From a virus, in the IMG/VR virus record IMGVR_UViG_3300037339_000275, positions 1 to 49,402 of that record: a stretch of DNA of 49,402 nt. One strand, written 5' to 3'. A program made the translations under genes and the position numbers. The notes beneath the pieces are model-generated. The model was given only the letters and a program-made list of their open reading frames with translations, made no database searches and was not told the DNA's origin. This document shows positions 1 through 49,402 of the stretch, one piece after another (position 1 is the stretch's first letter; every line of letters begins with the position of its first letter).

Positions 1-127
1 AGTACGAATAGCTCAACCCCTGGATCTGGCTGAAGAATTGAAGAAGCTCGTGGCAGAATTGTCAGAGTGGACCAAGAACCCCAAAGCTATGGGAATTCTA
101 GTGATTACCCTGACCGAAGTCGAGGAA
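1..127. repeat. Terminal direct repeat, left copy
   Basis: These 127 bases recur exactly at 49276-49402. The repeat lies inside one open reading frame that continues correctly across the joined ends, so it marks circular closure and not a duplicated gene. A length of 127 is also a usual largest k-mer in short-read assemblers, so it need not equal the physical terminal redundancy of the virion DNA. Confidence 0.95.
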
Positions 128-268
128 GGGGTGACCGCTCGAACGCTCTCGATCTCGACCCCAGAACTGGACTATCCGATTCACATGGCTCTGATCGAGT
201 GGAGCTTAGAGATGATGAAAACTGACGCTACGCTCTCAGCTGAAGGGGACCAGAGCCATGCAAACTGA
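2..268 (+). CDS. Hypothetical protein, 3' part of the gene that spans the junction
   Basis: The frame is open from base 2 and ends with TGA at 266-268. Joined with the start at 49262 the full protein is 93 residues and begins MSHQRVRIAQ. Internal TTG or ATG codons would only give truncated forms. The protein is soluble and mildly acidic, with no family I recognise. Its last codons overlap the ATG of the next gene at 258, which indicates one translationally coupled early transcript that continues from the right end of the window. Confidence 0.75.
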   Translation, partial: VRIAQPLDLAEELKKLVAELSEWTKNPKAMGILVITLTEVEEGVTARTLSISTPELDYPIHMALIEWSLEMMKTDATLSAEGDQSHAN

Positions 269-590
269 ACCCAGAGCAATCGACCTCAAGTTTCAAGAGC
301 TCCTCCATGAAGTCAGGCGATACAAGAACGCCCTGGTCTTGGATCTGAATAAGACGCAGAAGCCATTCAATCCAATCGAGCTTTACACCACCCTGAAGGC
401 TGTTACAGTTGAGCTTACAGCGATTCGCGAGATGATGTTCGATTTTCAGTCTAAGGGTGTCGATGAGCCACAGAGAACTGAGCTCCGTGAGCAGCTGGCG
501 CTGGCTTTCTTCGAGAAGATGCTCGGGATTCTTGAGTCGAACATCAAATCACTCGAGACGAAGATCGTGATCGCTGGGCAATCGCCATGA
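258..590 (+). CDS. Hypothetical protein, mostly helical
   Basis: 110 residues from an ATG that overlaps the preceding stop by 11 bases. The sequence is rich in Leu, Glu and Lys with heptad-like spacing (LHEVRRYKNALVLDLNK near the start, KMLGILESNIKSLETK near the end), so a helical bundle or short coiled coil is likely. No catalytic motif, signal peptide or membrane segment is visible. It belongs to the run of small early genes that comes from the right end across the junction. Function unknown. Confidence 0.65.
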   Translation: MQTEPRAIDLKFQELLHEVRRYKNALVLDLNKTQKPFNPIELYTTLKAVTVELTAIREMMFDFQSKGVDEPQRTELREQLALAFFEKMLGILESNIKSLETKIVIAGQSP

Positions 591-706
591 CTCTATTCCT
601 CAACATTCTGACTCTATGGAGCTACAGTTATGGTCCCAGACTTGGCAACTCGATTAGAGTGAGAGATTGGTGGGACTGGCGTTGGACTACAAGGCGACGA
701 TCATAG
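587..706 (+). CDS. Possible 39-residue peptide
   Basis: An ATG overlaps the previous stop in ATGA fashion and opens a frame to TAG at 704-706. The product begins MTLFLNILTLWSYSY and has a Trp-rich, basic C-terminus (WWDWRWTTRRR). The N-terminal part is hydrophobic enough for a weak membrane anchor. There is no clear ribosome binding site, and support rests on the stop/start coupling and on otherwise non-coding space. It may be spurious. Confidence 0.3.
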   Translation: MTLFLNILTLWSYSYGPRLGNSIRVRDWWDWRWTTRRRS

Positions 707-708
707 AA

Positions 709-963
709 ATGCACTACTGTTATGGCATAAGCTGGGAATTGAGCGAAGAAGTTAACTCTATCTGGCAGACTCCAACTGGTTGCGAGATTGTGTGCAGAGA
801 GAAGTCAGAACTGATGCTCGTTGTTACGATCAGAGAGACTGTTACTGAGCTTGCAATTTGGCGACAGGCAGAGCGACCTCTCGTCGATGTTCTTCTGGTC
901 AAATGCATCATACTCTCTGAGTACTTGACTTCCGTACCAAAACTGATGTGGAGAAAAACATGA
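709..963 (+). CDS. Hypothetical small protein
   Basis: 84 residues when started at ATG 709; a TTG further upstream in the same frame (667) would overlap the preceding small frame. The sequence begins MHYCYGISWELSEEV and ends VPKLMWRKT. It has alternating hydrophobic and charged stretches like a small alpha/beta protein, but no family is recognised. The stop overlaps the next start (ATGA at 960-963), which supports it as part of the early operon. The start is uncertain because no good ribosome binding site precedes it. Confidence 0.5.
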   Translation: MHYCYGISWELSEEVNSIWQTPTGCEIVCREKSELMLVVTIRETVTELAIWRQAERPLVDVLLVKCIILSEYLTSVPKLMWRKT

Positions 964-1196
964 CTAATCGTGGACCATGCCTGTGTGGTGATCCCTATTG
1001 CCCTCGTTGCTTTCCGCAGTACATGGAAGACAATGAGGATGCCGCCGACGAAGCTTACGAAATTGAACGCCAGAGAGCCACCGACGCGGGGCTACCCTGG
1101 CCGCCCGATGTTCGACCCGTGAAACCCAAAGGAGACTCTGATGAAGACCTTGTACCTGTTCCTCCTGATCCCATCCCTGGCCTGGGGGACCGGTGA
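960..1196 (+). CDS. Small Cys-rich, zinc-ribbon-like protein
   Basis: 78 residues from ATG 960, with GGAG a few bases upstream; an in-frame GTG at 948 is the alternative. The N-terminus reads CLCGDPYCPRCFP, a C-x-C-x4-C-x2-C cluster typical of small phage zinc-binding proteins. The rest is acidic, then Pro-rich (VPVPPDPIPGLGDR). The 3' end overlaps the next gene by 56 bases in another frame. Metal binding is inferred from the cysteine spacing; the partner is unknown. Confidence 0.65.
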   Translation: MTNRGPCLCGDPYCPRCFPQYMEDNEDAADEAYEIERQRATDAGLPWPPDVRPVKPKGDSDEDLVPVPPDPIPGLGDR

Positions 1197-1704
1197 TAAA
1201 CCACCGACTTCGCCACCTGCTACCGCTGACGCTACCGCAACTGCAAGCGCTGAGTCTGCAGCCTCTTCGACCTCAAGCGCAACTGGGGGAGCTGCTACTG
1301 GTGGATCGGCATCAAGCTCCGTTGAGATCGACGAAGAAACCCAGGCCCCCGCGTTCGCAGCTCCATCCGTCTTCCCGACGGCCGAGTGCCTCAGGGCGGC
1401 GTCCTTCGCGCTCTCGGTGAAGGGTGGTGGCGTTGCGTTCGGTGGGACAGCAGCGATGGTAGAATGTCAGAAGTTGATTCTCGGCGACCGTTACGCGAAC
1501 ATAGGGATGCGTAGCGAGGCCTGTACGGCCTATAATGCGACCGAGACAGCCAAGCTGATATTCGGCGATGCGCTACCGTCGTGTCGATTCGCTCCGGCGC
1601 CAGAGCCTGAGCCTATCTGCCCTACCGTAGTAGTATTGCAGGGAGATTCGACGGCTTCAGCTGAACGAGCGGAGAGAATCTTCGAGAAGTGTGTATCGAA
1701 GTAG
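1141..1704 (+). CDS. Exported Ser/Ala/Thr-rich protein with signal peptide
   Basis: 187 residues, preceded by AAGGAG at good spacing. Residues 1-16 (MKTLYLFLLIPSLAWG) form a classical Sec signal peptide with no lipobox cysteine. A low-complexity linker rich in Ala, Thr, Ser and Gly follows to about residue 65. A compact C-terminal domain of about 110 residues carries five cysteines that could form disulfides in the periplasm. It is the last gene before the convergent primase gene; the stops are only a few bases apart. An envelope role such as exclusion or lysis support is possible, but no family is recognised. Confidence 0.7.
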   Translation: MKTLYLFLLIPSLAWGTGDKPPTSPPATADATATASAESAASSTSSATGGAATGGSASSSVEIDEETQAPAFAAPSVFPTAECLRAASFALSVKGGGVAFGGTAAMVECQKLILGDRYANIGMRSEACTAYNATETAKLIFGDALPSCRFAPAPEPEPICPTVVVLQGDSTASAERAERIFEKCVSK

Positions 1705-1705
1705 G

Positions 1706-3826
1706 CTAGCCCTTAGCCCAGTAGACTTCGCAGTTATTCTTCTCACCGTTCTCGATTAACTCAGCCTCGACGAGGGTCTTCAGTACCTCGTCGAGTTCTC
1801 TTGAGGCTAGGTGACGGGTAAGCCTGGTCAGAACGGAACGAGGCATCAGGCCTAGCTCGAGCAGTCCCGCCAGGTTCTTCCGGTTCCGGAAGCGGTCCAA
1901 GTAGGCACGAGGATTGTTGATGATACGCTCGACTTGCTTCGAGTGTTCAGAGACTCGTGTTCGGTTCCCTAGTTCGCCCAGTCGCATGCTCCATTGATTG
2001 AAGCTCCAGCGACAGAAGTCGATAGCCCACTCTCCCATCTTCTCGTCGATCTCAGGCTTCTTCGGATCGACGCCTACGGCTATGATGCCAGCCAGGATTA
2101 GGGAATTCTGTGTTGCGCGTCCCCACATCTCGTTGGTCCCTTCCTGAGCGGCACGCTTACGAGACTCGATTTGGAAGTCTTTGAAGAGATTGTAGGTAGC
2201 GTTGGTGCCGAAGCGAATCTTGAGGAATTGCTCCTCAGGTTGGACCTCAACGAATCGACGAGCCTGTTCGTGAATCTTCGACGGGAAGAGATCCTTCCTT
2301 CCGAAGTTATCGTCCGGTGGGCTGTCACCCGCGTCGATCAGGATGAAGCGGTTGATTAATCCAGTCGACAGGTCCGACGCCGTAATAGCATCCACCAGTA
2401 CGCCAGGTTGGGATGCGGCTAAAGTGATCAAGAATGGGAAGTCGATCTTTGGTATGGTCTGTTGCCTCCCGGGGAAGGCTGGAGAATACGAGTTCGCCCG
2501 ACCGTACAATGAAAGTAACCATGTGACCACCTGTGATTCAGGGGAACCGAATCCTTTTCCTGCTTGGCGTAGTTTGCGCCCAGCCTCGTCCCATAGCCAG
2601 CACGCGATGTTCGGTGGCTTGAGCAGCTGATCGAGCATGGCATGGTAGGACTGGAAGCCTTGGAAGATCGTGTCATTCAGATCGACGCGCCGAGCGAACT
2701 CGGCCACGGAGTTAAGTGCCGACTCCTTACCGCAGGCAGTCGGCGCGAGAATCATAATGTATGGTTGTAGCGGCGTATCCCAGACATCAACAAGGTAACG
2801 GTTGCCACTGAGTAGAGCAACAGAGGTAAGCCCCGCGGCAATATCAAATAGCGGTTGCTTAACGTAGGCTCGAAGACCAGCCCACTTGGCAATGTCGCCC
2901 ACCAAACCCGGTACCTCAAGTAGTCTGCTAGAAACAATAGGCATCGCGTTTGGAAGGACGACATCGGGTACCTTGAAGTTAACAGAAAACCGCGCGTCCC
3001 TTTCGAGCCATCGACTGAGACGATCACGGACATTAGGCTCCAGCCATTCGCAGAGTTTCTTGAACCCATAGACTCGGCCGCCTTCCTTATGACTCTTGAC
3101 CGTATTGGCAATGGTGCGCTCGCGCTGTGCTCGGTCGTCATCTTCAGCGGCGTCGAGGACAGCCCAGCAAAAGTCAGTAACCCGGTCGTCATCCCAGTTC
3201 AGGTTGAGTAGCGTGCCAGCTACAGCATGGATGTAATCGTGCCTCGCACCTTCAGTCGGATAGCTGCGAGCGAGTAGTGCCGCAGAAGCCACGCCATTCA
3301 GTAAGCGCTCGAGACTGCGAGGAGAAACCTCAGCATAAGCGAAGTCGTCGTCAACCTGGTATCGATCTCCATCAGGGTGGCGAGAGGGTGGCAGTACTGT
3401 CTGACTGCCAGTGGATCGCAGTTCGACGATGCATGAGCCATCAGGCGGGGGCGCCAGCCACTTGCCTGTCTTGGAGTTTATGCAGCGGTAGAAGTAGTGG
3501 GATCGAGGACGAGATTCTCGACCAAGGATCTTCGTCTTCGGCAACAGGCGAGCAGCAGCCCGGACAGCCTCGTCCCAGTCGAGATCAACGTCAACGATCC
3601 AGTCGCTGGGTTGACCGAGCAGGACGCCTACGTTGTCACTCTCACCGAAGTGATCATCGACGGTGCTAGGCGTAATGACTAGCTGATTCCAACCTTCACC
3701 GGCACTGGGTCGTTTTGATCGTGGATGAAGAGGGCATGGCATCAGCCCATCTTTCATCCATTTCCTTGCTATCGCCCGTGCATCGTAGGGTTTACTTTTG
3801 GACGGTTCTACGGTACGATTTGACAC
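1706..3826 (-). CDS. Bifunctional primase-polymerase with DUF3987-type helicase domain
   Basis: 706 residues. The N-terminal part (about 15-170) has prim-pol hallmarks: PCPLHPRSKRP, the metal-binding VDVDLDWD (D-x-D), RPRSHYFYR, and VELRSTGSQTVLPPSRHPDG. A linker (180-280) is followed by a P-loop ATPase-like region with APTACGKES and the Walker B-like CWLWDEAG, as in DUF3987 proteins. It would prime replication and may unwind the template for the phage polymerase. The start is GTG at 3826, preceded by GGAGAAAACGATTC. It is the only replication gene on the minus strand, facing away from the nucleotide block. The helicase activity is inferred; the prim-pol assignment is firmer. Confidence 0.85.
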   Translation of the reverse strand: MSNRTVEPSKSKPYDARAIARKWMKDGLMPCPLHPRSKRPSAGEGWNQLVITPSTVDDHFGESDNVGVLLGQPSDWIVDVDLDWDEAVRAAARLLPKTKILGRESRPRSHYFYRCINSKTGKWLAPPPDGSCIVELRSTGSQTVLPPSRHPDGDRYQVDDDFAYAEVSPRSLERLLNGVASAALLARSYPTEGARHDYIHAVAGTLLNLNWDDDRVTDFCWAVLDAAEDDDRAQRERTIANTVKSHKEGGRVYGFKKLCEWLEPNVRDRLSRWLERDARFSVNFKVPDVVLPNAMPIVSSRLLEVPGLVGDIAKWAGLRAYVKQPLFDIAAGLTSVALLSGNRYLVDVWDTPLQPYIMILAPTACGKESALNSVAEFARRVDLNDTIFQGFQSYHAMLDQLLKPPNIACWLWDEAGRKLRQAGKGFGSPESQVVTWLLSLYGRANSYSPAFPGRQQTIPKIDFPFLITLAASQPGVLVDAITASDLSTGLINRFILIDAGDSPPDDNFGRKDLFPSKIHEQARRFVEVQPEEQFLKIRFGTNATYNLFKDFQIESRKRAAQEGTNEMWGRATQNSLILAGIIAVGVDPKKPEIDEKMGEWAIDFCRWSFNQWSMRLGELGNRTRVSEHSKQVERIINNPRAYLDRFRNRKNLAGLLELGLMPRSVLTRLTRHLASRELDEVLKTLVEAELIENGEKNNCEVYWAKG

Positions 3827-3850
3827 GAATCGTTTTCTCCATTGAACTCG

Positions 3851-3879
3851 GGGCGCAGCTAATCACTGCGCCCTTTTTT
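3851..3879 (+). terminator. Rho-independent terminator, plus orientation
   Basis: An 8-bp perfect stem (GGGCGCAG / CTGCGCCC) with a 7-base loop is followed by six T on the plus strand. It sits before the plus-strand nucleotide operon and inside the leader of the minus-strand primase gene. As a plus-strand terminator it would stop early transcripts that read antisense through the primase gene from the 0-1.7 kb operon. On the minus strand it is only a leader hairpin. Confidence 0.8.
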
Positions 3880-3897
3880 GTTTGAGACTAGATTGGT

Positions 3898-3925
3898 TTA
3901 ACAAATGAAACCTATACGCGATAAT
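3898..3925 (+). promoter_or_regulatory. Candidate sigma70-type promoter for the nucleotide operon
   Basis: TTAACA (3898-3903), a 16-base spacer, then GATAAT (3920-3925), just after the terminator and about 45 bases before the start of the dNMP kinase gene. The boxes match the bacterial consensus at five of six positions each. Assigned by eye only. Confidence 0.5.
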
Positions 3926-3968
3926 AACGCGAACGATAACTAGAAGTAACTATTGGAGAGAACGAAGA

Positions 3969-4577
3969 ATGATGATCATCGTCGAGGGTCCCGATGGGGC
4001 CGGCAAGACCACTCTCATTGATCAACTGAGACGACAAGCAGGACAGTACTTCGTCATCCTGCGCTCGTCGAAGGCTCCCAATACCCGCGGTGATATGATC
4101 CGACTCATGCACTGGGTTCGGACTAGACCCAAGCAGATGACCGTCATGTTCGACAGGCATCCCGCGATTGGCGAGCCGATCTACGGCAGGATCATCCGTG
4201 GATACAACCGACTCGCCGACTTCGACAGTCCTTCAGGTCGCGTCGCCTTATTAAAGGGCGCGTACGCGATAGTGTACTGCCGTCCGCTCACTCCTGTGAT
4301 CGAAGCGAATGCTCTCAAGACTTTCCAAATGGATGGAGTCAGGGAGGTAATTGGAGAGCTGATCGAGGCATATGATGCCATGATGGACGAGCTGAGTCGC
4401 TCGTTCACTGTCATTCGTTACGACTTCAACACTTCCACCCCAGCCGACGTCATCAAAAGGATATGGCATGAACCTGCCCCAACTGCAAGAGATCTTCGAT
4501 CATCAGCGACAGCTGGCCAATCAGTTCCAGGAGATCGAGACGAAGAATCTGAGGATTCCTCACTCGATTCCGATTAA
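3969..4577 (+). CDS. Deoxynucleoside monophosphate kinase (thymidylate kinase-like)
   Basis: 202 residues. The N-terminus MIIVEGPDGAGKTTLIDQL is a Walker A loop of the thymidylate kinase/P-loop nucleotide kinase fold, and FDRHPAIGEPIYG resembles the DR-x-P signature of phage dNMP kinases. It would phosphorylate a dNMP, possibly a modified one, for the polymerase. GGAGAG lies upstream of ATG 3969. It opens a plus-strand operon. The last 36 residues overlap the next gene by 110 bases in another frame and form a low-complexity acidic/Ser tail, which suggests an ancestral stop was lost. The substrate cannot be told from sequence. Confidence 0.8.
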   Translation: MMIIVEGPDGAGKTTLIDQLRRQAGQYFVILRSSKAPNTRGDMIRLMHWVRTRPKQMTVMFDRHPAIGEPIYGRIIRGYNRLADFDSPSGRVALLKGAYAIVYCRPLTPVIEANALKTFQMDGVREVIGELIEAYDAMMDELSRSFTVIRYDFNTSTPADVIKRIWHEPAPTARDLRSSATAGQSVPGDRDEESEDSSLDSD

Positions 4578-5010
4578 CGTCAACTCCTACCAAGGGCAGG
4601 CAGTACTCCGCCTGTACGCCACCTACTTCCATGAGGAAATCTGGGAAGCGCAGACGGCGGTAGCTGAGGAGCTCGGAGCGCAAGTCGAACTCGAGGAACT
4701 GAGCGACGCCTTCCACTTCCTCGTCGATCTCTGTCTCTTCACAGAGGTTCACCCTGAAACGCTGGCCGCCTCAGCTGATCGAGACGAGCTGCTCGGGGTG
4801 GCCTTCGGGGAATTCCTGCATACTCTGAAAGCCAAACCTTGGAAGAAGAACCCGACAACAGTTCCTTCTTCCATTCGTCTCACCCTTACCTGGACGTTCC
4901 ACGCTTTCATGAAGCACGTCCGTCGGGCCGGATTCACAGAAGCACAACTCTACGAGGCGTACTTTGCCAAAGCTAAAATCAACCAAGCCCGGATCGATTC
5001 TGGGGTCTGA
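4468..5010 (+). CDS. Dimeric dUTPase/dCTPase-like all-alpha NTP pyrophosphatase
   Basis: 180 residues. Metal-binding motifs of the all-alpha NTP pyrophosphatase superfamily are visible: HEEIWEA (E-x2-E type) near residue 55 and ELSDAFHFLVDL near residue 80, with a C-terminal YFAKAKINQARIDSGV like that of dimeric dUTPases. T4 gp56, a dCTPase/dUTPase, belongs to the same family. It would hydrolyse dUTP and perhaps dCTP to monophosphates and so feed the TS-fold enzymes downstream. GGATATGGC precedes the ATG. It overlaps the kinase by 110 bases and the next gene by 47. Confidence 0.8.
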   Translation: MNLPQLQEIFDHQRQLANQFQEIETKNLRIPHSIPINVNSYQGQAVLRLYATYFHEEIWEAQTAVAEELGAQVELEELSDAFHFLVDLCLFTEVHPETLAASADRDELLGVAFGEFLHTLKAKPWKKNPTTVPSSIRLTLTWTFHAFMKHVRRAGFTEAQLYEAYFAKAKINQARIDSGV

Positions 5011-5728
5011 TGGCACGTCCTTCCCATCGTACCACGCTGTCCGCGCCTGTCTCGAGGCGTCAGTCTTCGAGTACAACGGAGCTCGCAAGATTGTTCAGGG
5101 CATTGGGTTCACTCTCGATAGCATCCCTGAAGTGGACCTTGAGGCTGTTGGGTATCACCCCCCGACGAAGATGAAAGCTCTCGACAGGATGTACTACAAT
5201 CCTGCCGAGGCGTCCAGAATCGTCGAGTTACTACAGCGTCGATCCGACCAGGCCTTCTCGTCGCTCGCGTATTCATTCAGGGGTGGCGCAAAGGACTCAC
5301 GTTCGATGGGTCACTGCATGGAATCCATGGTGATCGGCCTGACGCCCAAACGCTGCGAAGTCGAGATCTTCTACCGCTCGACTGAAGTGATCAAGAAACA
5401 CTCGGCTGACCTTGCATTCCTACCAATCGTCTTCGAGCGGTTGGGAATCAAACCGACGGCTATAACCTTCAGATTCGCGTACGCCTACCTGAGTGGTGTG
5501 TTCTTCCCGACCCTCTTCAGGTGGTGGGATCCAATAGACTTCCTCGACATGATCCGAGTCGAGGAACCGAAGCTGTTTGTCGTAGCCACACGGTTCCTCC
5601 GTCGATCAGTGCGGAAGTTGGAACACGAGTTTCCCTACGCGCCTGAGAGACAACAACATCTGTACGCTTGGAGACATTACCCCGAGCGGATGGCAGAGAT
5701 CAACGAGTATCTGGAGAAATACCTGTGA
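4964..5728 (+). CDS. Divergent thymidylate synthase-fold protein
   Basis: 254 residues from TTG 4964, which has GAGG at ideal spacing; no ATG occurs until well inside. The region around residues 113-155 fits the TS active-site layout: a Cys in SMGHCMES where TS has the catalytic Cys, then FYRSTEV for the phosphate-binding RS motif, then an Asp (KKHSADLA) where dUMP-specific TS has Asn. The invariant Gln after the Cys is not kept, so catalysis is doubtful. It overlaps the dUTPase-like gene and is followed directly by a second, more typical TS-fold gene. It could be a paralogous partner subunit or an enzyme acting on another nucleotide. This is my reading of motifs, not an alignment. Confidence 0.55.
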   Translation: MPKLKSTKPGSILGSDGTSFPSYHAVRACLEASVFEYNGARKIVQGIGFTLDSIPEVDLEAVGYHPPTKMKALDRMYYNPAEASRIVELLQRRSDQAFSSLAYSFRGGAKDSRSMGHCMESMVIGLTPKRCEVEIFYRSTEVIKKHSADLAFLPIVFERLGIKPTAITFRFAYAYLSGVFFPTLFRWWDPIDFLDMIRVEEPKLFVVATRFLRRSVRKLEHEFPYAPERQQHLYAWRHYPERMAEINEYLEKYL

Positions 5729-6513
5729 TCATGTACCCCAACTTCAGAGATGCATATGCCTCTGTCGGAAATCGAATCCAACACTCCAGCTACGAGGTCC
5801 ACACTGAGAAGTGGCAGGGGATGGACATCTCGAAGCGACCTGAAGCCAAAATGCGAGAGATCCTGAACTGTGACTTCACTGTGCCGCTGCTTGGTCAGAT
5901 GGACCTCGATCACTGGCGCTTCGATATCTCTCCGAACCTGCCATGGGCTGATGACCACTTCGAGGAACGAGTCAGTGGAAACTCCTTAAACCCCGGCGAA
6001 ACCTGGAAGCAGTGGCCGTGGGCATTAGCCGCTGACAAGCATCGGACCTATAGTCTTCAGTTCACGCATACCTACATGGAAAGGTACTGGCCCAAGTACG
6101 CTAACACCGAAGGACTGGCTCCAATAAGAGAGGGAATCAGATACAAGTACGGTGATCTCTGGAACGTCATCGATCAGCTGAGCAATGAGCCATTCACGAG
6201 GCAGGCGTACCTCCCGATCTTCTTCCCTGAAGATACAGGCGCAGTCCATGGCGGCCGCGTACCCTGTACGCTTGGCTATCACTGGATCGTTCGGTCGGGA
6301 TTCTTGCATACCACCTACTACATCCGGTCCTGCGATTACTACCGCCACTTCAAGGATGACCTGTACTTGACCGTCCGCCTGACGTTGTGGCTTCTCGAGA
6401 AACTCAGGGAGCAGGACGGATGGTGGAATCAGATCACTCCAGGACTGTTCTCATTCCACTGCGTTAGTATGCATCTCTTCATCAACGACTACAGGAAGCT
6501 ATATGGATCTTGA
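5725..6513 (+). CDS. Thymidylate synthase/dCMP hydroxymethylase family enzyme
   Basis: 262 residues from GTG 5725 (GGAG 8 bases upstream, GTGA overlap with the preceding stop). TS-family blocks are clear: GIRYKYGDL, then TRQAYLPIFFPED, then RVPCTLGYHW with the catalytic Cys near residue 180, YIRSCDYY with the phosphate-binding RS, and FHCVSMHLFINDY for the C-terminal S-x-H-x-Y/F region. The residue aligned with the base-discriminating Asn of dUMP enzymes (Asn177 in E. coli) reads Asp in HFKDDLYL. Asn-to-Asp at this site is known to favour dCMP, as in T4 gp42. A dCMP hydroxymethylase or methylase role is therefore inferred; plain TS remains possible. Confidence 0.75.
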   Translation: MIMYPNFRDAYASVGNRIQHSSYEVHTEKWQGMDISKRPEAKMREILNCDFTVPLLGQMDLDHWRFDISPNLPWADDHFEERVSGNSLNPGETWKQWPWALAADKHRTYSLQFTHTYMERYWPKYANTEGLAPIREGIRYKYGDLWNVIDQLSNEPFTRQAYLPIFFPEDTGAVHGGRVPCTLGYHWIVRSGFLHTTYYIRSCDYYRHFKDDLYLTVRLTLWLLEKLREQDGWWNQITPGLFSFHCVSMHLFINDYRKLYGS

Positions 6514-6946
6514 ACAGCGCACTGATCGAGAATTCGTTCTCATGCGTACAGCTCAGCTGTATGCCTCAAGATCCACGTGCTTGAGAGCTCAGGTAGGAGC
6601 TATCCTTGCCCGAGATGGGCGCATTATCTCGACTGGCTACAACGGCGCTCCATCAGGGATATCACATTGCTCCGAGGGAAATGGCTGTATGATATTCGGT
6701 CCGCCTTGCATCAGGACGGTGCATGCCGAAGCGAATTGCATAGCCTACGCTGCGAAGTGGGGAATCTCTACTGATGGCGCTTGGCTGTACACCACGCACT
6801 CTCCATGCAACGATTGCGCTAAACTACTCATCAACGCAGGGATTGCTCGAGTCGTTTATCTTAATGAGTACAGATACCTCGAGCCACTCGAGTTTCTCAT
6901 GACAGCAGGGGTGATATGTGAGAAATCCACAGTGTCAGCTCTGTAA
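6503..6946 (+). CDS. dCMP deaminase (ComE-type cytidine/deoxycytidylate deaminase)
   Basis: 147 residues, the usual length. Zinc and catalytic motifs are intact: VHAEAN (H-A-E) near residue 75 and HSPCNDCAK (P-C-x2-C) near residue 98. The substrate-pocket block GYNGAPSGISHCSE is typical of phage and bacterial dCMP deaminases. It converts dCMP to dUMP. AGGAAG precedes ATG 6503, which overlaps the TS-fold gene by 11 bases; the 3' end overlaps the polymerase start by 29 bases. The tight packing indicates coordinated expression with the nucleotide enzymes. Confidence 0.9.
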   Translation: MDLEQRTDREFVLMRTAQLYASRSTCLRAQVGAILARDGRIISTGYNGAPSGISHCSEGNGCMIFGPPCIRTVHAEANCIAYAAKWGISTDGAWLYTTHSPCNDCAKLLINAGIARVVYLNEYRYLEPLEFLMTAGVICEKSTVSAL

Positions 6947-9377
6947 GCTCCACGAATCCTCGGAGAATGTCTGCGTGTGGGGCGATGGTCCCGACGACGC
7001 AGACATCATGGTAATCGGTGAAGCTCCCGGGGAGAAGGAAGCAGAGACTGGTAAGCCGTTCATGGGCCGATCTGGACAAATTCTCAGGGAGGAACTAGCA
7101 AAGCATGGCCTCACGAAAAGAGTATACATCACCAACGTGGCCAAGTGTCGGCCACCAGATAACCGTACCCCTACTCCTGAAGAAATCAAGACCTGTTCCG
7201 TCTACCTCCAGGAAGAAATCGAAACGCTCAAGCCGAAGTTCGTTGTCACACTAGGTTCCTGCGCCAGCAAGGCTATCCTCAAGAGACCCAAGATCACTCA
7301 GTGCCATGGCGAGATTATCGAGGGTGACAACTTCATAGGCATGCCGATCTACCATCCAGCCTATACTCTGTATGATATGTCGAAGCTGCCAGCGTTCCAG
7401 CAGGATATCGCTAGGCTAGCTGACTTGGTGAAAGGAATCCAGCGCTATCAGGAACCAGAGTGGGATGTCGTGGGCCGTGATAACATCGATCAGTTCATCG
7501 ATGAATTCAAGGCGGCCGACGAGTTCTCATTCGATACCGAAACCAGCGGACTCTTCCCGTACAACAAGATCGGTCACATCCAATGTCTCAGCTTGGGCTT
7601 CGAGGACAAGGGATGGGTAGTCCCGCTAGTCAGGGAGGATACGCCGTTCTATAACCATCGTGTCCAACAAGACATAATGGATATCATCGGCTCTCTGGCC
7701 AGGGGAAAATTCGCCATTGCCCACAACGGGAAGTTCGATAACCAATGGCTCAACATCTACTACGACACCAAGTTCAAGCTGAGCTTCGACACGATGCTGG
7801 CCTCGCATATCCTGGATGAGAATCGGTACCACGATCTCAAGACCTTGTCGAGGAATCTGCTTGGCGCACCTGAATACGACCTTACCCTGAAAGAGAAGCT
7901 CGGCGCTTGTCCATCGATGAAGCTGTATGAATACGCAGCCAAGGATGCGGTGCATACCTTCCGACTCTATAAGCTATTCGACAAGGAGCTGAGAAAGGAT
8001 CCGGCCATCAGGAAGTTGTTCTACAACCTCGCTATGCCAGCCGCTCGAGCCTTCGAGGACATCGAGCAGCGTGGATTGTTCGTCGATCTCGAGGCTATGA
8101 CTGAACTCGAGAAGGAGACGAAGAAGAAAGTCGCCAGTCTCTTGGAGCAGTTGAATAAACTGGCCAAGAAGAAAGTTAAACACGAGGTTAACTGGAACTC
8201 TCCGGATCAGGTGGCTCAGATCCTATTCGGTGCCTTCGGTCTAAAGCCGGTGGCCTTCACTGACAAGGGAGCGCCATCAACCGCAGAAGCCACTTTGATG
8301 GAACTGAAGGATCAACATCCGGTAGCGAATCTGCTGGTGCAATATCGAGAGCAAGCGAAGTTCCTTTCCACCTACATCGAGGGGTGGAAGGAACATATGA
8401 TGGGCGCACAACTTCACTTAGGATACAAACTTCATGGAACGGTCACGGGTCGTTACTCCTCTAGGTTGCATTCTACTCCTCGAGATAAACGAGTTCGAAG
8501 TCTCATTACAAATCGAGGCGAATGGCAATTCTTTCAAGCAGATATTTCCCAAGCCGAGATGCGAGTTGCGTGTATTCTTTCAGGAGACCTCGAACTCAGA
8601 CGATGCTTTACTACCGGAATCGATGTCCATTGGCGTACACTTCTCCACACGATACAATCAGGAGGTTCCGGTGAGTACGTCGATCCTGTTAAAGATACCG
8701 CCAGGCAGCTCAGTGGAGAGGCTCTCCAGCTAGGAGATGCCATCGATCTGCTCCTTACGACTGGTCCTGAGCGCTGTATCGAAATCTGGGAAGGGTGGAA
8801 AGAGGGGAGGAAGAAAGCCAAGGGAATCAACTTCGGTTTCCTCTTCGGCATGTTCGAGAAGAAGTTCATTGAGTATTGCAAACTGAAGTACGGCTTCGAG
8901 CCCACTATGGCTGAGGCCAAGCGGTACAGGAAAGCGTTCTTCAGTTTGTACTACGCGCTAGAGCCATGGCATCAGAAGCAGCGTAAGATCTGCAAGCTGA
9001 ATGGCGGCGTAAGGAATCTAGCAGGTCGTCTCCGCCGTCTGCCTGGGGTTCACTCCATCGATTGGTCGGTGAAGAACGAAGCCGAACGTCAGTCCATCAA
9101 CTCCCCTGTCCAGGGATTCGTCGGTGACTACAAAGCTATGGCCGTCGTAGAGATCCATGAGACAATTCCTGAAGACGAGATCTACCTAGTCGGCGAACAT
9201 CATGACGCCGTGTTGGGTTACGTCAGACCGTACCATCCAGAGGAATCCCTGAAGAAGGTGGCTGACATCATGCGCCATCCGAAGCTGCTCAACAAGCTCG
9301 GAATCGAGTTGTCTATCCCGATGGAGGTAGAGATTTCAGTCGGTCCGTGGGGCAAAGGTCGGACTGTGAAAGTATAA
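6918..9377 (+). CDS. Uracil-DNA glycosylase / DNA polymerase family A fusion
   Basis: 819 residues. Residues 1-175 are a family 4-like uracil-DNA glycosylase: GEAPGEKEAETGKPF, the HP motif in YHPAYTL, and four cysteines (CQLC, then AKC and KTC near NVAKCRPPDNRTP) placed as for a 4Fe-4S cluster. Residues 195-370 are a 3'-5' exonuclease with DTET, HNGKFDNQW and YAAKDAVHTF. Residues 390-819 are polymerase A: motif A ADISQAEMR, O-helix RKKAKGINFGFLFGM, motif C HHDAVL. Motif C lacks the usual Glu after HD, and the O-helix has Phe where E. coli Pol I has Tyr766. Similar fusions are known (phage SPO1). The start is GTG 6918 behind AGGGG. It is the replicative polymerase. Confidence 0.93.
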   Translation: MRNPQCQLCKLHESSENVCVWGDGPDDADIMVIGEAPGEKEAETGKPFMGRSGQILREELAKHGLTKRVYITNVAKCRPPDNRTPTPEEIKTCSVYLQEEIETLKPKFVVTLGSCASKAILKRPKITQCHGEIIEGDNFIGMPIYHPAYTLYDMSKLPAFQQDIARLADLVKGIQRYQEPEWDVVGRDNIDQFIDEFKAADEFSFDTETSGLFPYNKIGHIQCLSLGFEDKGWVVPLVREDTPFYNHRVQQDIMDIIGSLARGKFAIAHNGKFDNQWLNIYYDTKFKLSFDTMLASHILDENRYHDLKTLSRNLLGAPEYDLTLKEKLGACPSMKLYEYAAKDAVHTFRLYKLFDKELRKDPAIRKLFYNLAMPAARAFEDIEQRGLFVDLEAMTELEKETKKKVASLLEQLNKLAKKKVKHEVNWNSPDQVAQILFGAFGLKPVAFTDKGAPSTAEATLMELKDQHPVANLLVQYREQAKFLSTYIEGWKEHMMGAQLHLGYKLHGTVTGRYSSRLHSTPRDKRVRSLITNRGEWQFFQADISQAEMRVACILSGDLELRRCFTTGIDVHWRTLLHTIQSGGSGEYVDPVKDTARQLSGEALQLGDAIDLLLTTGPERCIEIWEGWKEGRKKAKGINFGFLFGMFEKKFIEYCKLKYGFEPTMAEAKRYRKAFFSLYYALEPWHQKQRKICKLNGGVRNLAGRLRRLPGVHSIDWSVKNEAERQSINSPVQGFVGDYKAMAVVEIHETIPEDEIYLVGEHHDAVLGYVRPYHPEESLKKVADIMRHPKLLNKLGIELSIPMEVEISVGPWGKGRTVKV

Positions 9378-9395
9378 TCGAAGAGATCGCTCTGA

Positions 9396-9409
9396 TATAA
9401 TAGGCCTAC
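9396..9409 (+). promoter_or_regulatory. TATAATAGG-type promoter element before the recombination genes
   Basis: TATAATAGGCCTAC lies 20-odd bases before the GTG of the exonuclease gene, in the 45-base gap after the polymerase gene. Nearly the same string precedes early genes at 46085 and 46611. A perfect -10 box is present; no good -35 box is visible here. Confidence 0.45.
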
Positions 9410-9422
9410 AGGAGAACGATTC

Positions 9423-10397
9423 GTGACAACAAGAATCTCGCAGTCTCGCCTGAAAGATTGGCGTGCCTGCCACAAGAAGCATGACTACAAGTGGAATCAG
9501 AACCTCAAGCGGAAGATGCCGTCGAAGCCGCTGCTCACCGGTACTATCCTGCACGAGATGTTGGACGCCTATGCTACGGGTGGCGATCCATGGAAGATCT
9601 TCAAGAAGCACGAGCGCATTGTCAAGAAGTTCATCCAGGAAGATCCTGAGACCTACGAAGGACTGATGGATAAGATCCGGGTGGTCTTCTCCAACTACAT
9701 CGAGTACTACGAGGATGATGGACTCAGGTTCGAAGCCTCAGAACTCGAGATCGTGGTTGATCTGGGTGAATCACTCGAACTCGTGGTGCATATCGACAAG
9801 GTCGTCTCGGACAAAGAGAAGCGCTTGTGGATCATGGATCACAAAGGTCACAAGTCGATTCCATCAGCTGATGATCGGATGTCTGACATTCAGTTGATCT
9901 TCTATCCCTGGGCCTGGAACAAGAAGTACCCCAAGCGCCAAGCCACTGGGATTATCTGGGACTACCTCAGAACCAAGGCTCCGGTCGTTCCTGAACTCCT
10001 CAAGAACGGTGAGCTGTCCCAGCGCAAGAACATGGACACCACCTACGATACCTACAAGAAAGCTATCAAGGACAACAAGCTCGACGTCACGAACTACGCT
10101 GGCTTCCTCGAGTACTTGAAAGGACAGGCGAACAGCTTCTACGAACGAGTGTTCCTCCCCGTCGCCAACGACCACCAGCTCAAGGTAGTTATCGACGACC
10201 TCATGTCAACAGGTCGAGAGATTCGGGATCATGGAACAACCCTGAAAGATCGCAACCTGAATACCTGGACTTGCCGAGGCTGCTCGTTCAAGGACCTCTG
10301 CCTTGCCGAACTGAAAGGACTCGACTCCAGTTTCATTCGCAAATCCAAATTTATTGAGGAGCCATACGATGCCGGCGAAAAAGAAGTCAACGACTGA
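9423..10397 (+). CDS. Cas4/RecB-like PD-(D/E)XK exonuclease
   Basis: 324 residues from GTG 9423, preceded by GGAGAACGATTC. The nuclease core reads HIDKVVSDKEKRLWIMDHKG (Asp, then D-x-K), with an upstream GTILHEMLDAY block typical of the RecB-like nuclease fold. A Cys near residue 16 (RACHKKHDY) and a C-terminal triplet (WTCRGCSFKDLC) have the layout of the Fe-S cluster of Cas4/AddB nucleases. It would resect DNA ends for recombination, in line with the Sak4-like and ssDNA-binding genes that follow. Confidence 0.85.
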   Translation: MTTRISQSRLKDWRACHKKHDYKWNQNLKRKMPSKPLLTGTILHEMLDAYATGGDPWKIFKKHERIVKKFIQEDPETYEGLMDKIRVVFSNYIEYYEDDGLRFEASELEIVVDLGESLELVVHIDKVVSDKEKRLWIMDHKGHKSIPSADDRMSDIQLIFYPWAWNKKYPKRQATGIIWDYLRTKAPVVPELLKNGELSQRKNMDTTYDTYKKAIKDNKLDVTNYAGFLEYLKGQANSFYERVFLPVANDHQLKVVIDDLMSTGREIRDHGTTLKDRNLNTWTCRGCSFKDLCLAELKGLDSSFIRKSKFIEEPYDAGEKEVND

Positions 10398-11199
10398 TTC
10401 CGAGACATTCGAGAAGGGCATCATGCCAGTGGGTGATGTGGCTGATCGATCAGCTACCTTGATCTATGGCAAGTCAGGTACAGGGAAGACGGCGCTCGCC
10501 TCATCCTGGCCGAAGCCGATTCTCATGCTCGACATTCAGGAGCACGGCACCGACACCATCGCCGAGATCCCTGATATCGACATCCGTCAGGTCTCTGACT
10601 GGGAAACCTTCGAGCAGGGATACTGGTACCTCAAGAACAACGACACCAAGTACCAGTCCGTGGTAATCGATCAGATCTCCCAGCTGCAGGTGTTGGGGAT
10701 GCAGAAGATCCGAGCTGACAACAGCATGGATCCAACCGATACCTTCAGCAAGCGCGATTGGGGTCAACTGTCGGGCATGCTTCAAACCTGGCTGCTGAAC
10801 TACCGTGACCTGTGGGACAGGTACCACATCTGCATGATCGCGCACGAGCGATCCAACATGGGTGAGGAAGCAATCGAGGATCAGATCGATCCTTCCATCG
10901 GACCTCGAGTGATGCCCTCCCTGGCTTCGTTCATCTGTGGCGCAGTCGATGTGGTGGGCAACACGTTCATCCGTGAAGCCTACATCGAGGTGGAAGAAGC
11001 CAAGAAGAAAAAGAAGATCAGGCAGGTGGAGTATCGCCTGCGCGTGGGACCGCATGGCTACTACCAGACAAAGGTCCGCAAACCGTTTCATTCGGATCTG
11101 GTCATTCCGGATTCGATTGTCAATCCGAACTTCGAGAAGCTCCAGGCAATTTCTCGAGGGGAGGCGCTTCAACCCAAGAGAGTCAAGAGGAGCAAGTAA
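10369..11199 (+). CDS. Sak4-like RecA-fold ATPase (single-strand annealing/recombination)
   Basis: 276 residues from ATG 10369 (GAGG upstream; an in-frame TTG at 10354 is less likely). Walker A is YGKSGTGKTALA near residue 35 and Walker B is SVVIDQIS near residue 98. The length and the one-domain RecA-like core fit the phage Sak4/AAA_24 nucleotide-binding proteins. The C-terminus is very basic (KRVKRSK). The start overlaps the exonuclease gene and the stop abuts the DUF669-type gene, the usual order of Sak4 with its ssDNA-binding partner. It probably promotes homologous recombination and strand annealing. Confidence 0.82.
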   Translation: MPAKKKSTTDSETFEKGIMPVGDVADRSATLIYGKSGTGKTALASSWPKPILMLDIQEHGTDTIAEIPDIDIRQVSDWETFEQGYWYLKNNDTKYQSVVIDQISQLQVLGMQKIRADNSMDPTDTFSKRDWGQLSGMLQTWLLNYRDLWDRYHICMIAHERSNMGEEAIEDQIDPSIGPRVMPSLASFICGAVDVVGNTFIREAYIEVEEAKKKKKIRQVEYRLRVGPHGYYQTKVRKPFHSDLVIPDSIVNPNFEKLQAISRGEALQPKRVKRSK

Positions 11200-11832
11200 A
11201 TGCCGAAGCCTGTCAGCAAGAAGAAGGTTACCGTCGACTTTGCCGGAGTCGAATCGGGTGGCGGATCCAGAGCGATCCCAGATGGTCGCTACGTCGGCGA
11301 GGTGAAGAAGGTCGTCCAGAAGGAAGGCGAGTCCTCGGGCAAGCCATACCTGAACTGGCTCTTCAACACCCTTCGTCCCCACCACAAGGGAGCTGGTGTC
11401 TATCACAACACTTCGCTTCAGCCTCAGGCACTCTTCAATCTGAAGAACCTGCTCGAGGCGATGGGTGTCGATGTCGACGATGGCGAGATGGAACTCGCGC
11501 TCGAGGAGTACGTCGACATGGAGGTCGGCTACGAGATCGTCAACGAAGAGTATCAGGGCAAGCAGAAGCCTCAGATCGTTGCGTTCTTCCCGCCTGACGA
11601 ACTCGAGGAAGGCGAGGCCGAGGAAGAGCCTGAGAAGGAAGCTGATGAAGAAGAAGCTCCGAAGAAGGGAATCAAGTCAGCTTTCAAGAAGGGCTCCAAG
11701 ATTCAGTTCGACGACGAGGACGGTCGCACCAAGAAGGGCGTCATCACTTCCATCGACGGCGATGAGGTGACGGTCGACGTCAAGGGCGAGGAGTGGACCG
11801 TCGAGCTGTCTGACCTGAGTGCTCAGGACTAG
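11200..11832 (+). CDS. DUF669-type ssDNA-binding protein with acidic linker and extra C-terminal domain
   Basis: 210 residues, starting directly after the Sak4 stop. Residues 1-130 resemble DUF669/phage SSB proteins (AIPDGRYVGEVKKVV, NTSLQPQALFNLKNLLEAMG). Residues 130-155 are a strongly acidic linker such as bacterial SSBs use for partner contacts. Residues 160-210 form a separate small beta-rich domain (FKKGSKIQFDDEDGRTKKG, then VTVDVKGEEWTVEL) like a KOW/Tudor barrel. The tail domain is unusual if the acidic stretch is an SSB-type tail, since such tails normally end the protein. Confidence 0.75.
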   Translation: MPKPVSKKKVTVDFAGVESGGGSRAIPDGRYVGEVKKVVQKEGESSGKPYLNWLFNTLRPHHKGAGVYHNTSLQPQALFNLKNLLEAMGVDVDDGEMELALEEYVDMEVGYEIVNEEYQGKQKPQIVAFFPPDELEEGEAEEEPEKEADEEEAPKKGIKSAFKKGSKIQFDDEDGRTKKGVITSIDGDEVTVDVKGEEWTVELSDLSAQD

Positions 11833-13144
11833 TCTCAACCATTCGCAACTCGAAGCCGTTGCTAAGGCCAGACCTTACAGCGGCTTCGCTTTCTTTTCAG
11901 AGCAACGGACAGGGAAGTCTCTTGCTGCTCTAGCTGTCGCTGATGAGCGACGCCCTCCGGCTCTGCTGATCGTCTGTCCGCCTGGCGCTATCAAAGTCTG
12001 GCAGGGACAACTCAAAGAGCATACGCCAGAAGACTGGGGAATCGATACCTACATCGAGAGTACCGGCAAGGTCTGGCGTAACAGGCATGCCTGGAAGGAT
12101 TGGCTCAAGGCTAATCCAGGGGTGATGGTGGTTCTTGACGAAGCACACCGAGCGAAGAAGCGGGGGTCTCAGATATCGAAGGCTGCTCGATTGCTCGGTA
12201 AGTATGCAGCTATCAGGCTTGCGTTGACAGGTACCCCGATAGCTCAGGGAATTCAAGACGCCTGGGCTCTGTTCGACTTCATACAGCCAGGGGTGTTTGG
12301 AACTTATCTCGAGTTCGAGGAGAGATACCTCAGGGTTGCAAACATAACTACTGAAGAGAATAGCTGGAAGAAGATTCGTGGACCGAAGCCGGAGATGCTT
12401 CCTGAGTTCAATCGGATCTACCACAAGTATGTCTATCGAATAACCTTGAACGAGGCCAGACGGAAGGCCGGAAAGAAGGGGATCAAGTTCCGCCGTATCA
12501 AAGTTCAGGTAGAGCTAGAGCCTCAGGCTCGTCAGCTATACAAGGAATTGAAGAAGGATCTCGAAGCTGACTTCCAGGGGAACTTCTTCTCAGTAGATAC
12601 CACCCTGGCTAAAGCAATTAAGCTCCAACAGATATGCGGAGGGTTCGCTAAGGATGAGGACGGAGAGTGGCGTCAGATTGGACACTCCAAACTGAGGGCA
12701 CTCTTAGAAACACTCAAGCTGTGCCGTGGTAAGGTAGTTGTCGTTTGTCGATTCATCCCTGAGATAGAAGCCATCGAGGCGATGCTTATAGCTCATGGGA
12801 AATCAGTCTTAGTCATCAGAGGTGGTCAGCCGTATCAAGGCGAGTTCAATGCCGATGTAGTTATAATCCAAGTTCAGGCAGGGGTTGCTATTGACTTGTC
12901 TGAAGCTGAGATAATTATTTTCTATTCTTGTGATTATAGTTATATAGACTATGAACAAATTCGTTATAGAATCAGATCGTACGATACGTCACAGGTCACG
13001 GAGTATTTCCTAATCTGCACTAAGACCATCGATGAACTAGTCTACCGAGCTGTCACTCAGAAGAAGAAGTTCGCAGACTTGATCAACGAGGAGTTCAGAA
13101 GGAGATACGATGTTCAACCTCGAAGCGTCTCTACAACGGGTTAA
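11819..13144 (+). CDS. SNF2-family DEAH helicase/translocase
   Basis: 441 residues, a minimal SNF2 core without accessory domains. Motif I is SEQRTGKSLAAL, motif Ia LLIVCPPGAIKVW, motif II VVLDEAHRAKK, motif III LALTGTPI, and motif VI lies in YEQIRYRIRSYD. The protein is a dsDNA translocase that could remodel replication or recombination intermediates. The start is GTG 11819, overlapping the previous gene by 14 bases; no strong ribosome binding site is visible. Bases 12905-12975, encoding motifs V-VI, are strikingly AT-rich relative to the flanks. Confidence 0.88.
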   Translation: MLRTSLNHSQLEAVAKARPYSGFAFFSEQRTGKSLAALAVADERRPPALLIVCPPGAIKVWQGQLKEHTPEDWGIDTYIESTGKVWRNRHAWKDWLKANPGVMVVLDEAHRAKKRGSQISKAARLLGKYAAIRLALTGTPIAQGIQDAWALFDFIQPGVFGTYLEFEERYLRVANITTEENSWKKIRGPKPEMLPEFNRIYHKYVYRITLNEARRKAGKKGIKFRRIKVQVELEPQARQLYKELKKDLEADFQGNFFSVDTTLAKAIKLQQICGGFAKDEDGEWRQIGHSKLRALLETLKLCRGKVVVVCRFIPEIEAIEAMLIAHGKSVLVIRGGQPYQGEFNADVVIIQVQAGVAIDLSEAEIIIFYSCDYSYIDYEQIRYRIRSYDTSQVTEYFLICTKTIDELVYRAVTQKKKFADLINEEFRRRYDVQPRSVSTTG

Positions 13145-13445
13145 GGAAGTCTTGGCCCGCCCACCAACCGAAAAGGAAATGAAGACAATGGCAACGAAGA
13201 AGAACGCCGCTGCTCCTGCCTCCAAGGCGAGCGCATCGGCTGCCCCGAAGGCGAAGAAGGAAGCGGATCCGAACATGATCACCCTGGCGGCGGTCTGCAA
13301 GGAGATCGGCATCACCGGCCAGGTGGCCCGCCGCAAGCTCCGCGCAGCCAAGCTCGTCCGCGATGGTCGCTGGGCTTTCCAGAAGGACTCGCGCGAACTG
13401 GCCGAGGTCCGCAAGCTGCTCACTCCGGCCGACGGCGAGGAGTGA
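13110..13445 (+). CDS. Small basic protein with HTH-like ARRKLR domain
   Basis: 111 residues from ATG 13110, which has AGGAG at 5 bases; ATG 13188 with AAGGA is an alternative internal start. Residues 25-55 are an Ala/Lys-rich disordered stretch like a histone tail. Residues 57-95 hold a small helical unit, VCKEIGITGQVARRKLRAAK, that looks like a helix-turn-helix. The same pattern recurs in the protein at 44082 and at the C-terminus of the one at 13895. A terminator follows. DNA binding is inferred. Confidence 0.7.
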   Translation: MFNLEASLQRVKEVLARPPTEKEMKTMATKKNAAAPASKASASAAPKAKKEADPNMITLAAVCKEIGITGQVARRKLRAAKLVRDGRWAFQKDSRELAEVRKLLTPADGEE

Positions 13446-13453
13446 TCCAGGTA

Positions 13454-13494
13454 CCCCGATGTTCTGAGGAGGTCGGCTCCTCCATCGGGGTTTT
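13454..13494 (+). terminator. Rho-independent terminator after the recombination block
   Basis: CCCCGATG (13454-13461) pairs with CATCGGGG (13483-13490), and inside it GAGGAG pairs with CTCCTC around a 5-base loop, with a 4-base bulge on one side. TTTT follows. It ends four bases before the next ATG (13498), so the following endonuclease gene is probably made from read-through. Confidence 0.8.
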
Positions 13495-13497
13495 CCA

Positions 13498-13920
13498 ATG
13501 AAGCCAGAAACGCGGTTCTGGAAATGGCTCTCAGATGACCACCTTCCTGAGGGCCATTTTTGTAGAGTCGAACCACCTCCAACTCCTGGCATCCCTGACG
13601 TGAACTACTGTCTGGAGCTTGGAGTCGAGGGATGGATCGAATTGAAAGTCCGTCCATTGATCCAGTTCCCATTCAAGAAGAGGGCACTATTACGAGCGAC
13701 TCAGCGCCGTTGGTTCAAATCGCGCATGCGCGTCCATGGGCGCGTTCTCGCTTGCGTCCTAATGGGTCCTAGAATTCATCTGATACGCTGTGAAAACGCT
13801 TTGCGCGTGCGCCGTGCGACGACTTATGACGAGTTCGCCAAGCTTTGCTGTGCAGTCATAGAAAAAAGAAATCCTGAGTTCAAGGAGAAATTCGATGGTG
13901 TGCTACGCAGTCTACCTTAG
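13498..13920 (+). CDS. PD-(D/E)XK endonuclease (VRR-NUC/resolvase-like)
   Basis: 140 residues. The core TPGIPDVNYCLELGVEGWIELK carries the G-x-P-D and E-x-K residues of the PD-(D/E)XK fold at positions 31-49, and an upstream Glu (RVEPPP) completes a likely metal site. Such small phage nucleases act as Holliday-junction or flap endonucleases. A basic patch (FPFKKRALLRATQRRWFKSR) could bind DNA. It lies at the end of the replication/recombination block, immediately after a terminator. The precise activity is not determinable from sequence. Confidence 0.75.
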   Translation: MKPETRFWKWLSDDHLPEGHFCRVEPPPTPGIPDVNYCLELGVEGWIELKVRPLIQFPFKKRALLRATQRRWFKSRMRVHGRVLACVLMGPRIHLIRCENALRVRRATTYDEFAKLCCAVIEKRNPEFKEKFDGVLRSLP

Positions 13921-14404
13921 AGCTGAGCCTGATCTTCAATCGCCAGCCAAGGACGCGAACCGACCCTCACTTTGTTTCCCCCGAGATGGCTACGTTCTCT
14001 GCGTTGTCAACGACAGCCACAAGATCAGGGTGATCCGGGTTCGGAACGATGTCCTCGAGAACTCTCCCATCATCAGCGAGACCTACACCCCTGAGAAATT
14101 CGTCGATGCTTTGATCAAGATCAGTGAGCATCGCCCCGCTACTCGAGCAGTACGCAGGTTGATAGCTGAGGAATTCCCTGAGAAGGCCGAGCTGATCCAC
14201 GTGGCTGTGGATACAGAGGAGAGCTATCGGAAGGGGCAGACCATCGAGACCCTGGCTGACGAGTTCAAGACTGAACCACGTCGGATCCGAAAGTTGCTCA
14301 GGAAGCTTGGACTCAACGCTCCCTACGAGGATGACGTTCCTCTCAGGCAAGCCATCAAGAAGGCGTCTAAGGCTCTACGGGAGAAGGTCTTCGGCAAATC
14401 GTAG
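13895..14404 (+). CDS. Hypothetical protein with C-terminal HTH-like domain
   Basis: 169 residues from ATG 13895 behind AAGGAG, overlapping the endonuclease gene by 26 bases. The N-terminal 80 residues are unrecognised (LCFPRDGYVLCVVND, IRVIRVRNDVLENSP). Around residues 112-140 a helix-turn-helix-like stretch, TLADEFKTEPRRIRKLLRK, resembles the ARRKLR unit of the proteins at 13110 and 44082. The tail is Lys-rich. It is the last plus-strand gene and meets the holin gene tail to tail, with a single base between the two stop codons and no visible terminator. Confidence 0.65.
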   Translation: MVCYAVYLRAEPDLQSPAKDANRPSLCFPRDGYVLCVVNDSHKIRVIRVRNDVLENSPIISETYTPEKFVDALIKISEHRPATRAVRRLIAEEFPEKAELIHVAVDTEESYRKGQTIETLADEFKTEPRRIRKLLRKLGLNAPYEDDVPLRQAIKKASKALREKVFGKS

Positions 14405-14405
14405 A

Positions 14406-14825
14406 CTACGACCGAGCGACGTCTTTGATCTTCTCCACAGTACGCATAGCTCCCAAACCAAGCATACCACCGAGCATTGTGAGTAGCGGGGCAAGGTCGA
14501 GCTTCGGCCAAGGAGTTGGATTCTCCAGGAGAGCTGAGCCCCATTCGAAGAAGGGCCCGAATACAAACTGCGAGCCCATGCCGAAGGCGCAGACCCAGCC
14601 GACGAACGGCCTCCATCCTGAGACGAAAACGGAAGGATTGGCGGCCTCCACCTTGTTGATTTCCATCTGACCGATAGCCAGCCTGACATCAGCCTCGAGC
14701 TCAGCTAGCTCCCCTCTCTGAGCCAGCTCCAGAACCTGAAGCTGTGCCGCCTCTCGAGCCCCCTTGTCAGGGAGGACCTTGTCGAGTACCTTTCCAATGA
14801 TCGGAAGAAAAGCTAGAACACCCAT
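14406..14825 (-). CDS. Holin of the 3-TM (GTA holin-like) family
   Basis: 139 residues. The N-terminus MGVLAFLPIIGKVLDKVLPD and the central block VEAANPSVFVSGWRPFVGWV are hallmarks of the Holin_3TMs family first noted in gene transfer agents. Membrane segments lie at about 80-98, 100-115 and 118-130. It would permeabilise the inner membrane to release the endolysin. It is the last gene of the late transcript, right after the amidase gene. Confidence 0.85.
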   Translation of the reverse strand: MGVLAFLPIIGKVLDKVLPDKGAREAAQLQVLELAQRGELAELEADVRLAIGQMEINKVEAANPSVFVSGWRPFVGWVCAFGMGSQFVFGPFFEWGSALLENPTPWPKLDLAPLLTMLGGMLGLGAMRTVEKIKDVARS

Positions 14826-14835
14826 GTTGTATTCC

Positions 14836-15282
14836 TCAGAGTAGAGATGGATCAGTGACAGCTAGCCAGGTACGGACATCGAATGACGGGCATGCCTTCG
14901 CCACGTTCGGGAAATCTCGATGTCCCTGGATCTTGGCACCAGGAGCATACAACCGACAGAAGCGTAGCGACACCAGCAGAGCAGTGAATTGCTTGTCGGT
15001 GAAATTGTTCTCGGGCTGGCCACCGACTTCGGCGATACCCCCTACCAAGCAGATGCCCAACGCTCGGCTGTTGTAGCCCTCGACGTGAGCACCTGTGTAG
15101 TCAAGCGGTCGACCGATCTGAATGGTCCCATCCCGCGGAATCACGATGTTGTAGCCAATGTCCTGCCAACCCTTCGCTTTGTGCCAGTCTGCAATCTCGT
15201 GCTCATCCACGTTCTGCGAGGGCTTGGTGGCCGAGCAATGCACAGCGATATAGTCAGTCCGTGGACGGTGAGTGAAGTTCAT
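14836..15282 (-). CDS. N-acetylmuramoyl-L-alanine amidase (T7 lysozyme-like endolysin)
   Basis: 148 residues, the size of T7 lysozyme. Zinc ligands are visible: His in YIAVHCSAT near residue 15, and GHRDFPNVAKACPSFDV with His near 121 and Cys near 130. The Amidase_2 block IGYNIVIPRDGTIQIGR is intact. It cleaves the amide bond between MurNAc and the stem peptide. T7 lysozyme also inhibits T7 RNA polymerase, but no such polymerase is encoded here. It has no signal peptide, so export depends on the holin. Confidence 0.93.
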   Translation of the reverse strand: MNFTHRPRTDYIAVHCSATKPSQNVDEHEIADWHKAKGWQDIGYNIVIPRDGTIQIGRPLDYTGAHVEGYNSRALGICLVGGIAEVGGQPENNFTDKQFTALLVSLRFCRLYAPGAKIQGHRDFPNVAKACPSFDVRTWLAVTDPSLL

Positions 15283-15665
15283 AAATCGTGGCAGTGCAAG
15301 TCGGGGAACTCGTCGCCGGTCAGTTCGTGGTATCGCTTTTTCAGGTCGATCAGCCGGGTCGTCCAGAAGGCCGCGGGCTGATTGTCAGCCTGTGCCAAGC
15401 ACTTCTGCTGTGTCGCCGTGAAGATCGACTGCACCAGCACCTCCGCGGCCCCATCCGTTGCCAGCTTAGTCACTTGCGTCAACTGCTTGGTGATCGGATC
15501 CACCGCGTTGGCGATCTTCTGATCGACCTCTTGCGACCACGCCAGCGAACCCAACTTCGGGATGCCGACGAACATCGTCGTCAGGATGAACCCGCAGACC
15601 CCGGCTGCTCCCCAAGCAAGCAGCCGTTGGTGATACCTCGCGGGGATGATCTGCTCTAGTTTCAT
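15279..15665 (-). CDS. Putative Rz-like spanin / lysis accessory protein
   Basis: 128 residues with one N-terminal membrane segment (about 15-35, LLAWGAAGVCGFILTTMFVG), then a helical periplasmic-type region (AWSQEVDQKIANAVDPITKQ) and a short Cys/His tail. This layout, the length, and the position between a small membrane protein and the endolysin fit an inner-membrane spanin. No outer-membrane lipoprotein partner was found, so the assignment is tentative. Its ATG overlaps the upstream stop in ATGA fashion. Confidence 0.5.
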   Translation of the reverse strand: MKLEQIIPARYHQRLLAWGAAGVCGFILTTMFVGIPKLGSLAWSQEVDQKIANAVDPITKQLTQVTKLATDGAAEVLVQSIFTATQQKCLAQADNQPAAFWTTRLIDLKKRYHELTGDEFPDLHCHDL

Positions 15666-15805
15666 TTCGGCTTCGGCCCGCCGCCGCCACCACCAGGAGT
15701 GCCATGCGTACCACTCTTCTTACGAGACTTGAGATACTTGCGCAGGAAATATCCTCCTACGACAAGTACGATGAGCGGCAGAATTCCTTTGAGGAAAAGT
15801 TCCAT
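15662..15805 (-). CDS. 47-residue single-pass membrane protein
   Basis: ATG at 15805 follows AAGGAG at good spacing; TGA at 15664-15662 overlaps the next start. The product starts MELFLKGILPLIVLVVGGYF, a single membrane helix, followed by a very basic stretch (LRKYLKSRKKS) and a Gly/Pro tail. It fits a pinholin-like or other lysis accessory protein by context only. It is compositionally similar to lysis-module micropeptides, and no homology is claimed. Confidence 0.65.
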   Translation of the reverse strand: MELFLKGILPLIVLVVGGYFLRKYLKSRKKSGTHGTPGGGGGGPKPK

Positions 15806-15817
15806 TTCAATGCTCCT

Positions 15818-16261
15818 TCAGATGATTGACTCAATTTCCATCAAGTTATCCAGAGTAGTGGATTTCAGCACAGCCCCAGCATTCAATCGAATCTCGATGG
15901 TGAAAAGCAAATCGGCGAGTCCTCCACTCGGTACATTGTCATTCAACTTCCAAATCCGATCAGTTCCTTGAGCCTGCCAGGTATTGTTGAGGCCCGACGT
16001 GAAAGCCCCGGCTGACCCGCCGGTGATAGTGACTCGACTGTCATAAAGGTTTGAGTTGGCCCCAGGGATAAGCCAGGCTCCACCAAGCGTTGTTGGATCC
16101 CCTGAGAATCCCTCTCGGTAGTACCAGTTTCCGTCGGCATCCAGAGAGAAGGCAGTCCACACTGTGCTGGGATATGTCTGGAAGTCAGTGAGATGGATGA
16201 CAGGTGCGCCAACGACATCTCCTCCTTTTCCTCCAAGCAACATGCTCAGAATCCCAGACAT
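15818..16261 (-). CDS. Hypothetical tail-tip or fibre-associated protein
   Basis: 147 residues. The N-terminus (MSGILSMLLGGKGGDVVGAP) is Gly-rich and hydrophobic; the rest looks beta-rich (VWTAFSLDADGNWYYREG, LYDSRVTITGGSAGAFTSG). It starts directly at the end of the fibre gene with overlapping codons, so it is probably a fibre cap, chaperone or accessory receptor-binding subunit. No family is recognised. Confidence 0.55.
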   Translation of the reverse strand: MSGILSMLLGGKGGDVVGAPVIHLTDFQTYPSTVWTAFSLDADGNWYYREGFSGDPTTLGGAWLIPGANSNLYDSRVTITGGSAGAFTSGLNNTWQAQGTDRIWKLNDNVPSGGLADLLFTIEIRLNAGAVLKSTTLDNLMEIESII

Positions 16262-17547
16262 CAGGTCAATCCAGTACCAGAGATGATCCAGGTAGTCGCT
16301 GTGGTCTTGATCGCCGTGGCAACCCCGTTCTGAGCCAGAGTTCTGGTACCAGTGGTAGTGGTACCAGCCAGGGTCATGGTATCGGTTGTGATGGCAATCG
16401 AAATCGAGTTGCTGTCACCGTTGACGAAAGTGAGTACCGTGCCAATTGGGTACGCCACCGAAGCATTAGCTGGTATGGTGTAGACGTCACCAGCTCCACC
16501 ACCGCTTGGATGGTAGACGTGCTTCGCGTTGTCACCGATGAGCAGCGTGTAGTTGCCACTCTGCGAATTCTGCGGAACTTCCTTGTATCCGATAGCCAGG
16601 CCATTGATCGTCGGGTTGGTGGTATAATCCCACAGACCAGTGATGGTACGAGCTGAGGCAATCGCTGCGAAGGCAGCCGACGAGATTCCATCGAGCAGGT
16701 CGGCGTCGAGACCCGAGCCAGCGCCATCCACCGTCAGTAGCGCAGTCAGAATCGCTGCCGCAGTCATCGGGATGTACTGCACCAATTGGAACCTGGTGCC
16801 GTCGTAAGTCATTGTGATCAATGCACCAACAAGCAGATCACCAGTGACTAGCGCTGTGGCACCATTCTTCGTCAGGTTGACAGCACCGAGTCCTGAGATG
16901 TTGACTGTGACTGCGCCGGTATTCGCACTGGCCACGATCCATTGGAACATCTGTCCAGCGACGTAGCCGCCAAGCGCCGGTGATGGAGTCAGGGTGACAG
17001 CATTTCCTGATCCACCGACAGTAGCGATGTAAACTCCTGGCTCTGATTGAACCGGAACCGCCGCCGCTACAGCAATCGGCACGCCAGCTGTATCGAAGCC
17101 AAGATACTTCGAGGCCCGAGCCTGCGGTGATGGCAGGTACATCGACGGCTCTGTGCCGTAGTCGTAGTCACGCAGCGCGCGTTCGAGCATTCGCTTGACA
17201 GACTGAATGGAGCGAGTCGAACGGTCGAAGGCGTCCTCGTGAATCTCAGGGAAGAAGTTCCCCTGATTGCGAATCGACATGCTTTGTGTGGCTGGAACGT
17301 TGACCTTGATCTTGACAGTCTGCGAGCCCGTGGGCGCGACTGCGAACTTGACGAGCCCGCCTGCCAGTGAGTTCACACCACTGACTGTGTAGTTGGTTGG
17401 ATAGGTTTGAAGTATGGAGCCACCGACCCCATCCTCCAATCGAACCTCGAGGTCAGTGACCGAGAAGATCCGACCAGGATAAGCAAAGTCGGTTGTGGCG
17501 CTGTTGCCGGCATACGTGGCTTGGGATGTTTCAGCGGCGATAGTCAT
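16261..17547 (-). CDS. Tail fibre protein with T7 gp17-like N-terminus
   Basis: 428 residues. The N-terminal 150 residues match the T7 fibre attachment domain: FAYPGRIFSVTDLEVRL, VPATQSMSIRNQGNFFPE and IHEDAFDRSTRSIQSVKRML. A Gly/Ala/Val/Thr-rich shaft follows, with short beta repeats such as GAVTVNISGLGAVNLTKNG, and a C-terminal domain with LAGTTTTGTRTLAQNG. It attaches to the tail tube and probably contacts the host surface. It overlaps the large ejection protein gene by four bases. Confidence 0.85.
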   Translation of the reverse strand: MTIAAETSQATYAGNSATTDFAYPGRIFSVTDLEVRLEDGVGGSILQTYPTNYTVSGVNSLAGGLVKFAVAPTGSQTVKIKVNVPATQSMSIRNQGNFFPEIHEDAFDRSTRSIQSVKRMLERALRDYDYGTEPSMYLPSPQARASKYLGFDTAGVPIAVAAAVPVQSEPGVYIATVGGSGNAVTLTPSPALGGYVAGQMFQWIVASANTGAVTVNISGLGAVNLTKNGATALVTGDLLVGALITMTYDGTRFQLVQYIPMTAAAILTALLTVDGAGSGLDADLLDGISSAAFAAIASARTITGLWDYTTNPTINGLAIGYKEVPQNSQSGNYTLLIGDNAKHVYHPSGGGAGDVYTIPANASVAYPIGTVLTFVNGDSNSISIAITTDTMTLAGTTTTGTRTLAQNGVATAIKTTATTWIISGTGLT

Positions 17548-20500
17548 TGGGCTACCTCAGTCGGTCTGAGCCACCACTCCGACCCAGTTTCCTCGGTTAT
17601 TTTACGCTCGAATCGGCGAAGATACCCGGGATTCATTGCCTCTTGTAACTCGTACATGAAGAGGTAATCGATAGCGGTTTTGGTGTAGAACAGGTTGTTG
17701 TATGGAATCTGCTGTACGGCCAGCCTCAAAGCCTTGGCTCGGGGATCCTGACCTGAAACTACAGCGGCGTAAAGTGAAGAGAGATCCTCGATCTTTCCTA
17801 CAGTTGGACCCCCCAAGGAAGCGATGAATCCCTTACCGAAACGGGCTTGCGTTCCAAGTAAGTAGTCACCGTACATTCCGAGCGAGCCACCCTGCATCAT
17901 GGCATCGCGCCACGTACGCGGATCATCAGGGGGACGTGGCTTCCGACCGCGCAGGAGCTCTTTCAGAGTCATCGACATGTAGCCAAAGGCAGTCGTAGCT
18001 ACGAGCAACAATGCGAGCCCGCGAGCCTCAGACATGCCGAAGCGTCCCCCGCGGCCGAGGTCGTAACCGTAGAACTCGCGCATGAAGCCGCGCTGTATGA
18101 CCCCAATAGGAAACGTCTTGAACTGCCAGAACAACCGAAGCGCTTCGCCCATCGAAGTGCCAGCCTGAGTCCCACGACGGGTAAAGGCCAGCGCACGAGC
18201 GTCAGGCGTGATCACTGCCGAGTCGACCTCATCAGCGTAGTAGCGCTGGAATCGATCAGCCAGGCCATTTCGAGTATCATCGAGCACTCGCTCTACCTGG
18301 CCACCTAGCTTGTCGAGGTCTCCCGAGGTATCCTCTCGACGAGCAGTCATACGAGTCTCGAGCTCTCCGATATACTCTTTCAACTCAGCATAGCGTTCCT
18401 TCCAAGCCTCGTTGAAAGTATCGTAGTGCTCCTGAATGTCCTCCCTCGTAGCTGCTTCAACTCCTTCGAGTTCATCCTCAGCTCTGGCAGTCAGATCAGA
18501 GCGGAGTTCCTCAACTGAGATTGTGGCTTCATCCATCTTCCTCTTGAACTCAGCTTTCACCCTGAGGAACTCACGACGAGCCTGGGCGTGCTTGGCCCTT
18601 AAGGTCCCCTCGAGATTGCCGGCTTCGCGTATGGCCCGCTTGCCGTAACCAGGAGCACGCTCGAAGTCGAAGGAGTTCTTCCACCAGTCGCGCAGGTTCT
18701 CGAGCTCGATAGCCAGCTCACCGAGCTGCTTGTTGAGAACCACTACCTTCTCAACCATGCGGTCGAAGGCCTGCTGCTGAGCGGCCTCAGCTCTCTTCTC
18801 AGTATCAGTGAGAACCTTCTCGATGCGACCAGTGAGGAGCTCGCGACGCGACAGAGCCCTCTTCTGCCGACGCTCAGCCAAAGCTAGCAGCTTCTCATTC
18901 GCCTTCTCGAGCTTCGCAGTGAAGTGAGCATGACGCTTGTCGATCCACGCCTGCTCGCGCAGATCAGCTTTCATTCGCTTCTGGACTCGCTCGAGTAGCC
19001 CGCGCTGTACGGCTTCGATTCGAGCGGCTGCCATCTCGGTGAACTCAGTCAGAGGAAGTTCACGAATTTTGTCAGGAGTGATGAACTCCATGTTCTGATC
19101 ATCGATATCAATACCACGACGACCGAGCTCCCACTCTCGCTCAGTGATATCGAACCTTATCAGGGAGCGACGGGTCTGATCGCTGAGCTCAGTCCATCCC
19201 TTCTTCGATTGCTGACCAAGGAAGGCTCCCATCGCTTCGAGAGCTCCCCGACGCTGCTCTTCAGTCCAGGGACCCAGCAGGTTGTATTTGAAGAACGTGT
19301 TGGTGGCTGCGTGCATCTTCCCTGGAATGGTCTCATCAGGGGACCAGCGAGACACCATGTTCCTCAGAGCCACATCGTTGAAATGGCCTAGTGCAGAGAC
19401 GATGGCTCGACGCTCAGCTGAGCCAGCCCCCACCAGAATTCGCTTCAGGGGATCGAACAATCCTTTGGCTAATTGACCCAGGAAAGAAGCTCCCTGATAC
19501 CTGAGAAGCGACGCCCTGATCGGAACGTCTCCGATGGCCTGCAGGGTTGCGGCACCGAGGCCGCCCATTACGTTGACGACTCGAATTCCAGCGCCTACGT
19601 TGGCCAGCTGGGCGGAGGCTACGGTTCTCGTGTAACCGGTGAGTTCGCGGAGAGCGTTCTCAAACTTCTCGCCTGCGCGGCTGCGAGAATCGAATGCACG
19701 AAGAGCCTTAGGGTCGGTGCGGGAAAGTTGGGTCCTGATGGCTTTGACGATTGCGTCGAGGTTGTACTCGGGGTTCGTTCCGAAGACTTGCATGAGGCCG
19801 GTGGCTTCTGCTCGGCGGTGGATGTCATTGACGTATGCCTCGATAAGAGAGCCGTGTCCGAACTCCTCGTTGTACTTGAACCAGTCGTCGGCACTCTTGA
19901 AGTAGAATACGCGATCAGCTGACAGGCGCTTGGCCAGGTTTCGCGGACCTTTGAATGCGCCCATACGCTCGGCTGAAGCATCAGCAGGGGAGCGAGGCCG
20001 AACACCAGTAGTGATGTTGTTGTATGCCTCAGTCAACCAGGTGTCGAGATCCTCAGGGACACCATCCGGGAACATTCGATCAAGATCAAAGCGCGCCAGT
20101 GCGGCTTCCTTCCACTTGGCCAGTCCCCCTGACAGAATCTTGTTGGGATCGTTGGTCTGACGGACGATGTAGTTCTTTGCCTTGGGAATCCAGGCGCCGT
20201 GGCGATTCGCCTCGATTCTGGCGACCTCACGCCATTTTTCAAGGATCTTAGCGACCTTTACGGCGCTAGACGGTAATCGCGCAAGGGTATCCTCGTCGCC
20301 GATGAACCAAAGCGCCTGAGAGATCTCTGCGTCCATCTCGCGGCGCCTCACGACGTCAAACAGTCCCGCTTGTTCGAGTTCGCGCTGCATCCCACCAATG
20401 TAGCGACGGAAGTTCGCTGACTGAGCAGCTCCAGCTGACCGGCCCCTTGAACCCCTACGAGACTTGGGAGAACCGTACAGCAAAGCCAGTACGCCCTCGA

Positions 20501-20774
20501 CCAGATCATCGCCCCAGTTGGCATTGAGGTAATCGACAGCCTCCAATCGGATCCGCCGATTGATAGCTGCGTTGCGACGTTCGATCTTGATGGCAGCACG
20601 AATTCGACCAGCAACCTCTTCGCCAGCCTTCTTCGCGGCGTCCTCTGAGGTTAATCCCTTAGCGATCCATGAGGCTTGTTCAGCCTTCATCATGTCGATG
20701 ACTTCGCTCAGCTCCTTCGCTGACATGTCAGGGATGGATTGGCGAACCAGATCAAGGCAGGGATTCTCAGCCAT
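17544..20774 (-). CDS. Large internal virion / DNA ejection protein
   Basis: 1,076 residues. The position just before the fibre and after the gp15-like gene corresponds to T7 gp16. The N-terminus (MSAKELSEVIDMMKAEQAS) is helical. About 560-830 is a very long charged coiled coil rich in Glu, Arg, Lys and Ala. The C-terminal part has hydrophobic stretches (RGLALLLVATTAFGYMSM) that could enter the membrane. I see no lytic transglycosylase motif of the kind found at the N-terminus of T7 gp16. It probably builds part of the ejection conduit across the envelope. Confidence 0.65.
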   Translation of the reverse strand: MAENPCLDLVRQSIPDMSAKELSEVIDMMKAEQASWIAKGLTSEDAAKKAGEEVAGRIRAAIKIERRNAAINRRIRLEAVDYLNANWGDDLVEGVLALLYGSPKSRRGSRGRSAGAAQSANFRRYIGGMQRELEQAGLFDVVRRREMDAEISQALWFIGDEDTLARLPSSAVKVAKILEKWREVARIEANRHGAWIPKAKNYIVRQTNDPNKILSGGLAKWKEAALARFDLDRMFPDGVPEDLDTWLTEAYNNITTGVRPRSPADASAERMGAFKGPRNLAKRLSADRVFYFKSADDWFKYNEEFGHGSLIEAYVNDIHRRAEATGLMQVFGTNPEYNLDAIVKAIRTQLSRTDPKALRAFDSRSRAGEKFENALRELTGYTRTVASAQLANVGAGIRVVNVMGGLGAATLQAIGDVPIRASLLRYQGASFLGQLAKGLFDPLKRILVGAGSAERRAIVSALGHFNDVALRNMVSRWSPDETIPGKMHAATNTFFKYNLLGPWTEEQRRGALEAMGAFLGQQSKKGWTELSDQTRRSLIRFDITEREWELGRRGIDIDDQNMEFITPDKIRELPLTEFTEMAAARIEAVQRGLLERVQKRMKADLREQAWIDKRHAHFTAKLEKANEKLLALAERRQKRALSRRELLTGRIEKVLTDTEKRAEAAQQQAFDRMVEKVVVLNKQLGELAIELENLRDWWKNSFDFERAPGYGKRAIREAGNLEGTLRAKHAQARREFLRVKAEFKRKMDEATISVEELRSDLTARAEDELEGVEAATREDIQEHYDTFNEAWKERYAELKEYIGELETRMTARREDTSGDLDKLGGQVERVLDDTRNGLADRFQRYYADEVDSAVITPDARALAFTRRGTQAGTSMGEALRLFWQFKTFPIGVIQRGFMREFYGYDLGRGGRFGMSEARGLALLLVATTAFGYMSMTLKELLRGRKPRPPDDPRTWRDAMMQGGSLGMYGDYLLGTQARFGKGFIASLGGPTVGKIEDLSSLYAAVVSGQDPRAKALRLAVQQIPYNNLFYTKTAIDYLFMYELQEAMNPGYLRRFERKITEETGSEWWLRPTEVAQ

Positions 20775-23668
20775 TACGAACCTCGAGTCAGACAGGTGGT
20801 AGCGATCTCAGAAGCCTTGGCCCAGCGCTCAGCTTCAGTGGACGCTTCCTCGAGTTCCACTATATCAGGATCGAGCTCCTTTTCGTCGGGAGTCAAACGC
20901 TTCTCGGCTTCCTTCAGATTCGACTCGGCATTGGCGAGATCCTCGTCAAGTGCCTCGGCTGGGTCTTCAGGGGATTCCTTCAGAGTAACCTCAGCCTGCT
21001 CGATAGCGAGCTGTGGCTCTGGGTCTGGCTGCGCTTTTCCTTCGACCCATGGCTGATTCTGAAGCTCTGCCGGTAACTCGTCAGCTCTAGCTTGTGGAGT
21101 GTCTTGCTTAAGTCTTAATGGAAAACTGGTCTGAAGGCTCTCCATTCCACGAGACATGAGAGGAAGCTGATTGTAGTCAGCATTACCTAGGGCTGATTGA
21201 AGTCTGGAATAGAAATCGAGATACTGTTCAGGGGTTGCTGTGTTAAGTTGTCGAGTAGCTTTCTTCAAATAATTAACCAAAGTCGGTTGATCAGAAAATG
21301 TTGCATAGGCCCGCTTCCTCAGTGAAGCGAGTTCCTTCTTCAACCTGGTTGGAGAAAGCGATTCCAAATACTCACGCTCATTAGCAATACTAAACTCATT
21401 AAACATATCTGAGGCTTTCTTTGGAAGACCAGCTATCCGTGCTACTTCATCCATGGAATCAAGAAGCTGAACTGGATCGAAGTCCTCGGTGGCCTCCGAC
21501 AGAGCCTCACGGATGTAGGCTTCTTGATCGCCACCATTGAACCTCGGATCAGCTGAGTCAGTAAATTCTCCCTTCACTCGAGCAGCTTCTCCTCTCCAAC
21601 TATCAATGATCTCAGCCTCAGACAAATCTGAATTACCCCGAGCAATTCTGATCGCATCCTCATCAGACAGAGCTTCTATCGCTCGTTCTATTGGATGATC
21701 GAAATCAAGAACATTAGAGCCATCATAAGATGCTCTAACAATCATAGCTCTAGCCCAGAGAGCTTTTCGAGCAGCCTGTGCCATCATGACCGGATGTGCC
21801 CCCACCGCTGGAGCAAGCATAGTAGCTACAGGTATTGTTCGAGGAGCTGGGGGCATCAACGTGGTGGCAGCAACAGCGCTGGCTCCCTGAAGAAACGTGC
21901 GACGCGAGATGCCACGAGTCTCTGGTGGAGTCACGTCGATTGGCTCCCCTAGAACAGCTTGACCAACAGAGACGCGGGTTCTCTCGATGTGCTCGGTTGG
22001 ATCAAGAAGCATGCTGGCCTCTTCAAGATCTGAACCGAACTTGTCGTAGTCTCCTTCTCGAATATCTCTGAATCCCATCCTCTTATGGAAAGCTTCAGAC
22101 CCTGGACGAGCTAAGAGACTCACTCCAACCCCACGTTCCTTTAATCTCTTCAGGAGCTTTCGAGCCAAAGCAGCTCCTGCTCCGACTTGAATAGAGCCTA
22201 TGTAATTGGCTTGTGTAAGCTTTTCTCCGAGTTCAATCCCACTAGCCGCAGCTACGATTTCGTTCCGCTCATTCAAAACTACAAACCTTTGTCCCTCCTC
22301 GTCGTCAAGGGCTCTCTGAAGGTAGTCAATGGCTGTAGAATCATCACCAACTTGGTACTTCTCATCTTCATTAGCCAGACGTCCAATTCTGTTTCGCTCA
22401 GTCTTTACGAACTCAGGATCAAGTTCATCAATAGAGGCCACCTTAAAGGTAGGCGTAGCTCCCCCAGGTTTCTGACCCCTCAAGTAAGCTGACAGCTCCT
22501 CAGGAGCCAATGCTGTATCCAACAGAGCGACATCTTCACCCTTCAAGTAAGCCAACAGTTCTGCAGGAGTCAATGCTGTATCGGACAGAGACTCCATGAA
22601 ATGCTCAGGTATATCAGAGTCCTTGAGCTTCAGAGCTCGCATGACCATTGAGTGGATGGCCGCATCAGCATCCCAGAGATAGACATCATGTGTCTTGGTT
22701 ATCATAACTCGAAGCTTGCGTACATCTCTACCGGCCCAGCGCAGCAATTCGTCCTTAGATGGGTTCTTCAATACTTCAATCTTTCGAGGACCTTGACCTT
22801 TTACAAATTGAGTCTCATCCAATACCGCTGGTCGATTGATAGGCTCTACCTCAAGAGTCAGACGAGCACTGTCACCAGGAAAGGTTAGGATCTCGTCAGT
22901 GATGCTGTCAGCATCGAAGCTCTCAGGAGGTGTCTCTTCAAAGGGGAGTGGTGGTGGCTCTTCAACTTCCTTGGCGAATCTGAACTTCATCGAGGAGGCC
23001 AGATCACCGAATCCGCCGATGGTTGGGTGCAGTGCGGCACCGAAGACGGTCCCGAATGTAGCGTTCATGAGCGAATCAACCGCATCGTAATCATACTGCT
23101 CGGCGGTGCGGGAGCCATATATGAACGGCTCTACCACAGCAGCACCGACAGTACCTTCGATAGCACCATACTTCGCTCGGACACCCATGCGACCAAGAGC
23201 TCCACTGGCTCCCTTCAGGCCAGCTGCGTATCGAGCTTGACCGACGATGGGAACGAATGCCAAACCGACGTTGGTAGGATCAACCAGAGTGGTACCAAGA
23301 GCTACGCCGAGCCTTGCCGTCCACTCAGCCACGCCACCTCGTGCCCTTGCGAAAGTCTCAGCCCGGCGCAGCTCAACTCTTTTCCTCGACATCAACGTCT
23401 TCAACGCTTCGTGAGAAATTCCTTCGTTGTCGATCTCCAACTGTCCCTGAAGACCGCCCAGATTGAGGATGTCTTCGGCTTGCTCCTTCTTGAGCTTCGG
23501 TCCAGTATTCTTCGCTTTCGTCAGCTCAGCCCAACGATAGACGGCGGCAATCGGATTCTCTTCAAACGACTGAGCGAACTGCTCTTCAAGGACACGACCA
23601 CTTCGAACGGTCAAAGCATCAGCCGTGAACGGACTACCCTCAGCCTTGTCTTCGTAGATGTAAGGCAT
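20774..23668 (-). CDS. Ejection-type virion protein with GNAT-like domain and Tat-type motif
   Basis: 964 residues. The N-terminal 270 residues are Gly/Ala-rich and amphipathic (VGLAFVPIVGQARYAAGL), as in internal virion proteins. Residues 355-405 hold two copies of a TAL-x-P-x-EL-x-AYL motif. Residues about 440-545 look like a GNAT acetyltransferase: VGAGAALARKLLKRLKERG for the acyl-CoA loop and SEAFHKRMGFRDI for the last strand. At about 580 lies SRRTFLQGASAVAAT, a textbook Tat signal followed by a hydrophobic stretch, buried inside the protein. The C-terminus is acidic. The stretch at 21.1-22.9 kb is visibly AT-richer than its flanks. The virion role is inferred from position. Confidence 0.65.
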   Translation of the reverse strand: MPYIYEDKAEGSPFTADALTVRSGRVLEEQFAQSFEENPIAAVYRWAELTKAKNTGPKLKKEQAEDILNLGGLQGQLEIDNEGISHEALKTLMSRKRVELRRAETFARARGGVAEWTARLGVALGTTLVDPTNVGLAFVPIVGQARYAAGLKGASGALGRMGVRAKYGAIEGTVGAAVVEPFIYGSRTAEQYDYDAVDSLMNATFGTVFGAALHPTIGGFGDLASSMKFRFAKEVEEPPPLPFEETPPESFDADSITDEILTFPGDSARLTLEVEPINRPAVLDETQFVKGQGPRKIEVLKNPSKDELLRWAGRDVRKLRVMITKTHDVYLWDADAAIHSMVMRALKLKDSDIPEHFMESLSDTALTPAELLAYLKGEDVALLDTALAPEELSAYLRGQKPGGATPTFKVASIDELDPEFVKTERNRIGRLANEDEKYQVGDDSTAIDYLQRALDDEEGQRFVVLNERNEIVAAASGIELGEKLTQANYIGSIQVGAGAALARKLLKRLKERGVGVSLLARPGSEAFHKRMGFRDIREGDYDKFGSDLEEASMLLDPTEHIERTRVSVGQAVLGEPIDVTPPETRGISRRTFLQGASAVAATTLMPPAPRTIPVATMLAPAVGAHPVMMAQAARKALWARAMIVRASYDGSNVLDFDHPIERAIEALSDEDAIRIARGNSDLSEAEIIDSWRGEAARVKGEFTDSADPRFNGGDQEAYIREALSEATEDFDPVQLLDSMDEVARIAGLPKKASDMFNEFSIANEREYLESLSPTRLKKELASLRKRAYATFSDQPTLVNYLKKATRQLNTATPEQYLDFYSRLQSALGNADYNQLPLMSRGMESLQTSFPLRLKQDTPQARADELPAELQNQPWVEGKAQPDPEPQLAIEQAEVTLKESPEDPAEALDEDLANAESNLKEAEKRLTPDEKELDPDIVELEEASTEAERWAKASEIATTCLTRGS

Positions 23669-25749
23669 CAGCGTCCTTTGTAGAGTCCAGCCTCTTTCGA
23701 TTTCTGATCTTCTTCAGCTGCTCGCTGAAGTCGACGTTCACCGATTCTCAGCAGATCCGCCCACGAATACTGGATCTTGATCGGTCGACTGACTGAGCCT
23801 CGGGCTACTGGTGCTCCATCAATGTAGAGCTGAACTCCAGTGCCAAGCGGACTGGTAACCCAGTAACCATGGTCCTGAACGTAGTCATTGTAGATTTCAA
23901 GTCGATCCTCGTCGGCTTGTCCGAAGCCGAACTGACCCAACAGCGTGTCAGGGGGGAGTTCAAGATTCTCGATGATGTCCATGGAAGCGAATTCCAACGT
24001 GTCCTGATCCAACCCTGATGGGTAGCGGAATGGCACGTTGTGAATATCCAGGAGGTTATCGTTGTTCTTCATGGCTTCATAGGCTATCTGAGCAGAGGCC
24101 TGCATGCTAGCTCCAGTGCGCATGTGATGCAGGGTCAATCGCAAACCTGAGTCGTAGACAGCGTTGCTAGTCCGTACTCCGCCAGTGTCGGCCGGAAAGC
24201 TTCTGAGGAACGTCTCGAACTTGTTCTTTACAGCCGTCTCGAGTTCTTCCCAAGTGGAGCCGTTCGGAATGTAACCTCTCAGCTCTGAGGTCTTGAGATT
24301 CGCCATGCCCGCCAGGGCAATTCCAGCCTGAGGTGGAATCCCCGAGGCGATGACGGCAACGGTGTCGGGGAGCTTCGAAGCGAGCTGTCCCATGATCCGC
24401 GGCCAACTAGTACCCCAACGCTGAGCCTCTCGATTCACAGCATAATAGAGATTCTCGTTGCTCTTCGGATTCGAGACCTGAGCCGCAAGAGTGTTGGCAT
24501 ATGAGTCAGGAATGATGTTGGAGTTGAAGATTCCCAAGCGAACCGACTCGGAGTCAACCAGTCGGATGTATTCCTCCCGAGCTTCGGCGTTGTTGGGATC
24601 GCTCATCAGTTCGTTCCAAGCTTTGGTCACAGGCTCGTTCCGAGAGATCAGGTACTGAGCTCCATCCTTTTCACGCTCAACCATAATTCGAGCAGCTGAG
24701 GTCTCGACGATGGATTGACGTTCTGCGGCCGAGTAGGCTCCCTCGACTTGAGTGGGAGCATAGGTCGCGCCGATAGTACCAAGCTGACCGGCGGTCATCT
24801 CGTGGAGAGCTGCTACGTCTCGACTGACTGCCTGGAATCCTTTGGCATCCTGATACATCCGACCACCAACCACGGATCCGTAGGTGGCCACGTAGACCTG
24901 CTCAGGGGGGATAGATTCAATCACGACTCCGTTGCGAGAGGCGGCTTCCATATCAGCCTGCTGAATTCTCAGAGTCTCCTTCATCACACCGTCGTCGATC
25001 TTGAACATCTTCTCGATCTCAGTCGCGTGCTCGCCGCTCAGCTGATCCTTGACGGCTTCGTAGTAACCCCGAGCCATGGCTTTCTCTTCGACTGACATCA
25101 TACGTTCGACAACGTTGAAGTGTGTCAAAGAGATAGTCTTCTTCGCAGCCGCGTCGGTCTGCTCAGCACCCCAACCCTCTCGACCGGCCTGAGTGTTGAC
25201 GATTCGAAGCTGGCGTTGAATCTGACCCCGAATTGCTCCTGGGTCGTTGTAGAGATTGGTAGCCGTGCTGATGGAGTCCTGGAGTCCTGAGATCAGTTCC
25301 TGGTCTGAGAACGCTTCGCGCTGAGCAGATTCATGGCGATTCAGCGTCAAGTCCAACTGGACGCGCTGAGAGCCTCTGAGTTTCCAAAAGGCGAGCTGCT
25401 GACGACGAGTCGTCAACGTAGCGGCGATGCGATGTCCTTCCTTGTCGAATTCAGGGAGAACGACATCCGGGAGACCGAATGCATTCTTTCCCTTTCTATT
25501 CAGCACTCCGTTCTTCGGATGGAACAACGTGTCCTGAGTCCAGGAGTTCAGTTGAGTCTCAGCCTGAGTGATCGCAATGTCGTCAGCCTCAGCGATCTCA
25601 CGTTGAGCAATCTGATTGAAGACCTGACCGACATCGCCGAGCCCTCGAGCGGTTCCAGTACCAAAAGCCTCTAACGGCTTCTGAGCCAGATTGACGTCAG
25701 GCAGGCGCTCAGTGTTAAGACTGGACTGATACTGGGGGACTTGTGGCAT
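23668..25749 (-). CDS. Internal virion protein, T7 gp15-like by position
   Basis: 693 residues. The N-terminus (LPDVNLAQKPLEAFGTGTAR) is followed by a long helical protein with repeated Gln, Ala and Glu (FNQIAQREIAEADDIAITQ), as in gp15-type ejection proteins. No enzymatic motif was found. The order gp12-, gp13-, gp14-like and then this gene follows T7, which supports the assignment better than the sequence does. It would be injected with the DNA and form part of the trans-envelope channel. Confidence 0.65.
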   Translation of the reverse strand: MPQVPQYQSSLNTERLPDVNLAQKPLEAFGTGTARGLGDVGQVFNQIAQREIAEADDIAITQAETQLNSWTQDTLFHPKNGVLNRKGKNAFGLPDVVLPEFDKEGHRIAATLTTRRQQLAFWKLRGSQRVQLDLTLNRHESAQREAFSDQELISGLQDSISTATNLYNDPGAIRGQIQRQLRIVNTQAGREGWGAEQTDAAAKKTISLTHFNVVERMMSVEEKAMARGYYEAVKDQLSGEHATEIEKMFKIDDGVMKETLRIQQADMEAASRNGVVIESIPPEQVYVATYGSVVGGRMYQDAKGFQAVSRDVAALHEMTAGQLGTIGATYAPTQVEGAYSAAERQSIVETSAARIMVEREKDGAQYLISRNEPVTKAWNELMSDPNNAEAREEYIRLVDSESVRLGIFNSNIIPDSYANTLAAQVSNPKSNENLYYAVNREAQRWGTSWPRIMGQLASKLPDTVAVIASGIPPQAGIALAGMANLKTSELRGYIPNGSTWEELETAVKNKFETFLRSFPADTGGVRTSNAVYDSGLRLTLHHMRTGASMQASAQIAYEAMKNNDNLLDIHNVPFRYPSGLDQDTLEFASMDIIENLELPPDTLLGQFGFGQADEDRLEIYNDYVQDHGYWVTSPLGTGVQLYIDGAPVARGSVSRPIKIQYSWADLLRIGERRLQRAAEEDQKSKEAGLYKGR

Positions 25750-25752
25750 AAG

Positions 25753-26298
25753 TTAAACCTTATACATTCCGTAAGCTGATGCCCCAGTCGTCAGGATGGT
25801 TCCAAGCGCGTTGGACTTCCCTGACTTCTTGGCGTACTTGCCGGCCTTTCGAAGTTGCTGTGCTCGACTTCGGTAACCGAAGGCTTCACGAGCAGCGTTG
25901 TTCCGAGCGGTCAACATGTCGAGCTCGCCTTCTCGCTCGCTATCCATGGCAACATCGAATGGAGAACCGCCAGCCGAGATATCAATCCCAGACCCGCCAA
26001 ATCCGGCTCGCTGAGCCCCCAGCACGCGACGGATCTGAGCTCGGATCTTGTCCTGTTGCTCGACTCCTCGAGACACAGCGTCCTTGGCTTTTTCGTCTTC
26101 GTACTTGGCCTCTTGCTTGTTGAGCTTGTTCTGAAACTTGCCTGCGTCGTACTGAGCCTTGGCAGTCATAGCTCCAGCAGCTATGGTCATACCAATGGCT
26201 ACCATCTGGGAAGTCGTCAGCGCAGCCGTAGTTGCTACAGCAGCCGTACCGGCTCCAGCTGCGGCTGCGCCTGCTGCGGCGGGTGCTAAGAAAGCCAT
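25753..26298 (-). CDS. Internal virion protein, T7 gp14-like
   Basis: 181 residues. The Ala/Gly-rich hydrophobic N-terminus (LTTSQMVAIGMTIAAGAMTA) is followed by a charged helix (FQNKLNKQEAKYEDEKAKD), then LGAQRAGFGGSGIDISAGGS and GELDMLTARNNAAREAFGYR. These are common features of the gp14-like internal virion proteins of podoviruses. It probably inserts in the outer membrane during ejection. It overlaps the gp13-like gene by 13 bases. Confidence 0.78.
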   Translation of the reverse strand: MAFLAPAAAGAAAAGAGTAAVATTAALTTSQMVAIGMTIAAGAMTAKAQYDAGKFQNKLNKQEAKYEDEKAKDAVSRGVEQQDKIRAQIRRVLGAQRAGFGGSGIDISAGGSPFDVAMDSEREGELDMLTARNNAAREAFGYRSRAQQLRKAGKYAKKSGKSNALGTILTTGASAYGMYKV

Positions 26299-26759
26299 TT
26301 TCTCTCCATCAATTTCATGAGGGGAACCACTCGACCAGTTGGTAATGCTTCAGTACCAACTGGAGAGAATCCCATGTAATCCATCCAACGCCGAGCCTGA
26401 TCGAACTCAGGGTCGAGAATAGCAAATACCTCTTCATGTCCAATGGTCAGCAACTCGAAGACTGGAGCGCAGACTCGAATGAAGAGTACTGGGTTCTTAC
26501 GAAGCTCAGGAGTTCCAAGCATCCATACGAAGAGCCGGCAATCCATCGCAGATTTTTGATAGGACCCTAGCAAGCAAATTGCCTTTCCGTTCATAAACCC
26601 TGTGAAGATCCGATAATCAGAGTAAAGAAACTCTCTCAGAGTCAGCTCAGGGTCAGTCTTGAAACCCGTCCGAAGGATGCTGAGGTCTTGCTCACTGGCC
26701 AGAGCCAGGACCGCTTCAAGGTCAGCCGGAACCGTTCGTTGTATTCTAAGACGATCCAC
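26286..26759 (-). CDS. T7 gp13-like protein with GNAT fold
   Basis: 157 residues. The layout (RTVPADLEAVLALASEQDLS at the start, FTGFMNGKAICLLGSYQ in the middle, RRWMDYMGFSPVG near the end) matches the gp13/DUF2833 family, whose fold resembles N-acetyltransferases. T7 gp13 is needed for virion assembly although no enzyme activity is established. It lies between the tail tubular B and gp14-like genes, the same place as in T7. Confidence 0.75.
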   Translation of the reverse strand: MDRLRIQRTVPADLEAVLALASEQDLSILRTGFKTDPELTLREFLYSDYRIFTGFMNGKAICLLGSYQKSAMDCRLFVWMLGTPELRKNPVLFIRVCAPVFELLTIGHEEVFAILDPEFDQARRWMDYMGFSPVGTEALPTGRVVPLMKLMERKWLS

Positions 26760-29715
26760 CGACTCTCACATCCGGAATGATAGACAATACTGTGATGGGG
26801 AGTGGATCATTCTGCTGAATGACCACTCGACCCGACTTGTTCCACTCGCACTGAACTGAGATAAGAACTGAATCAGTCGTAGGAGCTGGGGTCTCTCCGT
26901 AGTTCTCATCATTTCGTGGAACATGCTCCTCCAATTTTTCTCTGGACGGACCCGCCCAGATACTGCGAGTCTCCTCGACCTGCACCACGACCTGCGGAAT
27001 GTTCTTCGCAGATCCCATGAGAGACTGATTGCCAGAGACGGTCATATCAAGCGTCTCAAGGTATGGAGTATATGGCAATCCTATACAAACTCGACTGTGC
27101 GGCTCGTCAATTGTGACCATTCCATTCGCGTCTACCACTTCCTGAGAAAGCACAGCGCCATCAGCAAAGACTCCAACAGTCTGCCCAACGAGATGCTCAA
27201 ACCCGCCAAAGATGGTGCTGAGATAATCCCAGTTTAGGATCACGGCGTTCTGGAAAGATACCGGAACATCTGCCAGAGCGTTGACCGTAACCACGGTGGA
27301 CGAGATGTAATCTATGATCCTCACCCTCAAAGTAACCTCATCAAACTCGCCCTGGAACAAGGCTACGATATCACCGACACTGGCTGAAGTGAAGTAGGCT
27401 ACATCACATGTCAGGGTCAGAGGATCATTGACAGTCCATCCGGTCGCTGCTTCAGTCAAAGTCTGAGTGGCCGTTCCAGAATTCCTCCCGTAAAAGGTTA
27501 TAGCCGAATCGAGGAAGATGCCATTAAGTGGATTGGTAGGGAAGCGATCAGCCATTCGCTCAATCAGAGTGGTCAGAACCCCATCGATTTCTCGATCAAC
27601 CACTATGTACACAGCATATTTATTGCTCTCTGGAATGGCACAGATACCCGACACGAGACCACCGAAATCATGCAGACTCCAGCCAATTACTTCATGCTCT
27701 TTCATGTAAGTCAACGAAGCTACGAGCCCGTCATCACGAGAAATCCAGATGGTCCATAGAGGATCCTCTTGATAAGCCATGTCGAGAGCTGGGTTGTTCT
27801 TCAGCAGGTGTTCGGCGGTCACCGAGATATCATTACTAATATAACCATCGATCTCAATGGTGTAGTTTAGATCGTAGATCCGCTCCTTGCTGAGGTTTGG
27901 ATAGATCGCTGAGGTTCCTGTGATGATAGCCGACAGAGCACCAGCGCCAGCCTGCGACTGAGGCTTGGCTCCAATTGAAGATGGAGTCAGGATGTCGTTC
28001 TCACCAGCCGTGATCTTCCACGGTCCACGACCCGTGAGAATGACCAGATCATCCAGAGGCACCAAGTCAGTGATTTGATTCAGAGTTCGAGCGTTCAGAG
28101 TGATGTTGATCGAGTCGTCGTCCACCAGAGGGACTGATGGAATGAAAGTTCTGTAATCACCAACCCGACTCATCCAGTTCGTCTGTGGTTGAGCCCTGGT
28201 AGCTGAGAAGATCAGACGATCACCATAATACTCAACCTTGTTTGGGTAGCCAGCTACGGCTGACCAGGCAGCGTAGGCCCAAGCATTGGTTCGATGATTG
28301 GGTGAGAGCTGCCGAGCTGAAACAGCTACGCCTGAAGCTGGCGCCACTGCGAAGGTCAGAACATCTGAAACTGAATTGACGGAGTACCCAGCTGGATCTT
28401 GAATTACAGTATTGAATGTGACTTCATACTCATACTTGTTGTCAGATGTACATCCACCAATAGCCAGCGTCGTGTCTACTCCATCACCGGTCATCGTGAA
28501 CGGACCAAAGGCTGTAGTAACCCCTCCAACGACTGAGTATGGAAGCTGCTTGATGACTCGACCCGCAACTGAGGTCGGACTGGCGTAGAGAGTTATTTCC
28601 AAGATTCCGAATGTGGAGTCTCGATACTCCCAATCCACGCCGGCTTTTTCAGCTCCACCGGTGATAGCCAATCCGGCCCCATCAGCCTCAACCCCGTAGT
28701 CATGAGTGGGTCGAATGGTACCAGTGACTACCTCATTGGTAGCTACAACATAATTCGTGGCGCAGCGATAGTTCTTTCCATCAGAACTGCGCAACAAGCC
28801 TGCCGGATTTCCAGCAAGCCCGACGAGTCTCTTCCCTGGCTCCCAGGGTGGAATCTCATGTCCATCTTGCTGCTCGATGTAGAACAGACTACCAACAAGC
28901 GCTGCTTCAAAGATCGGTTTGGTAGCAGTGAGAGAAACTGTCCCAAGACTGCCTGAGGCATGAACGAAGCTCGTCACATCAGTGTTGATATTCTGAAATG
29001 GGCCATTCTCGAAAGTTCCCTCAACAAACTCGAAGGTATCGTCTGAAATCCTTCTCAACTCATGCACAGGATAGTCGGGATGTGTGATCGTTAGCACATC
29101 AGCTGATTGAGTGAAGGAAAGATTATAGAGATCCCCAGAGCCATATGGTGTTGCAAGTCTCAAGAGTATCGCTGAGTATCCGCCGCTAACATATGACCCA
29201 GTCGGCTGACCGCTTCCACTGATTCTGAACTGAGTCGTAGATGGAACTTCCAACACAGTCCATTGATCATTGCTGAGGCGATGAGTGCCAGTAGCATCCA
29301 CGTTTACAATAGAGACCTGGTCTCCTATAGAGTAACCATGAACTGAAGCTGTGGTAATTGTGCGACGAGGAATACCTCCTACAAACTCATCTACCACGTT
29401 GGTGATGGTGCGCTGCTGAGTGTTGTCAGGAAGAGTTGAGCCATTTGCATGAATAGCCAGAGTAAGATCACCGAACTCAAGAGCGTAGGCTGCGTTCTCA
29501 GACACGATGAAGGGAATCAGTCGAGCCCCGCTTCCAGGAGTTTGCGCCGTAGCTACAAGCTGTGTTCCTGGACGGTTAACCACTCCACCAGTAGCACGAA
29601 CGATGAAGTCACGACACTTTCGAAGTGAGGTAATGTATCGAGAGAGATCCACTCGCCCATACATAGATGGGGAGATCTCTCCAGAGGACATGCTGACTTG
29701 TGCGAGCTTGACCAT
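26746..29715 (-). CDS. Tail tubular protein B / nozzle (T7 gp12-like)
   Basis: 989 residues. The N-terminus SSGEISPSMYGRVDLSRY with RKCRDFIVRATGGVVNRPGT is diagnostic of the podoviral tail nozzle family. Later blocks fit too: VEYYGDRLIFSATRAQPQTN and DLVPLDDLVILTGRGPWKIT. It forms the tail nozzle under the gp11-like ring and is where fibres attach. It is longer than T7 gp12 (about 790 residues), with extra beta-rich insertions. AAGG precedes the ATG. Confidence 0.9.
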   Translation of the reverse strand: MVKLAQVSMSSGEISPSMYGRVDLSRYITSLRKCRDFIVRATGGVVNRPGTQLVATAQTPGSGARLIPFIVSENAAYALEFGDLTLAIHANGSTLPDNTQQRTITNVVDEFVGGIPRRTITTASVHGYSIGDQVSIVNVDATGTHRLSNDQWTVLEVPSTTQFRISGSGQPTGSYVSGGYSAILLRLATPYGSGDLYNLSFTQSADVLTITHPDYPVHELRRISDDTFEFVEGTFENGPFQNINTDVTSFVHASGSLGTVSLTATKPIFEAALVGSLFYIEQQDGHEIPPWEPGKRLVGLAGNPAGLLRSSDGKNYRCATNYVVATNEVVTGTIRPTHDYGVEADGAGLAITGGAEKAGVDWEYRDSTFGILEITLYASPTSVAGRVIKQLPYSVVGGVTTAFGPFTMTGDGVDTTLAIGGCTSDNKYEYEVTFNTVIQDPAGYSVNSVSDVLTFAVAPASGVAVSARQLSPNHRTNAWAYAAWSAVAGYPNKVEYYGDRLIFSATRAQPQTNWMSRVGDYRTFIPSVPLVDDDSINITLNARTLNQITDLVPLDDLVILTGRGPWKITAGENDILTPSSIGAKPQSQAGAGALSAIITGTSAIYPNLSKERIYDLNYTIEIDGYISNDISVTAEHLLKNNPALDMAYQEDPLWTIWISRDDGLVASLTYMKEHEVIGWSLHDFGGLVSGICAIPESNKYAVYIVVDREIDGVLTTLIERMADRFPTNPLNGIFLDSAITFYGRNSGTATQTLTEAATGWTVNDPLTLTCDVAYFTSASVGDIVALFQGEFDEVTLRVRIIDYISSTVVTVNALADVPVSFQNAVILNWDYLSTIFGGFEHLVGQTVGVFADGAVLSQEVVDANGMVTIDEPHSRVCIGLPYTPYLETLDMTVSGNQSLMGSAKNIPQVVVQVEETRSIWAGPSREKLEEHVPRNDENYGETPAPTTDSVLISVQCEWNKSGRVVIQQNDPLPITVLSIIPDVRVGGSS

Positions 29716-29718
29716 CGT

Positions 29719-30363
29719 CTACCTTATGTTGATCGAGGGCGAATCAGCTTCGCGATCCTGCTGGCCTTCGGCCATGGCCTGAGCCTGATTGCCGAGTTTG
29801 AATCGACCGTAGTTCTCGAAGGCGGCTCCGATGAATTCCTTGTCGACCTGCAGCTGTGGACCCGATTCAGCCGCGAGCTTCCAGGCAAGGGAGTCGATGA
29901 AGCCCTGATCGAAGGCATCGACGTTGGTCACCCGAGCCGTGTAGTAAGCATAAGCCAAGTCGAGATCCGTCAAGATGAGCCGTGCAGACTGATCTTCTTT
30001 GATTGCGACTTGATAGGGATACCGAGGAACGATGAGAGCTTGTTCAGTGAACAAACTGTCGTAGAAGGTTTTGGACAGGATCCGAGCTCCACTTTCGTCA
30101 ACGATCTGACGAATGGCCAGACAGTCGTTGGGATAGGTGTAGACGTATGTCCAACCGATGAACGTCTCGGTGGCCTCAAGCGAGAGCGCTTTCACACGCT
30201 TAGCAAAGGGCCAGGGAAAGTCTCGAAGAACGTAGTCTCGAACAATCGGATAGAATCGATTCATAACCCGAGCCGTCTTGTTGGTCTCGGTTTCCGACTC
30301 AATCTCGAAACTGATTCCCAGTCGAGACAATGCCAAGTTGTAGATGTCAACAACGCTCGGCAT
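29719..30363 (-). CDS. Tail tubular protein A (T7 gp11-like adaptor)
   Basis: 214 residues. Typical family blocks are IYNLALSRLGISFEI, RFYPIVRDYVLRDFPWPFAK and TYVYTYPNDCLAIRQIV. The protein forms the ring between portal and nozzle. AAGGAG precedes the ATG at 30363. It abuts the nozzle gene, as in T7. Confidence 0.92.
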   Translation of the reverse strand: MPSVVDIYNLALSRLGISFEIESETETNKTARVMNRFYPIVRDYVLRDFPWPFAKRVKALSLEATETFIGWTYVYTYPNDCLAIRQIVDESGARILSKTFYDSLFTEQALIVPRYPYQVAIKEDQSARLILTDLDLAYAYYTARVTNVDAFDQGFIDSLAWKLAAESGPQLQVDKEFIGAAFENYGRFKLGNQAQAMAEGQQDREADSPSINIR

Positions 30364-30398
30364 AGTACTCTCCTTAATACGTCTACGTTATCACAGTT

Positions 30399-32228
30399 TT
30401 ATCTGCGGTGTCGACGACGATGACGGATCATCCATTCGTGGTCAGTGCCGCCAGGAGGTATAACTATCTCTGTACGGTAATAGAACACGGAGGTGTAGTC
30501 GTTGCGCCTTGCATCCGGCTCGATTGCTTGAGAACCAAACTGTTGCTTCCAGAAATACCACGGCTGACCCGGACCGGCGGTTGGAGTGGCTCTACCAAAC
30601 AACAGCCGAGCATTGTGATCATCTCTGACAGCATCAGCCTCGATCCACTGGTCGGCCTCAGCTCTTGGCCAGAGATACCAGGGTTGACCGACAACAACAG
30701 CTGGGTATTGGCCCCTCAGAGGCGTTAGATCGATTGGACGAGTAGCGACTATCGGTTCGATATCGTCTAGACGCGCTGAACGCCTCCAGAGCAGCCACGG
30801 CTGACCTACAGTCTGATAACCGACGCGATAGCGATGCAATCCATCGTGAATCGACCGACGGAATTCAGGTTCGGCTTCCAGAGGAGACTTGGTCTGCGGC
30901 CACAATACGAAGAACGGCTGTGATGGCTGAGCCACCACAGGCGTCGCCCGACCGAACATGGCGCGGTAGTGATCGACGCGCTGCGCGTCCCGGTCCTCCC
31001 CGACCAGCACCAGTTGAGTGAACGGCAGCAGGAAGTGACCGCCCTGCGCCTGGCGACCGAAGAACAGCCGCCGGTAGTGATCGGTGCGGGTGGCGTCCGG
31101 CTCGACATCCTGCCAAGCCTCGGCGGTTGGCCAGAGATACCACGGCTGTCCGGCCCCGGCGGCTGCGGGATACTGGCCGCGATAGGGCGTCAGATCGACC
31201 GGCTTGGCCTGCTGCTGCCCCTCGGCGTCGATCCCCGTCTGCCGGCGCGGCCATGTGGTCCAAGGCTGGCCTACGGTCTGGTAGCCGGTTCGATACAGGT
31301 GCAGGAGGGTGTGGTCGCCGCGGACTGCATCCGGCTCGATCCACTGCTCGGCCTTGGCCTTTGGCCACAGGTACCAGGGCTGGCCGACGACCGCCGGATA
31401 CTGCCCCCGGAACGGGGTGAGATCGACCGCCCGGTAGATGGCCTGCTGCTCGAGGTCATCCTGACGCCTCTGGCGGCCCCACAGCGCCCACGGCTGCCCG
31501 ACCGTCTGGTAGCCCACCCGGTAGCGGTGCAGCCGGGTGTGATCGACCCGCGCATCGACGAGTTCGGTGTCCTGCCCGGCCTTCGCCTTCGGGAACCGAT
31601 AGAGATTCGGTTGGCCGACCGTCTGGAACCCGACTCGATACAGGTGCAGGTCGCTCTTGCGCGCCGGCGTGAACTCCTCGACCGCCTGATCGGAGCGCGC
31701 CCGCTTCCACGTCAGCCACGGCTGGCCGACCTGCTGCACCACCCCGCCGCGACCGAAGAACAGGCGCGAGTAGTGGTCTATGCGCCGCGCGTCCTCCGTG
31801 GCCCCGAACGGGATGATGCGAGTGACCGGCAACAGGAAATGGCCGCTGGCCTGCGGAGACCGGAAGCGATGCAGCTTCGAGTGATCGACGGTGGCGAACG
31901 CTGCCTGCTCGAACAGCAGCAGGCCCGCCACCAACGCCCCCACCTTCTGCATGAATGGCAGGCGTTGTGGCTGCGCCGCAGCGGCAACTTGTGGACGACC
32001 GAAGAACAGCCGGTTGTGGTGCTGGACTCGTTGCGCATCCTCGTCGCCCTGCACGAGAACAAGCTGCGGGGCCGGAGCATTCTGTGAACCGAGACCGTCG
32101 TAGCCGAGTGCGTCGGCACCTATTGGGAGCGGCGGATTCGGGTCGTGGAAGGTCTGCGTCGGGTGCCACTGCAAGGCACCTTGCGACTTAAATCTCAGTC
32201 CTCGCAGGATCCTGGTGAGGTTCCGCAC
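30399..32228 (-). CDS. Virion-region protein built of GQPW-anchored repeats
   Basis: 609 residues. After a 160-residue N-terminal part (LRGLRFKSQGALQWHPTQTF) with a hydrophobic stretch near 97-111, the protein is made of about ten degenerate units of about 38 residues. The unit is roughly GQPWYLWPKAKA, then an acidic E-P-D-A, then DHTLLHLYR-x-GYQT, or in a variant DLTPFRGQYPAVV. Trp, Tyr, Arg and Gln are very frequent. The tail is Arg/His-rich (MIRHRRRHRR). It sits between the decoration/adhesin genes and the tail adaptor, which implies a virion part. No known family is recognised. GC content jumps inside the gene near 30950. Confidence 0.7.
   Translation of the reverse strand: MRNLTRILRGLRFKSQGALQWHPTQTFHDPNPPLPIGADALGYDGLGSQNAPAPQLVLVQGDEDAQRVQHHNRLFFGRPQVAAAAQPQRLPFMQKVGALVAGLLLFEQAAFATVDHSKLHRFRSPQASGHFLLPVTRIIPFGATEDARRIDHYSRLFFGRGGVVQQVGQPWLTWKRARSDQAVEEFTPARKSDLHLYRVGFQTVGQPNLYRFPKAKAGQDTELVDARVDHTRLHRYRVGYQTVGQPWALWGRQRRQDDLEQQAIYRAVDLTPFRGQYPAVVGQPWYLWPKAKAEQWIEPDAVRGDHTLLHLYRTGYQTVGQPWTTWPRRQTGIDAEGQQQAKPVDLTPYRGQYPAAAGAGQPWYLWPTAEAWQDVEPDATRTDHYRRLFFGRQAQGGHFLLPFTQLVLVGEDRDAQRVDHYRAMFGRATPVVAQPSQPFFVLWPQTKSPLEAEPEFRRSIHDGLHRYRVGYQTVGQPWLLWRRSARLDDIEPIVATRPIDLTPLRGQYPAVVVGQPWYLWPRAEADQWIEADAVRDDHNARLLFGRATPTAGPGQPWYFWKQQFGSQAIEPDARRNDYTSVFYYRTEIVIPPGGTDHEWMIRHRRRHRR
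30458..31730 (-). repeat. Coding repeat array, about ten units of about 114 bp
   Basis: Protein-level tandem repeats anchored on GQPW occur at about residues 167, 204, 244, 282, 320, 360, 437, 476, 514 and 554 of the gene above. Two subtypes alternate: one ending in LYRxGYQTV, the other in DLTPxRGQYPA. Nucleotide identity between units is only partial, so the duplication is old or under diversifying drift. Confidence 0.75.
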
Positions 32229-32234
32229 GGCGGA

Positions 32235-33389
32235 TTAGCCATGCGCCAGCCGGAACGAACCCGAGTAGTTGGTGGCGGTCGTCGCGTTCCTGATGACTTC
32301 GATCAGGGCCAGCGCCGCACCATCGAACACCCGCACCAGATTGAAGGCGGTGTTGATGCCATCGACCTCGCAGATAATGTTCGCGAGCGGGCAGGCCATG
32401 AACGCAATCGGGTGGCCGATCACGAAGTTGATGACACCCGTCCCAACCAATGCCGAGCAGCGCATCTGCGCCAGATCCATCGCGCCAGTGTCACCGGTAG
32501 CCAGTGGTGCAAACCACTGCTGATTGGCAACTGCGTGGTCGAAGGTCCGCACCGCAGCAGCCGAACGTCCGGTCAGCACCGGCATGATGGAGTTGTCGGT
32601 TCCCGCCTGATTGCGGTAGAGACACTCGTTGGAGCCACCAGCCACGCCCCAGTTGTGCGTGGTCCCCGCCAGCACGGTTGTGCCGACTTCGACGAAGATG
32701 AAGTTGCCGCCCGCGTAGTCAGCAGCAGACGGCGTGCTCGACTGATAGCGGGTCGGCACGCCAGTCACCGCCTCGTTCGCCGTCGAGTTCATGGTCTTGT
32801 TGACTTGGAAGATCCGGTCGTACAACAGCAGGGTGTTCTGCGCGACAGAGGACAACGCTCCACCCCACACGAAATGCCGGGTGTCGGTCGAGACGTTGTC
32901 GAGATTCGGGAACGCGCCGGTCGTGGCCTGTGTCAGTGCATCGCCACCCGGAGCGTTGGAGGCGTTCGCGCCCGCCGCCGGAGTGGCGCCGAGTCCCCAT
33001 AGAGAACTGGAGACGTTGACGACGCCCGTCGGTCCCGCCTTGTTGAAGTGGAACTCGCGCAGCTTGCCGGTGCTTGCTTCTGCGATCAGGTCCGAGAAGG
33101 ACGCGAACCCGGCCATGCCGAGTTGATAGCGATGACGCATGATGCTTTGCGCCAGCCGCTTCTTCTTGAGTTCCCTGCGGATGGAGTTTTCAAGTCGCTC
33201 CCGCGAAGAGATCTCGTAGCCGGCGTCGATGGCCCCGATGAAGTCGCCGCCCTTGGCCGCGAACACTGCGCCAGGAACGCCTTGCACCGCGATCGGTGGG
33301 CCGTACCAGTTGAGCATGGAGCGAGAAACCCGCTCGACCTGCTCGACGCCGAGCCACCGTTCAAGACGCTGCGAATGTGTGTGCAACAT
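32235..33389 (-). CDS. Putative virion structural protein (decoration/adhesin block)
   Basis: 384 residues. The N-terminal 120 residues are helical (VEQVERVSRSMLNWYGPP, RELKKKRLAQSIMRHRYQLG). The C-terminal 260 are beta-rich with many Ala, Gly, Thr and Asn (TGVVNVSSSLWGLGATPAAG, LLLYDRIFQVNKTMNSTA). Such head-plus-barrel layouts suit surface fibres or head spikes. It lies in the late transcript between two virion genes, with short spacers. The family is not recognised with certainty. Confidence 0.6.
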   Translation of the reverse strand: MLHTHSQRLERWLGVEQVERVSRSMLNWYGPPIAVQGVPGAVFAAKGGDFIGAIDAGYEISSRERLENSIRRELKKKRLAQSIMRHRYQLGMAGFASFSDLIAEASTGKLREFHFNKAGPTGVVNVSSSLWGLGATPAAGANASNAPGGDALTQATTGAFPNLDNVSTDTRHFVWGGALSSVAQNTLLLYDRIFQVNKTMNSTANEAVTGVPTRYQSSTPSAADYAGGNFIFVEVGTTVLAGTTHNWGVAGGSNECLYRNQAGTDNSIMPVLTGRSAAAVRTFDHAVANQQWFAPLATGDTGAMDLAQMRCSALVGTGVINFVIGHPIAFMACPLANIICEVDGINTAFNLVRVFDGAALALIEVIRNATTATNYSGSFRLAHG

Positions 33390-33400
33390 GGTCGTGTCCT

Positions 33401-33994
33401 CTATACCTGAAAGTGTCGCATAACTCTGGTGAAAAGCCTCTGGATAACCGGCTGCATGGTGTAGGTGAACTTCGCCCTGCCGCTTGCGCCGTCGCCGCCG
33501 TTGCCAGGTGCTTCTTCACCAGCACCACCACCACCGGGAGCGTTGCCGATCCCGAGGATGCGTTGCAGCCCGCCGTTCGGCGACGAACCGCCGCTGTTGA
33601 TGGTGCCAGCATTGCCGGTCGGGTTGATGTCCCCACCAGTAGCGGTGCCACCAGCGCCGCCAGCTCCGGTAGTGCCTCCTGCTCCGCCATTGGCCGAGTT
33701 GGCCGAGGTTCCAGTGATCGTTGTGTTGCCGCCAGCAGCGCCATCTCCGTCAGCGCCGGTCTTGCCGACTCCGCCAGCACCGACCGAATAACTCCACGAC
33801 TCGGTGCCGAGGCCCGACAATTCGACGGTCTCGCGTGAGTGTCCGCCACCGCCACCGCCGCCAGGCAAAGAGCCGGTGAGTTTCGCGCCACCACCGCCAC
33901 CGGGCCATATCTCGATGACCACGCGGATCGAGTAGAGCGGCGCATTCTCGGTGCCGGAGCCAGTGTCGTATTGCCTGACGAGGAATGCCATCAC
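33401..33994 (-). CDS. Glycine-rich adhesin-like protein
   Basis: 197 residues. Long Gly-rich runs (GGGGGGGHSRETVELSGLG, then NGGAGGTTGAGGAGGTATGG) resemble the polyglycine-II type domains of phage adhesins and glycine-rich tail proteins. A short beta-rich start (LVRQYDTGSGTENAPLYSIR) and an Arg-rich end flank them. It overlaps the gene upstream by four bases. Receptor binding is inferred from composition. Confidence 0.65.
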   Translation of the reverse strand: MMAFLVRQYDTGSGTENAPLYSIRVVIEIWPGGGGGAKLTGSLPGGGGGGGHSRETVELSGLGTESWSYSVGAGGVGKTGADGDGAAGGNTTITGTSANSANGGAGGTTGAGGAGGTATGGDINPTGNAGTINSGGSSPNGGLQRILGIGNAPGGGGAGEEAPGNGGDGASGRAKFTYTMQPVIQRLFTRVMRHFQV

Positions 33995-34686
33995 GCCGCC
34001 AAGAAGATGCGCCGAGGCATCGGCATCGGTGCCATTGGTGTGCCGCCAGCAGCCGGATTCAATGCCACCGCGAAGGCGTGTTTATCGATGGTGGTTATAG
34101 TCATGGTAGCGTCCATATTTCCAGTCGCGCCAGAACCCGACCATGTAAGGCTGGCGAACTCGCGCACGCAGCGAGAATCGGCATTCAGCCAGAAATCGAC
34201 ATCTTCAACAAAGGTACCCGGATTTGTCGGCGGTGTAGCACTCTGAGCCGTGGTGGTGATGTATCCACCGGCAAATATGATTGCCGAATTTATAGCGGCG
34301 ACCGACATTGATGCGGCTCTGAGGATTGTATCGCTGGTTGCGTAGGCAGTGTTCGACACAACATCAATCGGATCAGCCGTGTCAAATCCGCCACGATAAG
34401 ACACCATAGTTGCAGCGGCGCGGCCCGCAACAGCGTAACCCCATGTGTAATCGGCTGGTTCACTACCGGTCGCCAGCTTCCAATAGAACGCCCAATTCCT
34501 CGAAAGACTTGTTAAGGACCCCAGTTCGGCCCATCCAGACGGAACGCTGTTCGGCCCGTCTGGATTATTTTTGAGAAAGCACAGCATCAAATCGTTTGCG
34601 GCAGTTCCGGTTGGAACTGGCACGACAACAGACGCGGAGGACAACGCGTCGTAATGAGCAGCGGCTACGAATGCGAGAGCCATCAC
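33991..34686 (-). CDS. Beta-sandwich virion protein with PMPMPR tail
   Basis: 231 residues. The central block WAFYWKLATGSEPADYTWGY and the later DTADPIDVVSN fit a beta-sandwich type found in many metagenomic phage structural proteins. The C-terminus reads PMAPMPMPRRIFLAA, closely like the end of the neighbouring protein at 34683. That shared tail suggests a common docking peptide. Context makes it a head-decoration or fibre component. Confidence 0.6.
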   Translation of the reverse strand: MMALAFVAAAHYDALSSASVVVPVPTGTAANDLMLCFLKNNPDGPNSVPSGWAELGSLTSLSRNWAFYWKLATGSEPADYTWGYAVAGRAAATMVSYRGGFDTADPIDVVSNTAYATSDTILRAASMSVAAINSAIIFAGGYITTTAQSATPPTNPGTFVEDVDFWLNADSRCVREFASLTWSGSGATGNMDATMTITTIDKHAFAVALNPAAGGTPMAPMPMPRRIFLAA

Positions 34687-35216
34687 ATCACCACGATGCG
34701 GTTGCGCGGCATCGGCATTGGTCCCCTGATTGGACCGCCCGGAGCGAACGGGTCAGTGTCGGTGAGCCATACATTCACGCGAGCGGTGACGACGTGCGTT
34801 GAGTTAGCCCCCCATGGATCGGTCGGCGAGGTGTAACTCTGCCCGTCCGGCGTATGCTCAAGGCCATCAATAACATCGCACTGCACCACCGAGTTGAAGC
34901 TGTCGGAGACGAGGCCAAGATAATAGTCGGCAGTGCCAATCGGGACATTACAACTCCACGAGACGATACCACCCCCCGCCGGTGCCGCCTTGCCAGAGGT
35001 GGCGAAATGTAGCGTCGCCGCCGCGAGTCCTCCGCCTTCGTCTAAATAAACCAGCGCCTTGATGTTGTCACCAGCAACTGTGTCAGCGTGCATACGGACA
35101 TGGATGCCGAGCGCGGTCGCGTTCCCGACAAAAGGAAACAAGCTGATGATCTGCCGATCGCCTGAGTTGGGGAAGCTATCGCCACCAGCAGAGTCATCGC
35201 CGAGGATCGTCGCCAC
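34683..35216 (-). CDS. Beta-rich virion protein with PMPMPR tail
   Basis: 177 residues. The sequence is beta-rich (RQIISLFPFVGNATALGIHV, YYLGLVSDSFNSVVQCDV) and ends GPIRGPMPMPRNRIVVM. The last 15 residues match the tail of the downstream neighbour although the bodies differ. Start and stop overlap the adjacent genes by one to four bases, as throughout this block. A carbohydrate-binding or head-decoration role is plausible; no family is recognised. Confidence 0.6.
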   Translation of the reverse strand: MATILGDDSAGGDSFPNSGDRQIISLFPFVGNATALGIHVRMHADTVAGDNIKALVYLDEGGGLAAATLHFATSGKAAPAGGGIVSWSCNVPIGTADYYLGLVSDSFNSVVQCDVIDGLEHTPDGQSYTSPTDPWGANSTHVVTARVNVWLTDTDPFAPGGPIRGPMPMPRNRIVVM

Positions 35217-35737
35217 TACTGGATCACCTTGCTCACTGGATTGGTCTGCACGCTTTCAATGCCAGCTACATCGTAGGCCGTCATCGTGAAGTACCACGTT
35301 CCGGCTGTCAGGTTGTCGAGCACCTGCGAGGTCGCCGCCGGGTTCGCCACCTCGACCAGGTATCGCAGATCGGTCAGAGCGTTCCCGTAGCGGATGCGGT
35401 AGCCAGCGAGGTTGGTGAGCGAACTGCCGTCGCTGCGCGTGGTCGGCGCGGTCCAGTTTAGAGTCGCCGCACCAGTCGTCGGCGGTATGTACGGATTCGC
35501 TGGTGGGCGCGGGATCGAGATCGACACGCGCCAGCGTCCGCCCTGCACCCAACGCGGCTGGCCGTCACCGATCGAGCGATTCAGGCAGGCGGTGTAGGCC
35601 GAGTCGAGTCGCTGGTGCGTCGTGAAGGTCGAGCAAGCCGCGTTCTCACAGCAGGCGAAGTCGTATGAGGTTTCACGGGTCGAAGTGACCTGGGCGAGCG
35701 CCGGGAAGGCCAACAGGAACAGCAGCAGTACGCGCAT
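35216..35737 (-). CDS. Exported Cys-rich protein with fibronectin type III domain
   Basis: 173 residues from ATG 35737, which has GGAG upstream. Residues 1-15 (MRVLLLFLLAFPALA) form a Sec signal peptide. Residues 20-60 hold five cysteines (DFACCENAACSTF, YTACLNRS). Residues 90-173 are a fibronectin III fold: ATLNWTAPTTRSDGSSL, then GYRIRYG and GTWYFTMTAYDVAG. A signal peptide on a gene in the head-decoration block is odd; the product may act at the host envelope and not in the virion. Confidence 0.72.
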   Translation of the reverse strand: MRVLLLFLLAFPALAQVTSTRETSYDFACCENAACSTFTTHQRLDSAYTACLNRSIGDGQPRWVQGGRWRVSISIPRPPANPYIPPTTGAATLNWTAPTTRSDGSSLTNLAGYRIRYGNALTDLRYLVEVANPAATSQVLDNLTAGTWYFTMTAYDVAGIESVQTNPVSKVIQ

Positions 35738-35753
35738 AGTGCTCTCCAAAGAA

Positions 35754-35785
35754 AGAGCCTGACAACCCCTCGGCTGTCAGGCTCT
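35754..35785 (-). terminator. Hairpin terminator inside the late operon
   Basis: AGAGCCTGACA (35754-35764) pairs perfectly with TGTCAGGCTCT (35775-35785), an 11-bp stem with a 10-base loop. On the minus strand it is followed by TTCTTT. It separates the head genes from the exported FN3 and adhesin genes and is probably a partial terminator that lowers downstream expression. Confidence 0.7.
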
Positions 35786-35814
35786 GTTTCAGTCGGGCCC
35801 GGAGGGGCCAGCTA

Positions 35815-36288
35815 TCAGATCTCCTCGAAACAGACCGTGCTGCCGGCACTGTAGGCCTGACCGAGAGCAGCGACCAACTCGAGGCAGAGTCGACCGCCGC
35901 CCTGGATCGGCATCCGGGTATCGGGGGTGAAGATCAGCTCGAACGGCACAATGATCGAGGGCTCGTCCGACCAGCGCACATCGCCTACCGTGCCAGGCGT
36001 CGTCACCGTGCGCGTAGTCACGGTCGCTGCCGCTACCGTATTGCGTGGGTGCATACCTGCCGGCGTGACCGCAGCACCGCCGGTACCTGTGGTCGAGCGT
36101 TCCACCAGTCGCAGCCTGGCGCGAACGTCCTGGGCCACACCAGAAGTGATGGTCGGGATGAACGACAGCTTGATCCAGTGAACGATGACCGCGACTCCAG
36201 CCGCTGCCACCAGTTCCCAGATGTCCTGAGCCGCGTTGGTGATCGAGACGTTCTCGAACTGGGTTGTATACATCAAACCGTTTGCCAT
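35815..36288 (-). CDS. Putative head decoration protein
   Basis: 157 residues, beta-rich (MYTTQFENVSITNAAQDIWE, VIVHWIKLSFIPTITSG, VPFELIFTPDTRMPIQGGG). It resembles small virion surface proteins common in podoviral head blocks. It is the last gene before the internal terminator, so it is probably expressed at the high level of the capsid genes. Confidence 0.55.
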   Translation of the reverse strand: MANGLMYTTQFENVSITNAAQDIWELVAAAGVAVIVHWIKLSFIPTITSGVAQDVRARLRLVERSTTGTGGAAVTPAGMHPRNTVAAATVTTRTVTTPGTVGDVRWSDEPSIIVPFELIFTPDTRMPIQGGGRLCLELVAALGQAYSAGSTVCFEEI

Positions 36289-36291
36289 GGC

Positions 36292-36777
36292 CTATCCTCC
36301 GAGTTTTGCCCTGGCGTCTGCCATGGCAGTGTCAATCCGTTCTCTGATCGCTTGCTCTTCGGTCTTCAGGTGGTCGATTGAGATTCGAAGCGTCGAGGCT
36401 TCGGCCCTCAGAATTCGTGCTGAGGCTTCTGCATTCTCCTCAGTCAATTTGGCTGCGCCTTCGATTCGACGAGCCTCAGTGCGAGCTGCCAGCTTGATTT
36501 CATCAGCTTCAGATCGCGCGTCCTTCGTGATCTGCTCGGCCTCAAGCCGCTTGGCGGCGAGACCATCAGTAACTTCCTTGAGTACGGCATTCGCCACTGC
36601 AGCCTTCTCGACCGCGTCCTTGGCTTCCTTCTGAGCTCGATCACGGAGAGCCACAGCGTCGACTTGCTGACCTTCGATCTGAGCCGCTGTCTCGAGGACG
36701 ATCTTGGCTCTGTTGAAGTTCTCCAGAAATGCACCAAGCTTCGTGGCGTCGTGCAGAGCTTCAGACAGATTGCTCAT
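36292..36777 (-). CDS. Coiled-coil protein of the head block
   Basis: 161 residues, almost wholly alpha-helical with Ala, Glu, Lys and Arg heptads (ALRDRAQKEAKDAVEKAAV, ARTEARRIEGAAKLTEENAE). It probably forms an extended coiled coil. It overlaps the upstream gene by four bases. It could be a second scaffold-like or fibre-stalk protein; no domain is recognised. Confidence 0.6.
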   Translation of the reverse strand: MSNLSEALHDATKLGAFLENFNRAKIVLETAAQIEGQQVDAVALRDRAQKEAKDAVEKAAVANAVLKEVTDGLAAKRLEAEQITKDARSEADEIKLAARTEARRIEGAAKLTEENAEASARILRAEASTLRISIDHLKTEEQAIRERIDTAMADARAKLGG

Positions 36778-37157
36778 GTCGGCGGCCTCCGCACCAGTAG
36801 CCTGACGCTCAGTGAAGTGGTTCCATCTCCAGCTGTGACTCGAGGCCTGATCCAGAGAGGAACTTCAGTGATCTGCTCAATTCGAGCTGCAGTGAGATCC
36901 AGCGCGTTGCCCTGAGGATCAGTCAGAACTGTGTAGTCGGCATCGACCGAAGGAGCCACCACGTTGCTGCCCTCGATTCGTACGGAGCCTGCGGCGCCGA
37001 AGGTGCCTAGAACCTGTACGCATCGGTCAGCCGAACCGGGCATCTTGACAGGAGCCCCCGAATCGAGCCCGCTCTGAGTCAGGGGACTCCAGACGATGAC
37101 GTGTGCATCGTCCTTGAAGTCTTCGATTCGAGTGATTGCTTGGGCAATGACAGCCAT
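36774..37157 (-). CDS. Hypothetical head-block protein
   Basis: 127 residues, beta-rich, with DDAHVIVWSPLTQSGLDSGA and VQVLGTFGAAGSVRIEGS. The pattern of variable loops between short strands fits a small capsid accessory or decoration protein. The neighbours are the coiled-coil gene and a basic protein gene. Confidence 0.55.
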   Translation of the reverse strand: MAVIAQAITRIEDFKDDAHVIVWSPLTQSGLDSGAPVKMPGSADRCVQVLGTFGAAGSVRIEGSNVVAPSVDADYTVLTDPQGNALDLTAARIEQITEVPLWIRPRVTAGDGTTSLSVRLLVRRPPT

Positions 37158-37160
37158 GGA

Positions 37161-37469
37161 TTACCCCTGCGAGACCTGAGCCGTCGTTGGCTTCCGGGAA
37201 CGAGCCTTCCTGCGAAGCGGCTCCACCGCTGGCGGAACGAATGACTTCCGTTCGGCTAGCATCGCAGCCGTCTCAGGACCCGGTGGAGGAAGCGTCAGAC
37301 CAGTTGCCGCAGGCGGCTCCCAGTCCAACGCCTCCATCCACCGGTGACTGAAGTCCTTGACGTCCCTGAGAGTGAACTCCTCACCTTCGCGTCGCCGTTT
37401 TCCGTCGTAGAGTCCTACGACGACTCCCAGCTCCGCGCCGATGGTTGCGATCACTCTCAGCTCAGCCAT
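37161..37469 (-). CDS. Hypothetical basic protein of the head block
   Basis: 102 residues. The N-terminal half may fold as a small alpha/beta unit (AELRVIATIGAELGVVVGLY, RWMEALDWEPPAA); the C-terminal half is Pro/Lys/Arg-rich and probably disordered (RRKARSRKPTTAQVSQG). It sits directly after the cement protein gene. Function unknown. Confidence 0.5.
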   Translation of the reverse strand: MAELRVIATIGAELGVVVGLYDGKRRREGEEFTLRDVKDFSHRWMEALDWEPPAATGLTLPPPGPETAAMLAERKSFVPPAVEPLRRKARSRKPTTAQVSQG

Positions 37470-37478
37470 GTGACCCCC

Positions 37479-37952
37479 TTATGAGACGGTGAAGGCGTCA
37501 GCGTACTGGACGTACGAGTCAACCATCGCCAGCGGGATCAGGAACGCGGTGACGGTGATCGTCGGCGTGGTGCCGGTGACATCGTACCGAATCCCCATAA
37601 ACCGCTCGCTTTCGCCCAACACCGTCGGCGGGATCGGAATGTAGAACTTGAATCCCGCGATGAGCAGGTCCGCATCCTGAGCTGGCAAGACAGGTGTCCC
37701 AGACTCGAAGATTCGACGACCGATGATCTGACGTCCAGTGGTTTGCGCCGCGTCGGTCGCATACTCCACATCGAACGTATAATCTTCGTCGCCTGTCGTC
37801 TGGTCGGCAGCCACGTCGATCTGAAAGCAGACCGCCATGGGCTCGCCGTTGCCGAGACTCCGGTCGACCGAGAGGTCGATGACGTTGGTGCCCACAGCGT
37901 CGGCCGTGACCGCCTGGGCATCGGAGAAGAGGTTCTGTGCATCAATGAACAT
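37479..37952 (-). CDS. Bbp16-like capsid cement protein
   Basis: 157 residues. The start MFIDAQNLFSDAQAVTADAV is the signature of the Bbp16 cement protein family of BPP-1-like phages, and the later FKFYIPIPPTVLGESERFMG fits too. The protein stabilises the capsid from outside. It lies directly after the capsid gene, as in BPP-1 relatives. Confidence 0.85.
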   Translation of the reverse strand: MFIDAQNLFSDAQAVTADAVGTNVIDLSVDRSLGNGEPMAVCFQIDVAADQTTGDEDYTFDVEYATDAAQTTGRQIIGRRIFESGTPVLPAQDADLLIAGFKFYIPIPPTVLGESERFMGIRYDVTGTTPTITVTAFLIPLAMVDSYVQYADAFTVS

Positions 37953-37965
37953 GTTGGCTTGCTCC

Positions 37966-38961
37966 TTAGGCCACGGTGGCTTCGGTTTCGAGGAGCTGAT
38001 CGCACAGTCGGATGGGGATGCCGCGGAGCGACACCTTCCGATTGCCTTCCTCGTTGCCGACGGTGAGGTACAGGTTGGTCTTCGACATCGCCTGGATGTC
38101 CAGCATCTCCAGGATGGTCCGGTTCGCGTAGAACACCGGGCGTCCCAGGGACTGCGACGGGAGACGGTGGATCGCCTTCAGCATCTGCTTGATCAGATCG
38201 GCTGCCGAGGATTCCGTCACCAGGTTGGAGATGTCGATGTTGCAGATGCGGACCACGTAGCGCCAGTCGCGCACGACGAGCCCTGCCTTCCACTGCCAAT
38301 GGTCCTGGTATGCCCGCATGCGGGAGGTACCGATCCCCGTGGCATCCTGCACCGTGACCAGACCGAGATCCTCGTGGATCAGGCCCGCCTTGGATCCTTT
38401 CGGGAAGACCCCGAACACCGTGCTGGCGCCCCAGGCGACGAGCCAGATGCTCGAGTTGTCGGAGCCAGCGCCTCCCGCCCTGACCACGTTCTGGCCGGAC
38501 GTGCCGGTCGACGAGGCATAACGAGGAGCGAGTCCGGTGAATTCCTCGGGCGCAGTGCCAGAGTTGCCGTAGAATAGCGTTCCGGCGTACTCCTGGTTCA
38601 TCGCTTCAAGGAATGCCTGAGCCTCGGAGAGGCGGAAGGCGGCGGAATTGCCATTCAGCTCGCAGAGGTCCTTGTCGACCTCCGAGTAGGCCTCGAGCAT
38701 GCCGGCCTGTTCATCGACCTGCGCCGTGGTCGACTTGCTCGGCGAGACGCCGCGGTTCAGCAAGCGCCATGCCACGGTCGGCAGCGACGTGCGAAGAGTC
38801 ACGCGGTGACCGGTCGGGAGGTTGCCCTCCATGAAAAGCTGGTCCTGGATGATTTCGTTGGTCTGCGACAGCATCTCAACGATCATCGGCACCTGTCCAT
38901 CAGGATCCAAACGCTTCGCCCAGTCGGCAAGCGTGAGGACCGTTGCGCCAATGGTAGCCAT
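37966..38961 (-). CDS. Major capsid protein (Bbp17-like, HK97 fold)
   Basis: 331 residues, the usual length. Family blocks are TLADWAKRLDPDGQVPMIVE, LPTVAWRLLNRGVSPSKSTT and SEAQAFLEAMNQEYAGTLFYG. Position between scaffold and cement genes supports the call. AAGGAG precedes the ATG. It forms the shell through the HK97-type fold, which is inferred from the family. Confidence 0.9.
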   Translation of the reverse strand: MATIGATVLTLADWAKRLDPDGQVPMIVEMLSQTNEIIQDQLFMEGNLPTGHRVTLRTSLPTVAWRLLNRGVSPSKSTTAQVDEQAGMLEAYSEVDKDLCELNGNSAAFRLSEAQAFLEAMNQEYAGTLFYGNSGTAPEEFTGLAPRYASSTGTSGQNVVRAGGAGSDNSSIWLVAWGASTVFGVFPKGSKAGLIHEDLGLVTVQDATGIGTSRMRAYQDHWQWKAGLVVRDWRYVVRICNIDISNLVTESSAADLIKQMLKAIHRLPSQSLGRPVFYANRTILEMLDIQAMSKTNLYLTVGNEEGNRKVSLRGIPIRLCDQLLETEATVA

Positions 38962-38971
38962 TTACTGCTCC

Positions 38972-39634
38972 TTAACTCAGGTTCTTGGAAGAAGGATGAT
39001 CGAAGAGCTTCCTGGCGACGTCCGCTTCTCCTGTGGCGGCTGTGCCACCGGAGACGTGTCCATCTTCGCCGATCTTGCTGCCGACCTTGTGGAAGAACTT
39101 GAGGAGCTCGGGGTGATTCCCGAGGCCTGTCTCGTTCAACAGGTCGCGCATCGCCGGAGTCCCGAACCTTGCCATGGCAGCCTGCGCCACCTTGACGTTG
39201 GCATCGTAATTCATTCCGCCAAATTCCTTGTCTGCCTTAGCGGCCGCGGCCCATGAGTCGCGTTGCGCCGTGTACAGCTCAGAAATCGCGGCATCCTGAC
39301 GAGCGAGCTCAGCATGGTAGAGCGGCAGCAGAGCCGTGAGCGCCTCTTGCGTAATGCCGTGCTTCTTGAGCACAGGCTCAAACGCAGTGACGGTCTCGGG
39401 ATCGACCTGGATGGGGTTGCCATCTTCGCCCTTGAATGAGAACTCGTACTTGTCTGGAACCTTCGGAGCAGCCGCGTCGTCTGCGGCCTTCTTGTCGGCA
39501 GCAGCCTTGTCGGCTGTTGCCTTCTCGGTTGCCAGTTGCTCGGGGGTCTTCGGCGTTTCTGTCGGCGGAGGAGTGCCCACTACTGGGGGAGCAGTTGTTT
39601 CTTGAGTCCCAGTAGGTGTTGGTTCGCCCGTCAT
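38972..39634 (-). CDS. Capsid scaffolding protein
   Basis: 220 residues. A low-complexity Pro/Thr/Ala/Lys N-terminus (PPVVGTPPPTETPKTPEQLA) leads to a helical middle and C-terminus (ELYTAQRDSWAAAAKADKEF, PELLKFFHKVGSKIG). This composition, and the place right before the capsid gene, are typical of scaffolds. It guides procapsid assembly and then leaves. Confidence 0.8.
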   Translation of the reverse strand: MTGEPTPTGTQETTAPPVVGTPPPTETPKTPEQLATEKATADKAAADKKAADDAAAPKVPDKYEFSFKGEDGNPIQVDPETVTAFEPVLKKHGITQEALTALLPLYHAELARQDAAISELYTAQRDSWAAAAKADKEFGGMNYDANVKVAQAAMARFGTPAMRDLLNETGLGNHPELLKFFHKVGSKIGEDGHVSGGTAATGEADVARKLFDHPSSKNLS

Positions 39635-39677
39635 CAGAAACTCTCCTTGGTCACGCCTAGTTTACGCCAGTTCGGTC

Positions 39678-39995
39678 TCAATTGGAATGTCGAGATTTTT
39701 CTTTCAGCATAAGAATCAGTGCATCAGCGCCGACTTCCTCGATTTCACCCCAAATCTTCACACCAACGGAGCGTATGCCCTCGTTATAGTAGATTTGAGC
39801 GCTTGGATGGAAGCTCGTGCGAAACACTCCGCAGTCGCTTAGCAGCCGCTGTATATAACGTCTGCCGGCAGGAAGGTCGAGAATGGTCTTGAGATCCACG
39901 AGTTCTTCCTTGCGGACATCTTTGACCTTTTGCCCCCGTTCCTTGACCTGCTTGGGATCTGCCGCGTTGTACGGCTTCTCGTCTTCGTTAGCCAC
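39678..39995 (-). CDS. Bbp19-like small head-region protein
   Basis: 105 residues. The block GRRYIQRLLSDCGVFRTSFH followed by YYNEGIRSVGVKIWGEI matches the Bbp19-type domain found between portal and scaffold genes in BPP-1-like phages. Its exact role is not established. The start overlaps the portal gene by eight bases. Confidence 0.75.
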   Translation of the reverse strand: MANEDEKPYNAADPKQVKERGQKVKDVRKEELVDLKTILDLPAGRRYIQRLLSDCGVFRTSFHPSAQIYYNEGIRSVGVKIWGEIEEVGADALILMLKEKSRHSN

Positions 39996-41682
39996 CAGCC
40001 ACCGCCTCTAGAGCACTTTGACCTCCGACCTCGGCTTCGCTCAAGCTCTTCACCGCACCTGCCGCCTGGTTCAGGGGTTGAGCTGCGGCTGCCATTTGCT
40101 CGGCTTGCTGAGCCTCAGCCTTGGCATCGCGCAGTGCTACAACCTCATCATCCGAGCGAATAAGCTTTGGCGGTACGCCTAGAGCATAGCCGTACTCATC
40201 GATGCACTCATCGATATCGATCTTGTCGAAGGCTGTGACAGGCTGCTGAGCTGCGGCTTGTCCTTGCGCGAGCACGCCCGCGAAAGCCGTAAGGCGTTCA
40301 ATGCCCTGTGTGGCAACCAGCCGCTGTGCCTGAGCCAGGATGGAGATGTATTCGATTTTGAGGTCAGTCCCCTGCAGTTCCTCAGGGGGTTCAGGGATGA
40401 GTCCCGCACGTAGCGCGATAGCAAAGGTGCGGTCGATAGCCGGGTCAAGCAGCTCACCGTTGAGTCGCTCGAGCACTGGACCCAACATGAGCAGCTTCTC
40501 TTCGTGCCGCTCCCGAACTTCCTCAGCCGTGATCTCACGCCGATCTGACATGGTCAGCATCAGGAAGAGGTCCACGTACAAAGCCGACCTGATGTCGGAC
40601 TTCATTTCTTGGATGTCCTCGAGAAGCGCGGAGATCTCCGGCTTGATCTGATACACGGGCTGGAATCCCGGTGCGCCACCTGTGTTTGAGAACGGCGTAT
40701 ATGTCACATCTCCGGGGAGGAGAGACGTCCGCTGATGCTTCAAGTCAGGGTGAGCGGCCATCGGCGGATCGACGTGCTTATCGATCGCCTGGGCCTTTCG
40801 CTTCTGTTGCAGTTGCAACGCTCGGCTCCCGCCTAGCACGTCCATGGCAGGGGAGGAACCATAAATGTCCTCCGCCTCAGCCAAATCCCAGCGAGGAGCC
40901 AGTCCAGGGAATTCGTAGAAGCCTGACTCGCGCAGAAGCTTCTCGTCTGCGTCGGGGGAGTCGGCCTCGAAGTAGCACGTATAATAAGGAAGGTTCTTGT
41001 TGTCAGCCTTCCCATACTCACGATCAGTGTTCGGCTTGATCGCTTGAATGACCTGTACCCACTGCTCGCGCGTGGAGACGTTATTATATAGCGACTTCGT
41101 GCGTTCGGAGACATTGTCGATTCCGAACTCCATGACCACCTGTCGAGCGGTCATTGGGATATCCCTGAAGATCGTATCGACCACCTGACGCGATGACGTC
41201 GCCAAGTAATAGCGTCCAGGCGAGAACGGATAGCAACGGATCACATCCTCGCGATCCTCGAGCATAATCTGCGCATGGGTGCCGATGCAACCCAGATCCT
41301 TGTAGCAGATGAACAGCGAGTTGTAGAAGTTCGACTTCGCGTAGATCTCTCGCAGTTTGTTCTCAACTGCCCATAGCCATTCCCGTACCGGCCCGAACTC
41401 CATCATCTCGGTATCAGGGGTGACAAGTCTGAACCATGGCCGAGCTGGCGATGTCAGCCCAGCCATCATCCCTGAAGCCAGGGTGCGTAGTGCCAACCCA
41501 GGGGTGGGATCGATCATCTTCCGATTGAGCTTCTCGCCCCGGTTGGTGCGGTTCTGGTCGAACAGCGCTCGACCTCGACGAGGCATGAAATTCTCTGACA
41601 GATCTTTCCAGTGACTGACCCAACCATCTTGTTCTGTCTTCAGAGACGACAGAACCCTCATGAGATCTTGTCGCTTTCCCAT
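39988..41682 (-). CDS. Portal protein (head-tail connector)
   Basis: 564 residues. Strong podoviral portal features include LSENFMPRRGRALFDQNRTN, LRTLASGMMAGLTSPARPWF and LQLQQKRKAQAIDKHVDPPM, and the late SDRREITAEEVRERHEEKLL. It forms the ring through which DNA is packaged and ejected. The tail is Ala/Gln-rich, as expected. Confidence 0.94.
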   Translation of the reverse strand: MGKRQDLMRVLSSLKTEQDGWVSHWKDLSENFMPRRGRALFDQNRTNRGEKLNRKMIDPTPGLALRTLASGMMAGLTSPARPWFRLVTPDTEMMEFGPVREWLWAVENKLREIYAKSNFYNSLFICYKDLGCIGTHAQIMLEDREDVIRCYPFSPGRYYLATSSRQVVDTIFRDIPMTARQVVMEFGIDNVSERTKSLYNNVSTREQWVQVIQAIKPNTDREYGKADNKNLPYYTCYFEADSPDADEKLLRESGFYEFPGLAPRWDLAEAEDIYGSSPAMDVLGGSRALQLQQKRKAQAIDKHVDPPMAAHPDLKHQRTSLLPGDVTYTPFSNTGGAPGFQPVYQIKPEISALLEDIQEMKSDIRSALYVDLFLMLTMSDRREITAEEVRERHEEKLLMLGPVLERLNGELLDPAIDRTFAIALRAGLIPEPPEELQGTDLKIEYISILAQAQRLVATQGIERLTAFAGVLAQGQAAAQQPVTAFDKIDIDECIDEYGYALGVPPKLIRSDDEVVALRDAKAEAQQAEQMAAAAQPLNQAAGAVKSLSEAEVGGQSALEAVAGG

Positions 41683-41885
41683 TAGGCCCCCAGCAGGGTT
41701 TTGGCTGGCGTAGTAGCGGGCGCGCCCCCAGCAGTCAGAATGGTGCTCTGTCTCCCGAACAGTGACTTGGATCGACGCCTGGCTCGAGAGTAAGCCGCAC
41801 CGGGAATCGAGCCTGTGTCACCTGTGATGTAGTTAGGGGCGACTGTCGGAGGAGGCTTGGGAGCCTTCGGTTTGCCAAAGCCCAT
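41682..41885 (-). CDS. Small protein with ARRRSKSLFGRQSTILT motif
   Basis: 67 residues, basic and Pro-rich (GFGKPKAPKPPPTVAPNY), ending in STILTAGGAPATTPAKTLLGA. Similar small proteins with a TILT segment lie next to the portal gene in many podoviruses; their role is unknown. The neighbouring gene shares the RRS and TILT pattern. TAATG couples its stop with the portal start. Confidence 0.65.
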   Translation of the reverse strand: MGFGKPKAPKPPPTVAPNYITGDTGSIPGAAYSRARRRSKSLFGRQSTILTAGGAPATTPAKTLLGA

Positions 41886-41887
41886 AG

Positions 41888-42073
41888 TTAGCCCCTTGGC
41901 TGTGGTGTTAGAATGGTGTTCTGCGGTTTGCGATTGGATCTACGCCAGGCCCGGAATTCTTTGAATCCCATCTTGGGGGCAGGTTCCCATCCACGGTCGT
42001 AGGGCCCCGGTGAGCGAGCAGCTGAGTACTTTGCATACTTGAAGAGATCGTTGATCTTGCTGCCTATGCCCAT
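41888..42073 (-). CDS. Small basic protein with WRRSNRK-TILT motif
   Basis: 61 residues (starts MGIGSKINDLFKYAKYSAA, ends NTILTPQPRG). The C-terminal half repeats, loosely, the RRS and Q-x-TILT pattern of the next protein, which suggests duplication. It lies between the large terminase and the portal genes. Function unknown, perhaps a packaging or portal-assembly helper. Confidence 0.6.
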   Translation of the reverse strand: MGIGSKINDLFKYAKYSAARSPGPYDRGWEPAPKMGFKEFRAWRRSNRKPQNTILTPQPRG

Positions 42074-42083
42074 GACGATTCCC

Positions 42084-43616
42084 TCAGTGTCGCGTGTACG
42101 GATCGTAATCGGTTTCGGCCCGGTTTACCATGCCCTGGGGGTGCAACACGTTCGTTGTATCGCGCTTCTCGACAGGGAAAGCGAACGTATAAGCCAGAGC
42201 GTCCCCTCGGTCAGGGGAGACTCCAATGCGATCCCGCAGATCATCCTTGCTTTCGAGGATGAGTTGGTCTCGGTTGTTGTGGTCGTATTCAAGACTTGTG
42301 AGATCTCTTTCGAGATTGTGGTCCATGTCGATGCACAGCCCGAGCTTGATCGCTTCCCGAAGCTTGGCATACATCTCAGTGCGGAAGTTGCCGTACTTCG
42401 AGTCGTTAGCTTTCCACTTCCCCTGGATCTCCTGTACAGGTACGCCTAGAGATCTAAGGCGATCAATGAGCGGTCCCCCAACCCCGGTACCATCAACGAA
42501 TACTGCGTCTGGGCGCATGAGTCGGTCCTGGGTAAGGGCAAGGTCGGTGATCTTGGCAACGAAGGGGCTTGTGTCCCTGGTCTCTGAGCCCGGTATAACG
42601 ATCCGTGGTATTGAACGAGCATCCATTCCTCTACGGAATTGTATGACATTGTTATCAGCGCCTCCTCGCGCGATGTCGATCGCCATGATCAGTGGATCAT
42701 ATACGGTTGTGTAAGGTTCCCGTTGCTGAGCGGCATTGACCCAGTCACCTGGGATGAACTGTAAATCCGATGCCCGAGGGTGAAGACCACGTACGCGGAC
42801 CCTGAAGAAATCCGAGTCCTCACCGTAATCCTCCAACCACCGCTGTATTTGCTTCTTGTTAGTGCCAGGAACGGTGCGACTATCGACGCGGCGAGGTCTC
42901 CAACGATGTGAGAGTCGATTGAAGCAATCAAAGAATCGCCCAGAATTTCGGGTGGGGTTGCCAAACTGAGCCCATATAATCTCGGTGTCCTCATCGGTCA
43001 GGGCTCCTTCTGACACCTCGTGAATCTTGTCAGGTATGGCGCTTGCCTCGTCGAAGATGAGTACGAGGCGGCGACCTTTGTTGTGCAGGCCTGCGAAGGC
43101 CTCGGTGTTCTCCTCCGACCACGGAATCATGTCGATGCGCCATGTGCGTTCGTGCTCAGGGTCGGCGGAGTAGAACGCTGTGGCAGTATGCTTGAACCAA
43201 TGGCGGTTGATTGCCATACGATGCCACTTCGCGAGCTCCGGCCAGGTTTTGGTTCGCAGCTGATTCTCAGTATTGGCGGTGACCACCCCCTTACAGTCAG
43301 GACACGTCGACATCGCCCAGTATATAAGGATAGCCACCAGAGCGCTTTTTCCGACGCCGTGACCAGAGGCAGTTGCGATTTGAATGACGTCAGAGGTATA
43401 GAGTTTTTGTACAGCGGTAGCAATAGCTGTGTCTGCGGGTGTACCACCTCTTAAAGCGAGTCCTAACTCAGTGAGCCAATCGATCTGCCATTGGCGGAGG
43501 AGTTCTTTTTCGAGGTTGCCTGGTTCTCCCCAGGGGAAAGCGAAGAGAGCGAAGCCCAGAGGGTCATGATGGAAGGAAGCTATTTGATCTAAGAGATTAG
43601 ATTCAGAGTCTTCCAT
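42084..43616 (-). CDS. Terminase large subunit
   Basis: 510 residues from ATG 43616, which has AGGA upstream; a GTG-type start further upstream would add 13 residues. Walker A is ATASGHGVGKSALV, Walker B is RLVLIFDEAS. Nuclease-domain acidic residues are visible in MAIDIARGGAD, VFVDGTGVGG and SPDRGDALAYTFA. The protein is the ATP-driven motor and nuclease that packages DNA into the procapsid. It leads the main late transcript. Confidence 0.94.
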   Translation of the reverse strand: MEDSESNLLDQIASFHHDPLGFALFAFPWGEPGNLEKELLRQWQIDWLTELGLALRGGTPADTAIATAVQKLYTSDVIQIATASGHGVGKSALVAILIYWAMSTCPDCKGVVTANTENQLRTKTWPELAKWHRMAINRHWFKHTATAFYSADPEHERTWRIDMIPWSEENTEAFAGLHNKGRRLVLIFDEASAIPDKIHEVSEGALTDEDTEIIWAQFGNPTRNSGRFFDCFNRLSHRWRPRRVDSRTVPGTNKKQIQRWLEDYGEDSDFFRVRVRGLHPRASDLQFIPGDWVNAAQQREPYTTVYDPLIMAIDIARGGADNNVIQFRRGMDARSIPRIVIPGSETRDTSPFVAKITDLALTQDRLMRPDAVFVDGTGVGGPLIDRLRSLGVPVQEIQGKWKANDSKYGNFRTEMYAKLREAIKLGLCIDMDHNLERDLTSLEYDHNNRDQLILESKDDLRDRIGVSPDRGDALAYTFAFPVEKRDTTNVLHPQGMVNRAETDYDPYTRH

Positions 43617-44081
43617 GCGAATTCCTAGTGGTGGAAGAGAGAGCTCGCCCGGCACCCACCGTATGCTCCATCACACGTGGGTCGCGAGAAAGCGCGCCAT
43701 GGGTGTCGCGGCGCGATTATACCGCATCGCGATGTTAGACCGCGCAAATCTAACCCGCGACGCGAATTCCGGTATCATACTCCTACGCGCGGTAATCAAC
43801 TCTGCGCGTATCGCGCCCGAATCTAATCCCGCGTCGCGTCGCGCGGGTTTAATTATTCCGCGCGTCGCGCGATTTCCTTAAACGGGCGAACGCGAAAACC
43901 CGCGTCGATTTAACATAACGTAATTAAATCATCAACCAAATCAACGCGTTATCGTCGGCGTTGAAGAAATCGATTTACAGGCGGATGAAAATCGATTATC
44001 GTCAATATCGCAAATCCGAATCGACGCGACGACGGCCCGCGACGATCCGATCCGATAAACACGCGCCGTCAGGAGAAGACG
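43617..44081. promoter_or_regulatory. CGCG-saturated divergent intergenic region
   Basis: 465 bases between the terminase start (minus) and the early gene at 44082 (plus). I count about 26 CGCG tetramers between 43681 and 44070, against one or two per kb in the early genes at the left end. Related strings recur: AAATCTAACCCGCGACGCG near 43746 and GAATCTAATCCCGCGTCGCG near 43819, and TTAGA faces TCTAA around 43735-43753. The region also holds AT-rich stretches near 43915-43950. It must carry the late and early promoters and could hold an origin or packaging site. A plus-strand frame at 43615-43881 looks spurious. Confidence 0.6.
43716..43721 (-). promoter_or_regulatory. Candidate -10 box for the late transcript
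   Basis: On the minus strand this is a perfect TATAAT, about 100 bases upstream of the large terminase start, flanked by CGCG motifs. No convincing -35 box lies 16-18 bases upstream, so an activator or a different consensus may be needed. Confidence 0.35.
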
Positions 44082-44312
44082 ATGAAGAACGTAACAGCTG
44101 AAGTCACGAAGAACGAAGCCCCGAAACAGCCGGTTAACGGTAGCGAGACACCGCTCAAGAGGATCTGCGGCGAACTCGGTATCGAGCCGAAAGCGGCACG
44201 CAGGAAGCTGCGGAAGTACTGGAGGAGCGAAAACTCCACAATCGTCCACAATATCCGGGACCGTTGGACCGGAGACGAGCTCCGCGCGATTCTGGCACCG
44301 ACGAAGCAGTAA
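44082..44312 (+). CDS. Small basic HTH-like protein (ARRKLR family)
   Basis: 76 residues. A disordered start (TAEVTKNEAPKQPVNGSE) leads to RICGELGIEPKAARRKLRK, close to VCKEIGITGQVARRKLRAA of the protein at 13110. The C-terminus (RDRWTGDELRAILAPTKQ) matches that protein's last helix as well. The pair looks like paralogs. The leader is GGAGAAGACG-ATG. DNA binding is inferred; as first gene of the early block beside the CGCG-rich region it may be a regulator. Confidence 0.7.
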   Translation: MKNVTAEVTKNEAPKQPVNGSETPLKRICGELGIEPKAARRKLRKYWRSENSTIVHNIRDRWTGDELRAILAPTKQ

Positions 44313-44321
44313 GCGCCGAAA

Positions 44322-44354
44322 CCTGCGCGCATCCGCCCACGGGGTGCGCGTAGG
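44322..44354 (+). other. Strong hairpin between early genes
   Basis: CCTGCGCGCA (44322-44331) pairs with TGCGCGTAGG (44345-44354), with a single G-T type mismatch and a 13-base loop. No T tract follows on either strand. The rest of the 101-base gap (44313-44413) holds no frame. It may be an RNA-stabilising or attenuating structure. Confidence 0.5.
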
Positions 44355-44413
44355 TCGCGGATACGCGAACGCACCGCGTCCGCCTGATGAGGCCGTGCGA
44401 ACTGGAGTAACGT

Positions 44414-44656
44414 ATGCCTGACGAAAATACCGTCACCATTACGTCACGCGAATTCTTCGGCACACTCCGCGAATCAGGGTGGAGCCGAGAATGCGCGTTG
44501 ATTTGGTGGTGCGAATTACGCGGACTGAAATACCCGAATCAAAACCGTGGGTATTTCACCGGATCCGAAACATCCGCAGTCGAACGCGCATACCTGCGCA
44601 CGTGGTTCGGGGAACGTATCCCACTCGAACTGACTGATGGCAACTGGGATACATGA
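44414..44656 (+). CDS. Hypothetical small early protein
   Basis: 80 residues behind the leader CTGGAGTAACGT-ATG. The sequence is rich in Trp and Tyr (GWSRECALIWWCELRG, FTGSETSAVERAYLRTWFG). It is compact and acidic overall, without membrane segment or known motif. Small early phage proteins of this type often bind host enzymes; nothing here shows a target. Confidence 0.6.
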   Translation: MPDENTVTITSREFFGTLRESGWSRECALIWWCELRGLKYPNQNRGYFTGSETSAVERAYLRTWFGERIPLELTDGNWDT

Positions 44657-44671
44657 CAACTGGAGTAACGT

Positions 44672-44896
44672 ATGCTACTGAGTGAACGCTTTGCAGCCGA
44701 GCTAGGCGAGCCAGCTGTGGATGCAAATATCCTGAACGAAGTGCCAGAGAACAGCGAATGTGGCCGAGAGTGTCGTGAGACAATCCAGATCGGCAGTTTG
44801 CTGATATCGAAACTGAGAATGGCTGGTAACACTGAGCACGTTGATGATATCATCAGCTCAGTGGAACAAGCCTGCATCATCTACATCCGCGGATAA
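44672..44896 (+). CDS. Hypothetical small acidic early protein
   Basis: 74 residues behind CTGGAGTAACGT-ATG, the same leader as the previous gene. Helical, acidic (LSERFAAELGEPAVDANIL, HVDDIISSVEQACIIYIRG) with three cysteines. No family recognised. Confidence 0.6.
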   Translation: MLLSERFAAELGEPAVDANILNEVPENSECGRECRETIQIGSLLISKLRMAGNTEHVDDIISSVEQACIIYIRG

Positions 44897-44901
44897 CGCA
44901 G

Positions 44902-44985
44902 ATGTACACACGCCAGGACATATTCTGGATCATGGTGGATACGGTGCTTATCGCCATAATCCTGTTCATCAGCACCATGGAGTAA
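44902..44985 (+). CDS. 27-residue membrane micropeptide
   Basis: The frame begins MYTRQDIFWIMVDTVLIAII and ends FISTMEX-like at TAA 44983-44985 (last residues STME). It is a single predicted membrane helix. It lies snugly between two early genes, six bases before the next start. Support is the position, the hydrophobic helix and a weak GGA upstream. Confidence 0.45.
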   Translation: MYTRQDIFWIMVDTVLIAIILFISTME

Positions 44986-44991
44986 ACGACA

Positions 44992-45165
44992 ATGGACTTA
45001 GCGTTCAAGCAAGCATTGATTGAGGAAGCGTACGCGGCAGCTGTAGCGAACAGCGATGATCCCAATGCTCAGCTCTGCGAGGTAACGAAATACCTCAGGC
45101 AGCTGATTCCGATGCGTCGCCGCTCGGAGTTGGTGATGGAGGTGAATCCCCAGCTGGCACAATAA
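44992..45165 (+). CDS. 57-residue helical protein overlapping the small terminase gene
   Basis: ATG 44992 to TAA 45163-45165, behind GGAGTAAACGACA. The product (MDLAFKQALIEEAYAAAVAN, KYLRQLIPMRRRSELVME) is helical. Its last 71 bases lie opposite the 3' end of the minus-strand small terminase gene, so the two are convergent and overlap. The overlap could give antisense effects at the transcript ends. Function unknown. Confidence 0.55.
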   Translation: MDLAFKQALIEEAYAAAVANSDDPNAQLCEVTKYLRQLIPMRRRSELVMEVNPQLAQ

Positions 45166-45715
45166 CAGCTTCAGCGAACTCAGAGGGTGGGAGCGACCGC
45201 GAAGCTCCTGCCCTCTGTAGTGCACGCTCCAGACGCGCGCCGAGCTCGTGCGTAACGACCTTCTCCTCAGTCCTTTTATCCTTCCACCGTTCGCCAGCTC
45301 TATTCTGCAGCCAGAAGCGTTGGCTAGCGGGGTCAGGGGGGATGTGAACAGACTCGGACTTGACAGCCACCGACACATTACCATCAGCGTCAGTTGTCTC
45401 CGTGCGCACACTGTGAGGGATATCGTATCCAACAGCTCTCCGGTATGCTGCCTGCACCACATGCATGTCAGGTGACAGTCTGCCGTTCAGGATAGCCTTA
45501 TCCAGATCTCCGTACAATATCCTCCAGCGAGCCAGCTTCGACGCGGAGACTCCGCAGACCCGAGCAATCTCACTATCTGAGAGTCCGGATGCAGCGATGA
45601 GGTAGATCTGGTCTACGCAGTCCGGAGCGAATGGAGAGAGAGCCAAGACTCCATTGATCCCCGTAGAGGGATGGGGAGGCCTCCGGCGTTTGTCTTTCTT
45701 TCTTTCTCTACCCAT
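45095..45715 (-). CDS. Terminase small subunit
   Basis: 206 residues from ATG 45715; in-frame ATGs at 45751 and 45796 would add up to 27 residues, including an odd hydrophobic stretch (MVFLLLLCYDIVMG), and the last of these has AGGTG upstream. The start MGRERKKDKRRRPP is basic; residues 40-70 carry a helix-turn-helix (GLSDSEIARVCGVSASKLAR), and QRFWLQNRAGERWKDK is typical of phage small terminases. It recognises phage DNA for packaging. It is separated from the large subunit by about 1.4 kb of plus-strand genes. Confidence 0.8.
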   Translation of the reverse strand: MGRERKKDKRRRPPHPSTGINGVLALSPFAPDCVDQIYLIAASGLSDSEIARVCGVSASKLARWRILYGDLDKAILNGRLSPDMHVVQAAYRRAVGYDIPHSVRTETTDADGNVSVAVKSESVHIPPDPASQRFWLQNRAGERWKDKRTEEKVVTHELGARLERALQRAGASRSLPPSEFAEAVIVPAGDSPPSPTPSGDASESAA

Positions 45716-45830
45716 GACAATATCATAACACAACAACAGCAAGAATACCATGCTGATAGTGACTTCCACGCTTGTAACTTCGTTCGGGAACTCCATTGAC
45801 ACCTAACTATCTGATTTTAATAACAAATTA

Positions 45831-45954
45831 AGTCCGCTTGTAACTAGGACGACTTGTATACGTCCGATATTTATCTTACCTTATTATATTTCCTTTCTTC
45901 TTCCTTTCCTTTCTCTTATTTTCGTATACAAGTCGCGGAAGTTACAAGCGGACT
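45831..45954. repeat. 32-bp inverted repeat around a polypyrimidine loop
   Basis: Left arm 45831-45862 (AGTCCGCTTGTAACT, four bases, CGACTTGTATACG) and right arm 45923-45954 are reverse complements except for the central four bases, so 28 of 32 positions pair. The 60-base loop is nearly all T, C and A, with 29 consecutive pyrimidines at 45889-45917. The arms are too long for a simple operator. An origin, a protein-bound cruciform, or a packaging or transcription control site are options. Confidence 0.85.
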
Positions 45955-46084
45955 AAATTTCGCTTTATAATCAATGACTTAACAGTCAAATCGCTTGTAC
46001 TCATGATGACCTAGTCGGGAAGCGGATTCGGTTTTTGGTCTGTAAGTCGTTGATTTTTGTTTCCACAGCGCGCATCTACGCGCG

Positions 46085-46104
46085 TATAATAGGTCTGTAC
46101 GCGC
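46085..46104 (+). promoter_or_regulatory. TATAATAGG promoter with flanking GCGCGTA inverted repeat
   Basis: Perfect -10 TATAAT at 46085-46090, with TCCACA 17 bases upstream as a weak -35. GCGCGTA (46080-46086) and TACGCGC (46098-46104) form an inverted repeat over the -10 and start region, which looks like an operator. The early gene at 46117 follows with leader GGAGATAACG. Confidence 0.6.
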
Positions 46105-46116
46105 AAGGAGATAACG

Positions 46117-46302
46117 ATGCACGATCCAATCACAGGCCTCGAAATTGAAATCGTCCTCGACAAACAGATGTTTATAGTGACTGACGATACCGAGGCTCAT
46201 GCCTTCAGTATCCATTTCACGAAAGCCGAAGCCCGTGCCAAGATACGATGGTACTGGGAACGGAAATACCCGCAGACCTTCTTCATGGTTATTCCCGTAT
46301 GA
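46117..46302 (+). CDS. Hypothetical small early protein
   Basis: 61 residues behind GGAGATAACG-ATG. Alpha/beta type (LEIEIVLDKQMFIVTDD, FTKAEARAKIRWYWERKY). The stop overlaps the next start (ATGA). The leader, promoter and overlap give good support for expression, although no family is recognised. Confidence 0.65.
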   Translation: MHDPITGLEIEIVLDKQMFIVTDDTEAHAFSIHFTKAEARAKIRWYWERKYPQTFFMVIPV

Positions 46303-46631
46303 AGAACGAATATAGCAATGACCACGCGATTGCGCAGCTGCAGTCGCAGGGTGGGGGCATTTGGATCATCAATTGGATTCGGACGGAGAATGGATATCAG
46401 CAGCTGGGGTATGGTACCGCCCTCATGGAGACCATATGCCGGGAAGCCGACAGCCAGTGGGTCTCCCTCATGCTATATCCCAGCAGTACCAACGAGATGT
46501 CCGACGAGGAGCTAACCCAGTGGTATTACAGGTTTGGATTTCGGGGCGAGCATACCTTACGCAGGAGCCCGAACGCGGAACAAGTGTTAACCGCAGATAA
46601 CCAACAGGCGTATAATAGGACTGCGCGATAA
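46299..46631 (+). CDS. GNAT-family acetyltransferase-like protein
   Basis: 110 residues from ATG 46299. The acyl-CoA-binding pattern is in YQQLGYGTALMETICREA, and the C-terminal strand region reads TQWYYRFGFRGEH. This is a short GNAT core. Phage early GNATs can modify host proteins, but no substrate can be named. The TATAATAGG element of the next gene lies over its last codons. Confidence 0.7.
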   Translation: MKNEYSNDHAIAQLQSQGGGIWIINWIRTENGYQQLGYGTALMETICREADSQWVSLMLYPSSTNEMSDEELTQWYYRFGFRGEHTLRRSPNAEQVLTADNQQAYNRTAR

Positions 46632-46637
46632 CGCGCA
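46587..46637 (+). promoter_or_regulatory. TATAATAGG promoter with CGCG palindrome
   Basis: TTAACC (46587-46592), 18 bases, TATAAT (46611-46616), then TGCGCG-ATAA-CGCGCA (46622-46637) just downstream. It shares the string GCGTATAATAGG-x-CTG with the promoter at 46085. It serves the small gene at 46649. Confidence 0.6.
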
Positions 46638-46648
46638 TGGAGAAGACG

Positions 46649-46846
46649 ATGCCCAGATATGAAAATGTACACGTGAAGCTGATTGGCGAGGACGGTAACG
46701 CCTTCGCTATCCTTGGAAAGGTTCGCAGAGCCATGCGAAACCAAAAGATTTCAGATGATGAGATCAACCGGTTCCACAGAGAAGCGACGAGTGGGAATTA
46801 CGACCACCTGCTCGCTACCTGTATGGAATGGGTGGACGTCAAATGA
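46649..46846 (+). CDS. Hypothetical small early protein
   Basis: 65 residues from ATG 46649 with leader GGAGAAGACG; an upstream ATG at 46637 in the same frame lies in the palindrome and is less likely. The sequence (NVHVKLIGEDGNAFAILGKV, RRAMRNQKISDDEINRFHRE) resembles small phage proteins that begin with a beta hairpin and end in helices. Function unknown. Confidence 0.65.
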   Translation: MPRYENVHVKLIGEDGNAFAILGKVRRAMRNQKISDDEINRFHREATSGNYDHLLATCMEWVDVK

Positions 46847-46938
46847 ATCTATCAACAGGTGAGAAGATCGCAATCTTCGTAGCCACAGGGGTGTACGTCG
46901 CGCTGATGGTAGCGTTGGCGTCGCAGCTGACGCTATGA
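46843..46938 (+). CDS. 31-residue membrane micropeptide
   Basis: ATGA overlap with the previous stop, ending at TGA 46936-46938, which overlaps the next ATG. The product MNLSTGEKIAIFVATGVYVA, then LMVALASQLTL, is one membrane helix. Overlaps on both sides make translation likely. Confidence 0.6.
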   Translation: MNLSTGEKIAIFVATGVYVALMVALASQLTL

Positions 46939-47144
46939 GCTACGACGAAGACGAACTGGATCAGAGCGAGGACTTCGCTGATCCAGGTGGACGCTCAGCC
47001 TTGCGAGCAGCCACCAAAACCAATCCCAGAAACCTCCCATGCCCGACGTGCGAGAAGCCTAATCGCTTGACTCCGAAAGACGTCGCGCTTGGTTACCAGT
47101 GCGACTCGTGCGCGGACAAATTGGAGCGCGGCTATGACTACTGA
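46935..47144 (+). CDS. Small zinc-ribbon protein
   Basis: 69 residues. An acidic N-terminus (SYDEDELDQSEDFADPGG) is followed by NLPCPTCEKPNRL and YQCDSCADK, two C-x2-C pairs 20-odd residues apart: a classical zinc ribbon. Such small proteins can bind nucleic acid or host polymerase; neither is shown here. It overlaps the next gene by 11 bases. Confidence 0.7.
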   Translation: MSYDEDELDQSEDFADPGGRSALRAATKTNPRNLPCPTCEKPNRLTPKDVALGYQCDSCADKLERGYDY

Positions 47145-47841
47145 GCAGCCCAGCGAACGAGTGTTAGATCGCGTAGCCAAGATGCTACGCCTGGCGAACG
47201 ATCAGAGCACCACAGAGCATGAGCGCGATACGGCCATGCGTATGGTACATACGATCCTCGCGAAGTATAACCTGGACTTGGCCGAAATTGAGGGGCGGGA
47301 CCCGCAGAAGCCGAGCAGCGATCCTCGGATGGAGACGCGAAACGTCTTCTACGGTCGTCCCTGGGCGAGGCAGGTTTGTCGAAGCGTCGCAAGACTCTTC
47401 TATTGCCGCTACCTGTACGCCTCGATCCACGGCAAGAAGGACGTAATACATTACTTCATCGGGCGTGAGAGTAACGCGAAGACCGCAGCGATCATGGCTG
47501 AGTTCCTCGTCAGCGCTATCCTGAAGGAAGGCCGAAAGGCCCAACGGAATGCTGGCCAGGGGAACGATTACTTCCGAGCCTTCGGCCAAGGCGCAGCGAA
47601 TCGCATTGAGGCTCGCGTACGAGAGCTTCGCAAGGCTGCGGAACCCATGAAGACCTCGACGGGCATGTCGCTGGTCGTGATTGATCAGGACGAGCAGAAG
47701 GCCAACGACGCCTTTATCGTCGCGCAATACGCTGGCGAACTCCGCAGAGGTCGTGGCGGTAATGCAACGTATTCCCAGGCAGGCTACACCGAGGGCCAGC
47801 AGTATGGGAACAGTGTATCAATGACTCGGCAACTGGAGTAA
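47134..47841 (+). CDS. DUF2786 domain protein
   Basis: 235 residues from ATG 47134 (GGAG 7 bases upstream). Residues 8-48 (RVLDRVAKMLRLANDQSTTE, HTILAKYNLDLAEIE) match the DUF2786 motif. The middle (YFIGRESNAKTAAIMAEFLV) and Arg/Lys-rich C-terminal part are typical of longer members in phages. The biochemical role is not known. Confidence 0.78.
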   Translation: MTTEQPSERVLDRVAKMLRLANDQSTTEHERDTAMRMVHTILAKYNLDLAEIEGRDPQKPSSDPRMETRNVFYGRPWARQVCRSVARLFYCRYLYASIHGKKDVIHYFIGRESNAKTAAIMAEFLVSAILKEGRKAQRNAGQGNDYFRAFGQGAANRIEARVRELRKAAEPMKTSTGMSLVVIDQDEQKANDAFIVAQYAGELRRGRGGNATYSQAGYTEGQQYGNSVSMTRQLE

Positions 47842-47844
47842 ACG

Positions 47845-48171
47845 ATGCCTTCCAAGACACCAAAACTCGATGGACTCGTGACATGGTTCGAGGCGAACGT
47901 CCCGTATGACAAGAGGGACCACGACTGCGCTAAGAATGCGCTTCGGTGGTATCTGGCCAATACGTGCGTTGATTCCATCATGGACAATCTGAAGCGCCGA
48001 GAAGTGGCCCAGCTGATCTACGATGGGGAACCGCCGCACGATCTGAGCTACGACAAGGCCATGGAGGACGAAATCCTGAGTTTGCTCGAGGACGTGGACT
48101 ACGACGAGCTGCAGGATGCCATCAAAGAATTCTACGCAGAAGGCACTGATGCGGATAAAAGATACGACTGA
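47845..48171 (+). CDS. Hypothetical acidic early protein
   Basis: 108 residues behind CTGGAGTAAACG-ATG. A short basic start (MPSKTPKLDGLVTWFE) leads to a helical, strongly acidic body (EDEILSLLEDVDYDELQDAI). No domain is recognised. The acidity might mimic DNA, as in some anti-defence proteins, but that is a guess. Confidence 0.6.
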   Translation: MPSKTPKLDGLVTWFEANVPYDKRDHDCAKNALRWYLANTCVDSIMDNLKRREVAQLIYDGEPPHDLSYDKAMEDEILSLLEDVDYDELQDAIKEFYAEGTDADKRYD

Positions 48172-48202
48172 GACAGCCCAGGAAACCTGGTAAGGAGTGA
48201 CG

Positions 48203-48556
48203 ATGAAAGGCAAATACGTTGTGATACAGCCCGACGGCGTAATCGAGCTTCTCGAGGACGAGCTGGACGAGGATGGATTTCCTCCTTTGAAGGTCATGCA
48301 AGACCACGTCGGTGGATTTATCGAGCACGTTGTGGTATCGTTCAAAGGTAAACGAGTCGATGCCTTCGTGAACGAGGAGGGCAAGCTGCAGGACCTGGAC
48401 TTCAATCTGAAGGCGACGGCAGTCTACCACAACTCGATGCCGTATCGCAAGGATGATCAGTATGATGATTTCGACAAAGCCCCGGAGGATTACATCGACG
48501 CTGGTGGCGATGCAATCATGGGACCGATGATTCTGATGTTCAACTGGAACGCCTAG
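48203..48556 (+). CDS. Hypothetical acidic early protein
   Basis: 117 residues from ATG 48203 with AAGGAGTGACG. Begins KGKYVVIQPDGVIELLEDEL; later FKGKRVDAFVNEEGKLQDLD and DAIMGPMILMFNWNA. The ending resembles small phage proteins in which a Gly-Pro segment closes the fold near a promoter-like acidic loop. Beta-rich and acidic. No function can be assigned. Confidence 0.6.
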   Translation: MKGKYVVIQPDGVIELLEDELDEDGFPPLKVMQDHVGGFIEHVVVSFKGKRVDAFVNEEGKLQDLDFNLKATAVYHNSMPYRKDDQYDDFDKAPEDYIDAGGDAIMGPMILMFNWNA

Positions 48557-48598
48557 CAGGCACTCCACAGGGCGGCACTGGCAGCGTCCTGATCCAAG

Positions 48599-48639
48599 AC
48601 TACGGTGGTGCCTGCTGACGTGATCGTTGCCACCGTAGT
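48599..48639 (+). other. Hairpin upstream of the gene at 48661
   Basis: ACTACGGTGG (48599-48608) pairs perfectly with CCACCGTAGT (48630-48639) over a 21-base loop. No T tract follows; the ribosome binding site of the next gene starts 10 bases later. It lies in the 104-base gap 48557-48660, which holds no gene. Processing site or operator are possible. Confidence 0.5.
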
Positions 48640-48660
48640 TACTGCCTTAAGGAGATAACG

Positions 48661-48810
48661 ATGTTGAGAAAGAAAGACGGAACGTACGCTCAGCCTCGCA
48701 CCGGCAGTGGGACTGGTAATCACCACACGAAGAGGGGACCAGGGAGACATGGGGAGCACAAGGTGCGCAAGCCCGGGACGAAGATAGGTCGCATCCTGAG
48801 ACGCGCATGA
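48661..48810 (+). CDS. 49-residue very basic protein
   Basis: ATG 48661 behind AAGGAGATAACG. The sequence (MLRKKDGTYAQPRTGSGTG, KRGPGRHGEHKVRKPGTK, IGRILRRA) is rich in Lys, Arg, His and Gly with almost no hydrophobic core, so it is probably disordered and nucleic-acid binding. Its stop overlaps the next start (ATGA). Confidence 0.6.
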   Translation: MLRKKDGTYAQPRTGSGTGNHHTKRGPGRHGEHKVRKPGTKIGRILRRA

Positions 48811-49043
48811 TCCTCCCCACTGATTTCTGCCGCTTCATATTCAAGGACGGCTCGAGAGCCGACTTCCTGTGCAGGGAGCTGATGATCGAATCCTGGCCTC
48901 CTCCAAAACACCTGACTTTGAAGAACTACAACTTCGAGCGAGTCAGCGCTTCAATCCTTTCTGAGTCAGCCTCCGAGATTCAACAGATCGCTCGAGGTTC
49001 GCTGTATCAACACTTACCTGATATCATCATAAAGGGAGAGTGA
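48807..49043 (+). CDS. Hypothetical small early protein
   Basis: 78 residues from ATG 48807, overlapping the preceding stop. Begins MILPTDFCRFIFKDGSRADF; ends LYQHLPDIIIKGE. Alpha/beta type without known motifs. Confidence 0.55.
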   Translation: MILPTDFCRFIFKDGSRADFLCRELMIESWPPPKHLTLKNYNFERVSASILSESASEIQQIARGSLYQHLPDIIIKGE

Positions 49044-49045
49044 TC

Positions 49046-49243
49046 ATGTGCGTCCACAATCTCATACGATGCTCGAAGGGAGACTGCTTTCAGTGTGATC
49101 GTCGAGACCAGATTGCCGGCTACGCTTTGTCTGGGATCGTCGACAAGAATACCTCAGTAGCTGACGCGCCAGCTCGAGCGGAGATAGCTATCGCTCTTGC
49201 TGATGCCCTGATAGCGAGGTTGGATGTCGACGATACGCATTGA
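49046..49243 (+). CDS. Small Cys-rich early protein
   Basis: 65 residues from ATG 49046 (GGGAG 7 bases upstream; GTG 49040 possible). The N-terminus CVHNLIRCSKGDCFQC has four cysteines with zinc-site spacing; the rest is a helix (DAPARAEIAIALADALIARL). It is followed by the leader of the junction-spanning gene. Confidence 0.6.
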   Translation: MCVHNLIRCSKGDCFQCDRRDQIAGYALSGIVDKNTSVADAPARAEIAIALADALIARLDVDDTH

Positions 49244-49261
49244 CTTCAACTGGAGATAACG

Positions 49262-49402
49262 ATGTCGCACCAAAGAGTACGAATAGCTCAACCCCTGGAT
49301 CTGGCTGAAGAATTGAAGAAGCTCGTGGCAGAATTGTCAGAGTGGACCAAGAACCCCAAAGCTATGGGAATTCTAGTGATTACCCTGACCGAAGTCGAGG
49401 AA
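49262..49402 (+). CDS. Hypothetical protein, 5' part of the gene that spans the junction
   Basis: ATG 49262 behind CAACTGGAGATAACG; the frame runs to the end of the window and continues at base 2 to the stop at 268 (93 residues in total). This is the true N-terminus of the first gene in the window. The leader is the standard one of the early block. Confidence 0.8.
   Translation, partial: MSHQRVRIAQPLDLAEELKKLVAELSEWTKNPKAMGILVITLTEVEE
49276..49402. repeat. Terminal direct repeat, right copy
   Basis: Exact copy of bases 1-127. Joining the two copies gives a 49,275-bp circle and restores the small gene that starts at 49262. The sequence alone does not tell a circularly permuted genome from one with fixed ends. 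Confidence 0.95.

Follow-up and report, generated by a model that had tools for sequence, protein, structure and literature searches.

The 609-residue protein P0001, encoded in the head-tail block of an environmental virus, is, as judged from sequence comparisons, a chimera of an N-terminal segment linked to its neighbour P0002, a string of GQPW repeats associated with a second neighbour, P0007, and a basic C-terminal tail. Neither the repeat nor P0007 has a counterpart in the libraries searched, so that the repeat is a new family, albeit within a known kind, that of exchangeable phage decoration or adhesin cassettes; exchangeable accessory cassettes with tandem-repeat proteins are already known in tailed phages. 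Tentatively, with a probability of about 0.4, we propose that P0001 is a modular accessory protein of the virion surface, with its N-terminus seated on P0002 or at the site of P0002, its units docking on or spacing P0007, and its basic tail making a further contact.

The gene of P0001 and its surroundings

The window (the whole stretch of 49,402 nucleotides that was analysed) is all or most of a podovirus genome: besides the capsid gene, it has a portal gene (Head-tail_con, PF12236) and genes of tail tubular proteins A and B (phrog_394 and phrog_376, respectively). The earlier note had placed a 609-residue repeat protein in the virion region, at the junction with the tail genes, and this proved correct: the gene is on the minus strand, directly upstream of that of tail tubular protein A, and ends the block behind the major capsid gene (Table 1). 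The capsid, cement and tail tubular A and B genes follow each other in the same order as in the head-to-tail block of epsilon15 and BPP-1 (GP7 capsid, Bbp16 cement, gp10, tail tubular A and B). However, whereas in epsilon15 only gp9 and gp10 separate the cement gene from that of tail tubular protein A, the window has there a cassette of about ten genes, namely P0010, P0009, P0008, P0007, P0006, P0005, P0004, a Gly-rich open reading frame (ORF), P0002 and P0001. The GC content of the cassette is 56-64%, as compared to 50-53% in the tail tubular genes; since that of the capsid gene is also 63%, composition by itself is no mark of insertion.

P0001 contains no Cys and starts with GTG, a choice supported by a protein of the L013 virus, to which the N-terminus of P0001 can be aligned starting at about residue 1. 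A plus-strand ORF at 30969-32087 was rejected as the coding frame because the relatives and the codon-position pattern fit the minus frame. The differences between the units fall mainly on codon position 3 (e.g. 3/4/12 and 5/3/12 changes at the three positions over 22 codons), which shows the protein frame of P0001 to be under selection.

Several other features of the region deserve mention. P0008 is, by inspection, probably a coiled coil. The Gly-rich ORF of 197 residues (33401-33994, minus strand), which has 4 bases in common with the end of P0004, is more plausible as a real gene than ORF 33361-33945. Otherwise unrelated-looking cassette proteins of the window (33991-34686 and 34683-35216, minus strand) and of other contigs (L035 4859-5620, L031 1-360, L032 4859-5695, L030 1-348) share similar short C-terminal peptides (PMPMPRRIFLAA, PMPMPRNRIVVM, GPMYYPQKVFYPV, VPMYYQRKQFFEV, NMFYPRKVFFPV, SHPVFLAA), possibly a shared docking tail. 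Variable-body proteins of the neighbouring class (L013, L025, L030, L033, L055, L011) often have an acidic-hydrophobic C-terminus, such as DDDEDWLLLL, EDDENEVLLWLM or DDEEALLLLI. Elsewhere in the window, one reading frame (6918-9377, plus strand) combines uracil-DNA glycosylase (UDG), 3'-5' exonuclease and family A DNA polymerase domains and seems to encode an unusual UDG-polymerase fusion.

Table 1. Positions in the window of P0001, its parts and the genes discussed with it
Feature	Position	Strand	Basis or likeness
P0001, 609-residue GQPW-repeat protein, GTG start at 32228	30399-32228	minus	ORF, relatives
N-terminal segment of P0001, residues 1-45, ALQWHPTQTFHDPNPPLPI	32094-32228	minus	HMM of P0002-neighbour N-termini
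13 tandem units of ~38 residues, residues 73-571; strong ones, residues 155-571	30516-32012	minus	unit HMM
Basic C-terminal tail of P0001, residues 577-609, DYTSVFYYRTEIVIPPGGTDHEWMIRHRRRHRR	30402-30500	minus	like L024 C-terminus
P0002, 384 residues	32235-33389	minus	homologues in 12 other loci
P0007, 157 residues, predicted jelly-roll	35815-36288	minus	apparently co-inherited with the GQPW repeat
P0004, P0005, P0006 (FN3-like), further accessory-cassette genes	33991-35749	minus	
Tail tubular protein A, cassette boundary	29719-30363	minus	phrog_394; epsilon15 gp11
P0011, cement protein of Bbp16 type, on the head side of the block	37479-37952	minus	PF21190, E=3.7e-12
Major capsid protein GP7, epsilon15 type	37966-38961	minus	PF20911, E=1.7e-133 (Pfam)
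Tail-fibre gene with typical N-terminal adaptor	16261-17547		phrog_1640 type
Internal virion proteins	17544-26759		

The GQPW repeat and its relatives

The repeat of P0001 is real: the local score of one half of the protein against the other is 380, as compared to a mean of 38.6 for shuffled sequences (sd 5.9, max 63). The earlier note had described about ten units of some 38 residues that alternate in two subtypes. The unit length holds, with a spacing of 35-46 residues and an average of about 38; the number has to be raised to 13, as counted with the unit HMM, with units at residues 73, 119, 155, 194, 233, 270, 309, 346, 387, 422, 464, 501 and 541, the last 11 with i-Evalues below 1e-3. The alternation, in turn, is strict for three pairs only (233/270, 309/346 and 464/501), and at least three types of units can be distinguished, namely A (YRxGYQTVGQPW), B (LTPxRGQYPA) and C (LFFGR), plus a degenerate GHFLLP form. 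P0001 displays the tandem pattern LHxYRxGYQT..GQPWxLWP......E, and a comparison of 63 units, taken from all relatives, shows conservation of L-H-x-Y/F-R, of G-Q-P-W-x-L-W-P and of a Glu. Across the viruses, this Glu is present in all 51 units that reach its position, the Gln in 87%, the second Trp in 86% and the Gly in 84%.

That no described family has such a consensus, as the earlier note had put it, is borne out by searches with both sequences and profiles. Sequence searches with P0001 gave a best E-value of 0.15 in Pfam and 0.26 in PDB and no match in PHROGs; the repeat profile had no match in PDB. No relative of P0001 came up in single-protein searches of 50,697 phage records, IMG/VR and 72,556 plasmid records, or in a profile search of genome contigs with the repeat alignment; the first route tried, matching the repeat HMM to the relatives of tail tubular protein A (L001-L010), gave no match, and a literature search found no paper on repeats of the GQPW type. 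The 12-unit alignment was too diverse for the pattern search. Relatives were reached only via a two-unit alignment: profile searches of IMG/VR with the two-unit alignment led to seven loci, and a second alignment added two more. Hence, the repeat-bearing viruses found number only about nine (contigs L024-L030, L033 and L034), all with unannotated proteins, the best BLASTP E-value among the relatives of P0001 being 5e-58. The Pfam matches of these proteins are all below the curated cut-off, including GH67 for the L027 protein (E=4e-4), which was disregarded, and the one weak PHROGs match (E=0.005) is in the C-terminal stretch. The unit profile led to no characterised family, only to these relatives from uncultured viruses, with P0007 adjacent wherever the upstream DNA is present.

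The proteins of the nine contigs resemble P0001 in the 38-residue unit and the P0007 neighbour but have fewer units, 3-8 in intact genes as compared to 13. A single in-frame stop (1071-1073) divides the L029 repeat gene into two ORFs, both of which carry repeats (4 and 6 units); the split may be an error, decay or real. Most relatives differ from P0001 also at the C-terminal end, where a conserved ALYPFRPHDA block is followed by a different charged region. L024, in contrast, resembles the window in this respect: its C-terminus, EWIIRARRRRGR, is of the same type as the basic tail of P0001, EW(M/I)IR..RRR..R, and its repeat gene also directly precedes that of tail tubular protein A.

Linkage to P0007 and P0002

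Eight distinct contigs extend far enough upstream of the repeat gene (L024, L025/L036/L037, L026/L032, L027/L031, L028/L035, L030, L033 and L034), and all of them encode there, at a distance of 1-3 genes, a homologue of P0007 with 55-80% identity, L033 and L034 being nearly identical over their common stretch, so that the independent count is nearer seven; L029 was left out because the contig ends short of the upstream region. The gene order in L024 is P0007, a 561-residue protein with a weak tail-fibre-assembly match, the repeat gene and tail tubular protein A; in the window, P0007 is also upstream within the cassette, with at least five reading frames between it and P0001. The viruses with this pair have different capsid families, namely phrog_1328 (L033, L036), phrog_1357 (L030, L031), phrog_9953 (L029) and PF20911 (window); therefore, the pair seems to move as a unit, and a simple descent of the genomes as wholes is disfavoured by the differing capsid genes. 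In addition, the similarities of P0007 and of the repeat protein are correlated (Mantel r=0.80, p<0.001, n=11; with the eight clear repeats only, r=0.72, p=0.04), although the test does not remove the effect of shared ancestry in full.

An IMG/VR scan with the P0007 alignment yielded further homologues. Those with 56-62% identity (L044, L045, L046, L048) adjoin strongly diverged, partial or absent repeats, and those with 42% (L049-L054) adjoin a large protein in which another short motif, KDLPNPITR, is repeated. In L049, L051 and L054, two tandem P0007-like genes are followed by the KDLPNPITR-repeat protein of ~860-890 residues, an arrangement that looks analogous to P0007/GQPW, with another motif.

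As for P0007 itself, no match at threshold was found in phage records or PHROGs, and none in genome contigs by a profile search with its alignment. The AlphaFold2 model, built from 16 rows, is all beta, with pLDDT 91.8 and pTM 0.86. Among predicted small phage proteins, Foldseek finds matches to this model with E-values as low as 2e-10, and in PDB it finds none below E=0.001; the best solved structures, with weak matches (E >0.001, low TM-scores), are mostly viral jelly-roll capsid proteins. A jelly-roll is thus predicted for P0007 with high confidence; the protein would share the all-beta fold with viral single jelly-roll proteins but differs from them in matching neither a PHROG at threshold nor, by sequence, a solved structure.

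The N-terminus of P0001 has a different affiliation. The P0002 gene is immediately upstream of that of P0001, with 6 bases between them. Homologues of P0002 are encoded in 12 other loci (11 from IMG/VR and one GenBank phage), and the GQPW repeat was found in none of the 12. In 8 of the 11 distinct loci (L011, L013, L014, L017, L018, L020, L022 and L023, with L018 and L019 taken as one), the gene just downstream opens with an N-terminal segment around QW..(HDPNPP) in common with P0001, followed by an unrelated body that lacks GQPW; in L017 and L018, other sequence intervenes between the P0002 homologue and this gene. The bodies consist, for instance, of LNLEPGTYTLTG tandem repeats in L017 (12229-12762) and of Ala-rich tandem repeats in L013 (5132-5872). 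An HMM of these N-termini, built without P0001, detects residues 1-45 of P0001 among 11,104 reading frames with E=2.8e-6, the next non-member being at E=0.35; no match to this N-terminus was found in the GQPW-repeat relatives. Since the first 45 residues match the neighbours of P0002 independently of the repeat, P0001 is chimeric.

Possible roles of the repeat protein

The sequences show the modular make-up of P0001, its linkage to P0007, the correlated divergence of the two and selection on the units. It is the position of the gene that points to P0001 as a structural protein of the virion; its presence in virions, its surface location and its docking with P0007 are what we infer. The cassette would be an exchangeable decoration or adhesin cassette inserted, in an epsilon15-like podovirus, behind the cement-protein genes and before those of the tail tube. 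The 45-residue N-terminal segment of P0001 probably attaches to P0002 or to the seat of P0002, whereas the string of thirteen units would be extended, or fold only on a partner, with each unit most likely docking on, or spacing out, copies of the P0007 jelly-roll, and the basic tail would make a further contact. The AlphaFold2 model of a four-unit fragment (residues 225-386) has no strands, with pLDDT 47.4 and pTM 0.13. An extended chain that becomes ordered on a partner would agree with this model, although low pLDDT from a shallow, 18-row alignment is no proof of disorder. It seems unlikely that P0001 is, more specifically, a scaffoldin-like string in which each unit binds one P0007, so that many copies are held per anchoring site and the valency changes by gain or loss of repeats.

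The same model bears on the idea of a solenoid or a series of beta-hairpins, which had been suggested in the earlier note and is not supported by a prediction of such low confidence and without strands. It is doubtful that the repeats are a self-folding stalk of this kind in a receptor-binding fibre, with the units setting its length and the aromatics binding host glycans. A stalk would agree with the variation in unit number from 3 to 13, with the additional N-terminal domain fused to the repeats in the L029 and L048 relatives, with the tail-fibre-assembly match next to the repeat gene of L024 and with the aromatic-rich consensus (W/R/Y-rich units). However, the conserved N-terminal adaptor of T7-type tail fibres (phrog_1640 type) was not found in P0001 and sits in the tail-fibre gene that the window already has, and a stalk leaves the strict linkage to P0007 unexplained.

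This linkage might also arise if P0001 and P0007 were independent in function and stayed together only through a common host group to which both are suited, as could be argued from the mosaic nature of such cassettes and from the P0007 homologues without a GQPW-type neighbour in more distant viruses (L046, L055, L056); the 8/8 linkage across several capsid types and the correlated divergence make this improbable. Finally, an internal or assembly protein, that is, an Arg- and aromatic-rich string that binds DNA or guides the joining of capsid and tail and needs no surface location, would suit the composition of P0001 (R 10.5%, net charge +17, RHRRRHRR tail) and its gene immediately before the tail tube genes, but is quite unlikely. 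Positive charge is not conserved among the repeat proteins (+5 in L024, -2 to -17 in the other relatives), so that DNA binding, envisaged in the earlier note, is improbable as their general function; moreover, the window has recognisable internal virion proteins at another place, and the cassettes of the relatives are at different genome positions.

Unnamed genes between the head and tail blocks abound in environmental phage genomes. Taken together, these data resolve one such gene into recognisable exchangeable parts, namely an N-terminal segment tied to P0002 and a repeat tied to P0007, the latter of which appears to have been exchanged among viruses whose capsid proteins are unrelated. The GQPW peptide and P0007 are a directly testable pair: should the units and P0007 bind, they would constitute a repeat-based multivalent display system of which we know of no earlier description. 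The profiles of the repeat and of P0007 provide two seeds for annotating uncultured phages.
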